From Daedaleopsis sinensis (lineage: Eukaryota > Basidiomycota > Agaricomycetes > Polyporales > Polyporaceae), in assembly GCA_033807695.1 (NCBI GenBank), contig CM066308.1, positions 496,001-560,000 on the forward strand: a stretch of DNA of 64,000 nucleotides. Direction: 5' to 3'. The notes under the pieces were generated by a model that saw only the letters and a program-made list of their open reading frames with translations, had not been told where the DNA came from and did not search any database. Shown here piece by piece: positions 1-64,000 of the stretch. Position 1 is the first letter of the stretch. Each line of letters begins with the position of its first letter. A program made the translations under genes and the position numbers.

Positions 1-3000
1 CAGAGAAGCGGTCCATTTTCCGACAGAAGCACAGTACAATGCAGGTGCAGACCCGGGTGGAGGTAGTTGTGCAAAGTCGCCAGCGAGGATGATGCTTTTG
101 CCACCGAAGCTGCTTGTGGTGTTGTTGAATGCTTTGCAAAGCTGGGTGTGAATCAATAGCAATGCTAGACATGATATCATGGAAACCTCATCCAGGAAGA
201 CGAGGTCGACCCGCTCTAAGCGTCCTCTGATTTTCTCCAGAGCTTTGAGAGTCGTCAGGCCATCAGCCGCCGAGTTCCCGAGCCCGAGCACAGAGTGGTA
301 AGTAGACCCGCCGACCAGAGCGGCACTGGTTCCGGTAGGACCAAGGACAATGAACCGGTAGCCTTCCCCGCGCTTATCAAGGAATGTCATCGTGGCAAGC
401 AGCACACGGGACTTGCCGGTCCCACCCATTCCGGCCAAAACCATCCGCAACTGCTCTTTCTCATGATGATGCAGATGTCGAGCCGGGATCAAGAACGCGC
501 GGAGCTGTTCATCATTCAGTGAGTAGTCCTCGATCACTCCATGCAACAAAGAGATATGCGGGTCCTGGGGACCACGGGATATGTCAACGTTGTTCGTACG
601 AAGTCTTTCTAGCTCCTCCAGCGTTACCTCGCGGATAACGCCTTCATACTGTATACGATAAGCGGGGTCACGCCGCTCAGCATCTGCGGAGCGATCCTGG
701 TCGGATTGATTAACAGATACGTCGGAATTGCTATCACCCTTCATCAAGTCCAGCACCCGTTTCCGTGCCGTCTGCACGTCTTGTTTCCATTTCGCGGGCA
801 ACTGAAAGGTAGTGTGAGCACCGCGGGGTGATGGTTCAAGGCTGATTGGTGGTGTAGCACAGGGTGCATTACCAAGAATCAAGTTGCTAACAGCCTTCAT
901 TTCCGCGCGATTCTTGGCAGTACGAGGACCAGTGGCACCTTCTTCGAGCAGAGACTGCAACGAGCCCTCTGTATGCTCCCAGTAAGAGTCGTCCACCATA
1001 TCTACCCCGTCGTCAACATCACAGTAACCGCTCAATTGCGAAGGGATTGCTCCTGATATGTCGAGCGTGCTAGATCGACGCAAGGCCGAGAAATCGTCCC
1101 GTGAGTCCAAGCACTCGTATAGGACATTCATATTTTTCATGATGCTGACGTGATCGGGGAGGAAATGAGTGGACTCGAACGCAGCTGTCCAACTCACACC
1201 GTCCTCCCTAAGATCACCCCCTGTCCTCCATCCACCGGGCTTGAACAATACAAGCATTGTGAACGAGTAGTTCTCGCGGTCTCCGCGATCTGGACGAGGC
1301 AGAGGCGCACCCGCGAAGTTAAGAGTATATTTTTTGGTACGGGAACGCTCTACAACAGCATGTGTAGAACGCAACGAATGAGGTTCCAAAAACCGATGAT
1401 ACTTAGAGGGCATTGTACGTGATCTGCCAGTACTGGTAGCGTCATCGCCGTCGTCTGACGAGTCCGAAGACGAATCACTGAATGGGTCGATGCCGTCATC
1501 AGAGTCCACAGGCCGCAAGTGTTTCTGGGGGACTTTCTTCACATCGGTAACCGTGAGGTACTCGTAAAGACTCATACTAGCAAAATGCGACGGACGACAG
1601 GTATAGTCTTGTACCTTGTTGATTTGAACGACACCGTCCGATGTGTGACCTAGTATAACAGGATCCCGGCTCGCCTCCACTGTATGCTGAGCGGACTCTG
1701 AGTCTGCCGGGATATTAAGTGGACCGGCTGCTCTACAGTACGGTGTCCAATAGAACACTCGGAAGACATGACTGGTGTAATGGTCCGGGTTCCCCAACAA
1801 ATACGCGCACACAGCAGGGCCTCCAGTCTCAGCAGATGCAGACAGGGCGTTTACGACCTTGACAATGACGGATCTAGCGACATCACCCGCAACGAAGTCG
1901 TCACTAGCCAATATGGCATCATGCCTATGAAGAACACTCCGAACTGTCTCGAAAAAGGATTCTGTGGACAGCTTGGTCTTTGTTACATAGTCAGTTACGT
2001 ACGCCACTATAGCCTTAACCTGTGTGCCTGACAGCAAACAGGTGACGTCGTGGTTGCAGCGCAGCAAGTAAGAAAGAGCCGGATTGTAAGTGTTAATCCA
2101 GGCCTCACGCTTAGCAAAACGAATAGCACCGCTCGACCTGTCCACCATTGTTGAGGGGAACAGCTCGCGTGGAAAACGCGCCTTACAAAACGGCGGTTTA
2201 CCTTTCCAACAACCTTTGCCATGGTTAGGGTCATGGCGGTTAGACACGAACACAACCTCGTCTGCTTCGCGCAGCATATGGACATACCACTCATCATCAT
2301 CGTCATCAGTGATGGTAGGAGGGCTAGGAAGAACAGTAGCAGGGTCGCGAGCACCTGACCGGAGTCGCGTGCGTACTCTGGGCTGTCCCCACCGATCTTC
2401 AACATACTCCACTTCCAAGCTTTCACGCAAAGCAGCCTCGCTAGTTAGACTGTAGTTCCCGACTTGGCAAGCCTCCAACCACTCCAACATAGAGGATTCA
2501 AACGTAGAGTCCGCAAGCAACTGGTCGCGCAACTGTTGTGGACTGATGGAGCCCTCGATCCACACTAACATGTGTAAATGCAGCGTAAGTCTGCCTTGCG
2601 CCTCCACAGTGCCATAATACGCGTCGGTGTTGCCGAACAGGCCACGTCGCCCTGACCCTGCTCGCAGGACGGTATTCAGAAAAGTGGCAACCATGAGATG
2701 GAAAAATTTAGCGGCGCCGACTGGGTTAGAAGCGATCGCCCGCAAACGATCGTCAGACGACCGGATGTTTGGAGTGTATTCTGAAAGATCAATAGGTTCA
2801 CCACAATAATACAGACAGATTGGATGTTTAAAATCCGCGGGAGCAAAGGTGACGAAGAAAACGGGAACACCTTTCTCATATATCAAGGACCGAAGCTCGC
2901 TACGCTGATACTTCTTCAGAGTAGCGGAACCCTGCACGTGGCCTGCCACCCGGTCGACGATAGAAATCAGTTGAAAGCACTCCTTTTCTGCGTCGGTAAC

Positions 3001-4798
3001 CGGCTTCACATGCTGTCCCTGAGCAGCGCGAGCAATGATGCCATCCAGAGCTGTGCGGTCAATGTTTACAATCTTGTCGGCGACGGTCTCGAAGTATCTC
3101 CGGTCGGTGAGCAAGTATCCGCCGTGAGCGGAAGAGCGGATCTGCAGGTGGTTGAAGACGATGAACGGATAACAACGATCGGTCTGAAAACGCCGATCAG
3201 CATATGCGAGGTTAGTACGGACGTGCGTGGCATGGTCCAGACGCACAGTTATGAGTGAGTTGTCGAAACCCCCCAGGCCATACGGATATAACCAGGGGAA
3301 CATACCGGGGAACAAATCCGGATTATGATAGATAGACTGTGGATCGCGGTCGTTACCGATCGCAAGTGCTTTCCCGCCGGTTTCGAAATGTCGAATGGCA
3401 TGAGCGATCTTAGCATCGTATGACATGTCAGCGAGCTCCTCTCCGGTCAGAGTGTGAACCATAAACGCACACTGACCATCCTCAACACCGCGGTCATTGG
3501 ATGACTCGTACGTGGCCAGACCAGAGTGCGGACCTGCATGAACGGACGCCATACGGATAACTTGAACGGGGGGGGAGTCTTCAGGGTACTGTGCGAGGTT
3601 CACGGCGGAAATGGTGACGTCGGTGTAGTCGCGATGATTATAACAGAGCCACTCCAAGCTGAATATGAGGGGTTTGTGTCGCAAAAGAAAGGGAGTTCGA
3701 CGCATGACAGCCTCAGTAGGAAGGGCGGGACCTACGAAGAGAATGGCGAGCACCTCGCGGATGTCAGCTAGAGGAGGCGGCAGCACGTTGTAGGCTTTCG
3801 CAACCGGCTGCCCGAATACGATAACGTTTGCCGCCAGGTACCGTTGCCCCAGCGCAACCTGTGCAACGCAAAAACTGTGTCTATACCTCGCGATCACTAA
3901 TTGTTCTACATAAGACAGATTCTGAAGAACTGCGGGGACGTTACCTAACCAACGTCCGTTCGCCAATGCGTGTCTCGGCAGGCGGTGACGGCGCAGAGCA
4001 GCGAGACAGTGCGGACAGATGAGCAGAAATCTGCGGTCCCCTATTTCAGTCACTGCAGGGGCATACAAAATCGGGCCTGGAACTTCCTCGATGGGCTGAT
4101 CGAGGCTGGTACGCTCCTTGCGAGTAACGCCTTCCCCATCGCGAACGAGAGGATCTAGGTCAATTGACGTAGAGTCGACGGAGGATAAATCCTTGCGGAT
4201 CGTGAGACGAGCACATACCGCGCACGGGCTCTCGACTACGCACTCAGCAGAAGTCGCGTCGCACCAGTCGCTGACGATCTCGCGGATAAGTCCGGCATCG
4301 GCTGGCGAAGGAGGGAACCGTGACTGCGGTTCGCCGACGGTGCCTGTGCCCGAACGGCATAGAGCCAAAGTGAACAAAGCGACTGCATCGCGACAGCTGT
4401 CGCGGCATACGTGGGACTGGAGCAACAGCGCAACATGGCTGGCATCGTTACGAACATCACGGCCCAAATGGATGCCGTGGAATACAGCGGAGGCCCTCAT
4501 ACCGAGCGAAGTGTCGAACGACGCCACGGAAGCAGGCGCTCGGACACCGACAAAGAAAGGGCCCGCGGCACATTGTTGCATGGCTTCATGCTCATGCACG
4601 AACGCGTGGAACACCGCCTCGAATTCCCACCCGGGCAGCGTCCCACATACGACAGGAAACGCACTAAACGACGTACGATTGTACCTGCGACCTGCGAATC
4701 AATTAGACAGGGGTGAACACGGAGCATGAAATGGACTTACCACCTGCACGGCGCTCGAGGGTGGTAAGCACTGGAGTAGAAATAAACGAGTTGCTCAT
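1..4798 (-). CDS. Helitron Rep-helicase transposase (partial, C-terminus outside window)
   Basis: The frame is open without a stop from 4691 to 1. A probable first exon is 4798-4741 (ATG at 4798), with an intron 4740-4692 (GTAAGT donor, CTAAT branch-like site, CGCAG acceptor) that joins in phase. Visible in order: a W-E-F start region near 4630; a DUF6570-like Cys-rich segment (C-A-V-C-A-R-L, about 4210); the Helitron_like_N/Rep domain with D-R-V-A-G-H (about 2955), F-A-P-A-D-F (about 2840) and the HUH motif L-H-L-H (about 2580); the Rep tyrosine motif Y-V-T-D-Y-V-T-K (about 1990); and PIF1 helicase Walker A G-M-G-G-T-G-K-S (about 405-435), Walker B F-L-D-E-V-S-M and G-D-F-A-Q-L-P-P (about 65-90). 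The same modules occur in Helentron B. Rep nicks DNA by tyrosine transfer and the 5'-3' helicase displaces the strand. No frame damage is visible, so it is possibly functional. An upstream in-frame ATG at 5011 is possible. Confidence 0.88.
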
Positions 4799-5070
4799 CG
4801 CTACGACGGGGCTGAAAGGAATCGGTGAGCATGCAGTCGACAACGACGGACAGTACCAGCAACTGACTTTGGTGCGAGAGCAGCGGGAGGGATGGTAGAG
4901 GGGAAAGAGAGGAAGGATAAGTACGCCACTGCGGATGCCAAAGCGTCGGCAACAAACGGCAACAGTCAGGCAAATGACGGGTCGGCTCATGTCGGCTCGG
5001 GAGCACAACATGGGGGAAACCGGGTGCCAGGAAATTCACGTGACGCACGCGAGCCACGACAAGAAGAAGA

Positions 5071-5092
5071 CCGATTCTTTAGTGGAATCGGA
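5071..5092 (-). repeat. 5' terminal hairpin of Helentron A
   Basis: Inverted repeat CCGATTC / GAATCGG with a 7-nt loop exactly at the element's 5' end. The same layout (CGATTC, short loop, GAATCG) occurs at the 5' end of Helentron B at 21998-22016, so it is probably a family-conserved terminal signal. Confidence 0.7.
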
Positions 5093-5162
5093 ATGGGCCA
5101 TCGCGCAAACACATCTTTTCTCTCTACCACCACCATCTCTGTCCCCCGAAATTACTACGAAC
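5093..5162 (+). promoter_or_regulatory. GH15 leader/promoter remnant of U1 (cut by Helentron A)
   Basis: Seventy bases of the leader common to all GH15 copies (pyrimidine-rich TCTCTACCACCACCATC stretch) remain between the Helentron A 5' end and the start codon. The rest of the upstream region present in the other units is displaced. A few substitutions and insertions distinguish it from the other copies. Confidence 0.6.
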
Positions 5163-6762
5163 ATGAACGTCACCCAAACTCAGCCTGGAGAGAGGGGGTA
5201 TATCGCCATCGCTGACCATGGCCTGTAAGTTAGAATATGATGTGCTATTAGACATCGGCTTATTCGGAGTTAACAGGATCGGCAATCTGCGCACCGCTGC
5301 TTTGGTGGGTAACGTTTATAACACGGCTATATGCGCTCTGATTCTTTACTGCTTGGGCTACTCAGGTCAGCATTGACGGCTCAGGTAAGTTAGAGATGAC
5401 TGGCTGTTCACAAAGTTACCGAAATGTTAACCGTTTCTATCCTAGTTGAGAGCTACTGTGTTCCGAACTTCGACTCGCCGTCGATCTTCGCTCGTATTCT
5501 TGATAAAGACAAGGTATCGCTGCTCTCATACATGGAACGCCGGAGCCTGTCCTCATTAGATACTACAGGGAGGCCACTTCTCGATCACCCCGTCCGCCCC
5601 CTTCACTACCAAGCAAAGCTACCTTCCCAACTCAAACGTGCGTCTTTCCTCCACCTCCGCATCTAAGCATTCTCACGCCCTGTACTAGATCTTACAAACC
5701 AAGTGAGAAGATCCGTAATAAAAATACCTACAGCTGAGCGCTGATCAGCTAATATTCATAGGTTCCTCAACGAGGAGGGCGTCGCCACAGTGACCGGTAT
5801 GCCCATGCCCGTTGGTTATTGGGTTAAACTGACCTCTCTCAGACTTCCTTCCCCGTCAGCCCAGCAGTGCGACCGCCCGCCCGCTGCTTGCATGGCTTGT
5901 CAGACGCGTGGAGGTAATTCCCGAACAGTATCCAGCCGCATACCAGCCGTAATGAAGTGCTTCTCCTCAGGTCATCCGTGGCAGAATGCCGCTGCGTGTC
6001 GAGTGCGCACCGGCCTTCAACTACGCCCGCTCCACGCACACGACCGAGCTCATGCTCGACACCTCAGTCGCGCTGTCTGCGCCCTCTTCCCCCGTCGACG
6101 GGCACTACAAGGCGCTCTTCACCTCCGAGGAAGCGGACCTCACCCTCGATCTGCGGTATATCGCCGAGTCGTCGCTGGAGCACATCGGAGAGCCGTACGT
6201 CAAGCTCCGTGAGCTCGACCTGAGTGCGAAAGGGCACAAGGGCACCGGCGTGTGGGCGGAGATCGAGTTGAGGGAGGGCCAGGCTGTGACGTTCGTCCTG
6301 CGCACTCCGCCGGACAACGTGCAGCTCCCGCCGCAGGCTCACCCGACGCGCCGGACCGCAGAGGAGATGGGCATCCCGTACGAGAGTGAGCGCAGGTTCG
6401 AATGCGGTGGACCGACTGTGCTAAACGTCGCACAGAGCTTGTCGCCGGTGCTTCCAACCTGCGCCCGCCGGACGACCCGATCCTGACCAAGGTACGCACG
6501 CCGCTACTCGCAAAGTGTCACGTCTGACTCGGCTTATGAAGACTCTTCTCCGCGAGCTGCTCGAGGTACGATCCGAGTCTCCCGCGCGCGTGTTGGCGCT
6601 AGTCTGACACCACAACGCAGCAAACGAACAACTACTGGACAGCGTGGATCCGCCGCTCGACGTACCAGGGCGCGTGGAAGGAGGCCGTGCACCGTAGTGC
6701 GCTCGCGCTGAAGCTGCTCATCTACGAGCCGACGGGGGCGGTCGTCGCGAGCCCGACGTTCA
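5163..6762 (+). pseudogene. Truncated GH15-family gene copy, unit 1
   Basis: Same exon-intron layout as the full gene at 61254, covering the N-terminal R-T-A-A-L-V segment, the 19-nt microexon (D-G-S), C-V-P-N-F-D-S-P, the TREH_N-like beta domain ([10 protein letters not shown] through T-P-P-D-N-V) and the helical linker N-N-Y-W-x-x-W-I. It breaks at A-S-P-T-F, just before S-L-P-E-x-x-G-G-x-R-N-W, and runs into spacer sequence. The whole catalytic (alpha/alpha)6 barrel is missing. The retained exons are open and splice sites are kept, so a truncated or chimeric mRNA is possible. Sequence around 5505-5570 is of the U1/U2 type (ACGCCGGAGCCTGTCC). Confidence 0.85.
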
Positions 6763-7671
6763 AGTTCAGCTCGCAGCGAAGGTGGGTCTCTGTCCGCTCT
6801 GAGGGCGGCGATGCTGACGCGGGTGCATGCGGGCGGGGTGTGGCCGAGACGGACTCGGTGGCGGCGGCGGCGGCGTGCGGCGGCGAGATCGGCGAGATGC
6901 AAGTCGCGAGATGCAAGTCGAAACTCTGTACGAGAGCGGGGACGGAATCCGGACGGTATATACGAGAGCGGGGACGAAATCCGGACGGACATACGAGAGC
7001 GGGGACGGAATCTGGACGGACATACGAGAAGTGGGACGGAATCCGGACGGGTTGTACAGGCGGTGGGACGGAATTTGGACGGTATTTATGGGCAGGAGAC
7101 TGCTCACAGGAACTGTTCACGAGCAGGCGGCCAGGTAGGCGTCGAGTCACTCAGCAGGAGGGCAGTCTGTACACTGTATCTAGTGTGGTATCGAGAAATG
7201 CTCACATAGGTCCTCTGTGTGCTACTGACGACACACGCCGTCCCGGTACGTACGTCCTGGCTTCACACATCCAGTATGACTGCGAAATGACATGCACATC
7301 CGCTCTTACATGCTGCACTCCTCTCGCGTCACACAACTACGCTCAGGACAGACTCACCGTTCATCCCGTCCCGTCCTCGGACTGCACAGGCACGCACCTG
7401 TCCTCGTCCGGACTCTGATGCTGCGCACACTCACACAAGTTCGCGCAGGCAGCCGCCATCCTGCAGACCGGGAGCAGCCGGTGAGCACACTCGATCGCTG
7501 ACAATGACTGCGCATCACTCACATATCAGTCCCGCGCGAGCGGAATCCCTTTTGCTTGAGCCGGCCGGAGCCATCGAGGGGCTGTCACAGCTCGCAGCGG
7601 ACGTCGTCCGGGACGTCGATTCAAGTCGGCCGCCGGGGCCTTCGAGTGTCGCAGGAGACAGCGAGATCCAT
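6763..7671. other. Array spacer of U1, left segment up to the gypsy insertion
   Basis: Starts at the GH15 fragment junction. Contains a GCGGCG-rich run (6858-6890), a 31-32 bp minisatellite (6926-7087) and then GC-rich sequence without recognisable coding content. The open frames here are run-through from GH15 or GC-rich shadows. It ends at the GCGTA target site of the LTR element. Confidence 0.6.
6926..7087. repeat. 31-32 bp minisatellite, 5 copies (U1)
   Basis: Imperfect direct repeats of a tacgagagcggggacggaat-type unit. The same locus has four copies in U2 (39187-39317), three in U3 (47131-47230) and three in U4 (55075-55174), so it varies in copy number within one chromosome. Confidence 0.8.
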
Positions 7672-7676
7672 GCGTA
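7672..7676. repeat. Target-site duplication GCGTA (left)
   Basis: Five-base direct repeat flanking the LTR retrotransposon, matched by 16659-16663. The uninterrupted site is visible at 39966-39970, 47893-47897 and 55837-55841 in the other units. Confidence 0.95.
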
Positions 7677-8023
7677 TGTGAGAAATCCGAGTCTTTCGGC
7701 GATGTCGAGAGTCGTGAGACGTCGAGAGGGTCGTCGAGTGAGTCGGAAAACACGGTAGAGTTGGCAGACACGAAACTGAGTGAGTAAAGTCGTATCTTGA
7801 ACTCTGAAGTCTCGTCGATAGTAGATACATAGGTTTATATACGGAAGACGAGACGGCTTTTGAAACGAGTAGGAGTAGTGAAACAAGAAGTCTACGAGTG
7901 AGAAAAGAAAAGATTGAAGTGAAACGAGACACGAGCGGGAAGCTCGTGTGGTGGGGAGCTTACGGGCGGCAACGACCGCTTAGTCATGTCTGAAAGTGGC
8001 AGGTCAGACGCCCGTGCCTTACA
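7677..8023 (-). repeat. 3' LTR of the gypsy element
   Basis: 347 bp, TG...CA ends on both strands (TGTGAG...TTACA as read on plus). Identical by eye to 16312-16658. A palindromic GGACTCC/GGAGTCC and a purine-rich stretch (minus strand) lie just inside it at 8024-8062, the polypurine-tract position. Confidence 0.93.
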
Positions 8024-8086
8024 TTCGCCCTCCAGGACTCCAGTATGGAGTCCTACTCACCGGCGTATGACAGCCCCCGTTTTTAT

Positions 8087-11000
8087 TCAGAAACGGATCT
8101 TCGACTGAAAGTCATCGTCGAGATCGTCGAGATCGTCAAGATCGAAGTCGTCGTCCTCAGGATCGATGTCCATCTCGCCCTCGGCCGGCCCCCCATTGAC
8201 GGCAGCTCTGGAGCCAGCGGTCGCATTCTGACCAGCCGAACCAGACGGTCCAGCGACTGGAGGGTGTTCCGCGGCGGCAGGAACGTCCACACCGCCATTT
8301 TGAGCTTCGCATCCCCCCACGAGTTGGGCTATCAGACCTCGTACAAAGGTGAGAGGCGACTCATACGACTCACCAGTCCCTGCAGGAACGTCGTCCTGAC
8401 CGTCCGGGACAGGGATGTTGTGTCCTAGAGGACGTTTTCCGCGTCCACCGCGTCGTCCACGGCGGCGTGGTCCGCCATCCGATCCCGGAGCTTGTCCGCC
8501 CAGGCGGTCCGCTAGCGGCGGCGGTCGTCCACCACGACCACGATGGCGACCACCCCCACGGTAGGGGCGATTCCCGCGAGGACGTGCGTGTCCTTCAGTC
8601 GATCGGTGGTGCCCACGAGAGTCCGAAGAACTCGATCGCCTCGACTCAGCGTTCTGAAGCAGCGTGGCGATCTGCGTGTTGATCGCCGTGTTGTGGGATA
8701 GGAACGAGTTGAAGGCGTCCGCCGACATCGTTATGCCAGGAACGCCGCCGCCAGGCAGCGCGGGCATGGTCGGTCGTGTCGCGGCTGCGACGAGGTCCGG
8801 ATACTCGTGCGGGCATGGGGCGTACCTCTGCGTGAGTTTGAACACCTCCACGTACCCGGGAGGGGGGTTTCCCGGGTATACGGCTTTCTTGTCAAGCCAA
8901 GCCCGAAAGTGTTCCGCGTAGGCCTCCCACCGGACGCGATCGTCCACGTTGTAGTGGCCTGGGACCGCCGACATGACGGGTGAGGTGCGAGTAGAGCGAG
9001 AAGGTGAGGTACTGCACGCATCCAGACCCTCGCGGTCTAGATATATCATAGAATGAAAACTATTTTTGCAGTGGAGCGTCGGAGTCCCTGTCTCGGGGCT
9101 AGCAAGAGGGGTGCGCCGCCCGTGCACAGTAACTGCCGCCACTGAAATCAACGGCGCGGCCACCGTTTCACCACCAGTAGAAGTAGGCCCCGCCTCCTCC
9201 TGTGGCTGACCCGCTGTCCGCGACGGTAGCTGACGAATCCCCGATACACCCAGTGCTTCGAAGTACTCAGTGAGGGCTTGGAGATGCTGGACATCGTGGT
9301 ACGATACCCATGTTACATCTCCCGTGGACCAGATGACCTCGAACATGGTGTCTTTTCCCCTCCCCGCATGGGAGAGGATTCGGTCAACAGCCCATTCCTG
9401 TGGTCGTTCCCCGAAGCCTGACAGTTGATGAAACTGACGGCCCGGGAACCGTCTGTCGTCGTTAGGGAAGTGCGGGCGCAGGAGCGATGCGTGAAACGCA
9501 TTCGCGAGGCCCCTAGCCCGGAGTTCCTCGGGTAAGTCCAGCTCATATGTCGCTCCCGCACTAACTACTTTTGTGATAGCAAACGGACCGAGATATTTCG
9601 GTGAAAGCTTACGCGCACGACCCTTTGGCAAAGACAGATTCTTTGTCGATAGATAGACTAGCTCGCCAGCCTTGAACGAGGCTGGACGCCTGTGCTTATT
9701 CGCCTGCACTACCTGCGACGTACGCGACGCTATGATGGCATCGTGCGCCGCCATGATAGCCTGCTTCATGCGTGCTGCGAACCGCTCGACACCCGGGTAT
9801 TCGGACTCGCTGCGCCAGACCAATGAACGCGGCATTTGGCCGTAGTTGAGATAAAAAGGTGAAAAGCCTGTCGTCTCAGACCGGGCCGAGTTCATGGCTA
9901 ATTCTATCGCAGGAAGCTTCAAGACCCAGTCCCGTTGGTCGGGTCGGACGCACTGCCGAAGCATTTGTGTCATCGTCCGATTCGCCCTTTCCGTGGCTCC
10001 GTCTGTCTGCGGGTGGTAAGCAGACGACATTCGCAGTTCGACGCCGAGAAGCTCATGCAGCTTCCGCCAGAAGGTGCTAGTGAACAGGGTGTCGCGATCA
10101 CTGATGATCCTTTCAGGGAGGCCATGTAACTTGTATACATGCTCAAACACGAGCTCGGCGATCTCCACTGCGCCGTACGTCTGCACGGTAGGCACAAGGT
10201 GTACCATGGACGTGAGCTGATCAATTATCACGCAGATCATATCGAAAGAGCCATGGCGATTGTCGGACGCAGGAAGGGGTCCTACAAAATCAATCCCGAC
10301 AAACTGCCACGGATGACGAGGCACTGGCATTGGTTTCAGCAGCCCGAGGGGCCGTGCGGTAGCGGATTTGGTTGTTGCGCATACACTGCATGTCTGACAG
10401 TAGGCATTGACGTCTGCAACCATTTCCGGCCACCATAAGTCAATCCTAAGGTACGCCAAGGTCTTCTTTGACCCCAGATGTGCTAGTATAGAGTGGGCAT
10501 GCCTGATGAGGATCTCCCGCAGGCGTCGACTGCCCACCAAGATGTCCGGGATGCACAATAGGTGCGTCCCTGCATGTACTTTATACAGAAGGCCATCTAT
10601 ATATTCGAAGTGGGTAAAGTCACCCGGCTTCCGCACAATGCGCGCGAAGAACGGGTCCTCCGTGTATCGTCCGCGGAGAGAGGCTGGTAGTTCCATCCCT
10701 CGTTCGCCTGCGGTGGATAGAAGGCTAGGAACGACTGGTGTCGCGAGGCTGGGGCCCGATTCCCGCCCGGAGTCAACTGCTGTCGCGTGGCCGACTCCGT
10801 GGACCCGCTCCCTGCGGTGCCTGCGTGTCGTCTCAGCCTCAGTCTCAGCCAGTGTATCCTGCAGCGCGCGGTGTCCGCTCTCAGCCTCGTCCGCCTGCTC
10901 CGGCATAGGACGACGAGTACTGGGGCCTCGACGCGATTCGGATGTCCGGTAGATGCCCTCCGGTTGTGGTCTTGCTGCAAGGCGAGCCGATCGGCGAGGC

Positions 11001-14000
11001 TCGAAGTGAGCTAATGCTGCCGCCCCAGTGTATACAACTCGGGATAGAATCACTTCGGGAGGTTGCGACATGTGCGGCATTCCTGCGCCATCGTCTCCGA
11101 CATATTCTGACTGGGCCCGAACCGTACCGAGAGGTTCATCGCTGTATATCCGTGATAAAGCGTCCGCAAGTACGTTTGTGTCACCAGGGATGTAACAGAT
11201 CTGAAAACGAAACTCGTTGAGGATATCCATCCAGCGATGTTGACGTGGTGAGAGGTGTTTCTGCTTCATCAGGTATTCGAGTGCCTTATGATCCGTGCAG
11301 ATACGAAAGGTGGTCCCATATAGCAGTGGTCTGAACCGCTTCAACGACTCGACTATTGCGAGCAGCTCCTGCTCGTGCACAGGGTAGTTCTGCTGCGCCG
11401 AGTTGAACTTTCCCGACCAGAAAGTAACTACCCGCGACGTCTTCAAGTCGTCTCCCTGGCTGATATAACCGCTAGCTCCAGTCAACGACGCGTCTGTGAC
11501 GAGGTTAATCGCAGCTGCTCCGTCTGAATAGTCGAGCGCAATGCGACGGTTGTTGCGCCACCGGTGTACCGTCTCTTTGACCTGGTCGAAAGCTCTTTGG
11601 TGTGTGTCCGTCCATCTCCAAAGCTTAGTGGTACCAGTCAGTGGAGCCAGCACCCCCATTGGGATGCGGATGCCCTCGCAGTCCGGTGCGAGGAAGCTAA
11701 CTGCGCCGAGGAAGCTACTAAGCAAGCTCTTATTCGTCGGTGTTTTCCATGCTGTAACTGAATCCACTTTGTGCGGATCCATGGCGATGCCATATTCGTC
11801 TATAACATGTCCTAAGATCTTCAACTTTGACGCGAAGAATTCCATCTTATCAGCTCCGAGAAAGAACTTTTCTCGTCGCAATACGTCAAACACGAGCCGG
11901 ATGTGTGTAAGATGGTCCTGAATGGTGTCCGAATATATCACAATGTCGTCAAGATAGACATCCATGAAGACCCCTAGGTATTGCGCGAAGATGTGATTCA
12001 TCACGGTCTGATAAGTGGTAGGCCCGTTCACATCCCCTTGCTGTAGTACGAGGCTCACCATTGTCCCGTCCGGGGTAGTGAACAAGGTCCTCGGAACATG
12101 TTCTGGTATTACTCGGATCTGCTCGTAAGCATCCTTGCCGTCAATGAGACTCCGGTACTGATGCTTTACGACGTTCCTCAGGATACCGTCGATGTCAGGA
12201 AGGGGAGCAGCGAGCTTGTGAGTGTTTGCGTTCTGCTCACGCTTGTCTACCACGGTCCTCAGCCGGAGAACACCATCGTCTCGGGCAGGCTTGGGAATCA
12301 TGAGCATAGGAGAAGCATTCACTCCGGAAGCCATTTCCCATCGTCCTGACTCCATATACGCCCTCCGTTTCTCGTGCCAAAGAGGCTTGAGAGCGTCGGG
12401 ACACTTAGAGGGACGCCATGAGTATATTTTAGACTCGTCAATCAAAGGGATGGTGTGATTGATGTCCCGCAGCGGGGGCAACGCAGCCCGTGCTCCATCT
12501 TGGCACAAGTCTGCTGCTTCACGGCGCAAACCGTCCCGGAGAGACTCAAGAGTGTCCGCTACGACGGTCGCTGCCGCTGAAAGGACTACTGAGGTGTCCT
12601 CCCCAACTATATCTAGCGGGACATTGGATCCAATCGACACACGAGTGGGGTTTAATCCAATCGCAACCTTATGCTGGAACAGGAAAGGTGTGCCAAGGAT
12701 CATATCGTAGCTGTCTATATTGACTACATCGAAGCGTCGTTGACAGTGTATGCCTTGGTACTCGAAGTCCACGACAGTGGAGCAATTGATCTTGGAGCGC
12801 GACCCTTGAACTGCGAGATACACGGGTAGGGGTGTCTCGAGCACGTCACGCTTGAGTCGAAGCTGATCAACTATCGTAGTCGATATAAAATCGGCCATGC
12901 ATCCAGTATCGAGAAGAGCACGAACAGGTTTACCATTGACCAGAACGGACACGACGAGCGGCGTAGGTAGCATCCGGCTTGCATCTTTAGGTCTCATCGC
13001 AGTCCGTTCAATCCCTAGTACCGCATTCGCGGGTATGGATTCACTCTTCCTGTTCTTACGATTTGATTTCGCTCTTGCAGGTCTAGCAGCGCACATCATA
13101 AGCTTCATGCGACGTACACGACGTCGTTCTCTCAATACCTGAGGCTGGAGAAGCTCCGATGTCGTCAAGTCATCCAGCAGGATGTTCACCACACTTCGAG
13201 GGTCAAATGCGGGGTCACAGACGTCGTCATGAGTGACTACATGGTATGTGTCTTCAAGCTGAAAGGAAATGCGATACCCAAACTGATGCGAGCTTACTTT
13301 CATCAGTTGTGACTGTCCAGGTACGTCCGGATACAATTCACGCAAGTAGGCAGCTACATGTGCGCGTAACCAGTATATGGCCGGATAGTCTGACTCTTCT
13401 GCGTCGCAGGGAGGGAAGCCGGTTCCCCACTCCGGGCGAGGGGGAATTGTAATCCAGCTGTCCCATTCTCTCTGTAGGATGTCGGCCACTCCACAGTCAG
13501 GATCATCCATCTGCTTCCTGGTGACGATATAGTCCGACGGCAATCCTCGAGGTGCCATCCAGTCAGTCACCTCAAAACTATCATCTCCGTATGGCCTGAC
13601 CGCGAATCGTTCGGATGGGAGTATGCCCGCATCCCGAGCCGAATGCAGCGAGTAGAAACTGATAAATAATGTTTGTAGGAATTCGATGCAATCGTTCGCA
13701 TGTGCGCGGGACCATATGCCCTCTAGCTCGGTCTGCGGGACGTCTGACTCGTTCGAATGTTCAGTCTTTCCCTGAGTATCGGGTTCTGTCTGAATACGCA
13801 CAGATCCGACGCGGATCTTTGTAGGTGCGTCTTCCCGGCGTACTTGTGCAGCTAACCTTTCTAGATTGTCAAAATGCACGGATCCAGCATTTACTCCAGG
13901 TCTACGAGGAGCAGGAGCCGTCTTACGTGCCTTGCAATTTCGACTTTCATGCCCAACCTCTCTGCAGCTAAAGCATCGTCCTTCAGCACGCAAGCGATCC

Positions 14001-16264
14001 AGCTCTTCGCGAGGGATCTTGTTAGGCCGCTCACTGGTATTCCGTGCTGGTCGCTCGGCAACCCCTCGCGGTCCGCCACTGTCTCTGGTTCTACCCTGAG
14101 GAGTTCCCTTTCCGGGACGCGGTTCCGAGCGACTTTTGTCCGTGGTCGAGCCCGCAGGATTGTAGGGTTCCGGGCCCGAAGATCGATTGGGGAACCGCCC
14201 CCACGTCCGGCCGGGTACCTGTCCTTCGAAGGATCGCTCCTCTTTCCGAGCTTCCTCGTATGCTTCCTCACGCCGAACGGCGTGCTTTACTAGCTTCTCC
14301 AGAGGAGTCTTCTCAGGATTCAGTCCCCGTTCTAGGAGGTGTACTCGTATATATTGGTGCATCCCTCGCCAGAAGATTTGTACAAGCTGGAAGTCAGAGA
14401 CGTCCGGGAAACGGACAGCTAATTGCTGGATCTCCCGGACAAAATCTCGTACGCGGCTGCGGCCTTGAGCTGCAGTCTCAAGACGGCGACGTAATCTAGC
14501 TTTGTAATCGGTAGGGAAACAGTAATCGAATAGCGCGTCGTATAGCAGATTGAGCGTCCATTCAGACTGTCGAGTCGCTACGTGACGCATGAAAAACTGG
14601 CTGGGCTTTCCGGACATGAATTGTACGACTAGTTTGAGCATGAGCCGATCGGAGAGATCATACAGCTCCTTCCAAGTATCGACTTGGTATAGCCATTGGT
14701 CGTACAGATCGATGTCTGCAGTCCCATCCCACACAAAAGGTGCCTTGATTTTTACTCCTGCCATAGCTCGTTTGAGCTGCTTCGAATCTTTCTTATGCTT
14801 CTTATGATGTCTCTTTTTAGACGCACTTTTATTGCTGTTCGAAGGTACATCGGAGTCGCTACTAGTAGAGCTAATACTAGAGCTCGAATCACTAGGTGGG
14901 GACGTATCGGAGTCATCGCTATCTGAGCTAGAGCTCGAAGTGTCACTCGAGCTAGGTGAGCTCGAGGAAGTCGGCGGATCGCGCCCTCCAGCCTCAGCCG
15001 TAGTTGCTCGGAACCAGCCGCCACTCGGCACTTGAGAAGACTCGCGCACGAATTGAGACATAGCGGGAGCTTCCTTCTTCCTTGGGGGAGCCTTACTAGG
15101 TCCGGTACTAGCCTGCCGAGATGTTTCACGAGCAGTTGACGGAGGGACTGACGATCGACTTACAAATTGGCGCAGGAACTCTCGCTGTTCAGATGTGCGC
15201 GGTACGTCCTTAGCCTTTTGTGTTGTCGAGAACCGACCGTCTAGTCCGGCCGGCTTCTCCTCGGGTGAAACTTCGACGATAACTGCCATAGCTTCAAGGG
15301 CGAGAGGCCTCGATGCGATAGACGAGGTCGTATACGAGAGGAGTGAGGCTTGAATTGCGAGCTGGAGATCCTCCGAGTCGTCACCCGAGAGATCGTCATC
15401 AGAGCTGTCGACTTGTCGCCAGAACTCATCTACCAGTGACGTCTTAGCTTGCTCGACTAGGGGCAGGGCAGGTACTTGAATCAGGTTGGAGTTCCACTCG
15501 TCCGGAATAGGTCCGAGCTGGTCCTGTTCGTCACACAGATCGAACCAGGTAGGAAAGAACTGCTGAGAGCGCAGAGCAACTGCACTCCCTGCCTGAGACG
15601 AACGGCCATGTGTTCTGACCGGTATCATGCTCCATTCGTCGTTCCAGCTACGTCTACCGGGAGGATTACCCTCACCGGACTCTGGGAGAGTCGCTCGCTC
15701 GTCGGCGCGCTCGATCCCTTTTTGCTCAACCTCTAAGGGAGCACCCTGCTTAAGCGGAACTGTTTCCGCTTCAAGCGCCAGCGGCAGCACAGCTGTGCGC
15801 CCTGTCCTCGGGTCGGATGCCGCGGGTCTCTCGCGCATCCCTCTGTGCCCTCTATACGTCCCGCCCTCCATTCGGGCTGATGCTGATTCGCCCGAACGGA
15901 CAGTACGCGCAACATTGCGTGTTACTCGCCGTCCTTCGTTTGCCTCCGCGATCCGTCCGTAGTCTTCCATCCCCCACTTCACACTGAGAGCGATATCGCC
16001 TGCAGCGTAGAGAGGGGGGCCAACGGTAGTGGAGACGGACTCGGGTTCCGAGGTAGGGAGATAGAGAGGGTGTGGCAACTCACCTGAGCCCTCGAGCTCG
16101 CAGTTGCCAGTGCGAGACTCGTCCCAGGTTGACGAGAGCGACGCGGCCACCTCATCCGAGGTCCGCTGGCTCTCCTGAACGTTCGACTTCAAAGTCATTT
16201 TGGTGTCTAGACAGTGTGGGTTTTTTTTAAAAGCGAACGTTCCTAACGACAAGCGGGTGATCAA
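8087..16264 (-). CDS. gag-pol: Ty3/gypsy Gag-Pol polyprotein with C-terminal RGG/acidic extension
   Basis: A single 2725-codon frame. The likeliest start is an internal Met at 16201-16198, since the first Met (16264) lies in leader-like sequence. In order: Ser-rich and acidic N-terminus; gag capsid-like region (about 530-720, F-x-G-K-P-S-Q-F-F); CCHC zinc knuckle C-x2-C-x4-H-x4-C (about 764-777); aspartic protease L-L-D-T-G (about 1117); reverse transcriptase with Y-L-D-D-I (about 1437); RNase H T-D-A-S (about 1587); integrase H-H-C-C zinc finger (about 1921-1956), D-D-E core (I-D-F-V-G-P about 1991, S-D-R-D-T about 2053, T-D-G-A-T-E-R about 2090); and a chromodomain-like segment (about 2290-2340). 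It then continues without a stop into a ~295-residue extension (from Met 2431, nt 8974) with an R-G-G-R-rich middle and an Asp/Glu-rich C-terminus. No internal stop or frameshift is visible. No gag/pol recoding is needed because the frame is fused. Confidence 0.95.
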   Translation of the reverse strand: MITRLSLGTFAFKKNPHCLDTKMTLKSNVQESQRTSDEVAASLSSTWDESRTGNCELEGSGELPHPLYLPTSEPESVSTTVGPPLYAAGDIALSVKWGMEDYGRIAEANEGRRVTRNVARTVRSGESASARMEGGTYRGHRGMRERPAASDPRTGRTAVLPLALEAETVPLKQGAPLEVEQKGIERADERATLPESGEGNPPGRRSWNDEWSMIPVRTHGRSSQAGSAVALRSQQFFPTWFDLCDEQDQLGPIPDEWNSNLIQVPALPLVEQAKTSLVDEFWRQVDSSDDDLSGDDSEDLQLAIQASLLSYTTSSIASRPLALEAMAVIVEVSPEEKPAGLDGRFSTTQKAKDVPRTSEQREFLRQFVSRSSVPPSTARETSRQASTGPSKAPPRKKEAPAMSQFVRESSQVPSGGWFRATTAEAGGRDPPTSSSSPSSSDTSSSSSDSDDSDTSPPSDSSSSISSTSSDSDVPSNSNKSASKKRHHKKHKKDSKQLKRAMAGVKIKAPFVWDGTADIDLYDQWLYQVDTWKELYDLSDRLMLKLVVQFMSGKPSQFFMRHVATRQSEWTLNLLYDALFDYCFPTDYKARLRRRLETAAQGRSRVRDFVREIQQLAVRFPDVSDFQLVQIFWRGMHQYIRVHLLERGLNPEKTPLEKLVKHAVRREEAYEEARKEERSFEGQVPGRTWGRFPNRSSGPEPYNPAGSTTDKSRSEPRPGKGTPQGRTRDSGGPRGVAERPARNTSERPNKIPREELDRLRAEGRCFSCREVGHESRNCKARKTAPAPRRPGVNAGSVHFDNLERLAAQVRREDAPTKIRVGSVRIQTEPDTQGKTEHSNESDVPQTELEGIWSRAHANDCIEFLQTLFISFYSLHSARDAGILPSERFAVRPYGDDSFEVTDWMAPRGLPSDYIVTRKQMDDPDCGVADILQREWDSWITIPPRPEWGTGFPPCDAEESDYPAIYWLRAHVAAYLRELYPDVPGQSQLMKVSSHQFGYRISFQLEDTYHVVTHDDVCDPAFDPRSVVNILLDDLTTSELLQPQVLRERRRVRRMKLMMCAARPARAKSNRKNRKSESIPANAVLGIERTAMRPKDASRMLPTPLVVSVLVNGKPVRALLDTGCMADFISTTIVDQLRLKRDVLETPLPVYLAVQGSRSKINCSTVVDFEYQGIHCQRRFDVVNIDSYDMILGTPFLFQHKVAIGLNPTRVSIGSNVPLDIVGEDTSVVLSAAATVVADTLESLRDGLRREAADLCQDGARAALPPLRDINHTIPLIDESKIYSWRPSKCPDALKPLWHEKRRAYMESGRWEMASGVNASPMLMIPKPARDDGVLRLRTVVDKREQNANTHKLAAPLPDIDGILRNVVKHQYRSLIDGKDAYEQIRVIPEHVPRTLFTTPDGTMVSLVLQQGDVNGPTTYQTVMNHIFAQYLGVFMDVYLDDIVIYSDTIQDHLTHIRLVFDVLRREKFFLGADKMEFFASKLKILGHVIDEYGIAMDPHKVDSVTAWKTPTNKSLLSSFLGAVSFLAPDCEGIRIPMGVLAPLTGTTKLWRWTDTHQRAFDQVKETVHRWRNNRRIALDYSDGAAAINLVTDASLTGASGYISQGDDLKTSRVVTFWSGKFNSAQQNYPVHEQELLAIVESLKRFRPLLYGTTFRICTDHKALEYLMKQKHLSPRQHRWMDILNEFRFQICYIPGDTNVLADALSRIYSDEPLGTVRAQSEYVGDDGAGMPHMSQPPEVILSRVVYTGAAALAHFEPRRSARLAARPQPEGIYRTSESRRGPSTRRPMPEQADEAESGHRALQDTLAETEAETTRRHRRERVHGVGHATAVDSGRESGPSLATPVVPSLLSTAGERGMELPASLRGRYTEDPFFARIVRKPGDFTHFEYIDGLLYKVHAGTHLLCIPDILVGSRRLREILIRHAHSILAHLGSKKTLAYLRIDLWWPEMVADVNAYCQTCSVCATTKSATARPLGLLKPMPVPRHPWQFVGIDFVGPLPASDNRHGSFDMICVIIDQLTSMVHLVPTVQTYGAVEIAELVFEHVYKLHGLPERIISDRDTLFTSTFWRKLHELLGVELRMSSAYHPQTDGATERANRTMTQMLRQCVRPDQRDWVLKLPAIELAMNSARSETTGFSPFYLNYGQMPRSLVWRSESEYPGVERFAARMKQAIMAAHDAIIASRTSQVVQANKHRRPASFKAGELVYLSTKNLSLPKGRARKLSPKYLGPFAITKVVSAGATYELDLPEELRARGLANAFHASLLRPHFPNDDRRFPGRQFHQLSGFGERPQEWAVDRILSHAGRGKDTMFEVIWSTGDVTWVSYHDVQHLQALTEYFEALGVSGIRQLPSRTAGQPQEEAGPTSTGGETVAAPLISVAAVTVHGRRTPLASPETGTPTLHCKNSFHSMIYLDREGLDACSTSPSRSTRTSPVMSAVPGHYNVDDRVRWEAYAEHFRAWLDKKAVYPGNPPPGYVEVFKLTQRYAPCPHEYPDLVAAATRPTMPALPGGGVPGITMSADAFNSFLSHNTAINTQIATLLQNAESRRSSSSDSRGHHRSTEGHARPRGNRPYRGGGRHRGRGGRPPPLADRLGGQAPGSDGGPRRRGRRGGRGKRPLGHNIPVPDGQDDVPAGTGESYESPLTFVRGLIAQLVGGCEAQNGGVDVPAAAEHPPVAGPSGSAGQNATAGSRAAVNGGPAEGEMDIDPEDDDFDLDDLDDLDDDFQSKIRF

Positions 16265-16311
16265 TCCGTTGTGTTAGTAAACAGATACGAGAGGAAATAG
16301 CACTCAAAAAA

Positions 16312-16658
16312 TGTGAGAAATCCGAGTCTTTCGGCGATGTCGAGAGTCGTGAGACGTCGAGAGGGTCGTCGAGTGAGTCGGAAAACACGGTAGAGTTGGC
16401 AGACACGAAACTGAGTGAGTAAAGTCGTATCTTGAACTCTGAAGTCTCGTCGATAGTAGATACATAGGTTTATATACGGAAGACGAGACGGCTTTTGAAA
16501 CGAGTAGGAGTAGTGAAACAAGAAGTCTACGAGTGAGAAAAGAAAAGATTGAAGTGAAACGAGACACGAGCGGGAAGCTCGTGTGGTGGGGAGCTTACGG
16601 GCGGCAACGACCGCTTAGTCATGTCTGAAAGTGGCAGGTCAGACGCCCGTGCCTTACA
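16312..16658 (-). repeat. 5' LTR of the gypsy element
   Basis: Same 347 bp as 7677-8023. It is the promoter-side LTR for the minus-strand gag-pol. A TATATA-containing AT-rich patch (about 16462-16480) is the likely core-promoter position. Confidence 0.93.
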
Positions 16659-16663
16659 GCGTA
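16659..16663. repeat. Target-site duplication GCGTA (right)
   Basis: Pairs with 7672-7676. Host spacer resumes with tgactcagcc exactly as in units 2-4. Confidence 0.95.
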
Positions 16664-19600
16664 TGACTCAGCCACTCGCTCGAGGGGCGTGCTGACAGCT
16701 GTACTACAGAGCGTTGAGTGCTCTACACGGAGACAGAAGTCTGTGATGGCCGCATACCTCAGTTTATGCGCACAACGACCGCAAGTATCCTGCCACTCGA
16801 GTCGGGCTTCGCCGTCCGCGTCAGGCTCGGCCATCCGCCTCGATCTCGCCGCGCGCCCCAGACCGTTCAAAACGCGACGACAGAGTCCGCGCTACGGGCC
16901 GGGCCTCTCGAGTGGCTGCCACTGGCAGCGACGACCGCCGGAGGGCTGCGAGGAGAACCGTGAGCCACGACGGATGATAGGGAAACGTGCGGAAGCAGCT
17001 CACCTTCTGGCGACGAGAATCGGACTCCCCCCAGCCAGCGAGAAACGACGCGGCACGAGCAGCATGCCGCCACAAGGACGACTCGGATGTGCTCCGGGTG
17101 ACGCAGCCAGTCCTGCCAGGGCCGTCAACGTACGACCGTCCGCCGGCGACGCGTGCTCCGCACACGAGGAGCAGTGGGAACGGCGAGATGCGCGAGCAGT
17201 CTTCCGCATCCGACGTCTTCTCTGCACATCCTCAACTTTGACGATGGCCAGAAGCCAGAGATCTCACCTGTACGTGCAGAGTGGCCGGAGAGACGGGCAG
17301 CGGTCCACGAAAGACTGATGCAACCCTATAGATGTTCGCGTGAGGATCTCGAGTCAGCAGGACGAGGGACATGCACGTACACTGCACAAGGTCGGAACAG
17401 TGCACCGCCGGGCGGAGTGCAGTTGCGTGCACGCTGCACACGCTCGGATTCCGAGCGTCGATCCGTGGAGGGCTCGATGAGTCCACCGGATATTTGCTTG
17501 CTCGCCGTGTAAGCACCTGCGAGTTTGTGGAGATATGGACGAGCTCATCTGAATCTGCAGAACAATCTTCGCCGCCGGAGATACACACGGCCACCACGGG
17601 AGAATCAAGACAAGGATAGGTGCGGGGGACGATGCGTCAGCCGTCCGGAATGTATCCGCACTGAAGACCGGGTGAGCCGATGGAACACGCCTGATGACTC
17701 GTGGAGTATCCAGCTCACCAGATCCCCGCCAGATTGAGATGTAGGATGACGACCCGGGGGCCGTGCCGCCATGGAAGAGCACAGCTCGGATACACGGGAC
17801 GTCTTGCGGACGATCATGCAACGATGGCAGACGCGTCTGACGCGGAGCGACGTCTGAGCGACCGTGTACGCGGAGCGCAGCGCCCGGGACGTGCATTCTA
17901 CGCCAGTGGCTGCGAGGAAAGACGTGAGTGAGCGCCTCGTTTGAGCCGCGGAGGTATGCAGTGCTCACCTATGTGCCATGACATGCAGCTCCGAGTCGCC
18001 GTCCGCATACAGGTGGAGGTGTATCAGCGGCCGGCCATTGATGGGGAGTCGAGCCAGAGCTGGACAGACCCGCCAGACGGCAGCGGCGAGCACGACAGGG
18101 GAGCGGGAGGTGGCGACGCGTAGCACACCTCGTGTGATGGTTGGGGAGAGTGCCTCCGTGGACGAGTGCAGCTTGGATACACAGCGTGCTCTGCTGACCA
18201 TCATGCGGCGATTTCAGACGCGTCTGACGCGTCGCGCTCTCTGAGCGACCGTGTGCACGGCTCGCACTGCCCGAATGCGCATCTCTGTCGAGTCAAATGT
18301 GAGTGAACGCGTCGTTCGAGCGGAGGGATGTCGTGCTCACCTTTGTGCCAGCTCCGAGTCGCTGTCCGCGAAGAGGTGGAGGAGTAACCGCGGTCGGCCG
18401 CTGAGGGGGAGTGGAGCCACAGCTGGACGGGCCCGCCGGACGACGGCGGCGAGCACGACGGGGGAGCGGGAGGGGGGGACGCGTGTCCGAGTGGTTGGAG
18501 AGAGAGAGAGGCGGGCGCCGGGGCCAAGTGCGCGGCCTTCGAGCACCGGGAAGATGCGGACGCGAGGAATGCATGTCGACGTCTTGGGAAGGTCCCCGAG
18601 ATCCCGAGCTGCATGTTCAAAATGGAAATCTTCACTCATTCTCCGTCTGATGTCGGTGGGACGGCGAGCGCGGGTGAGCGTCGTTAGGCCGGCCGGCGAT
18701 TTCGGCCTTCCTCGATTGGGCAGTGCGTGTACTGAACGCCAGGTGTGATCGACTGCCGGTTTCGGCGCACTCGACCGTGCTTGTCCTCCCTGCCGTCTGC
18801 GCTGGCATGCGACAAGGGCGGCAGAGCATTGTATCGGCTATCTCTCATCCATCTGCGCTTCTACTGCTTACTTTCTCTGAACTCCGTGGCGAAAACGGTG
18901 AGTTTAGAGAGGGATAGGATAGTACATATTGATGAAATTTTCAGATGACGAACACCTGGGAATGTCAGGGACAATTTGCAGTTCGGCTCCGGTCATGAAG
19001 ATATCGGAGGTTCTGCCAGCGGTTTCTAGGGACCGCTTTCCCAGGTCCAGACTCGAGAAGATGTGGGCTGCGACTCCACCCGTTTCTGCCGTTTGTTCGT
19101 TCCGCTTCGTCCTCTCACTGGGTTCATGCTGATGCTACAGTATCCAGGTCATATGCGCTCATCACGGAGCCATTCACAGAGGGAATATGCGCAGTGTGTC
19201 CGTAGATCTCCGTGTCGCTCCAATGACAATGAGCATGCATCCGAAGAGCGTACTCAGACGGTCCAGGCCGGCGAAAACTTTCAGGCATGGAAGCATCTGC
19301 CGTGCGACAGGCCAGACCCGCTCCTCCGTGTGCACACTCTATCGTCGAGGTGATATGTTCTCAGTCCGCTCTCGCACTCACTCACTGGATCTCACCGCAC
19401 TCGTGCTCGCATTCAGACAAACATACGGGTCGGAAACCGCGCTGTATTCGTGCTAGATACATACAGACAGCCCGCCGAAGTGCGAACGCACGACAGCCCG
19501 GGCACGCCACCGCGATCCCCGCCTGCCGCTGGGCGGTGGCGAGCCCGGAGTCCAGACATCCGAGGCGCACGGTGCATGCTGCGGCAGCGTCTGGTTGGCT

Positions 19601-19795
19601 GACCACCCGACGTCCATTCCTCGCCCCGAGCGCGCACGCACGGGCCAGCGGCCATCCCGGCGAGCGGGGTCGTGACCTGCGCGTGCGAATGTGAGCGCAG
19701 CGGGCGGGCGGGGTATAAGGCCTGTCTCGGGGGAATGCGCACTGCAGAGTCGCGCACTCGCAGGCCTGCACCCCCCGCTCCTCGCCCTCCACTCC

Positions 19796-19845
19796 TCGCC
19801 CCTCGCCCGTCGCCCGTCGCCCGTCGCCCGTCGCCCGTCGCCCCT
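19796..19845. repeat. 7-bp minisatellite (ccgtcgc) U1
   Basis: Tandem CGTCGCC-type heptamers flanked by related CCTCGCC copies. The corresponding tracts are 43031-43075 (U2), 50975-51019 (U3) and 58919-58963 (U4). Confidence 0.85.
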
Positions 19846-21360
19846 CACTCTCCAGCACTCTGCCGTGCGCCTGCCCGTCGTCGGATGCGCGATATGCACT
19901 CGGGGCGTGCGAGATGCGTCGGTACGCCATGTCCCTCGTGTGCTGGGACGCTGCTGACGAGAGCGACAGACAGATGGCCGGGCGACGTGCTCGTCGGCGT
20001 GCGCATGTCCAGGAGAGCGAGTCGTCGGCGTGCGCATGTCCAGGAGGGTACGCACGCTCTGTCGGGATCTGTCGGTACGGCTGGCAACTGACATCAGCTT
20101 GTTCTGCTTCACAGAGACCAGAACAACACGCACGTACTGTGGAAGGTAAGTACGGCCGACGGGGATCGATGTGGCTGGCGCACTCACCCGGACCGTTGTA
20201 GGCCAAGCCGGACACAACATCCCTGGTACCGGTGAGCCCGCCCTTGTCCCCGCTTGCGCTGGCGAAGCTGACAGTTCGTTCTGTCGACAGTCCATCATGT
20301 CGCTGTGCGCGTACACACGTGGGATGGCTGCACCGTAGCGGATGAGTACGTGTGTATCACACTTTGATTGACTCACCACGGCTCACGCTTTTTCCACAGA
20401 CTCGGACGAGACCGCGTGCGCGCAGGCCACGGATGAGGCATGCCACTACTCACACTCGCGATCGCGCACACCGGCAGCGGCGCCGTCAAGTAGCGCGGCG
20501 ATCGCAGGAACGACGTGCGCGGTCTGCGCAGCACATCCGCGCATCCGCGACGTCGGGCACATGCACAGCGGACGGACTATGGTACATACAAGTTCAGTTC
20601 GTGACCATATGCGTGGTACTTACCTTGGTGTCTGACAGAACCCTAGCGGTCACGGCGGCAGCGCTGCGGAGGCACTCGGCCGTCTGGGACGGACGGCCCT
20701 TGTCAGCATAGTAGACGGTACGTCGTGCTCGTCGGCGTGCACACGTCGAGAAGAGCGAGGTACGCACGCTCTGCCGGGGTCTGTCGGTGTGGCCGGCGAC
20801 TGACATCAGCTTGTTCCCCTCGCAGAGACCATCGGAGCAGCGGGCGCGTACCGTGGAAGGTGAGCACGGCCGGCGGGGATCGATGTCGCTGGCGGACTGA
20901 CACGGACCGTTGCAGGCTGGCGCGAGGTCGAGCTCGACATGACGTCTTGGTACCGGTGAGCCCGCCCTTTTCCTCGCGTGCGCGGGCGGAGCTGACGGAC
21001 TGTTCCGCCCGTCAGGTCGCTGCGCGCGTATGAGGAGTGCACCATAGCAGATGAGTACGTGGGTATCACACTCGGATTGACTCACCACGGCTCACGCGAT
21101 CTCCGTAGATTCGGACTAAACCGCATGCGCGCCGGCCGCGGACGAGGCGTGCTGCGAACTCACCATCGTGCACGGCGCCGGCAGCGGTGTCGGTCGGATC
21201 CGCGACGATGGCGGGGACGTCGCCGCCCGCCTGTGCGTGATCCGGCCGCACGTTCTCGCGCTCGCGACGTCGGTCGGATGCGCAGTGAACGTACTACGGT
21301 ACGCACAAGTTCAGTTCGCGACGATATGCGTGGTGCTTACCTTGCTCTCTCACAGAACCC

Positions 21361-21888
21361 TCACGGTCGCGGCGGCGGCAGGCACTTGGCCATCCGTGGC
21401 GCGCGACGGGCGGCGCACGACGGGCGGCGCTTGTCAGCATAGTAGACGGCGGGATCGGGGTAGATACCGTAGTAGTCGCGCGGCGGGACGTTCATGATCA
21501 GGCTAGGTGGGTCGAGCGGGACGGATCGGACGGCAGGCGCAGAGGGCGGGCGATGTTCGTGGAGAACGGAGGCAGGCGCAGAGGGAGAGACGGGGAGGAG
21601 CAGACGAGTGCGGTGTCCAGGCGCAGACCCGGTCGACTGTATGCGGCGCAGGGGAGAGAACGGGCCGGGCGGCGTTGCGGGGACGTCGAGGGAGAGGAGA
21701 GAGGAAGGACTGAGATCTGAGATCTGAGATCTGACCGTCCTGTAAGCTGCGTGCGGCGACTGAAAGCGACGGATATATGCGTCCCTCATGCTCTTGGTGC
21801 GAAGGACAGCGGCGAGCGAGGGCTCCAGATCGGTGAGGCCTGGGCGCAGAGTGGCGACCGCAGAGCGGCGACCGCAGAGTGGCGACAA
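21361..21888 (-). other. 175-codon open frame in the U1 spacer, significance uncertain
   Basis: Reads continuously in U1 from a Met at 21888 through a Ser/Pro-rich stretch to a segment containing N-V-P-P-R-D-Y-Y-G and V-Y-Y-A-D-K. In units 2-4 the frame is shifted by two extra copies (28 bp) of a 14-bp repeat. The second half (Y-Y-A-D-K.RPS) is repeated in the neighbouring ~630-bp module. No family recognised. It could be a relic exon or chance in GC-rich DNA. Confidence 0.25.
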
Positions 21889-21995
21889 GAGGGACTCCAG
21901 GGCGACGCGAGACGGACGGTCAACGGGACGGTAGAGCGCAACGAACGAGAACGGAGGTCAAGCGCGCTCCGCGGCCCGTGGAGCCACGATCACAT

Positions 21996-22016
21996 TGCGA
22001 TTCCACTTGTGAATCG
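21996..22016 (+). repeat. 5' terminal inverted repeat and hairpin of Helentron B
   Basis: TGCGATTCCAC is the inverted complement of 36221-36231. It also forms a small hairpin (CGATTC...GAATCG), as at the 5' end of Helentron A. Confidence 0.75.
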
Positions 22017-22019
22017 GTA

Positions 22020-22230
22020 AGTCTTCTTGTTTCCGCCTGCGTACATCACGTGCTTCACCGTGTCACCCGGCTTCACCCGTCTTCCGTATTCTCCCGCGCT
22101 ATCCCCTTCGTTTGTGTGTTACCCGCTCCTATCCGCTTCCTTCTTCCTCCCTCATCGTACTTTCCGTCCCCGTGTGCTTCTATCCTTTTCGTGCTTTCAT
22201 CCCCGCTTCCGCTACTGGTTGCCTGTGTGC
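22020..22230 (+). promoter_or_regulatory. Pyrimidine-rich leader of the Helentron B transposase
   Basis: About 210 bp of C/T-rich sequence between the 5' terminus and the proposed start codons. No TATA box is obvious. It reads open in one frame only because TAA/TAG/TGA are rare in it. The in-frame Met further upstream (21879) lies in host spacer and is not the real start. Confidence 0.5.
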
Positions 22231-25200
22231 ATGATGGACTTACACTGTATGTGTTTGTTACTGCTCTTTCTGGCCTCTGTACTGATTCTCACATAGGCTC
22301 CGCCCCTATCAACGTTCGTCGCGCCCACCTCGTGCACTACGGTGTATGTGCTGGTTCGCTGCCTCCTTGGGAGTTCCACGCTCAGTTTCTACGTTGTGTT
22401 CGCGCTCGGGACGCTGCTGTTGCATGCGGCGCCGACGACACCTTCGTTGCGGCTCGGGCTCCATTGCCTGTCGCCCTGTCAGGCAACGCCGCTGCAGTTC
22501 GTGGTACAGCCGCTTTGCACGGTATTACACTTTGTCGTGATACTCGTCGTTCAATCAAATCTGTGAAGGATTTGCTCTGCGCACACGTATGTACTCCTTC
22601 TTGTGCGGACATCGTTTCCCTCTTCCGGCTTCGGCGCACGTCTCCCCCTATGTTGGGGGGGGCCGTCCCTTTGCGAAATCCGTTTCCCCCTCCGGTTCTG
22701 CCTATCGCAGATCGCCGCGCTATTGTGAAAGACTGGTGCGACGCTACCTCTCTGGACGCATTGACGGAGCACGCGTGCGGAGTGTGTGCCCGTCTGTGTA
22801 TCCGGCGCGATTTGAACTTCGTACCGCAGTCCACGCTGGATCTTACTCCCTTGGACCGGGCAGGGGATGGCGTCACCCGGAAGTTCCGCATGACTGCTGC
22901 TGATCCCGTGCAGGAGATCGCTGGGCCGGTGTTGTACGAAGGCGGCACTGCGGTCGTCGACAGCGTTGACATGCTCTACGCTTGTAATCCTTGTATCAAC
23001 GCGTTACGCTCACATCGTCTCCCTCGTCATTCGCTCGCGAACGGCCGCTGGGTCGGTGCTGTTCCTGCAGTCCTCGCGAACCTCAGCTACGTCGAACAGC
23101 TCATGATCGCTCGTTTTCGACATAGTTTTTGTGTCGCTCAAGTGTCGTTAGGTCAGAGGTACATGTGCGCCAACGTCATCGTCTTTGGTCAACCGTTGGG
23201 GAAGGTGTATGATGTGTTGCCTCCTCCCAAACAGGACATCGAGGAGACCCTTGCGATCTTGTTCATTGGCGCGTCCAAACCCAGCGACAACGACGTCCGC
23301 CGTACCCCTTTTTTAGTGCGGCACCCCGCCATCGTGTATTCTTTGGAGTGTCTTAAGCTGAACAGTATCACCTACAAAGACGTCCGGATCTCCCGCGAAA
23401 ATCTGTCTGAATATCCTGAAGACACGCCTCCGGTTCATGTGTCTTACATCGAAGGGCGTGATGGGGCACCTCCCGAGTCCTTAGCGTCCTATGAGCTCGC
23501 CTCTGACCGTGGTGTTACTAGTGGAGAGTGCGCGTTTGTTGTTCACTCTCTGTCCGCGGCTGAATTAGTCGATATGAGCTACGATGCTAAAATTGCATAT
23601 GCTATTCGTTACTTTGAGGGTGGTGGTAAGGTCCTCGCCTACGGGCATGATGGGCGTCCGCAATCCGTTTACCACAACCCAGAACTGTTCCCGGGTATGT
23701 TTCCGTGGCTGTATCCGTATGGTCTAGGTGGTTTTGACAACGCTCGCATGCTCGTGCGCCTCGATCATATCGCACACGTTCGCGCGAACCTGCATTTCGC
23801 TGATCGCCGATTTCAGACTGATCGTTGCTATCCGTTCATAGTTTTTAACCAACGGCAGATTCGGTCTTCGGCCCAGGGTGGCTACCTTCTTACAACTAAA
23901 GGCTACTTCGAGTCTGTCGCGGACAAGATCTTGAACGTGGACCGGGACGCGCTTGACGCTATTATTCGCCGGTCGGCTTCAGGCAAGCATGTCATGCCGC
24001 AGACTCCAGCCGAAAAGGAGTGTTTCGACTTGATATCCATCGTCGATCGTGTAGCAGGCCATGTCGATGGTTCCACCACTAGCCGTAAGTATCAGCGAAA
24101 CGAGATACGGTCCATGATATACACCAGGGGTGTACCTGTTTTTTTCATAACGTTTGCGCCGGCGGACTTCAAGAACCCACTCTGTCTGTTTTATTGCGGA
24201 GAGAGCGTAGATTTGGCAGCTCATTCGCCCGCCATTCGGTCGTCGAATGCACGCTTACGTGCCATCGCGTCTAATCCGGTCGGCGCTGCTCGTTTCTTTC
24301 ACCTCATGGTGACAACATTTATTCGCGTGGTACTGCGTTCTCACACCGGTCGGCCCGGTCTGTTTGGGGAGACCGACACATACTATGGCACCGTTGAATC
24401 TCAGGGTCGAATGACGCTTCACCTTCATCTCTTGTTGTGGATCAAGGACGCTGTAAGTCCGCAAGAACTTCGTGACCGAATACTGTCCGACCCCTCGTTT
24501 GAGGCGGACCTTGTCGATTGGCTGGAGAGTTGCCACACGGGGGATTACGGTGTCTCTGCGGAAAACAGTTTGCATGAACGCTTCGAAGAGGAGTACACCG
24601 AGTGCAGAGCTGGTGAGATTCGGACTCGTACACGTCTGCGAACTGGCGTGAGAGATCCTGCCACGACTCTACCCCGTCTGCCTGACGACATCTCGCGCGA
24701 CGACCTGCAGTGGTATGCTGCCGTGCGATCCGAAGCGGACGAGATTGTGTTCATGTCCAATCGCCACGACCGTAACCACGGTAAGGGCTGCTGGAGGGGA
24801 ACGCCTCCCGGATATTGTCGCGCTCGCTTCCCGCGCGAATTATATCCCAACACTGTAGTGGACCGTGCCAGTGGAGCCATCAGGTTTGCGAAACACAATC
24901 AGTGGCTGAATACTTACCATCCGCTGCTCAGTTACGTATTGCGGTGCAATTCCGACGTCACCTGCTTGCTATCTGGAACTCAAGTTCGAGCCGTCATAGC
25001 GTATGTGACAGATTATGTCACCAAGAGCAAGTTGACTACCGAAGTCTTCTTTGACACAGTACGCACTGTTCTCAACCGGAACCGCGACACGATCTCAGAA
25101 TCTTCTCCCGGCAGTGGTGAGCTTGCACGCTCACTGGTGGTTAAGATGGTGAACGCGTTGTCTGCTTCGATGGAAACTGGCGGCCCTGCGGCGTGCGCAT

Positions 25201-28200
25201 ATCTGTTAGGAAATCCAGATCACTACACAGACCTCACATTTCGAACGTTTTACTGGTTTGCCTACTGTAAACATGCGAAACGTACATCGGTTTATGCTGA
25301 GCCTGTTGCGGGCATTGAGTCTGAACCGGTACTAATCGCGTCTTCGCCTACTGGTGTTGTGCAGCTCAATAAGGTCGCGGATTACACCTATCGGCCACGT
25401 CGGTATGAAGACTGGACCCTGTACGACTACTTGACTTCCACCGATGTCGTCCGCGCGCGAACGCGCGCCGGCCGCGTTCACAGTGCACCTTCTGTGTCTG
25501 GTGATGCATCGGATACGTCAGAGACCGAACACGAATCCGACGCCGAGGCTGACTCCGGGTTCGAGGGCCCTGTCTGTCCAGATGGAGCCCACCGTTTTTT
25601 GAGTGGGCACGTGCAGCGAACCACACACGTCGTCCGTCAGCGGCCTGCTCTCAATCTATACACCCTGAATTTCATCGGTGGGAGCTTACCTCGACCGGAT
25701 AAAGGTGACTTAGAGGAATATTGCTTCACGATGCTTGTCCTGTTCAAACCGGGAGGTTGGAGGTCTGGACTTGACCTCTGTGACTCCAGTCAGCGGTGGA
25801 GCGATGTGTTCAACGCTACTGTGTTTTCAGACTGCCATCGACAGGTGATGAAGAACATGAACGTACTATACGAGTGCTTGGACGCTCGGGACGATTTCGC
25901 AGCCCAAAGGCGGTCTGTTGTCGACGCTACTCTCCTTGGCAGTTCCCCTCTGACTGAAGACGACATGCAGGATGTGGACGACGGTGCTGCCCTCTTAGAC
26001 TATGGAGCCTGTGAGCGCACGGAAGACGATTTGGCTGATGTCCTGGACGACGGTGCACCCGGTCCCAAAACTGCTAACCATCGAAGAGAAGTTGACCGGA
26101 TCCAAGATCTACTCACCGGTGGTCTAAGCTCTGCTCCTTCTCCAGCTGTCGGAAACACGGCGCAGTCTCGGTGTCCCGGTATACCTGCGCGCTCTGCAAG
26201 TCAGTGGAAGTCATTGGTGGACCACGCGCGGAACGTAATCTTGCAGAATTTACGGGGTCATAGTGCTGATCTGCAGCTCGATTCTGTACACGGTTTTGAT
26301 GAGCACCGCGATCAACACGCACCGTCATCCCGCGCATCCGCTCTCGTTGCTACGTTGTCCATCGTGGATCTGGAGGCATGGTACCAGCCGGCCGGTCCGT
26401 CCGTGGTAGACCGTTCGCTTCAGGACACCAATATCCTGCTCGTCCACACCGTCATCGCAAAGTTCACGATGAACACCGAACAGCGGCGCGCGTTCATGGT
26501 AGCTGCCGTTCATCTGCACCACCATGAGAAGAAGCCGTTACGCATGTATCTCGGTGGCATGGGAGGGACCGGCAAAAGCCGTGTTCTCCTGGCGTTAATA
26601 GACTTCCTCCGTGCACGTGAGGAGTCTCACCGGTTCATGATCCTCGGCCCTACTGGTTCCAGTGCAGCTTTAATTGGTGGTTCCACATATCACTCTGTGC
26701 TTGGCTATTCACCTTCTTCCTACGGGGGCAAAGTATCCTTGAAGCAACTGGAGAAGATCAGGGTTCGGTTTGGACGAGTGGACCTCATATTCATCGACGA
26801 GGTCTCCATGATCTCTTGCCTGGCGTTGTTCTTCATCCATTCCCAGTTGACCAAGGCGTTCGGAGATCCCACTGTTAGCTTCGGTGGTAAGAGCTTGATC
26901 CTCGCTGGTGACTTCGCGCAGCTACCTCCGCCCGGAACTGCTCCAGCATTGTACAGTGGCTCCGTTGGTAGATGGTCGTCTTCTTCCAACGACTACCATC
27001 AGAAATGTGCGATTGGAAAGGCACTGTGGCAGTCGTTCACGGTTGTCATAATCCTTCGAGTGAACATGCGCCAGCGCGGTATGTCTGCGGATGATGTGAA
27101 GTTTCGGGTGGCATTGGAAAACATGCGCTACTGCCAGTGCACAGCAGCGGATATCGCGCTTCTACGCACTCGGGTATGTCGTCCGAGACGAGGTGACAAC
27201 GCACACCTCACTGACGTGTTCAAGTCCACGTCCGTAATTACCGCGCGGAACTCGCACAGAGACGGTATAAACGCCCTGGGAGTCCGGCGGTTCGCCGCTG
27301 ATAACGGTGTTCCTTTGTTTCGTTTCCACTCCGTGGACCGCTGGGGGAGGAACAAAGACAGCGACTCTGTGCGGAAAGCTCAGCGAGTGTATGACTCTGT
27401 TGTGGACCCCCTTCGGTCCTCGAACACCATCCCTGTGCGCCTACAACATGTTCTATGGGGCATTCCCCCTGCTTTGACAGAACATCATGCTGGCATTCTC
27501 GAACTATGCAAGGGCATGCCGGTCATCTTGAAATACAACGAGGCTACCGAGCTCTGCGCCACTAACGGCGCTGTTGGTACTGTGCATGATTGGACCTCGC
27601 GATTCGTACACGGGAGGTTGGTGTTGGACACGCTGTTCGTCGAGTTAGACAACCCTCCCCGACCGGTGCAATTGGACGGACTTCCAGCAAATGTTATCCC
27701 GTTAGGGAAGCTAAAGCGTAGCGTGCGATGTGTGCTGCCTGTAGACGACATGGTGGTGTCAGTACAACGTGAACAACTAACCGTGCTTCCTAACTTTTCT
27801 ATGTCTGACTTCGCGTGTCAGGGGCGTACGTTGGCTCATAACTCGGTGTATTTGAAGTATTGCCGCAATCATCAATCAATATACACTTGTTTATCTCGCA
27901 GCTCTTGTTTGAAGAACACAGTTATATTGGACGACATCGACCCAGGTAAGTTGCAAGGAGGAGCCGAGTCCGGACTTCGTAGAGAGTTCCGCGAACTTGA
28001 AATACTCGACGACATCACGCGCATGCGCTTGGGGAACTTTTCCTCTTCCATGCCGGATTTCACAACGCGCGGTCCCATGTTAGAATGGTATATGTCTGTG
28101 AAAGGGAAGCGCTTCGTTCCGGACTGTGTCCCTGCAGCCATCGACTGGTCTAATGCTGCAGACCATGAATTGGTGCCGTCTGACTGCGGATCGCCTCAGT

Positions 28201-29198
28201 CGCTGATGCCTTCGGACACTACCCTGCCGCCGCTCCCTTCGAAACGCGCACCTCCTGCCGGTGATTGGGGATCTCGCTCAAAGCGGAGGCGAGTGCAAAA
28301 TTCTCTGGCTGAACCCGACCGGGCGGCGTACGACGTTAACCCCGTTGTCCCCGCGGCAACACCGTCATCGCTCCGGATTGGTACCGTGTGGGACCCCGTA
28401 GACCACAGCTGTGCATATGACGCGTTATGCACGGTGCTCTGGAACTTGTTCGCCGATCACCCTCCAGAGTGGGCAAGCACTGTGCTGCCGTCGAATCCGT
28501 TGTTCGGGCTATTCACCAGCCAATTGGCAGACATCCGTGCTCAGCCTGACATTCTGGACCGTGTAAGAGACTCCATTCGGGATGTGGTGAGCATCATAGA
28601 CCCCGTCGCATTTCCTCGACGCGGAGCAGGTGGTGCGGATTTCACTGAACTTTGTCGGCTGTTTCTGAACTCACCAGCAGGGTTCGGTACTGCATTTGGT
28701 ACATGCACCGGCTGCGTTGGAGAGCCCCGACACACTCCAGACATCGGAATGAGCTGCATGTGGACGGTGACCGACGACATTGGATCTATCCCGCCGTCTA
28801 TGTCAGTTCAGGATTTTGTGGATAACATGCTACAGCGTCGTTACCACATACCTTGCGCTGTGTGCACACGGCCTATCGACGCTGAACTCCGACTACGCGC
28901 TCGCGGGCCAGTGGTAGTTTGCATCCATTGTCCTTCCCCCTCTCAGCTTCGCGCGAGTGACGTGATCACGCTGAACATCGAACTCGAACGCGTCACTTGG
29001 CGATTGTGCGGTGTGGTGTATTATGGAGACGGCCATTACACGTGCAGATACATCGATAGAGAAGGTGCATGTTCGTACCACGATGGCATAGTGACCGCTC
29101 GGAGATGTGTACCGGAACCACATCCACCTACTGCCACGTTTCTTCACTCCGCTCGTGGTCGCTTGGCTAAGTACTTCTTCTACGTGCGCGCCGACTGA
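22231..29198 (+). CDS. Helitron Rep/PIF1-helicase transposase with C-terminal protease-like domain
   Basis: Proposed gene: exon 1 at 22231-22246 (ATG ATG GAC...), intron 22247-22296 (GTATGT...ACATAG), exon 2 at 22297-29198, about 2305 aa, uninterrupted. Approximate residues: DUF6570-like Cys-rich region 150-360 (C-G-V-C-A-R-L-C, Y-A-C-N-P-C); Helitron_like_N/Rep about 510-910 with F-A-P-A-D-F, HUH motif L-H-L-H-L-L (about 713) and the tyrosine motif Y-V-T-D-Y-V-T-K (about 906); PIF1 5'-3' helicase with Walker A G-G-M-G-G-T-G-K-S (about 1424), Walker B F-I-D-E-V-S (about 1503), A-G-D-F-A-Q-L-P (about 1543), N-M-R-Q (about 1594), C-Q-G-R-T (about 1846) and T-C-L-S-R (about 1868). The last 270 residues have a Cys box (D-H-S-C-A-Y-D-A-L, about 2043) and a His box (G-D-G-H-Y-T-C, about 2251), as in USP/OTU-type cysteine peptidases. 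That peptidase assignment is inferred from motif layout only. Confidence 0.92.
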
Positions 29199-29672
29199 GG
29201 AATGGTCAGCCCGGCCTTCCTCATCGTTCTGAAGAAGTGTTCAGTCACCAAACTACTCATCCACTCGTTGATCACGCACCTTCTAATGACCTTCAACGCC
29301 GCCCTCTTGTCTTCGCGTCTCATGTTCACGAAACGCGTCCCGACACAGCTCTGCTTCATAACCATAGCTTCGCCTTCCCAACCGTTTGCGGCAGAAGGGT
29401 GGACGATGTGCACCGTGTACGCTCGCCATTTCGGGCCAACGGCTACGTCCCGAGCACATCCGGTGCCCACGAAATGTAATCCGCGCACGCTGAACGTAGC
29501 AGTGGTGATGGGCACGTCTGTCCCCCCCCCGTCCTCGTACCGGTGGATAATGACTTGCGTGAACTTGCAGCCGCCCGTGATGGGGATCACCAACGCGCGG
29601 ATCGGCACAGTCTATCGTAGTTAGCTCGTGGTTCGGGATGGTAGACGGGTGCGAACTCACTGTGTATGCCAT
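29180..29672 (-). CDS. Helentron cargo gene 1, unknown protein (147 aa)
   Basis: Exon 1 at 29672-29661 encodes only Met-Ala-Tyr-Thr. The intron 29660-29612 (GTGAGT donor, CTAAC branch, GATAG acceptor) splices in phase to exon 2 at 29611-29180, giving 147 aa. A TATATAAAC box (29711-29719, minus) lies 40 bp upstream. The product has alternating hydrophobic/polar strands (F-T-Q-V-I-I-H, A-T-F-S-V-R-G-L) followed by a basic helical C-terminus. It is convergent with the transposase gene and the two stop regions overlap by 19 bp. No family recognised. Confidence 0.65.
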
Positions 29673-29710
29673 GGTCGCTGCGATTACTCGGACACTATTT
29701 TTCAGCACAC

Positions 29711-29719
29711 GTTTATATA
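29711..29719 (-). promoter_or_regulatory. TATA box of cargo gene 1
   Basis: TATATAAAC on the minus strand, about 40 bp from the start codon. Confidence 0.5.
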
Positions 29720-29865
29720 CCACCACTGCCTGTCGCTCGAGGTCCTCGGTCCGCGGACTTCAGCATGTGCATTTGCATCCGCCTGGTTCCGCACCTGTTG
29801 TCCGCCGTCGCGGCAGCATCCGCTCGCTGTCGGTGACATCTACGCGGTTTTAACCTGGGCTGCGG

Positions 29866-29872
29866 TATAAAC
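29866..29872 (+). promoter_or_regulatory. TATA box of cargo gene 2
   Basis: TATAAAC 55 bp upstream of the ATG at 29927, within the 254-bp divergent promoter shared with cargo gene 1. Confidence 0.5.
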
Positions 29873-29926
29873 AACGTCACTGGCCCGCTCCCCTTCGGAT
29901 TCTGCACCCCCAACAGCCCTGCACAC

Positions 29927-30674
29927 ATGTCAGCCACTATCCGCCGTTCTATGCTGTTCATCTCAGGCCCAGTTGGTACCTCCCGAATGCAACTGCTCGC
30001 GTACCTCGTGTTTACCCACGGAGTGAACATATGTTGGATATACTGCTCCCCTGGCAGGAGCGCAGATGTCGAGCTCTACCTGCTGTCGGACACAGTGAGC
30101 TTCTCGTTTTCTACCACGGGCATTTCACTCATCCGCTTCCAGCCAATGTTGTCGATGTATGTGCAGCCGACCGTCCATGTCCTGCCGGTGAGCGTTCAGT
30201 GCAGTTCGTCCACGACTGTACTCACCGCGCCCGCAGTCCGCCACCATGATCTCTGTCACTGTTGAACACGTGCGCAGGGGGGCGAGCCATGGCCATATCG
30301 TTGTGCTCACCTGTGCTGCATCAATCCTCTCTGCCATAAATCACGCCGCTCTGAGTACGCACCACGCTCAACCTGTGCACCACTTCTTCTTCGTACGCGG
30401 TGCCCCTTCTGCCCCCCACATCGCGTTACTTCTGCACCGCTCGGAACCGGTTTGTGCGACTGAGGGGTACGTGATGTTGTAGTAACCGTTGTCATTTACA
30501 ACTCTGTAGTAGTACAGTATTGTCCTGAATGACTACGTACCGTTCACAGCTGTACTTGACATATTGGATACGATCCGCGCAAACACTGGTGGAAAACTCC
30601 ATGAAGAACATGTGGGTTGGTGGCTGGCATACGCTATCACACCTGGCATGGTACTGAACGGGTGTGGGCGCTGA
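29927..30674 (+). CDS. Helentron cargo gene 2, putative OB-fold-like family member (215 aa)
   Basis: Proposed exons 29927-30187, 30237-30466 and 30518-30674. Both introns are GT-AG (GTGAGC...CCGCAG; GTACGT...TACAG) and keep the frame, giving 215 aa ending in N-G-C-G-R. The middle exon has H-G-H-I-V-V-L-T (about 105-112) followed by a F-F-F-V strand, resembling the G-[DH]-x-[IVL] signature of cargo genes 3-6. It is the least certain of the set for family membership. Divergent from cargo gene 1 and convergent with cargo gene 3. Confidence 0.55.
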
Positions 30675-30977
30675 ACATGTGCGCCTGTCCTGAATGGCAC
30701 GTGAACCGTCTCTGCCGCCACCCATTCCCTTTCCATCTGGCCACCTCCACGCACCCCATCCACTTCTGTTATCTCTCCGTCACCGTCGTCACACACAGTG
30801 TCTGCTTCACAATGCGTTGATCTCACTGCAGCTTTCACGTACAACGTCGCACGGCTCCAGGTTTTCATTACGGCCACAATCTCGACCACGACATGGAGAC
30901 AGACACATAGCTGCAGATGCGCAAACGTGCCCCTTCATAACAGACATCATCTACGTAAGCTGCTCAACCCATCTTCT
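30675..30977. other. Intergenic, between convergent cargo genes 2 and 3
   Basis: About 300 bp of 3' flanking sequence. No coding content, repeat or promoter recognised. Confidence 0.5.
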
Positions 30978-32077
30978 TCACTCTTGGAGCATCGAGTCGT
31001 CCTGCTCGGTATTGCCGTTCAACATTCCGAACTCAAACTTGGAGGGTACCGCAATCTTGGACAAGTCGAACGCGCCTTCCCCATGTGGGACAGATCCGTG
31101 GTTCTGTACGGTCTGCACATCTCAGTACTCTGTTCAGGAGGTTCAACTCTACACTCACCTTCAGCTGTTGCGCCGTCTGCAGTCTCACCACCTCTTCGGG
31201 GCAGAGGAAGACCTCGGTCCTACGACCGCTTCGCCCCCGCATGCTTACGACCTCCACCACTACCAACACGTCCACCAGGTCTCCACGACGTATGGCCATC
31301 GTCGGAAGCGAACTGATTCCTCCTGAAGTAGTCCGCGTGCCCGCTTTGATGCGATGAGATACCACCCAATCTGTCGCTATCTTTGCTGCGCGTCCCGCGG
31401 GATCATCTTGCTTGGAGACCGGGATGGATGTGGGGTTTCCAGTTGCTCGTACCTGAAATCGGTGAGTGTTGTCGGTGGTGTTGCACTAGCAGTGTGCGCT
31501 CACCTTCGTAAACACTCTCCTCTGCATCTTAATGTTACTGTCGGCGGGGTGAGGATAGGATGGTGTCGTATTGACCATGTTGCTGATGATCTCCTTCAGA
31601 TTGTCGACTCCCAGCTTCTGCGGCCTGAACGCCGTATGGTGCACCCCTCCCGAAAGCGTGATCCACTGGGTCGCCTTCGCGGCATCGTCCGCCAACCTGA
31701 TCCACATCAGCAGCGCCCACGTTGAACAAGTCACCACACACCCTGTCCAATTTCCAAGTGCGTTGATCTTGATATCGGCGACGACGCCTTGAATGCGGAG
31801 GGTGAACGTCACCGTTTCGCCTTCAGCTTCGAGGTCGGGGTGGCACAGGACCACGTTGCGGTTTGTGGCCGCCGATCTGTCTATACCGATGCGCTCGCAC
31901 AACGACTCGTAGTCTGTCTCCAACACCCGCCAAGCTGGGACATCCTCAACGTTCGGTTTCAATACGCCCACGCCTCCGGGCCACAGCGCGCGGCACTGGA
32001 CTTGGTTAACTACTCCATCGTTAGCCGCATCCGGACTGTGCGTATGCTGTGGCATGCGTACCTGCAAAGAATGCCAT
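30978..32077 (-). CDS. Helentron cargo gene 3, putative OB-fold-like family member (316 aa)
   Basis: Four exons join in phase: 32077-32062 (M-A-F-F-A), 32009-31504, 31452-31159 and 31112-30978. All introns are GT-AG (donors GTACGC, GTGAGC, GTGAGT). The 506-nt second exon is an open, compositionally coding-like frame (L-E-A-E-G-E-T-V-T-F-T-L, W-I-R-L-A-D). Exon 3 carries I-R-R-G-D-L-V-D-V-L-V-V-V-E (about 228-241), the clearest form of the shared signature. The C-terminus is acidic. The start exon of only 16 nt mirrors cargo gene 1 and the transposase. No database family recognised. Confidence 0.68.
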
Positions 32078-32472
32078 GTGAGCGGTGGTTATGTTCGGTC
32101 GAGTCCTGCAGGCGTGATGTTTTTCAGTCCGGCGCTGTGCGTCCTTTTTGACCAAGGTCTGCGGCTGACATTGTGAGCTGCATAGATTGTCAGCCCAGGA
32201 GATGCCGCATGCGGCATCGTCTGCTGCACTTGCTGTACGTTGCATCCGATGGTGTATGTGGTCAGCATGCGCTAACATCCGCGCTTCCGCGGTCTTAACC
32301 ACAATGTCCGTGGCTCCGCCCGGGCTCGGTCGGGCCAGCCATGCAGTCTAGACCTATGCGGCTGACGACCGGATGCAACTTCACCCGCCTTGAGTACTCC
32401 CTCTGTGTGGGGGGACGCGTACTTAAACTGCGATGCCCCATGCGCTAGTGTTCCACATCGATCCAGCCCGCC
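32078..32472. promoter_or_regulatory. Divergent promoter region between cargo genes 3 and 4
   Basis: 395 bp separating two oppositely oriented start codons. A TTAAAC element lies at about 32425, before cargo gene 4. No canonical TATA box on the gene 3 side. No coding content. Confidence 0.45.
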
Positions 32473-33676
32473 ATGTCTACCTCAGCCCACAGTCGTCGCT
32501 CCACACGCTCTACTGAAAAGCAGTCGACTCACCCGGACACCCCCGCCGCCGCACTCGCACCTTCCAGTGACGAACCCGGCGTGGGCACCAGCGTCAACAC
32601 CGGCAAGCACAGCCTTGAAATCGACTACGAAACACCCGCACAGCCCGCGGAGAAACGGACTCGCACGTCGGTCCGCTCTGTGAACGATGACACTCCCGAG
32701 TTCGTTGACAACGGAACCGAGTCCACACTGTGCGTGCTTCCTCCTGGGTTAGAACCACCACTGACTGTGCGCAGATCCAACCACTCCAGCACGGTCAGCG
32801 TGCGGGCGACTTCTCCCGCACCCGTTCTTGACAACAACCACCACCCACTGTTTGAAGGAGTAGACCATATTCCTGTCGCTACTTTGCAGTACGTTCCGTG
32901 TTCTAATCGTTGTCGGGCCTGCAGCTTACGGGTGAACTGTGTTCAGGCGCAGTATCGACTTCGTCTCCAAGTCGTGCGGCACTACACGCCGTTACGGGGT
33001 GTCCCGCGTGCCTGCCACCGCTCGATGGGGCACGCGGTACGACACCGAACGCTATCTGTGCGATGGAGCCAACAACAAGATCACCATATGGCTGGTGGGT
33101 GTTGTCAAACACGCGTGGTTCGCGAATGGTGACGGCGTGCTCGCACGTCGGATCAACCTCTCTCTCCGACTGCCATACATCGGAGACACAGCTGCGCTCC
33201 AGCGGCTGTACAACTTCGCGCGTCCAGTCCCAGGTCGGTGGAGTGGCACATCAGTCGTCTGTTAGTCTCTGACTTCGTCGCCAGCGGTCCTGCCTGATGT
33301 GGCATTCGCTAGCCGTTTCCAAACCCGGCGTGTGAAAGGAGCAACGGAAGACAAGGTACGCATCACGAATCCTCTGTGGTATTGCCCCACTAACGTTCTC
33401 CAGGCGTACGAGTTCGAGAAGATTTACGACGCCACTGAGAAGTTCAAATCGAAGTCCGACATGGTCAAGCTGCACTACTCCAGGGTTGGCAAAGGGGATT
33501 ACATCCTCTGCGAAGCGTTCCTGAACCGGTACAAAACAGGCGGTGACCGGAACGCGTGGACGAACTGGAACGTCTCGCTAGAGATGAATGAGATCTCAGT
33601 CATATACGAAGCGCCGGATGGTTTCGTAGACGACACTGACGAACAGCCATCTGTAGATTTCGACGACGACTTGTAG
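32473..33676 (+). CDS. Helentron cargo gene 4, putative OB-fold-like family member (348 aa)
   Basis: Exons 32473-32888, 32947-33233, 33285-33355 and 33404-33676, all GT-AG, reading frame kept through every junction. The N-terminal ~130 residues are Ser/Thr/Pro-rich and probably disordered, with a basic E-K-R-T-R patch that could be a nuclear localisation signal. The body has two strand-rich modules: K-I-T-I-W-L-V-G-V-V (first) and G-K-G-D-Y-I-L-C-E-A-F (about 287-297) followed by W-N-V-S-L-E-M, and an acidic tail D-F-D-D-D-L. This two-module pattern recurs in cargo genes 5 and 6. Single-stranded-DNA binding is an inference from this layout and from plant Helitrons that carry RPA-like genes. 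Confidence 0.72.
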
Positions 33677-34001
33677 ACCGCACCTTTCGCCGACTGCTGC
33701 CTTGTTGCCCCTGTACAACCACCATCCCCCTCACTTCCACTCCGTTCCCTTCTCTACTACTGCGACTCGGCCTTAAACATATAAACCCCTACTGCTACTC
33801 GCTCGGTCATGTATCCCTTCATGTCCAATGTAATGTGTTCCGAATGCCCGCTACATATCCCAATTGCTTGCGCTCTTTCGTCCGCACTTACCGGTTGCTC
33901 CTTTTTGACACCCTATCTGTCATTGACTTAGGGCGGACGCTGCCGACTTCTTCCGCTCCCCGATGGCCCACGTATAAAACCCCATCCCCCCAACCCCCGC
34001 C
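33677..34001 (+). promoter_or_regulatory. Intergenic/promoter region of cargo gene 5
   Basis: Contains two TATA-like boxes: ATATAAAC at about 33779 and TATAAAAC at 33973-33980. The second is 22-29 bp before the ATG at 34002. Pyrimidine-rich elsewhere, no gene seen. Confidence 0.5.
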
Positions 34002-34833
34002 ATGTCTTCCACTCCCAAGTTACAACGCCGTCGAAAGTCTGCCATGGACGACATCTATCCGCCCGAGGCCTTCCTCGCCGTCCCAGATCCTATGGAACTG
34101 GATTCAGACGACATCATCGACGAGCACACCCTTGTGGTTACCGCTGCCACATCCCCCGAATACGTCCGGTGCGCATTCCACTGTCGCTTCGTTTGCTACC
34201 TCTAACCGTTTCATTAGCCGTCTGCACCGTATTGTGACCTCTGTCATCCCTAAGATCGACGGTGTGACGATTTCCGCAGTGCCCTCAAACGCGAACTGGG
34301 GTCATCGTGGCTTCAACCTGCTGCTCTCCGTGAACAACGACGCCCTTCCGATTTTCGTCGTCGGCATGATACGTCGCGCGGAAACTGTGCAAGACGACGA
34401 TCCACGTCCTAAAGCAGAAATAGACCTGGAGCTCGTGCGCGGAATTGATCATCAGGCGATGGTCGCGCTCTTGAAGCGGTCCAGCCCTGAACCCTGTGCG
34501 TAATCCAAACGTCGCTGTACATGGTGCTGACCTTCCTCTCAGCACGATTCCCGGATATGTTGACCGCTACAAAATACATGGACCCCGTTCGACCGGTGCG
34601 TATTCCGTACGACCGTCCGCTGCTCACTATCTCATTCAATGCAGGTGTATCCTCATGTATTCAAAGCCGACGGCCGCATTCGGCCGAAGGAGGATATGAA
34701 CACGTTGTCTTTCGCGTACCTACACGAACACCAGCACGTGTTGCTCGAACTGCGTCTCGCCCGCCGTCTCCACTCGCGTGGCCGGTACACGACCTACTTT
34801 CAGTTGAACAGTGCGGTGTACATCACTGGTTGA
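34002..34833 (+). CDS. Helentron cargo gene 5, putative OB-fold-like family member (228 aa)
   Basis: Exons 34002-34168, 34218-34495, 34543-34595 and 34645-34833. Donors are all GTGCGC/GTGCGT and acceptors ATTAG, CTCAG, TGCAG; the frame is kept. The N-terminus is short, basic then acidic (L-Q-R-R-R-K; M-E-L-D-S-D-D). First module A-L-P-I-F-V-V-G-M-I, second module E-H-Q-H-V-L-L-E-L-R-L (about 194-204) ending in F-Q-L-N-S-A-V-Y-I. Same order as gene 4, which supports a common origin. No catalytic motif seen. Confidence 0.7.
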
Positions 34834-35471
34834 ACAACCCCGCCCACCGCCCCTCGCACACCGTGCCCTGTATCTTGTCCTGCCTTTAGTTTCTGCGCCA
34901 ATGTAACGCTTCCGTCTATGCCAACTCTGCAGCCGTGTACCCCTTCACTCAGGGGGGTGAATGAACGTCATCGCGTCTGCCGTCGTTTGTGTTTGCTTTC
35001 GACCGAACCGTGCTACCACACGAATATGACTGATGACGAACAACAGACCATCTCCCCTTTGCCAGCTCGCGATCCAGTCGGACGTTGATGTGTTCCATGT
35101 CGTTCCCGAGCCCACTGCTGCTTTGATCGCTGCTCCTGTTTCTCGGCCGACCCACAGCTCACACGCTCTCGATCTCCCCTATTAACCCTCTCCCTCTCTG
35201 TCCCTGCCTGTCGGCTGGTCGTGAACGGCATTACTTCAGCCCGCTTTTCCGCTCGCTCCTCGTGCACTCAATCACTCCCCAGCTGGTCTTGTCGTCGATC
35301 ATAAGCTCCGGGTCGAAAGATCGTTGCGGCTACGATCGGTGCCGACGCCGTCGGTCATCCCTATACCCACTCCGTTCCCTCCGCTTCCGCCGCGCACGCC
35401 GGCACGGAACTTGTCACACCTCCTGTACACTCACTTTATCCCCCTCGCAACCAGTGTCGCTCTCACTCGCC
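34834..35471 (+). promoter_or_regulatory. Intergenic/leader region before cargo gene 6
   Basis: About 640 bp, C/T-rich in its second half. No recognisable gene, no clear TATA box. Could hold a degenerate copy of a cargo exon, but none could be aligned by eye. Confidence 0.4.
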
Positions 35472-36115
35472 ATGACTTCCCCCTCCAACACCGACGGTGA
35501 ACATCGGCGGGCTCTGCAGTAAGTGTAGCCTCTCCTCACCACAACGACCGTTCTCACTGTTCTCAGCACACTACGCTCCATGGTCCACACCGCTCACGAC
35601 GGCCACGTACTTCGCACACTCTCCAACATCTGTCCGCAGCCCACTTGGGCCGGGGTCCACGACCACCTCATGCATGAAGGCGGTCGGCCAGTGCTCATCT
35701 ACATCCCAGCTATAGTCACGAAACCGCCGGCAATCCTGAGCGTTCCGCAACCTCACTTTGTGCTCGAGGTGCAGCCGGGCTGGGTAGAAGACCGCATGCG
35801 TCTGGTGGAGCTGGCAGTGCAGTTTAACATCGCTCTCGGTCCGTGTCTGTCATCTCTCTCACTGGCTGCATGCCAACCGCGCATGCTACGTTCACAGGCG
35901 CCGACAACACGTTGCTCGCGAAGACCGTTCTTACCAAGTCCGGCCGAGTACAGACGATGTACGCCTCTTCCGCACATGGTCCTCCCACTATCATCGACTA
36001 CAGCAGCGTACACGTCGGTCACATCGTCCTTCTGGAGTGTTGCCTTGTCCGCAAATTGGGCGCTGCCAAATTCCACTTCCGCTCGTTGACGTTGATGGTG
36101 AACCACGAACGGTGA
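35472..36115 (+). CDS. Helentron cargo gene 6, putative OB-fold-like family member (178 aa)
   Basis: Exons 35472-35518, 35567-35838 and 35898-36115, with GT-AG introns (GTAAGT...CTCAG; GTCCGT...CACAG) in phase. First module P-V-L-I-Y-I-P-A-I-V, then H-F-V-L-E-V; second module H-V-G-H-I-V-L-L-E-C (about 145-154) followed by F-H-F-R-S-L-T-L-M-V at the C-terminus. Shorter N-terminus than gene 4. Last cargo gene before the 3' inverted repeat. Confidence 0.7.
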
Positions 36116-36220
36116 TCGCTCCGAACCCTACACTGTGTCTATACGCAATTGTACACTTCGTGATGGTTTCGGTTACTACATATCTCAATATCCGAAACTT
36201 GTACGACCTCTAAGGCAGGT

Positions 36221-36231
36221 GTGGAATCGCA
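36221..36231 (+). repeat. 3' inverted repeat of Helentron B
   Basis: GTGGAATCGCA, perfect 11-bp inverted complement of 21996-22006. Positioned inside the 3' end with a GC-rich tail after it. Confidence 0.7.
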
Positions 36232-36257
36232 TGTGGCGGGCGCAGCCTCGCGTTCTA

Positions 36258-37288
36258 CATCTGGAAAAACCTCCCTTGCAAATTTGCAATAATGTGTGCA
36301 AGTGTTACACATTTTGCGCATGTGTCAAACTTGTACATATTTGCAAGGTGGTCCAACTATATTAGTATAACTAGTAGAAAAAGTGTACTAATCCAGAGCA
36401 ATATATTGACAAACCTTTTATCAATTTGCAGCATCATCACATCCTGCTCTTACTCTTAGACCTCTTAAACACTCTAAAAGTGGGGTTAGATGGTGAATTC
36501 AATGGTCAAGAATGAGGTATTGCCCCGGGTAGAGCAGGGAAAAATGCGAAATAAAAATGAACCCACCAGGATTTGAACCCTGGACATTACTGGCCTCATC
36601 ACCTGACCACTGCATCCAACCACTACTCCATATGACCTTGATATTTCAAGGAGATACATCGCAGATATACCACTCCTGCATGGACTTAGATGTTTTTACT
36701 CAAACTTACCTCCGGAAAGACTGCTGTGCTCTGTAGCCAAATGGCTGTATACAGTATACTCTTTTGATCTACAGTCCACTCTACAATATATGTGCTCAGG
36801 ATTATGTTTAAATCAGCTATAGCTCACATTAGCAGTAGAGCACAAGGGTTTTTCGGGAGGTGAGCTTGAGTAAAAACATCTAAGTCCATGAAGAAGTGGT
36901 ATATATGCGATGTATCTCCTTGAAATATCAAGGTCATATGGAGTAGTGGTTGGATGCAGTGGTCAGGTGATGAGGCCAGTAATGTCCAGGGTTCAAATCC
37001 TGGTGGGTTCATTTTTATTTCGCATTTTTCCCTGCTCTACCCGGGGCAATACCTCATTCTTGACCATTGAATTCACCTTTTAAGAGGTTTCAGAGCATGA
37101 GGAGGGTCTACTCATGGCACCACTCATACCACATTGCTACTATTATGGTGAAATTGTACCACAAATTAGTACCAATTTGTACTAGTATTTTGACCCCCCT
37201 AGATATATCTGACATATCTGACACTTATGCAATTTTTGCCATTGTAGTACAAATTATTGCAAATGTGCAAAGGAGGTTTTTCCAGATG
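36258..37288. mobile_element. Foldback element with tRNA-like arms nested in the Helentron B 3' tail
   Basis: 1031 bp, AT-rich against a GC-rich background. Outer ends CATCTGGAAAAACCTCC (36258) and its inverted copy ending at 37288. A long near-perfect inverted repeat at 36492-36716 versus 36852-37077, with a ~135-bp centre. Each arm contains a tRNA T-arm/B-box-like GGTTCAAATCC with a pairing CCAGG/CCTGG stem (right arm about 36987-37010, left arm in inverse). No transposase. The sequence between outer and inner repeats is only partly symmetric. The trinucleotide CTA is present on both sides, but out of register for a clean target duplication. Confidence 0.75.
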
Positions 37289-37301
37289 ACTACCCCCAAG
37301 T

Positions 37302-37421
37302 GACCGTTTGCCACGGTGGGGTCACACAGTCAGCGTGTCTCCCCGACTAGATTCAAAATGGGCCATCGCGCAAACACATCTTTCCTCTCTACCACCACCA
37401 TCTCTGTCCCCGCAACTTACA
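37302..37421 (+). promoter_or_regulatory. GH15 upstream region of U2
   Basis: Matches 45244-45365 of U3, including an inverted GTGAC/GTCAC pair. Helentron B cuts it about 120 bp before the start codon. Confidence 0.5.
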
Positions 37422-39021
37422 ATGAACGTCACCCAAACTCAGCCTGGAGAAAGGGGGTATATCGCCATCGCTGACCATGGCCTGTAAGTTAGAATATGAT
37501 GTGCTATTAGACATCGGCTTATTCGGAGTTAACAGGATTGGCAATCTGCGCACCGCTGCTTTGGTGGGTAACGTTTATAACACGGCTCTATGCGCTCTGA
37601 TTCTTTACTGCTTGGGCTACTCAGGTCAGCATTGACGGCTCAGGTAAGTTAGAGATGACTGGCTGTTCACAAAGCTACCGAAATGTTAACCGTTTCTATC
37701 CTAGTTGAGAGCTACTGTGTTCCGAACTTCGACTCGCCGTCGATCTTCGCTCGTATTCTTGATAAAGACAAGGTATCGCTGCTCTCATACATGGAACGCC
37801 GGAGCCTGTCCTCATTAGATACTACAGGGAGGCCACTTCTCGATCACCCCGTCCGCCCCCTTCACTACCAAGCAAAGCTACCTTCCCAACTCAAACGTGC
37901 GTCTTTCCTCCACCTCCGCATCTAAGCATTCTCACGCCCTGTACTAGATCTTACAAACCAAGTGAGAAGATCCGTAATAAAAATACCTACAGCTGAGCGC
38001 TGATCAGCTAATATTCATAGGTTCCTCAACGAGGAGGGCGTCGCCACAGTGACCGGTATGCCCATGCCCGTTGGTTATTGGGTTAAACTGACCTCTCTCA
38101 GACTTCCTTCCCCGTCAGCCCAGCAGTGCGACCGCCCGCCCGCTGCTTGCATGGCTTGTCAGACGCGTGGAGGTAATTCCCGAACAGTATCCAGCCGCAT
38201 ACCAGCCGTAATGAAGTGCTTCTCCTCAGGTCATCCGTGGCAGAATGCCGCTGCGTGTCGAGTGCGCACCGGCCTTCAACTACGCCCGCTCCACGCACAC
38301 GACCGAGCTCATGCTCGACACCTCAGTCGCGCTGTCTGCGCCCTCTTCCCCCGTCGACGGGCACTACAAGGCGCTCTTCACCTCCGAGGAAGCGGGCCTC
38401 ACCCTCGATCTGCGGTACATCGCCGAGTCGGCGCTGGAGCACATCGGAGAGCCGTACGTCAAGCTCCGTGAGCTCGACCTGAGTGCGAAAGGGCACAAGG
38501 GCACCGGCGTGTGGGCGGAGATCGAGTTGAGGGAGGGCCAGGCTGTGACGTTCGTCCTGCGCACTCCGCCGGACAACGTGCAGCTCCCGCCGCAGGCTCA
38601 CCCGACGCGCCGGACCGCAGAGGAGATGGGCATCCCGTACGAGAGTGAGCGCAGGTTCGAATGCGGTGGACCGACTGTGCTAAACGTCGCACAGAGCTTG
38701 TCGCCGGTGCTTCCAACCTGCGCCCGCCGGACGACCCGATCCTGACCAAGGTACGCACGCCGCTACTCGCAAAGTGTCACGTCTGACTCGGCTTATGCAG
38801 ACTCTTCTCCGCGAGCTGCTCGAGGTACGATCCGAGTCTCCCGCGCGCGTGTTGGCGCTAGTCTGACACCACAACGCAGCAAACGAACAACTACTGGACA
38901 GCGTGGATCCGCCGCTCGACGTACCAGGGCGCGTGGAAGGAGGCCGTGCACCGTAGTGCGCTCGCGCTGAAGCTGCTCATCTACGAGCCGACGGGGGCGG
39001 TCGTCGCGAGCCCGACGTTCA
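37422..39021 (+). pseudogene. Truncated GH15-family gene copy, unit 2
   Basis: Same exons and break point as unit 1. The region around 37760-37830 is of the U1 type (CGCCGGAGCC), unlike units 3, 4 and the parental gene. One acceptor before the T-L-L-R-E exon reads TATGCAG where the other truncated copies have TATGAAG. Catalytic domain absent. Confidence 0.85.
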
Positions 39022-42000
39022 AGTTCAGCTCGCAGCGAAGGTGGGTCTCTGTCCGCTCTGAGGGCGGCGATGCTGACGCAGGTGCATGCGGGCGGGGTGT
39101 GGCCGAGACGGACTCGGTGGCGGCGGCGGCGGCGTGCGGCGGCGAGATCGGCGAGATGCAAGTCGCGAGATGCAAGTCGAAACTCTGTACGAGAGCGGGG
39201 ATGGAATCCGGACGGTATATACGAGAGCGGGGACGGAATCTGGACGGACATACGAGAAGTGGGACGGAATCCGGACGGGTTGTACAGGCGGTGGGACGGA
39301 ATTTGGACGGTATTTATGGGCAGGAGACTGCTCACAGGAACTGTTCACGAGCAGGCGGCCAGGTAGGCGTCGAGTCACTCAGCAGGAGGGCAGTCTGTAC
39401 ACTGTATCTAGTGTGGTATCGAGAAATGCTCACATAGGTCCTCTGTGTGCTACTGACGACACACGCCGTCCCGGTACGTACATCCTGGCTTCACACATCC
39501 AGTATGACTGCGAAATGACATGCACATTCGCTCTTACATGCTGCACTCCTCTCGCATCACACAACTACGCTCAGGACAGACTCACCGTTCATCCCGTCCC
39601 GTTCTCGGACTGCACAGGCACGCACCTGTCCTCGTCCGGAATCTGATGCTGCGCACACTTGCTGCGCACACTCACACCAGTTCGCGCAGGCAGCCGCCAT
39701 CCTGCAGTCCTGCCGTCTTGCCGTCAATTCACAGGAGCTGCACCGGGAGCAGCCGGTGAGCACACTCGATCGCTGACAATGACTGCGCATCACTCACAGA
39801 TCAGTCCCGCGCGAGCGTACGTCGCTCATGCATCCGGAATCCCTCGTGCTTGAGCCGGCCGGAGCCATCGAGGGGCTGTCACAGCTCGCAGCGGATGTCG
39901 GCCGGGACGTCGATTCAAGTCGGCCGCCGGGGCCTTCGAGTGTCGCAGGAGACAGCGAGATCCATGCGTATGACTCAGCCACTCGCTCGAGGGGCGTGCT
40001 GACAGCTGTACTACAGAGCGTTGAGTGCTCTACACGGAGACAGAAGTCTGTGATGGCCGCATACCTCAGTTTATGCGCACAACGACCGCAAGTATCCTGC
40101 CACTCGAGTCGGGCTTCGCCGTCCGCGTCAGGCTCGGCCATCCGCCTCGATCTCGCCGCGCGCCCCAGACCGTTCAAAACGCGACGACAGAGTCCGCGCT
40201 ACGGGCCGGGCCTCTCGAGTGGCTGCCACTGGCAGCGACGACCGCCGGAGGGCTGCGAGGAGAACCGTGAGCCACGACGGATGATCGGGAAACGTTCGGA
40301 AGCAGCTCACCTTCTGGCGACGAGAATCGGACTCCCCCCAGCCAGCGAGAAACGACGCGGCACGAGCAGCATGCCGCCACAAGGACGACTCGCATGTGCT
40401 CTGGGTGACGCAGCCAGTCCTGCCAGGGCCGTCAACGTACGACCGTCCGCCGGCGACGCGTGCTCCGCACACGAGGAGCAGTGGGAACGGCGAGATGCGC
40501 GAGCAGTCTTCCGCATCCGACGTCTTCTCTGCACATCCTCAGCTTTGACGATGGCCAGAAGCCAGAGATCTCACCTGTACGTGCAGAGTGGCCGGAGAGA
40601 CGGGCAGCGGTCCACGAAAGACTGATGTAACCCTATAGATGTTCGCGTGAGGATCTCGAGTCAGCAGGACGAGGGACATGCACGTACACTGCACAAGGTC
40701 GGAACTGTGCACCGCCGGGCGGAGTGCAGTTGCGTGCACGCTGCACACGCTCGGATTCCGAGTGTCGATATGGACGAGCTCACCGGAATCTGCAGAACAA
40801 TCTTCGCCGCCGGAGATACACACGGCCGCCACGGGAGAATCGAGACAGGGATAGGTGCGGAAGACGACGCGTCAGCCGTCCGGAATGTATCCGCACTGAA
40901 GACCGGGTGAGCCGATGGAGCACGCCTGATGACTCGTGGAGTATCCAGCTCACCAGATCCCCGCCAGATTGAGATGTAGGATGACGACCCGGGGGCTGTG
41001 CCGCCATGGAAGAGCACAGCTCGGATACACGGGACGTCTTGCGGACGATCATGCAACGATGGCAGACGCGTCTGACGCGGAGCGACGTCTGAGCGACCGT
41101 GTACGCGGAGCGCAGCGCCCGGGACGTGCATTCTACGCCAGTGGCTGCGAGGAAAGACGTGAGTGAGCGCCTCGTTCGAGCCGCGGAGGTATGCAGTGCT
41201 CACCTATGTGCCATGACATGCAGCTCCGAGTCGCCGTCCGCATACAGGTGGAGGTGTATCAGCGGCCGGCCATTGATGGGGAGTCGAGCCAGAGCTGGAC
41301 AGACCCGCCAGACGGCAGCGGCGAGCACGACAGGGGAGCGGGAGGTGGCGACGCGTAGCACACCTCGTGTGATGGTTGGGGAGAGTGCCTCCGTGGACGA
41401 GTGCAGCTTGGATACACAGCGTGCTCTGCTGACCATCATGCGGCGATTTCAGACGCGTCTGACGCGTCGCGCTCTCCGAGCGACCGTGTGCACGGCTCGC
41501 ACTGTCCGAATGCGCATCTCTGTCGAGTCAAATGTGAGTGAACGCGTCGTTCGAGCGGAGGGATGTCGTGCTCACCTTTGTGCCAGCTCCGAGTCGCTGT
41601 CCGCGAAGAGGTGGAGGAGTAACCGCGGTCGGCCGCTGAGGGGGAGTGAAGCCACAGCTGGACGGGCCCGCCGGACGACGGCGGCGAGCACGACGGGGGA
41701 GCGGGAGGGGGGGACGCGTGTCCGAGTGGTTGGAGAAAGAGAGAGGCGGGCGCCGGGGCCAAGTGCGCGGCCTTCGAGCACCGGGAAGATGCGGACGCGA
41801 GGAATGCATGTCGACGTCTTGGGAAGGTCCCCGAGATCCCGAGCTGCATGTTCAAAATGGAAATCTTCACTCATTCTCCGTCTGATGTCGGTGGGACGGC
41901 GAGCGCGGGTGAGCGTCGTTAGGCCGGCCGGCGATTTCGGCCTTCCTCGATTGGGCAGTGCGTGTACTGAACGCCAGGTGTGATCGACTGCCGGTTTCGG

Positions 42001-43320
42001 CGCACTCGACCGTGCTTGTCCTCCCTGCCGTCTGCGCTGGCATGCGACAAGGGCGGCAGAGCATTGTATCGGCTATCTCTCATCCATCTGCGCTTCTACT
42101 GCTTACTTTCTCTGAACTCCGTGGCGAAAACGGTGAGTTTAGAGAGGGATAGGATAGTACATATTGATGAAATTTTCAGATGACGAACACCTGGGAATGT
42201 CAGGGACAATTTGCAGTTCGGCTCCGGTCATGAAGATATCGGAGGTTCTGCCAGCGGTTTCTAGGGACCGCTTTCCCAGGTCCAGACTCGAGAAGATGTG
42301 GGCTGCGACTCCACCCGTTTCTGCCGTTTGTTCGTTCCGCTTCGTCCTCTCACTGGGTTCATGCTGATGCTACAGTATCCAGGTCATATGCGCTCATCAC
42401 GGAGCCATTCACAGAGGGAATATGCGCAGTGTGTCCGTAGATCTCCGTGTCGCTCCAATGACAATGAGCATGCATCCGAAGAGCGTACTCAGACGGTCCA
42501 GGCCGGCGAAAACTTTCAGGCATGGAAGCATCTGCCGTGCGACAGGCCAGACCCGCTCCTCCGTGTGCACACTCTATCGTCGAGGTGATATGTTCTCAGT
42601 CCGCTCTCGCACTCACTCACTGGATCTCACCGCACTCGTGCTCGGTTTCAGACAAACATACGGGTCGGAAACCGCGCTGTATTCGTGCTAGATACATACA
42701 GACAGCCCGCCGAAGTGCGAACGCACGACAGCCCGGGCACGCCACCGCGATCCCCGCCTGCCGCTGGGCGGCGGCGAGCCCGGAGTCCAGACATCCGAGG
42801 CGCACGGTGCATGCTGCGGCAGCGTCTGGTTGGCTGACCACCCGACGTCCATTCCTCGCCCCGAGCGCGCACGCACGGGCCAGCGGCCATCCCGGCGAGC
42901 GGGGTCGTGACCTGCGCGTGCGAATGTGAGCGCAGCGGGCGGGCGGGGTATAAGGCCTGTCTCGGGGGAATGCGCACTGCAGAGTCGCGCACTCGCAGGC
43001 CTGCACCCCCCGCTCCTCGCCATCCACTCCTCGCCCGTCGCCCGTCGCCCGTCGCCCGTCGCCCGTCGCCCGTCACTCTCCAGCACTCTGCCGTGCGCCT
43101 GCCCGTCGTCGGATGCGCGATATGCACTCGGGGCGTGCGAGATGCGTCGGTACGCCATGTCCCTCGTGTGCTGGGACGCTGCTGACGAGAGCGACAGACA
43201 GATGGCCGGGCGACGTGCTCGTCGGCGTGCGCATGTCCAGGAGAGCGAGTCGTCGGCGTGCGCATGTCCAGGAGGGTACGCACGCTCTGTCGGGATCTGT
43301 CGGTACGGCTGGCAACTGAC

Positions 43321-43946
43321 ATCAGCTTGTTCTGCTTCACAGAGACCAGAACAACACGCACGTACTGTGGAAGGTAAGTACGGCCGACGGGGATCGATGT
43401 GGCTGGCGCACTCACCCGGACCGTTGTAGGCCAAGCCGGACACAACGTCCCTGGTACCGGTGAGCCCGCCCTTGTCCCCGCTTGCGCTGGCGAAGCTGAC
43501 AGTTCGTTCTGTCGACAGTCCATCATGTCGCTGTGCGCGTACACACGTGGGATGGCTGCACCGTAGCGGATGAGTACGTGTGTATCACACTTTGATTGAC
43601 TCACCACGGCTCACGCTTTTTCCACAGACTCGGACGAGACCGCGTGCGCGCAGGCCACGGATGAGGCATGCCACTACTCACACTCGCGATCGCGCACACC
43701 GGCAGCGGCGCCGTCAAGTAGCGCGGCGATCGCAGGAACGACGTGCGCGGTCTGCGCAGCACATCCGCGCATCCGCGACGTCGGGCACATGCACAGCGGA
43801 CGGACTATGGTACATACAAGTTCAGTTCGTGACCATATGCGTGGTACTGACCTTGGTGTCTGACAGAACCCTAGCGGTCACGGCGGCAGCGCTGCGGAGG
43901 CACTCGGCCGTCTGGGACGGACGGCCCTTGTCAGCATAGTAGACGG
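43321..43946. repeat. Spacer module D2a (U2)
   Basis: About 626 bp, directly repeated as D2b at 44047-44675 with moderate divergence. Both begin atcagcttgtt and end cttgtcagcatagtagacgg and keep several GT...AG boundaries at the same places. Equivalent pairs in U1, U3 (+7944) and U4 (+15888). Confidence 0.75.
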
Positions 43947-44046
43947 TACGTCGTGGGCCGGGCGACGTGCTCGTCGGCGTGCACACGTCGAGAAGAGCGA
44001 GGTACGCACGCTCTGCCGGGGTCTGTCGGTGCGGCCGGCGACTGAC

Positions 44047-44675
44047 ATCAGCTTGTTCCCCTCGCAGAGACCATCGGAGCAGCGGGCGCGTACCGTGGAA
44101 GGTGAGCACGGCCGGCGGGGATCGATGTCGCTGGCGGACTGACACGGACCGTTGCAGGCTGGCGCGAGGTCGAGCTCGACATGACGTCTTGGTACCGGTG
44201 AGCCCGCCGTTTTCCTCGCGTGCGCGGGCGGAGCTGACGGACTGTTCCGCCCGTCAGGTCGCTGCGCGCGTATGAGGAGTGCACCATAGCAGATGAGTAC
44301 GTGGGTATCACACTCGGATTGACTCACCACGGCTCACGCGATCTCCGTAGATTCGGACTAAACCGCATGCGCGCCGGCCGCGGACGAGGCGTGCTGCGAA
44401 CTCACCATCGTGCACGGCGCCGGCAGCGGTGTCGGTCGGATCCGCGACGATGGCGGGGACGTCGCCGCCCGCCTGTGCGTGATCCGGCCGCACGTTCTCG
44501 CGCTCGCGACGTCGGTCGGATGCGCAGTGAACGTACTACGGTACGCACAAGTTCAGTTCGCGACGATATGCGTGGTGCTTACCTTGCTCTCTCACAGAAC
44601 CCTCACGGTCGCGGCGGCGGCAGGCACTTGGCCATCCGTGGCGCGCGACGGGCGGCGCTTGTCAGCATAGTAGAC
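44047..44675. repeat. Spacer module D2b (U2)
   Basis: Second copy of D2a. On the plus strand, short GT-AG-bounded segments join to a coding-looking stretch (W-R-E-V-E-L-D-M, then R-A-Y-E-E-C); on the minus strand a Y-Y-A-D-K segment is open. Neither could be tied to a family. Confidence 0.65.
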
Positions 44676-44850
44676 GGCGGGATCGGGGTAGATACCGTAG
44701 TAGTCGCGCGGCGGGACGTTCATGATCAGGCTAGGTGGGTCGAGCGGGACGGATCGGACGGCAGGCGCAGAGGGCGGGCGATGTTCGTGGAGAACGGAGG
44801 CAGGCGCAGAGGGAGAGACGGGGAGGAGCAGACGAGTGCGGTGTCCAGGC

Positions 44851-44892
44851 GCAGACCCGGTCGCGCAGACCCGGTCGCGCAGACCCGGTCGA
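44851..44892. repeat. 14-bp repeat, three copies (U2)
   Basis: GCGCAGACCCGGTC in tandem. U1 has one copy (about 21627-21640), units 3 and 4 have three (52795-52836; 60739-60780). The 28-bp difference shifts the minus-strand frame that is open in U1. Confidence 0.85.
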
Positions 44893-45243
44893 CTGTACGC
44901 GGCGCAGGGGAGAGAACGGGCCGGGCGGCGTTGCGGGGACGTCGAGGGAGAGGAGAGAGGAAGGACTGAGATCTGAGATCTGACCGTCCTGTAAGCTGCG
45001 TGCTGCGACTGAAACCGAACGCATATATGCGTCCCTCATGCTCTTGGTGCGAAGGACAGCGGCGAGCGAGGGCTCCAGATCGGTGAGGCCTGGGCGCAGA
45101 GTGGCGACCGCAGAGCGGCGACCGCAGAGTGGCGACAAGAGGGACTCCAGGGCGACGCGAGACGGACGGTCAACGGGACGGTAGAGCGCAACGAACGAGA
45201 ACGGAGGTCAAGCGCGCTCCGCGGCCCGTGGAGCCACGACCAC

Positions 45244-45365
45244 GTGACCATTTGTCACGGTGGGGTCACACAGTCAGCGTGTCTCCCCGACTTGATTCAA
45301 AATGGGCCATCGCGCAAACACATCTTTCCTCTCTACCACCACCATCTCTGTCCCCGCAACTTACA
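45244..45365 (+). promoter_or_regulatory. GH15 upstream region of U3
   Basis: Starts with GTGAC...GTCAC inverted pair (45244-45258) and GGTCAC, then the C/T-rich leader. The same sequence precedes the copies at 53310 and 61254. No TATA box at a standard distance. Confidence 0.45.
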
Positions 45366-46965
45366 ATGAACGTCACCCAAACTCAGCCTGGAGAAAGGGG
45401 GTATATCGCCATCGCTGACCATGGCCTGTAAGTTAGAATATGATGTGCTATTAGACATCGGCTTATTCGGAGTTAACAGGATCGGCAATCTGCGCACCGC
45501 TGCTTTGGTGGGTAACGTTTATAACACGGCTCTATGCGCTCTGATTCTTTACTGCTCGGGCTACTCAGGTCAGCATTGACGGCTCAGGTAAGTTAGAGAT
45601 GACTGGCTGTTCACAAAGCTACCGAAATGTTAACCGTTTCTATCCTAGTTGAGAGCTACTGTGTTCCGAACTTCGACTCGCCGTCGATCTTCGCTCGCAT
45701 TCTCGATAAAGACAAGGTATCGCTGCTCTCATACATGGAGCGCCAGAGCTCGTACTCATTGGATATTACAGGGAGGCCACTTCTCGATCACCCCGTCCGC
45801 CCCCTTCACTACCAAGCAGAGCTACCTTCCCAACTCAAACGTGCGTCTTTCCTCCACCTCCGCATCTAAGCATTCTCACGCCCTGTACTAGATCTTACAA
45901 ACCAAGTGAGAAGATCCGTAATAAAAATACCTACAGCTGAGCGCTGATCAGCTAATATTCATAGGTTCCTCAACGAGGAGGGCGTCGCCACAGTGACCGG
46001 TATGCCCATGCCCGTTGGTTATTGGGTTAAACTGACCTCTCTCAGACTTCCTTCCCCGTCAGCCCAGCAGTGCGACCGCCCGCCCGCTGCTTGCATGGCT
46101 TGTCAGACGCGTGGAGGTAATTCCCGAACAGTATCCAGCCGCATACCAGCCGTAATGAAGTGCTTCTCCTCAGGTCATCCGTGGCAGAATGCCGCTGCGT
46201 GTCGAGTGCGCACCGGCCTTCAACTACGCCCGCTCCACGCACACGACCGAGCTCATGCTCGACACCTCAGTCGCGCTGTCTGCGCCCTCTTCCCCCGTCG
46301 ACGGGCACTACAAGGCGCTCTTCACCTCCGAGGAAGCGGGCCTCACCCTCGATCTGCGGTACATCGCCGAGTCGGCGCTGGAGCACATCGGAGAGCCGTA
46401 CGTCAAGCTCCGTGAGCTCGACCTGAGTGCGAAAGGGCACAAGGGCACCGGCGTGTGGGCGGAGATCGAGTTGAGGGAGGGCCAGGCTGTGACGTTCGTC
46501 CTGCGCACTCCGCCGGACAACGTGCAGCTCCCGCCGCAGGCTCACCCGACGCGCCGGACCGCAGAGGAGATGGGCATCCCGTACGAGAGTGAGCGCAGGT
46601 TCGAATGCGGTGGACCGACTGTGCTAAACGTCGCACAGAGCTTGTCGCCGGTGCTTCCAACCTGCGCCCGCCGGACGACCCGATCCTGACCAAGGTACGC
46701 ACGCCGCTACTCGCAAAGTGTCACGTCTGACTCGGCTTATGAAGACTCTTCTCCGCGAGCTGCTCGAGGTACGATCCGAGTCTCCCGCGCGCGTGTTGGC
46801 GCTAGTCTGACACCACAACGCAGCAAACGAACAACTACTGGACAGCGTGGATCCGCCGCTCGACGTACCAGGGCGCGTGGAAGGAGGCCGTGCACCGTAG
46901 TGCGCTCGCGCTGAAGCTGCTCATCTACGAGCCGACGGGGGCGGTCGTCGCGAGCCCGACGTTCA
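45366..46965 (+). pseudogene. Truncated GH15-family gene copy, unit 3
   Basis: Break point and missing catalytic domain as in unit 1. Exon 4/5 boundary region (45700-45770) matches the parental gene (GCGCCAGAGCTCGTAC). Differs from the parental gene near the linker mainly by synonymous changes, so duplication is recent. Confidence 0.85.
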
Positions 46966-49900
46966 AGTTCAGCTCGCAGCGAAGGTGGGTCTCTGTCCGC
47001 TCTGAGGGCGGCGATGCTGACGCGGGTGCATGCGGGCGGGGTGTGGCCGAGACGGACTCGGTGGCGGCGGCGGCGGCGTGCGGCGGCGAGATCGGCGAGA
47101 TGTAAGTCGCGAGATGCAAGTCGAAACTCTGTACGAGAGCGGGGACGGAATCCGGACGGTATATACGAGAGCGGGGACGGAATCCGGACGGGTTGTACAG
47201 GCGGTGGGACGGAATTTGGACGGTATTTATGGGCAGGAGACTGCTCACAGGAACTGTTCACGAGCAGGCGGCCAGGTAGGCGTCGAGTCACTCAGCAGGA
47301 GGGCAGTCTGTACACCGTATATAATGGCAGTATCGAGGAATGCTCGCATATGTCCTCTGTGTGCTACTGACGACACACGCTGTCCCGGTACGTACGTTCT
47401 GGCTTGACACATCCGGTATGACCGCGAAATGACATGCACATCCGCTCTTACATGCTGCACTCCTCTCGCATCACGCGACTACTACGCTCAGGACAGACTC
47501 ACCGTGCGTCCCGTCCCGTTCCCGGACTGCACAACGTCACAAAGGCACGCACCTGTCCTCGTCTAGACTCTGATGCTGCGCACACTTACTGCGCACACTC
47601 ACACCAGTTCGCGCAGGCAGCCGCCATCCTGCAGTCCTGCCGTCTTGCCGTCAATTCACAGGACCTGCACCGGGAGCAGCCGGTGAGCACACTCGATCGC
47701 TGACAATGACTGCGCATCACTCACAGATCAGTCCCGCGCGAGCGTACGTCGCTCATGCATCCGGAATCTCTCGTGCTTGAGCCGGCCGGAGCCATCAAGG
47801 GGCTGTCACAGCTCGCAGCAGACGTCGTCCGGGACGTCGATTCAAATCGGCCGCCGGGGCCTTCGAGTGTCGCAGGAGACGGCGAGATCCATGCGTATGA
47901 CTCAGCTACTCACTCGAGGGGCTTGCTGACAGCTGTACTACAGAGCGTTGAGTGCTCTACACTGAGACAGAAGTCGGTGATCACATACCTCAGTTTATGT
48001 GCACAACGACCGCCAGGATCCTGCCACTCGAGTCGGGCTTCGCCGTCCGCGTCAGGCTCAGCCATTCGCGTCCGAGATCTCGCCTGAGCCGTTGCGGTCA
48101 ATGCGGCCCCCAGACCGTTCAAAACGCGACGACAGAGTCCGCGCTACGGGCCGGGCCTCTCGAGTGGCTGCCACTGGCAGCGACGACCGCCGGAGGGCTG
48201 CGAGGAGAACCGTGAGCCACGACGGATGATCGGGAAACGTTCGGAAGCAGCTCACCTTCTGGCGACGAGAATCGGACTCCCCCCAGCCAGAGAGAAACGA
48301 CGCGGCACGAGCAGCATGCCGCCACAAGGACGACTCGCATGTGCTCTGGGTGACGCAGCCAGTCCTGCCAGGGCCGTCAACGTACGACCGTCCGCCGGCG
48401 ACGCGTGCTCCGCACACGAGGAGCAGTGGGAACGGCGAGATGCGCGAGCAGTCTTCCGCATCCGACGTCTTCTCTGCACATCCTCAGCTTGACGATGGCC
48501 AGAAGCCAGAGATCTCACCTGTACGTGCAGAGTGGCCGGAGAGACGGGCAGCGGTCCACGAAAGACTGATGTAACCCTATAGATGTTCGCGTGAGGATCT
48601 CGAGTCAGCAGGACGAGGGACATGCACGTACACTGCACAAGGTCGGAACTGTGCACCGCCGGGCGGAGTGCAGTTGCGTGCACGCTGCACACGCTCGGAT
48701 TCCGAGTGTCGATATGGACGAGCTCACCGGAATCTGCAGAACAATCTTCGCCGCCGGAGATACACACGGCCGCCACGGGAGAATCGAGACAGGGATAGGT
48801 GCGGAAGACGACGCGTCAGCCGTCCGGAATGTATCCGCACTGAAGACCGGGTGAGCCGATGGAGCACGCCTGATGACTCGTGGAGTATCCAGCTCACCAG
48901 ATCCCCGCCAGATTGAGATGTAGGATGACGACCCGGGGGCTGTGCCGCCATGGAAGAGCACAGCTCGGATACACGGGACGTCTTGCGGACGATCATGCAA
49001 CGATGGCAGACGCGTCTGACGCGGAGCGACGTCTGAGCGACCGTGTACGCGGAGCGCAGCGCCCGGGACGTGCATTCTACGCCAGTGGCTGCGAGGAAAG
49101 ACGTGAGTGAGCGCCTCGTTCGAGCCGCGGAGGTATGCAGTGCTCACCTATGTGCCATGACATGCAGCTCCGAGTCGCCGTCCGCATACAGGTGGAGGTG
49201 TATCAGCGGCCGGCCATTGATGGGGAGTCGAGCCAGAGCTGGACAGACCCGCCAGACGGCAGCGGCGAGCACGACAGGGGAGCGGGAGGTGGCGACGCGT
49301 AGCACACCTCGTGTGATGGTTGGGGAGAGTGCCTCCGTGGACGAGTGCAGCTTGGATACACAGCGTGCTCTGCTGACCATCATGCGGCGATTTCAGACGC
49401 GTCTGACGCGTCGCGCTCTCCGAGCGACCGTGTGCACGGCTCGCACTGTCCGAATGCGCATCTCTGTCGAGTCAAATGTGAGTGAACGCGTCGTTCGAGC
49501 GGAGGGATGTCGTGCTCACCTTTGTGCCAGCTCCGAGTCGCTGTCCGCGAAGAGGTGGAGGAGTAACCGCGGTCGGCCGCTGAGGGGGAGTGAAGCCACA
49601 GCTGGACGGGCCCGCCGGACGACGGCGGCGAGCACGACGGGGGAGCGGGAGGGGGGGACGCGTGTCCGAGTGGTTGGAGAAAGAGAGAGGCGGGCGCCGG
49701 GGCCAAGTGCGCGGCCTTCGAGCACCGGGAAGATGCGGACGCGAGGAATGCATGTCGACGTCTTGGGAAGGTCCCCGAGATCCCGAGCTGCATGTTCAAA
49801 ATGGAAATCTTCACTCATTCTCCGTCTGATGTCGGTGGGACGGCGAGCGCGGGTGAGCGTCGTTAGGCCGGCCGGCGATTTCGGCCTTCCTCGATTGGGC

Positions 49901-52900
49901 AGTGCGTGTACTGAACGCCAGGTGTGATCGACTGCCGGTTTCGGCGCACTCGACCGTGCTTGTCCTCCCTGCCGTCTGCGCTGGCATGCGACAAGGGCGG
50001 CAGAGCATTGTATCGGCTATCTCTCATCCATCTGCGCTTCTACTGCTTACTTTCTCTGAACTCCGTGGCGAAAACGGTGAGTTTAGAGAGGGATAGGATA
50101 GTACATATTGATGAAATTTTCAGATGACGAACACCTGGGAATGTCAGGGACAATTTGCAGTTCGGCTCCGGTCATGAAGATATCGGAGGTTCTGCCAGCG
50201 GTTTCTAGGGACCGCTTTCCCAGGTCCAGACTCGAGAAGATGTGGGCTGCGACTCCACCCGTTTCTGCCGTTTGTTCGTTCCGCTTCGTCCTCTCACTGG
50301 GTTCATGCTGATGCTACAGTATCCAGGTCATATGCGCTCATCACGGAGCCATTCACAGAGGGAATATGCGCAGTGTGTCCGTAGATCTCCGTGTCGCTCC
50401 AATGACAATGAGCATGCATCCGAAGAGCGTACTCAGACGGTCCAGGCCGGCGAAAACTTTCAGGCATGGAAGCATCTGCCGTGCGACAGGCCAGACCCGC
50501 TCCTCCGTGTGCACACTCTATCGTCGAGGTGATATGTTCTCAGTCCGCTCTCGCACTCACTCACTGGATCTCACCGCACTCGTGCTCGGTTTCAGACAAA
50601 CATACGGGTCGGAAACCGCGCTGTATTCGTGCTAGATACATACAGACAGCCCGCCGAAGTGCGAACGCACGACAGCCCGGGCACGCCACCGCGATCCCCG
50701 CCTGCCGCTGGGCGGCGGCGAGCCCGGAGTCCAGACATCCGAGGCGCACGGTGCATGCTGCGGCAGCGTCTGGTTGGCTGACCACCCGACGTCCATTCCT
50801 CGCCCCGAGCGCGCACGCACGGGCCAGCGGCCATCCCGGCGAGCGGGGTCGTGACCTGCGCGTGCGAATGTGAGCGCAGCGGGCGGGCGGGGTATAAGGC
50901 CTGTCTCGGGGGAATGCGCACTGCAGAGTCGCGCACTCGCAGGCCTGCACCCCCCGCTCCTCGCCATCCACTCCTCGCCCGTCGCCCGTCGCCCGTCGCC
51001 CGTCGCCCGTCGCCCGTCACTCTCCAGCACTCTGCCGTGCGCCTGCCCGTCGTCGGATGCGCGATATGCACTCGGGGCGTGCGAGATGCGTCGGTACGCC
51101 ATGTCCCTCGTGTGCTGGGACGCTGCTGACGAGAGCGACAGACAGATGGCCGGGCGACGTGCTCGTCGGCGTGCGCATGTCCAGGAGAGCGAGTCGTCGG
51201 CGTGCGCATGTCCAGGAGGGTACGCACGCTCTGTCGGGATCTGTCGGTACGGCTGGCAACTGACATCAGCTTGTTCTGCTTCACAGAGACCAGAACAACA
51301 CGCACGTACTGTGGAAGGTAAGTACGGCCGACGGGGATCGATGTGGCTGGCGCACTCACCCGGACCGTTGTAGGCCAAGCCGGACACAACGTCCCTGGTA
51401 CCGGTGAGCCCGCCCTTGTCCCCGCTTGCGCTGGCGAAGCTGACAGTTCGTTCTGTCGACAGTCCATCATGTCGCTGTGCGCGTACACACGTGGGATGGC
51501 TGCACCGTAGCGGATGAGTACGTGTGTATCACACTTTGATTGACTCACCACGGCTCACGCTTTTTCCACAGACTCGGACGAGACCGCGTGCGCGCAGGCC
51601 ACGGATGAGGCATGCCACTACTCACACTCGCGATCGCGCACACCGGCAGCGGCGCCGTCAAGTAGCGCGGCGATCGCAGGAACGACGTGCGCGGTCTGCG
51701 CAGCACATCCGCGCATCCGCGACGTCGGGCACATGCACAGCGGACGGACTATGGTACATACAAGTTCAGTTCGTGACCATATGCGTGGTACTGACCTTGG
51801 TGTCTGACAGAACCCTAGCGGTCACGGCGGCAGCGCTGCGGAGGCACTCGGCCGTCTGGGACGGACGGCCCTTGTCAGCATAGTAGACGGTACGTCGTGG
51901 GCCGGGCGACGTGCTCGTCGGCGTGCACACGTCGAGAAGAGCGAGGTACGCACGCTCTGCCGGGGTCTGTCGGTGCGGCCGGCGACTGACATCAGCTTGT
52001 TCCCCTCGCAGAGACCATCGGAGCAGCGGGCGCGTACCGTGGAAGGTGAGCACGGCCGGCGGGGATCGATGTCGCTGGCGGACTGACACGGACCGTTGCA
52101 GGCTGGCGCGAGGTCGAGCTCGACATGACGTCTTGGTACCGGTGAGCCCGCCGTTTTCCTCGCGTGCGCGGGCGGAGCTGACGGACTGTTCCGCCCGTCA
52201 GGTCGCTGCGCGCGTATGAGGAGTGCACCATAGCAGATGAGTACGTGGGTATCACACTCGGATTGACTCACCACGGCTCACGCGATCTCCGTAGATTCGG
52301 ACTAAACCGCATGCGCGCCGGCCGCGGACGAGGCGTGCTGCGAACTCACCATCGTGCACGGCGCCGGCAGCGGTGTCGGTCGGATCCGCGACGATGGCGG
52401 GGACGTCGCCGCCCGCCTGTGCGTGATCCGGCCGCACGTTCTCGCGCTCGCGACGTCGGTCGGATGCGCAGTGAACGTACTACGGTACGCACAAGTTCAG
52501 TTCGCGACGATATGCGTGGTGCTTACCTTGCTCTCTCACAGAACCCTCACGGTCGCGGCGGCGGCAGGCACTTGGCCATCCGTGGCGCGCGACGGGCGGC
52601 GCTTGTCAGCATAGTAGACGGCGGGATCGGGGTAGATACCGTAGTAGTCGCGCGGCGGGACGTTCATGATCAGGCTAGGTGGGTCGAGCGGGACGGATCG
52701 GACGGCAGGCGCAGAGGGCGGGCGATGTTCGTGGAGAACGGAGGCAGGCGCAGAGGGAGAGACGGGGAGGAGCAGACGAGTGCGGTGTCCAGGCGCAGAC
52801 CCGGTCGCGCAGACCCGGTCGCGCAGACCCGGTCGACTGTACGCGGCGCAGGGGAGAGAACGGGCCGGGCGGCGTTGCGGGGACGTCGAGGGAGAGGAGA

Positions 52901-53187
52901 GAGGAAGGACTGAGATCTGAGATCTGACCGTCCTGTAAGCTGCGTGCTGCGACTGAAACCGAACGCATATATGCGTCCCTCATGCTCTTGGTGCGAAGGA
53001 CAGCGGCGAGCGAGGGCTCCAGATCGGTGAGGCCTGGGCGCAGAGTGGCGACCGCAGAGCGGCGACCGCAGAGTGGCGACAAGAGGGACTCCAGGGCGAC
53101 GCGAGACGGACGGTCAACGGGACGGTAGAGCGCAACGAACGAGAACGGAGGTCAAGCGCGCTCCGCGGCCCGTGGAGCCACGACCAC
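46966..53187. other. Array spacer of U3
   Basis: Same content as the U2 spacer, with three minisatellite copies (47131-47230) and a different short variant at 48063-48110 (ccgagatctcgcctgagccg). Empty gypsy site at 47893-47897. Nothing coding assigned. Confidence 0.6.
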
Positions 53188-53309
53188 GTGACCATTTGTC
53201 ACGGTGGGGTCACACAGTCAGCGTGTCTCCCCGACTTGATTCAAAATGGGCCATCGCGCAAACACATCTTTCCTCTCTACCACCACCATCTCTGTCCCCG
53301 CAACTTACA
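53188..53309 (+). promoter_or_regulatory. GH15 upstream region of U4
   Basis: Identical layout to 45244-45365, intact here and in U3 while Helentrons have landed in the same region of U1 and U2. Confidence 0.45.
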
Positions 53310-54909
53310 ATGAACGTCACCCAAACTCAGCCTGGAGAAAGGGGGTATATCGCCATCGCTGACCATGGCCTGTAAGTTAGAATATGATGTGCTATTAGAC
53401 ATCGGCTTATTCGGAGTTAACAGGATCGGCAATCTGCGCACCGCTGCTTTGGTGGGTAACGTTTATAACACGGCTCTATGCGCTCTGATTCTTTACTGCT
53501 CGGGCTACTCAGGTCAGCATTGACGGCTCAGGTAAGTTAGAGATGACTGGCTGTTCACAAAGCTACCGAAATGTTAACCGTTTCTATCCTAGTTGAGAGC
53601 TACTGTGTTCCGAACTTCGACTCGCCGTCGATCTTCGCTCGCATTCTCGATAAAGACAAGGTATCGCTGCTCTCATACATGGAGCGCCAGAGCTCGTACT
53701 CATTGGATATTACAGGGAGGCCACTTCTCGATCACCCCGTCCGCCCCCTTCACTACCAAGCAGAGCTACCTTCCCAACTCAAACGTGCGTCTTTCCTCCA
53801 CCTCCGCATCTAAGCATTCTCACGCCCTGTACTAGATCTTACAAACCAAGTGAGAAGATCCGTAATAAAAATACCTACAGCTGAGCGCTGATCAGCTAAT
53901 ATTCATAGGTTCCTCAACGAGGAGGGCGTCGCCACAGTGACCGGTATGCCCATGCCCGTTGGTTATTGGGTTAAACTGACCTCTCTCAGACTTCCTTCCC
54001 CGTCAGCCCAGCAGTGCGACCGCCCGCCCGCTGCTTGCATGGCTTGTCAGACGCGTGGAGGTAATTCCCGAACAGTATCCAGCCGCATACCAGCCGTAAT
54101 GAAGTGCTTCTCCTCAGGTCATCCGTGGCAGAATGCCGCTGCGTGTCGAGTGCGCACCGGCCTTCAACTACGCCCGCTCCACGCACACGACCGAGCTCAT
54201 GCTCGACACCTCAGTCGCGCTGTCTGCGCCCTCTTCCCCCGTCGACGGGCACTACAAGGCGCTCTTCACCTCCGAGGAAGCGGGCCTCACCCTCGATCTG
54301 CGGTACATCGCCGAGTCGGCGCTGGAGCACATCGGAGAGCCGTACGTCAAGCTCCGTGAGCTCGACCTGAGTGCGAAAGGGCACAAGGGCACCGGCGTGT
54401 GGGCGGAGATCGAGTTGAGGGAGGGCCAGGCTGTGACGTTCGTCCTGCGCACTCCGCCGGACAACGTGCAGCTCCCGCCGCAGGCTCACCCGACGCGCCG
54501 GACCGCAGAGGAGATGGGCATCCCGTACGAGAGTGAGCGCAGGTTCGAATGCGGTGGACCGACTGTGCTAAACGTCGCACAGAGCTTGTCGCCGGTGCTT
54601 CCAACCTGCGCCCGCCGGACGACCCGATCCTGACCAAGGTACGCACGCCGCTACTCGCAAAGTGTCACGTCTGACTCGGCTTATGAAGACTCTTCTCCGC
54701 GAGCTGCTCGAGGTACGATCCGAGTCTCCCGCGCGCGTGTTGGCGCTAGTCTGACACCACAACGCAGCAAACGAACAACTACTGGACAGCGTGGATCCGC
54801 CGCTCGACGTACCAGGGCGCGTGGAAGGAGGCCGTGCACCGTAGTGCGCTCGCGCTGAAGCTGCTCATCTACGAGCCGACGGGGGCGGTCGTCGCGAGCC
54901 CGACGTTCA
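53310..54909 (+). pseudogene. Truncated GH15-family gene copy, unit 4
   Basis: Reads as identical to unit 3 over the compared exons. Lacks the catalytic domain and reads into spacer after A-S-P-T-F. Confidence 0.85.
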
Positions 54910-57900
54910 AGTTCAGCTCGCAGCGAAGGTGGGTCTCTGTCCGCTCTGAGGGCGGCGATGCTGACGCGGGTGCATGCGGGCGGGGTGTGGCCGAGACGGA
55001 CTCGGTGGCGGCGGCGGCGGCGTGCGGCGGCGAGATCGGCGAGATGTAAGTCGCGAGATGCAAGTCGAAACTCTGTACGAGAGCGGGGACGGAATCCGGA
55101 CGGTATATACGAGAGCGGGGACGGAATCCGGACGGGTTGTACAGGCGGTGGGACGGAATTTGGACGGTATTTATGGGCAGGAGACTGCTCACAGGAACTG
55201 TTCACGAGCAGGCGGCCAGGTAGGCGTCGAGTCACTCAGCAGGAGGGCAGTCTGTACACCGTATATAATGGCAGTATCGAGGAATGCTCGCATATGTCCT
55301 CTGTGTGCTACTGACGACACACGCTGTCCCGGTACGTACGTTCTGGCTTGACACATCCGGTATGACCGCGAAATGACATGCACATCCGCTCTTACATGCT
55401 GCACTCCTCTCGCATCACGCGACTACTACGCTCAGGACAGACTCACCGTGCGTCCCGTCCCGTTCCCGGACTGCACAACGTCACAAAGGCACGCACCTGT
55501 CCTCGTCTAGACTCTGATGCTGCGCACACTTACTGCGCACACTCACACCAGTTCGCGCAGGCAGCCGCCATCCTGCAGTCCTGCCGTCTTGCCGTCAATT
55601 CACAGGACCTGCACCGGGAGCAGCCGGTGAGCACACTCGATCGCTGACAATGACTGCGCATCACTCACAGATCAGTCCCGCGCGAGCGTACGTCGCTCAT
55701 GCATCCGGAATCTCTCGTGCTTGAGCCGGCCGGAGCCATCAAGGGGCTGTCACAGCTCGCAGCAGACGTCGTCCGGGACGTCGATTCAAATCGGCCGCCG
55801 GGGCCTTCGAGTGTCGCAGGAGACGGCGAGATCCATGCGTATGACTCAGCTACTCACTCGAGGGGCTTGCTGACAGCTGTACTACAGAGCGTTGAGTGCT
55901 CTACACTGAGACAGAAGTCGGTGATCACATACCTCAGTTTATGTGCACAACGACCGCCAGGATCCTGCCACTCGAGTCGGGCTTCGCCGTCCGCGTCAGG
56001 CTCAGCCATTCGCGTCCGAGATCTCGCCTGAGCCGTTGCGGTCAATGCGGCCCCCAGACCGTTCAAAACGCGACGACAGAGTCCGCGCTACGGGCCGGGC
56101 CTCTCGAGTGGCTGCCACTGGCAGCGACGACCGCCGGAGGGCTGCGAGGAGAACCGTGAGCCACGACGGATGATCGGGAAACGTTCGGAAGCAGCTCACC
56201 TTCTGGCGACGAGAATCGGACTCCCCCCAGCCAGAGAGAAACGACGCGGCACGAGCAGCATGCCGCCACAAGGACGACTCGCATGTGCTCTGGGTGACGC
56301 AGCCAGTCCTGCCAGGGCCGTCAACGTACGACCGTCCGCCGGCGACGCGTGCTCCGCACACGAGGAGCAGTGGGAACGGCGAGATGCGCGAGCAGTCTTC
56401 CGCATCCGACGTCTTCTCTGCACATCCTCAGCTTGACGATGGCCAGAAGCCAGAGATCTCACCTGTACGTGCAGAGTGGACGGAGAGACGGGCAGCGGTC
56501 CACGAAAGACTGATGTAACCCTATAGATGTTCGCGTGAGGATCTCGAGTCAGCAGGACGAGGGACATGCACGTACACTGCACAAGGTCGGAACTGTGCAC
56601 CGCCGGGCGGAGTGCAGTTGCGTGCACGCTGCACACGCTCGGATTCCGAGTGTCGATATGGACGAGCTCATCTGAATCTGCAGAACAATCTTCGCCGCCG
56701 GAGATACACACGGCCACCACGGGAGAATCAAGACAAGGATAGGTGCGGGGGACGATGCGTCAGCCGTCCGGAATGTATCCGCACTGAAGACCGGGTGAGC
56801 CGATGGAGCACGCCTGATGACTCGTGGAGTATCCAGCTCACCAGATCCCCGCCAGATTGAGATGTAGGATGACGACCCGGGGGCTGTGCCGCCATGGAAG
56901 AGCACAGCTCGGATACACGGGACGTCTTGCGGACGATCATGCAACGATGGCAGACGCGTCTGACGCGGAGCGACGTCTGAGCGACCGTGTACGCGGAGCG
57001 CAGCGCCCGGGACGTGCATTCTACGCCAGTGGCTGCGAGGAAAGACGTGAGTGAGCGCATCGTTCGAGCCGCGGAGGTATGCAGTGCTCACCTATGTGCC
57101 ATGACATGCAGCTCCGAGTCGCCGTCCGCATACAGGTGGAGGTGTATCAGCGGCCGGCCATTGATGGGGAGTCGAGCCAGAGCTGGACAGACCCGCCAGA
57201 CGGCAGCGGCGAGCACGACAGGGGAGCGGGAGGTGGCGACGCGTAGCACACCTCGTGTGATGGTTGGGGAGAGTGCCTCCGTGGACGAGTGCAGCTTGGA
57301 TACACAGCGTGCTCTGCTGACCATCATGCGGCGATTTCAGACGCGTCTGACGCGTCGCGCTCTCCGAGCGACCGTGTGCACGGCTCGCACTGTCCGAATG
57401 TGCATCTCTGTCGAGTCAAATGTGAGTGAACGCGTCGTTCGAGCGGAGGGATGTCGTGCTCACCTTTGTGCCAGCTCCGAGTCGCTGTCCGCGAAGAGGT
57501 GGAGGAGTAACCGCGGTCGGCCGCTGAGGGGGAGTGAAGCCACAGCTGGACGGGCCCGCCAGACGACGGCGGCGAGCACGACGGGGGAGCGGGAGGGGGG
57601 GACGCGTGTCCGAGTGGTTGGAGAAAGAGAGAGGCGGGCGCCGGGGCCAAGTGCGCGGCCTTCGAGCACCGGGAAGATGCGGACGCGAGGAATGCATGTC
57701 GACGTCTTGGGAAGGTCCCCGAGATCCCGAGCTGCATGTTCAAAATGGAAATCTTCACTCATTCTCCGTCTGATGTCGGTGGGACGGCGAGCGCGGGTGA
57801 GCGTCGTTAGGCCGGCCGGCGATTTCGGCCTTCCTCGATTGGGCAGTGCGTGTACTGAACGCCAGGTGTGATCGACTGCCGGTTTCGGCGCACTCGACCG

Positions 57901-60900
57901 TGCTTGTCCTCCCTGCCGTCTGCGCTGGCATGCGACAAGGGCGGCAGAGCATTGTATCGGCTATCTCTCATCCATCTGCGCTTCTACTGCTTACTTTCTC
58001 TGAACTCCGTGGCGAAAACGGTGAGTTTAGAGAGGGATAGGATAGTACATATTGATGAAATTTTCAGATGACGAACACCTGGGAATGTCAGGGACAATTT
58101 GCAGTTCGGCTCCGGTCATGAAGATATCGGAGGTTCTGCCAGCGGTTTCTAGGGACCGCTTTCCCAGGTCCAGACTCGAGAAGATGTGGGCTGCGACTCC
58201 ACCCGTTTCTGCCGTTTGTTCGTTCCGCTTCGTCCTCTCACTGGGTTCATGCTGATGCTACAGTATCCAGGTCATATGCGCTCATCACGGAGCCATTCAC
58301 AGAGGGAATATGCGCAGTGTGTCCGTAGATCTCCGTGTCGCTCCAATGACAATGAGCATGCATCCGAAGAGCGTACTCAGACGGTCCAGGCCGGCGAAAA
58401 CTTTCAGGCATGGAAGCATCTGCCGTGCGACAGGCCAGACCCGCTCCTCCGTGTGCACACTCTATCGTCGAGGTGATATGTTCTCAGTCCGCTCTCGCAC
58501 TCACTCACTGGATCTCACCGCACTCGTGCTCGGTTTCAGACAAACATACGGGTCGGAAACCGCGCTGTATTCGTGCTAGATACATACAGACAGCCCGCCG
58601 AAGTGCGAACGCACGACAGCCCGGGCACGCCACCGCGATCCCCGCCTGCCGCTGGGCGGTGGCGAGCCCGGAGTCCAGACATCCGAGGCGCACGGTGCAT
58701 GCTGCGGCAGCGTCTGGTTGGCTGACCACCCGACGTCCATTCCTCGCCCCGAGCGCGCACGCACGGGCCAGCGGCCATCCCGGCGAGCGGGGTCGTGACC
58801 TGCGCGTGCGAATGTGAGCGCAGCGGGCGGGCGGGGTATAAGGCCTGTCTCGGGGGAATGCGCACTGCAGAGTCGCGCACTCGCAGGCCTGCACCCCCCG
58901 CTCCTCGCCATCCACTCCTCGCCCGTCGCCCGTCGCCCGTCGCCCGTCGCCCGTCGCCCGTCACTCTCCAGCACTCTGCCGTGCGCCTGCCCGTCGTCGG
59001 ATGCGCGATATGCACTCGGGGCGTGCGAGATGCGTCGGTACGCCATGTCCCTCGTGTGCTGGGACGCTGCTGACGAGAGCGACAGACAGATGGCCGGGCG
59101 ACGTGCTCGTCGGCGTGCGCATGTCCAGGAGAGCGAGTCGTCGGCGTGCGCATGTCCAGGAGGGTACGCACGCTCTGTCGGGATCTGTCGGTACGGCTGG
59201 CAACTGACATCAGCTTGTTCTGCTTCACAGAGACCAGAACAACACGCACGTACTGTGGAAGGTAAGTACGGCCGACGGGGATCGATGTGGCTGGCGCACT
59301 CACCCGGACCGTTGTAGGCCAAGCCGGACACAACGTCCCTGGTACCGGTGAGCCCGCCCTTGTCCCCGCTTGCGCTGGCGAAGCTGACAGTTCGTTCTGT
59401 CGACAGTCCATCATGTCGCTGTGCGCGTACACACGTGGGATGGCTGCACCGTAGCGGATGAGTACGTGTGTATCACACTTTGATTGACTCACCACGGCTC
59501 ACGCTTTTTCCACAGACTCGGACGAGACCGCGTGCGCGCAGGCCACGGATGAGGCATGCCACTACTCACACTCGCGATCGCGCACACCGGCAGCGGCGCC
59601 GTCAAGTAGCGCGGCGATCGCAGGAACGACGTGCGCGGTCTGCGCAGCACATCCGCGCATCCGCGACGTCGGGCACATGCACAGCGGACGGACTATGGTA
59701 CATACAAGTTCAGTTCGTGACCATATGCGTGGTACTGACCTTGGTGTCTGACAGAACCCTAGCGGTCACGGCGGCAGCGCTGCGGAGGCACTCGGCCGTC
59801 TGGGACGGACGGCCCTTGTCAGCATAGTAGACGGTACGTCGTGGGCCGGGCGACGTGCTCGTCGGCGTGCACACGTCGAGAAGAGCGAGGTACGCACGCT
59901 CTGCCGGGGTCTGTCGGTGCGGCCGGCGACTGACATCAGCTTGTTCCCCTCGCAGAGACCATCGGAGCAGCGGGCGCGTACCGTGGAAGGTGAGCACGGC
60001 CGGCGGGGATCGATGTCGCTGGCGGACTGACACGGACCGTTGCAGGCTGGCGCGAGGTCGAGCTCGACATGACGTCTTGGTACCGGTGAGCCCGCCGTTT
60101 TCCTCGCGTGCGCGGGCGGAGCTGACGGACTGTTCCGCCCGTCAGGTCGCTGCGCGCGTATGAGGAGTGCACCATAGCAGATGAGTACGTGGGTATCACA
60201 CTCGGATTGACTCACCACGGCTCACGCGATCTCCGTAGATTCGGACTAAACCGCATGCGCGCCGGCCGCGGACGAGGCGTGCTGCGAACTCACCATCGTG
60301 CACGGCGCCGGCAGCGGTGTCGGTCGGATCCGCGACGATGGCGGGGACGTCGCCGCCCGCCTGTGCGTGATCCGGCCGCACGTTCTCGCGCTCGCGACGT
60401 CGGTCGGATGCGCAGTGAACGTACTACGGTACGCACAAGTTCAGTTCGCGACGATATGCGTGGTGCTTACCTTGCTCTCTCACAGAACCCTCACGGTCGC
60501 GGCGGCGGCAGGCACTTGGCCATCCGTGGCGCGCGACGGGCGGCGCTTGTCAGCATAGTAGACGGCGGGATCGGGGTAGATACCGTAGTAGTCGCGCGGC
60601 GGGACGTTCATGATCAGGCTAGGTGGGTCGAGCGGGACGGATCGGACGGCAGGCGCAGAGGGCGGGCGATGTTCGTGGAGAACGGAGGCAGGCGCAGAGG
60701 GAGAGACGGGGAGGAGCAGACGAGTGCGGTGTCCAGGCGCAGACCCGGTCGCGCAGACCCGGTCGCGCAGACCCGGTCGACTGTACGCGGCGCAGGGGAG
60801 AGAACGGGCCGGGCGGCGTTGCGGGGACGTCGAGGGAGAGGAGAGAGGAAGGACTGAGATCTGAGATCTGACCGTCCTGTAAGCTGCGTGCTGCGACTGA

Positions 60901-61131
60901 AACCGAACGCATATATGCGTCCCTCATGCTCTTGGTGCGAAGGACAGCGGCGAGCGAGGGCTCCAGATCGGTGAGGCCTGGGCGCAGAGTGGCGACCGCA
61001 GAGCGGCGACCGCAGAGTGGCGACAAGAGGGACTCCAGGGCGACGCGAGACGGACGGTCAACGGGACGGTAGAGCGCAACGAACGAGAACGGAGGTCAAG
61101 CGCGCTCCGCGGCCCGTGGAGCCACGACCAC
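54910..61131. other. Array spacer of U4
   Basis: Nearly identical to the U3 spacer, but a patch at about 56660-56760 carries the U1 sequence (catctgaat, ccaccacgg, atcaagacaagg, gggggacgatg). A further U1-type base occurs at about 58660 (gggcggtggcg). Three minisatellite copies (55075-55174), three 14-bp copies (60739-60780). Confidence 0.6.
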
Positions 61132-61253
61132 GTGACCATTTGTCACGGTGGGGTCACACAGTCAGCGTGTCTCCCCGACTTGATTCAAAATGGGCCATCG
61201 CGCAAACACATCTTTCCTCTCTACCACCACCATCTCTGTCCCCGCAACTTACA
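61132..61253 (+). promoter_or_regulatory. Upstream region of the parental GH15 gene
   Basis: Same 122 bp as in U3/U4. It is fused to the array spacer, so any element farther upstream than the duplicated segment is repeated with each unit. Confidence 0.5.
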
Positions 61254-64000
61254 ATGAACGTCACCCAAACTCAGCCTGGAGAAAGGGGGTATATCGCCAT
61301 CGCTGACCATGGCCTGTAAGTTAGAATATGATGTGCTATTAGACATCGGCTTATTCGGAGTTAACAGGATCGGCAATCTGCGCACCGCTGCTTTGGTGGG
61401 TAACGTTTATAACACGGCTCTATGCGCTCTGATTCTTTACTGCTCGGGCTACTCAGGTCAGCATTGACGGCTCAGGTAAGTTAGAGATGACTGGCTGTTC
61501 ACAAAGCTACCGAAATGTTAACCGTTTCTATCCTAGTTGAGAGCTACTGTGTTCCGAACTTCGACTCGCCGTCGATCTTCGCTCGCATTCTCGATAAAGA
61601 CAAGGTATCGCTGCTCTCATACATGGAGCGCCAGAGCTCGTACTCATTGGATATTACAGGGAGGCCACTTCTCGATCACCCCGTCCGCCCCCTTCACTAC
61701 CAAGCAGAGCTACCTTCCCAACTCAAACGTGCGTCTTTCCTCCACCTCCGCATCTAAGCATTCTCACGCCCTGTACTAGATCTTACAAACCAAGTGAGAA
61801 GATCCGTAATAAAAATACCTACAGCTGAGCGCTGATCAGCTAATATTCATAGGTTCCTCAACGAGGAGGGCGTCGCCACAGTGACCGGTATGCCCATGCC
61901 CGTTGGTTATTGGGTTAAACTGACCTCTCTCAGACTTCCTTCCCCGTCAGCCCAGCAGTGCGACCGCCCGCCCGCTGCTTGCATGGCTTGTCAGACGCGT
62001 GGAGGTAATTCCCGAACAGTATCCAGCCGCATACCAGCCGTAATGAAGTGCTTCTCCTCAGGTCATCCGTGGCAGAATGCCGCTGCGTGTCGAGTGCGCA
62101 CCGGCCTTCAACTACGCCCGCTCCACGCACACGACCGAGCTCATGCTCGACACCTCAGTCGCGCTGTCTGCGCCCTCTTCCCCCGTCGACGGGCACTACA
62201 AGGCGCTCTTCACCTCCGAGGAAGCGGGCCTCACCCTCGATCTGCGGTACATCGCCGAGTCGTCGCTGGAGCACATCGGAGAGCCGTACGTTAAGCTCCG
62301 TGAGATTGACCTGAGTGCGAAAGGGCACAAGGGCACCGGCGTGTGGGCGGAGATCGAGCTGAGGGAGGGCCAGGCTGTGACGTTCGTCCTGCGCACTCCG
62401 CCGGACAACGTGCAGCTCCCGCCGCAGGCTCACCCGACGCGCCGGACCGCAGAGGAGATGGGCATCCCGTACGAGAGTGAGCGCAGGTTCGAATGCGGTG
62501 GACCGACTGTGCTAAACTTCGCACAGAGCTGGTCGCCGGTGCCTCCAACCTGCGCCCCCCGGACGATCCGATCCTGACCAAGGTACGCAAGCCGCTGCTC
62601 GCGGTGTATAGCACGTCTGACCCAACCCTCGAAGACTCTTCTCCGCGAGCTTTTAGAGGTACGATCCGAGTCTCTCGCGCCCGTCTTGGCGATGGTCTGA
62701 CACCACAACGCAGCAAACGAACAACTACTGGACAGCGTGGATCCGCCGCTCGACGTACCAAGGCGCGTGGAAGGAGGCCGTGCACCGTAGTGCGCTCGCG
62801 CTGAAGCTGCTCATCTACGAGCCGACGGGGGCGGTCGTCGCGAGCCCGACGTTCAGCTTGCCAGAGTACATCGGCGGCACACGCAACTGGTAAGCCGACC
62901 CTTCGAGCCGTACGTACGCTCAGCTGTAAATAACGGAGCCTTCTAGGGACTATCGGTACGTACCCCTGTGACGATGCGTACAGAGACGCACGGCGCTGAG
63001 CTCGGGAATAGCGCGTCGTGGATCCGCGACTCCTCTTTCACGCTCTATGCGCTCATCCGGCTTGGCTTCACATACGAAGCGAACGGTACGTGCTCCCGCG
63101 CTTTGCGCAGACAATTCCGCGCTAAACGCGCGATTCAGCCTACATGGAGTTTATCTTCGAGCGTGTACGCTGCCGCGACCCTGATGGAACGCTGAAGATC
63201 ATGCACGTCGTTCATACATGTCCGCCCGAGTATAGTGCTTACTGGAGTCGTACAGGTACACAATCCACGGTATGTTGTCTGCAGTTCGCGAAGTCGTGCT
63301 CCTCGAGCGCAAATTGCTGGCCCAGGTGAGAAGGAGTTCCCGGAAGAGGAGCTGAACCACCTCGATGGGCACAAAGGGTCAAAGCCGGTGCGGTACGTAT
63401 CGTTCTACCGATCCGCCCCTACTATGCGTGGTCTACTCACGGTATCTCACAGCATTGGCAATGGTGCCATTGACCATGTCCAGCTGGTACGTCTCGGGAA
63501 TATCTCTCTCAAATAATGATCGCTGATTGCTGATCTCAATTGCAGGATATCTACGGCGAGCTGTATGCATTCGCAGTCTGACGCATCAACTGGCATTAAA
63601 CCGAACCTTCTGTTTCCTAGCTTGGACTGTATCTACCTGTCCCAGAAGGTGCGCTGGTTCACGTTCGGCCATCATACCGGTTCTGACTGTCTTTTCCCCC
63701 ATCGCTCTCAGTACGGCCGTCCGTTGGTGCGTTTACAGGTATTACGACGTTCTTCTGTCCAAACTCTGACCGCTGCTGTGCACAGGGATACGACACATGG
63801 TGCGATAATCGTGATTTACGCGACTTCTCAGCTTACTGACCGCCATTGATGCGCACATAGGGTTGCCATCCGTGAGATGTGAGTAGTTATCCCCATGCTC
63901 ACGCTAAGGATTCAAAGCGCTGACTTTGTTTCGCGCAGTGTTGATTGTAAGCGTGGTATTTCGTACCAAAGGACTTTGTAGACTCACCCCATTGGACAGA
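61254..64000 (+). CDS. GH15 glycoside hydrolase (trehalase-like), parental gene, 3' end outside window
   Basis: Many short exons, start ATG 61254. First exons: 61254-61315, 61368-61395, a 19-nt microexon 61457-61475, 61537-61604, 61660-61728. Spliced product shows [28 protein letters not shown], then the TREH_N-like domain, the linker [62 protein letters not shown] and Y-G-E-L...I-Y-L-S-Q-K, all typical of the cytosolic GH15/trehalase-like family. No signal peptide is seen. It hydrolyses an alpha-glucosidic substrate; which one is not decidable here. The frame is still open through V-A-I-R-E-I-V-D-Y at the window end, before the I-W-E catalytic region. The junction after 61728 has two possible splices. 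This is the only copy reaching the catalytic barrel. Confidence 0.9.

Follow-up and report, generated by a model that had tools for sequence, protein, structure and literature searches.

A Helitron2-like element of Daedaleopsis sinensis with a largely conserved cassette of spliced genes, one of them predicted to encode a protein resembling phage single-stranded DNA-binding proteins

The window, meaning the whole stretch of 64,000 nucleotides analysed here (C9:496001-560000 of the Daedaleopsis sinensis genome), contains a transposable element, called B, which has inserted inside a tandem array. Each unit of the array carries ORFs of 256 and 292 aa, and the left part of the array also holds an LTR retrotransposon. 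No Rfam family reaches its gathering score anywhere in the window, array included. The features are listed in Table 1.

Table 1 Element B, its genes and its surroundings (positions in the window)
Feature	Position	Strand	Remarks
Tandem array, 7944-bp unit	5092-21993 and 37296 to at least 62855		Flanks B on both sides
LTR retrotransposon in left array	LTRs 7676-8023, 16311-16658		LTRs 348 bp, identical
Helitron2-like element B	21994..36257	+	Array broken after 21993, resumed at 37296
Asymmetric inverted repeat of B, 11 bp, TGCGATTCCAC	21996-22006, inverted at 36221-36231
Rep/helicase ORF, 2182 aa	22650-29198	+	DUF6570, Helitron_like_N, PIF1
Gene 1, 147 aa	exons 29661-29672, 29180-29611	-	Relatives in 4/4 sister regions
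Gene 2, 168 aa (model kept)	exons 29927-30187, 30237-30482	+	Relative in a single element, on C11
Gene 3, 311 aa	exons 32055-31742, 31696-31504, 31452-31159, 31112-30978	-	Span 30978..32055; last intron uncertain
Gene 4, 348 aa	exons 32473-32888, 32947-33233, 33285-33355, 33404-33676	+	Ends in an acidic tail
Gene 5, 228 aa	exons 34002-34168, 34218-34495, 34543-34595, 34645-34833	+
Gene 6, 178 aa	exons 35472-35518, 35567-35838, 35898-36115	+
Inverted-repeat element at the 3' end of B	36258-37288		77-nt arms 75% complementary; inner arms 247 nt, 95% complementary

B has the asymmetric terminal inverted repeat of a Helitron2, although an 11-mer match of this kind also arises in 3 of 200 shuffles, in a test made on B only. 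A 5' palindrome (CGATTC/GAATCG) is present in B and in copy A. The 3' end is masked by the inverted-repeat element, its position being approximate, and the target is not a clear TT. The long ORF combines a Rep (HLH motif at residues 591-593) with a PIF1-type helicase. Its C-terminal part (28335-29195) has by eye a SCAYDAL Cys box and a GDGHYTCRYID His box, resembling a ubiquitin-type cysteine protease; Pfam gives no match over this part. Helentrons are defined by an AP endonuclease domain fused to the Rep/helicase (accessible text of PMC4067079). Since a Pfam scan of the 2182-aa ORF finds no such domain at E up to 1, B is assigned by its domain content to the Helitron2-like elements rather than to the Helentrons, and the label of Helentron given to it in the first-pass annotation is not borne out.

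The same annotation placed six spliced genes in the element, at 29180-36115, beside the Rep/helicase ORF. All six are open and have GT-AG introns, and the re-checked exon sets reproduce the lengths given for genes 1, 4, 5 and 6. The other two differ. For gene 2 the longest of 13 models is 171 aa, and the proposed 215 aa could not be recovered. For gene 3 a product of 316 aa does occur among 29 enumerated models, but it is translated through an in-frame 45-nt intron (31697-31741); this intron was accepted because all four relatives are spliced at that place, after GNW[TN]G, which corrects the product to the length in Table 1. Gene 1 overlaps the Rep stop in a tail-to-tail arrangement. Gene 2 is the least supported of the six.

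The cargo was compared with four sister regions, namely the cargo of A on C9 and elements on C4, C2 and C11. Spliced alignment finds genes 1, 3 and 4 in all four, in the same order and on the same strands as in B, and gene 5 in three; within the stretch taken from C4, gene 5 aligned, in part, only to a paralogue called gX, and the probable C4 gene 5 lies further on, at 3946813. Intron positions mostly agree to about one codon. The two main introns of gene 3 are kept in 4/4 regions, the first and third of gene 4 in 4/4 and its second in 3/4, and all three of gene 5 in 3/3, while the intron of gene 1 follows codon 4 in three regions and lies two codons further on in the fourth. The aligner favours introns, and this agreement, being partly driven by the alignment, is supporting rather than independent. 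Gene 2 has a relative in C11, with the same ATG and a matching intron (score 99, against a maximum of 84.5 in 200 shuffles, and top among 24 scans of region and strand); scores of 39-72.5 in the other regions were taken as noise. A relative of gene 6 is present in A (score 114.5, maximum 73 in 200 shuffles). Two further paralogues occur in the sister elements, gX in A, C4 and C11 and gY in A, C4 and C2, and neither was found in the cargo of B.

Core identity to B is 31-57% for genes 1, 3, 4 and 5, and for these genes all 29 pairs that could be computed with NG86 have a dN lower than dS. Only this direction is used, as NG86 gave no dS in 11 of the 40 pairs, others look saturated and YN00 returned no values. 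Searches at DNA level find no copies of the cargo beyond the window itself, which does not prove rarity. Homologues of gene 3 are found outside this genome in Polyporus, Trametes and Grifola; one of them, P0003, is a UniRef entry labelled ceramide glucosyltransferase, a label that looks wrong. Protein searches gave no match for gene 4 among 696 candidates, and none among 5249 for alignment A1, described below.

The association of the cargo with Helitrons was examined across one genome (51.6 Mb, 24 contigs), which has 72 Helitron_like_N places, 71 of them above the cut-off. Seven of these are clustered at C11:2.43-2.55 Mb, together with repeated, partly inverted copies of one element. The parts no more than 20 kb from a Rep add up to 5.1% of the genome, and they hold every match place of gene 1 (10), gene 4 (20) and gene 3 (21), and 36 of the 39 of A's gene 5 (exon pieces counted separately). 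The linkage to Helitron genes that the first-pass annotation proposed to check holds in this genome for genes 1, 3 and 4 throughout, and for gene 5 with the exception of a few solo copies. One of these, C3:1010316-1011115, is apparently full-length and keeps all three introns, with no matching Rep alongside; it scores as near a Rep solely through an oppositely directed one about 11 kb away, and is either a non-autonomous element or a co-opted gene. A decayed solo copy lies at C12:1941302, and two gene 5 pieces (C3:3774247 and 3774584) are about 32 kb from a Rep.

Genes 1, 3, 4 and 5 are thus real and conserved genes, under purifying selection and bound to the element. This bears on whether the cargo might consist of captured host genes travelling as passengers. 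Gene fragments are commonly captured by Helitrons (accessible text of PMC4289320), and the solo gene 5 copy standing apart from any matching Rep would fit such an origin. Against this, genes 1, 3 and 4 are collinear in B and all four sister regions, dN is below dS, and in this genome genes 1, 3, 4 and 5 have no matches off Helitrons except the solo copies. We therefore regard a passenger cargo as very improbable.

It was proposed from the first-pass translations that at least four of the cargo genes are related, namely genes 3-6 and less clearly gene 2. Profile comparison with hhalign upholds the core of this proposal. Among genes 4 and 5, gX and gY, five pairs reach probabilities of 97-99%, and gY-gX 82%; gene 6 reaches 94% with gX, 81% with gene 5, 50% with gY and 13% with gene 4. 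In column-shuffle controls for the pairs of genes 4 and 5, 5 and 6, and gX and 6, none of 100 shuffles reached the real score. The alignment of 17 sequences (A1) shows a W, a D and an R without variation, a first strand run that often closes with VG and, towards the end, a G-D/H-x-[IVL] run. On these sequence comparisons, genes 4, 5 and 6 with gX and gY form one family of divergent paralogues. Genes 1 and 2 stay below 6% in all pairs and show no kinship to the other cargo by this measure.

Gene 3 requires more care. Its profile was strengthened with seven outside homologues. Against the whole family it has a nominal probability of 26.7%, with a score of 32.0 where 100 column shuffles have a mean of 11.8 and a maximum of 18.3, and against gX a nominal 44.5%, with a score again far above 100 column shuffles. 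Taken singly, genes 4 and 5 give only noise with it, as 31 and 72 of 100 shuffles respectively score as high. A relation of gene 3 to the family is likely but not proven.

The fold was approached through a gene 3 homologue, P0002, for which AlphaFold2 generated a model of middling confidence (pLDDT 69.4). The model is an OB-fold β-barrel, as judged from Foldseek and VIA matches, in which a strand (residues 108-114) is followed by a long helix (119-139). A long capping helix directly after strand β2 is the hallmark of the single-stranded DNA-binding proteins (SSBs) of phage T7 type (PMC5686142), and the model has this arrangement. Its closest folds are replication SSBs, although the TM-scores against 1je5_B are low (0.33 by query and 0.49 by target). 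Gene 3 is therefore predicted to code for an OB-fold protein like the T7 gp2.5-type SSBs. No SSB family was found by sequence for A1, A2 or A3 in Pfam and PDB, or for A1 or A4 in PHROGs, where the best E of 0.047 was counted as noise; in the absence of a profile match to the T7-type family, gene 3 is termed SSB-like and not placed as a member. A phmmer row for gene 3, 8erw, was set aside, having a whole-sequence E of 4.8e-5 with no single stretch passing, and being missing from the profile search. For gene 4, a model built on four rows from the window gave no usable fold (pLDDT 37). Its C-terminal tail is acidic in 5/5 elements; the last 20 residues of gene 3 are net acidic in six of eight sequences and basic in P0003 and P0006.

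The first-pass annotation had pointed to the RPA-like OB-fold genes that plant Helitrons are known to carry. SSBs of RPA type are indeed known from Helitrons, animal Helentrons included (accessible text of PMC4683698 and PMC4067079), and the modelled fold supports an OB-fold for gene 3. At the sequence level, Pfam has no RPA match either in members of A1-A3 or in the six products, of which gene 4 was scanned as a 209-aa part and gene 3 in a model of 323 aa. The OB-fold part of the suggestion stands as a prediction for the gene 3 homologue, and RPA itself is improbable. A different origin is hinted at by the viral library, whose structural matches to the gene 3 model include giant-virus proteins, mostly with large rmsd; T7-like SSBs are reported from four families of Nucleocytoviricota (accessible text of PMC10962738). 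The gene set might then have been taken from a large DNA virus or virus-like element, or B might be a virus-Helitron hybrid. Identity to the 50 viral matches listed is just 6-13%, from which descent from a virus cannot be inferred, and the scanned ORFs of B contain no capsid or polymerase domain. We regard such a source, too, as very improbable.

On the basis of these observations, we propose with moderate confidence that B is a Helitron2-like element with a long-standing accessory cassette, in which gene 3 encodes a T7 gp2.5-type SSB-like protein and genes 4-6 are divergent paralogues of one another, with a role in coating single-stranded DNA. Nicking by the Rep and unwinding by the helicase would yield the single-stranded intermediate of rolling-circle transposition, and the cassette proteins would most likely coat and protect it. 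Genes 4, 5 and 6 probably share the fold of gene 3, and by analogy with the SSB tail in phages the acidic tail of gene 4 would most likely dock replication or helicase partners. We infer the role in transposition from these features. More tentatively, and with rather less than even confidence, a lineage of fungal Helitron2 elements may encode its own multi-subunit coating system with at least four paralogous SSB subunits of T7/giant-virus type (genes 3-6), recruited independently of RPA.

The suggestion that the products are single-stranded DNA-binding or host-interaction factors is partly supported, the SSB-like OB-fold predicted for the gene 3 homologue favouring the former. The products could alternatively bind nucleic acid in order to protect the element against silencing or against damage checkpoints, and not to coat the intermediate; theirs would then be a role in host interaction. 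Strong divergence and the expansion of paralogues are in keeping with this, and TET/JBP genes in other fungal Helitrons are thought to counter silencing (accessible text of PMC12730594). It sits less well with a gene 3 model nearest to replication SSBs and an acidic, SSB-like tail on gene 4, and we consider it unlikely. If fungal Helitrons do have a duplicated SSB family of phage or giant-virus type that selection has maintained, the carriage of SSBs would be a recurring need of Helitrons that has been filled by different types of protein, and the cassette genes offer handles, deletable and purifiable, on single-stranded DNA in rolling-circle transposition.

Several known systems resemble B in part; except for the phage proteins, they are described here from the accessible text of the papers cited. 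In the Fusarium FoHeli elements, which are Helitron2-like, Rep-Hel lacks an endonuclease and there is a terminal inverted repeat, as in B; a single extra non-overlapping ORF is present in FoHeli3 only, and no RPA-like gene was found (PMC5148889). The Phytophthora proto-Helentron, of about 14 kb, also lacks the endonuclease and groups with Helentrons (PMC4067079); the classification of B is by its domains. HELPO1 of Pleurotus ostreatus (capA-capF) is a fungal Helitron that, like B, has additional genes, in its case one to four Helitron-only genes downstream of RepHel; capA, capA2, capB and capC have no assigned domain, capB adjoins RepHel in other basidiomycetes, and the comparison with the genes of B is by description (PMC4289320). 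Both of these fungal Helitron studies report no RPA (PMC4289320, PMC5148889). The SSBs of phage T7 (gp2.5), Enc34 (ORF6) and DUF2815 have no sequence match to the genes of B, which are spliced and lie in a eukaryotic transposon; we found no report of phage- or giant-virus-type SSB genes in a Helitron in the accessible open-licence literature. The closest parallel is given by plant Helitrons (PHRPA) and animal Helentrons (RPA), which like B carry their own gene for single-stranded DNA binding beside the Rep/helicase (PMC4683698, PMC4067079), and in Helitrons RPA-type proteins are proposed to have been gained independently three times or more (PMC4683698). A Helitron carrying an SSB is already known, and what would be new in B is a different type of SSB and an expanded set. 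Theirs is of RPA type, whereas B has a gene 3 predicted to be of T7 type, a family of three or more paralogues (genes 4-6) and, in addition, two unlinked genes, and would, if the prediction is correct, represent the recruitment of a non-RPA SSB separate from the acquisitions proposed earlier.
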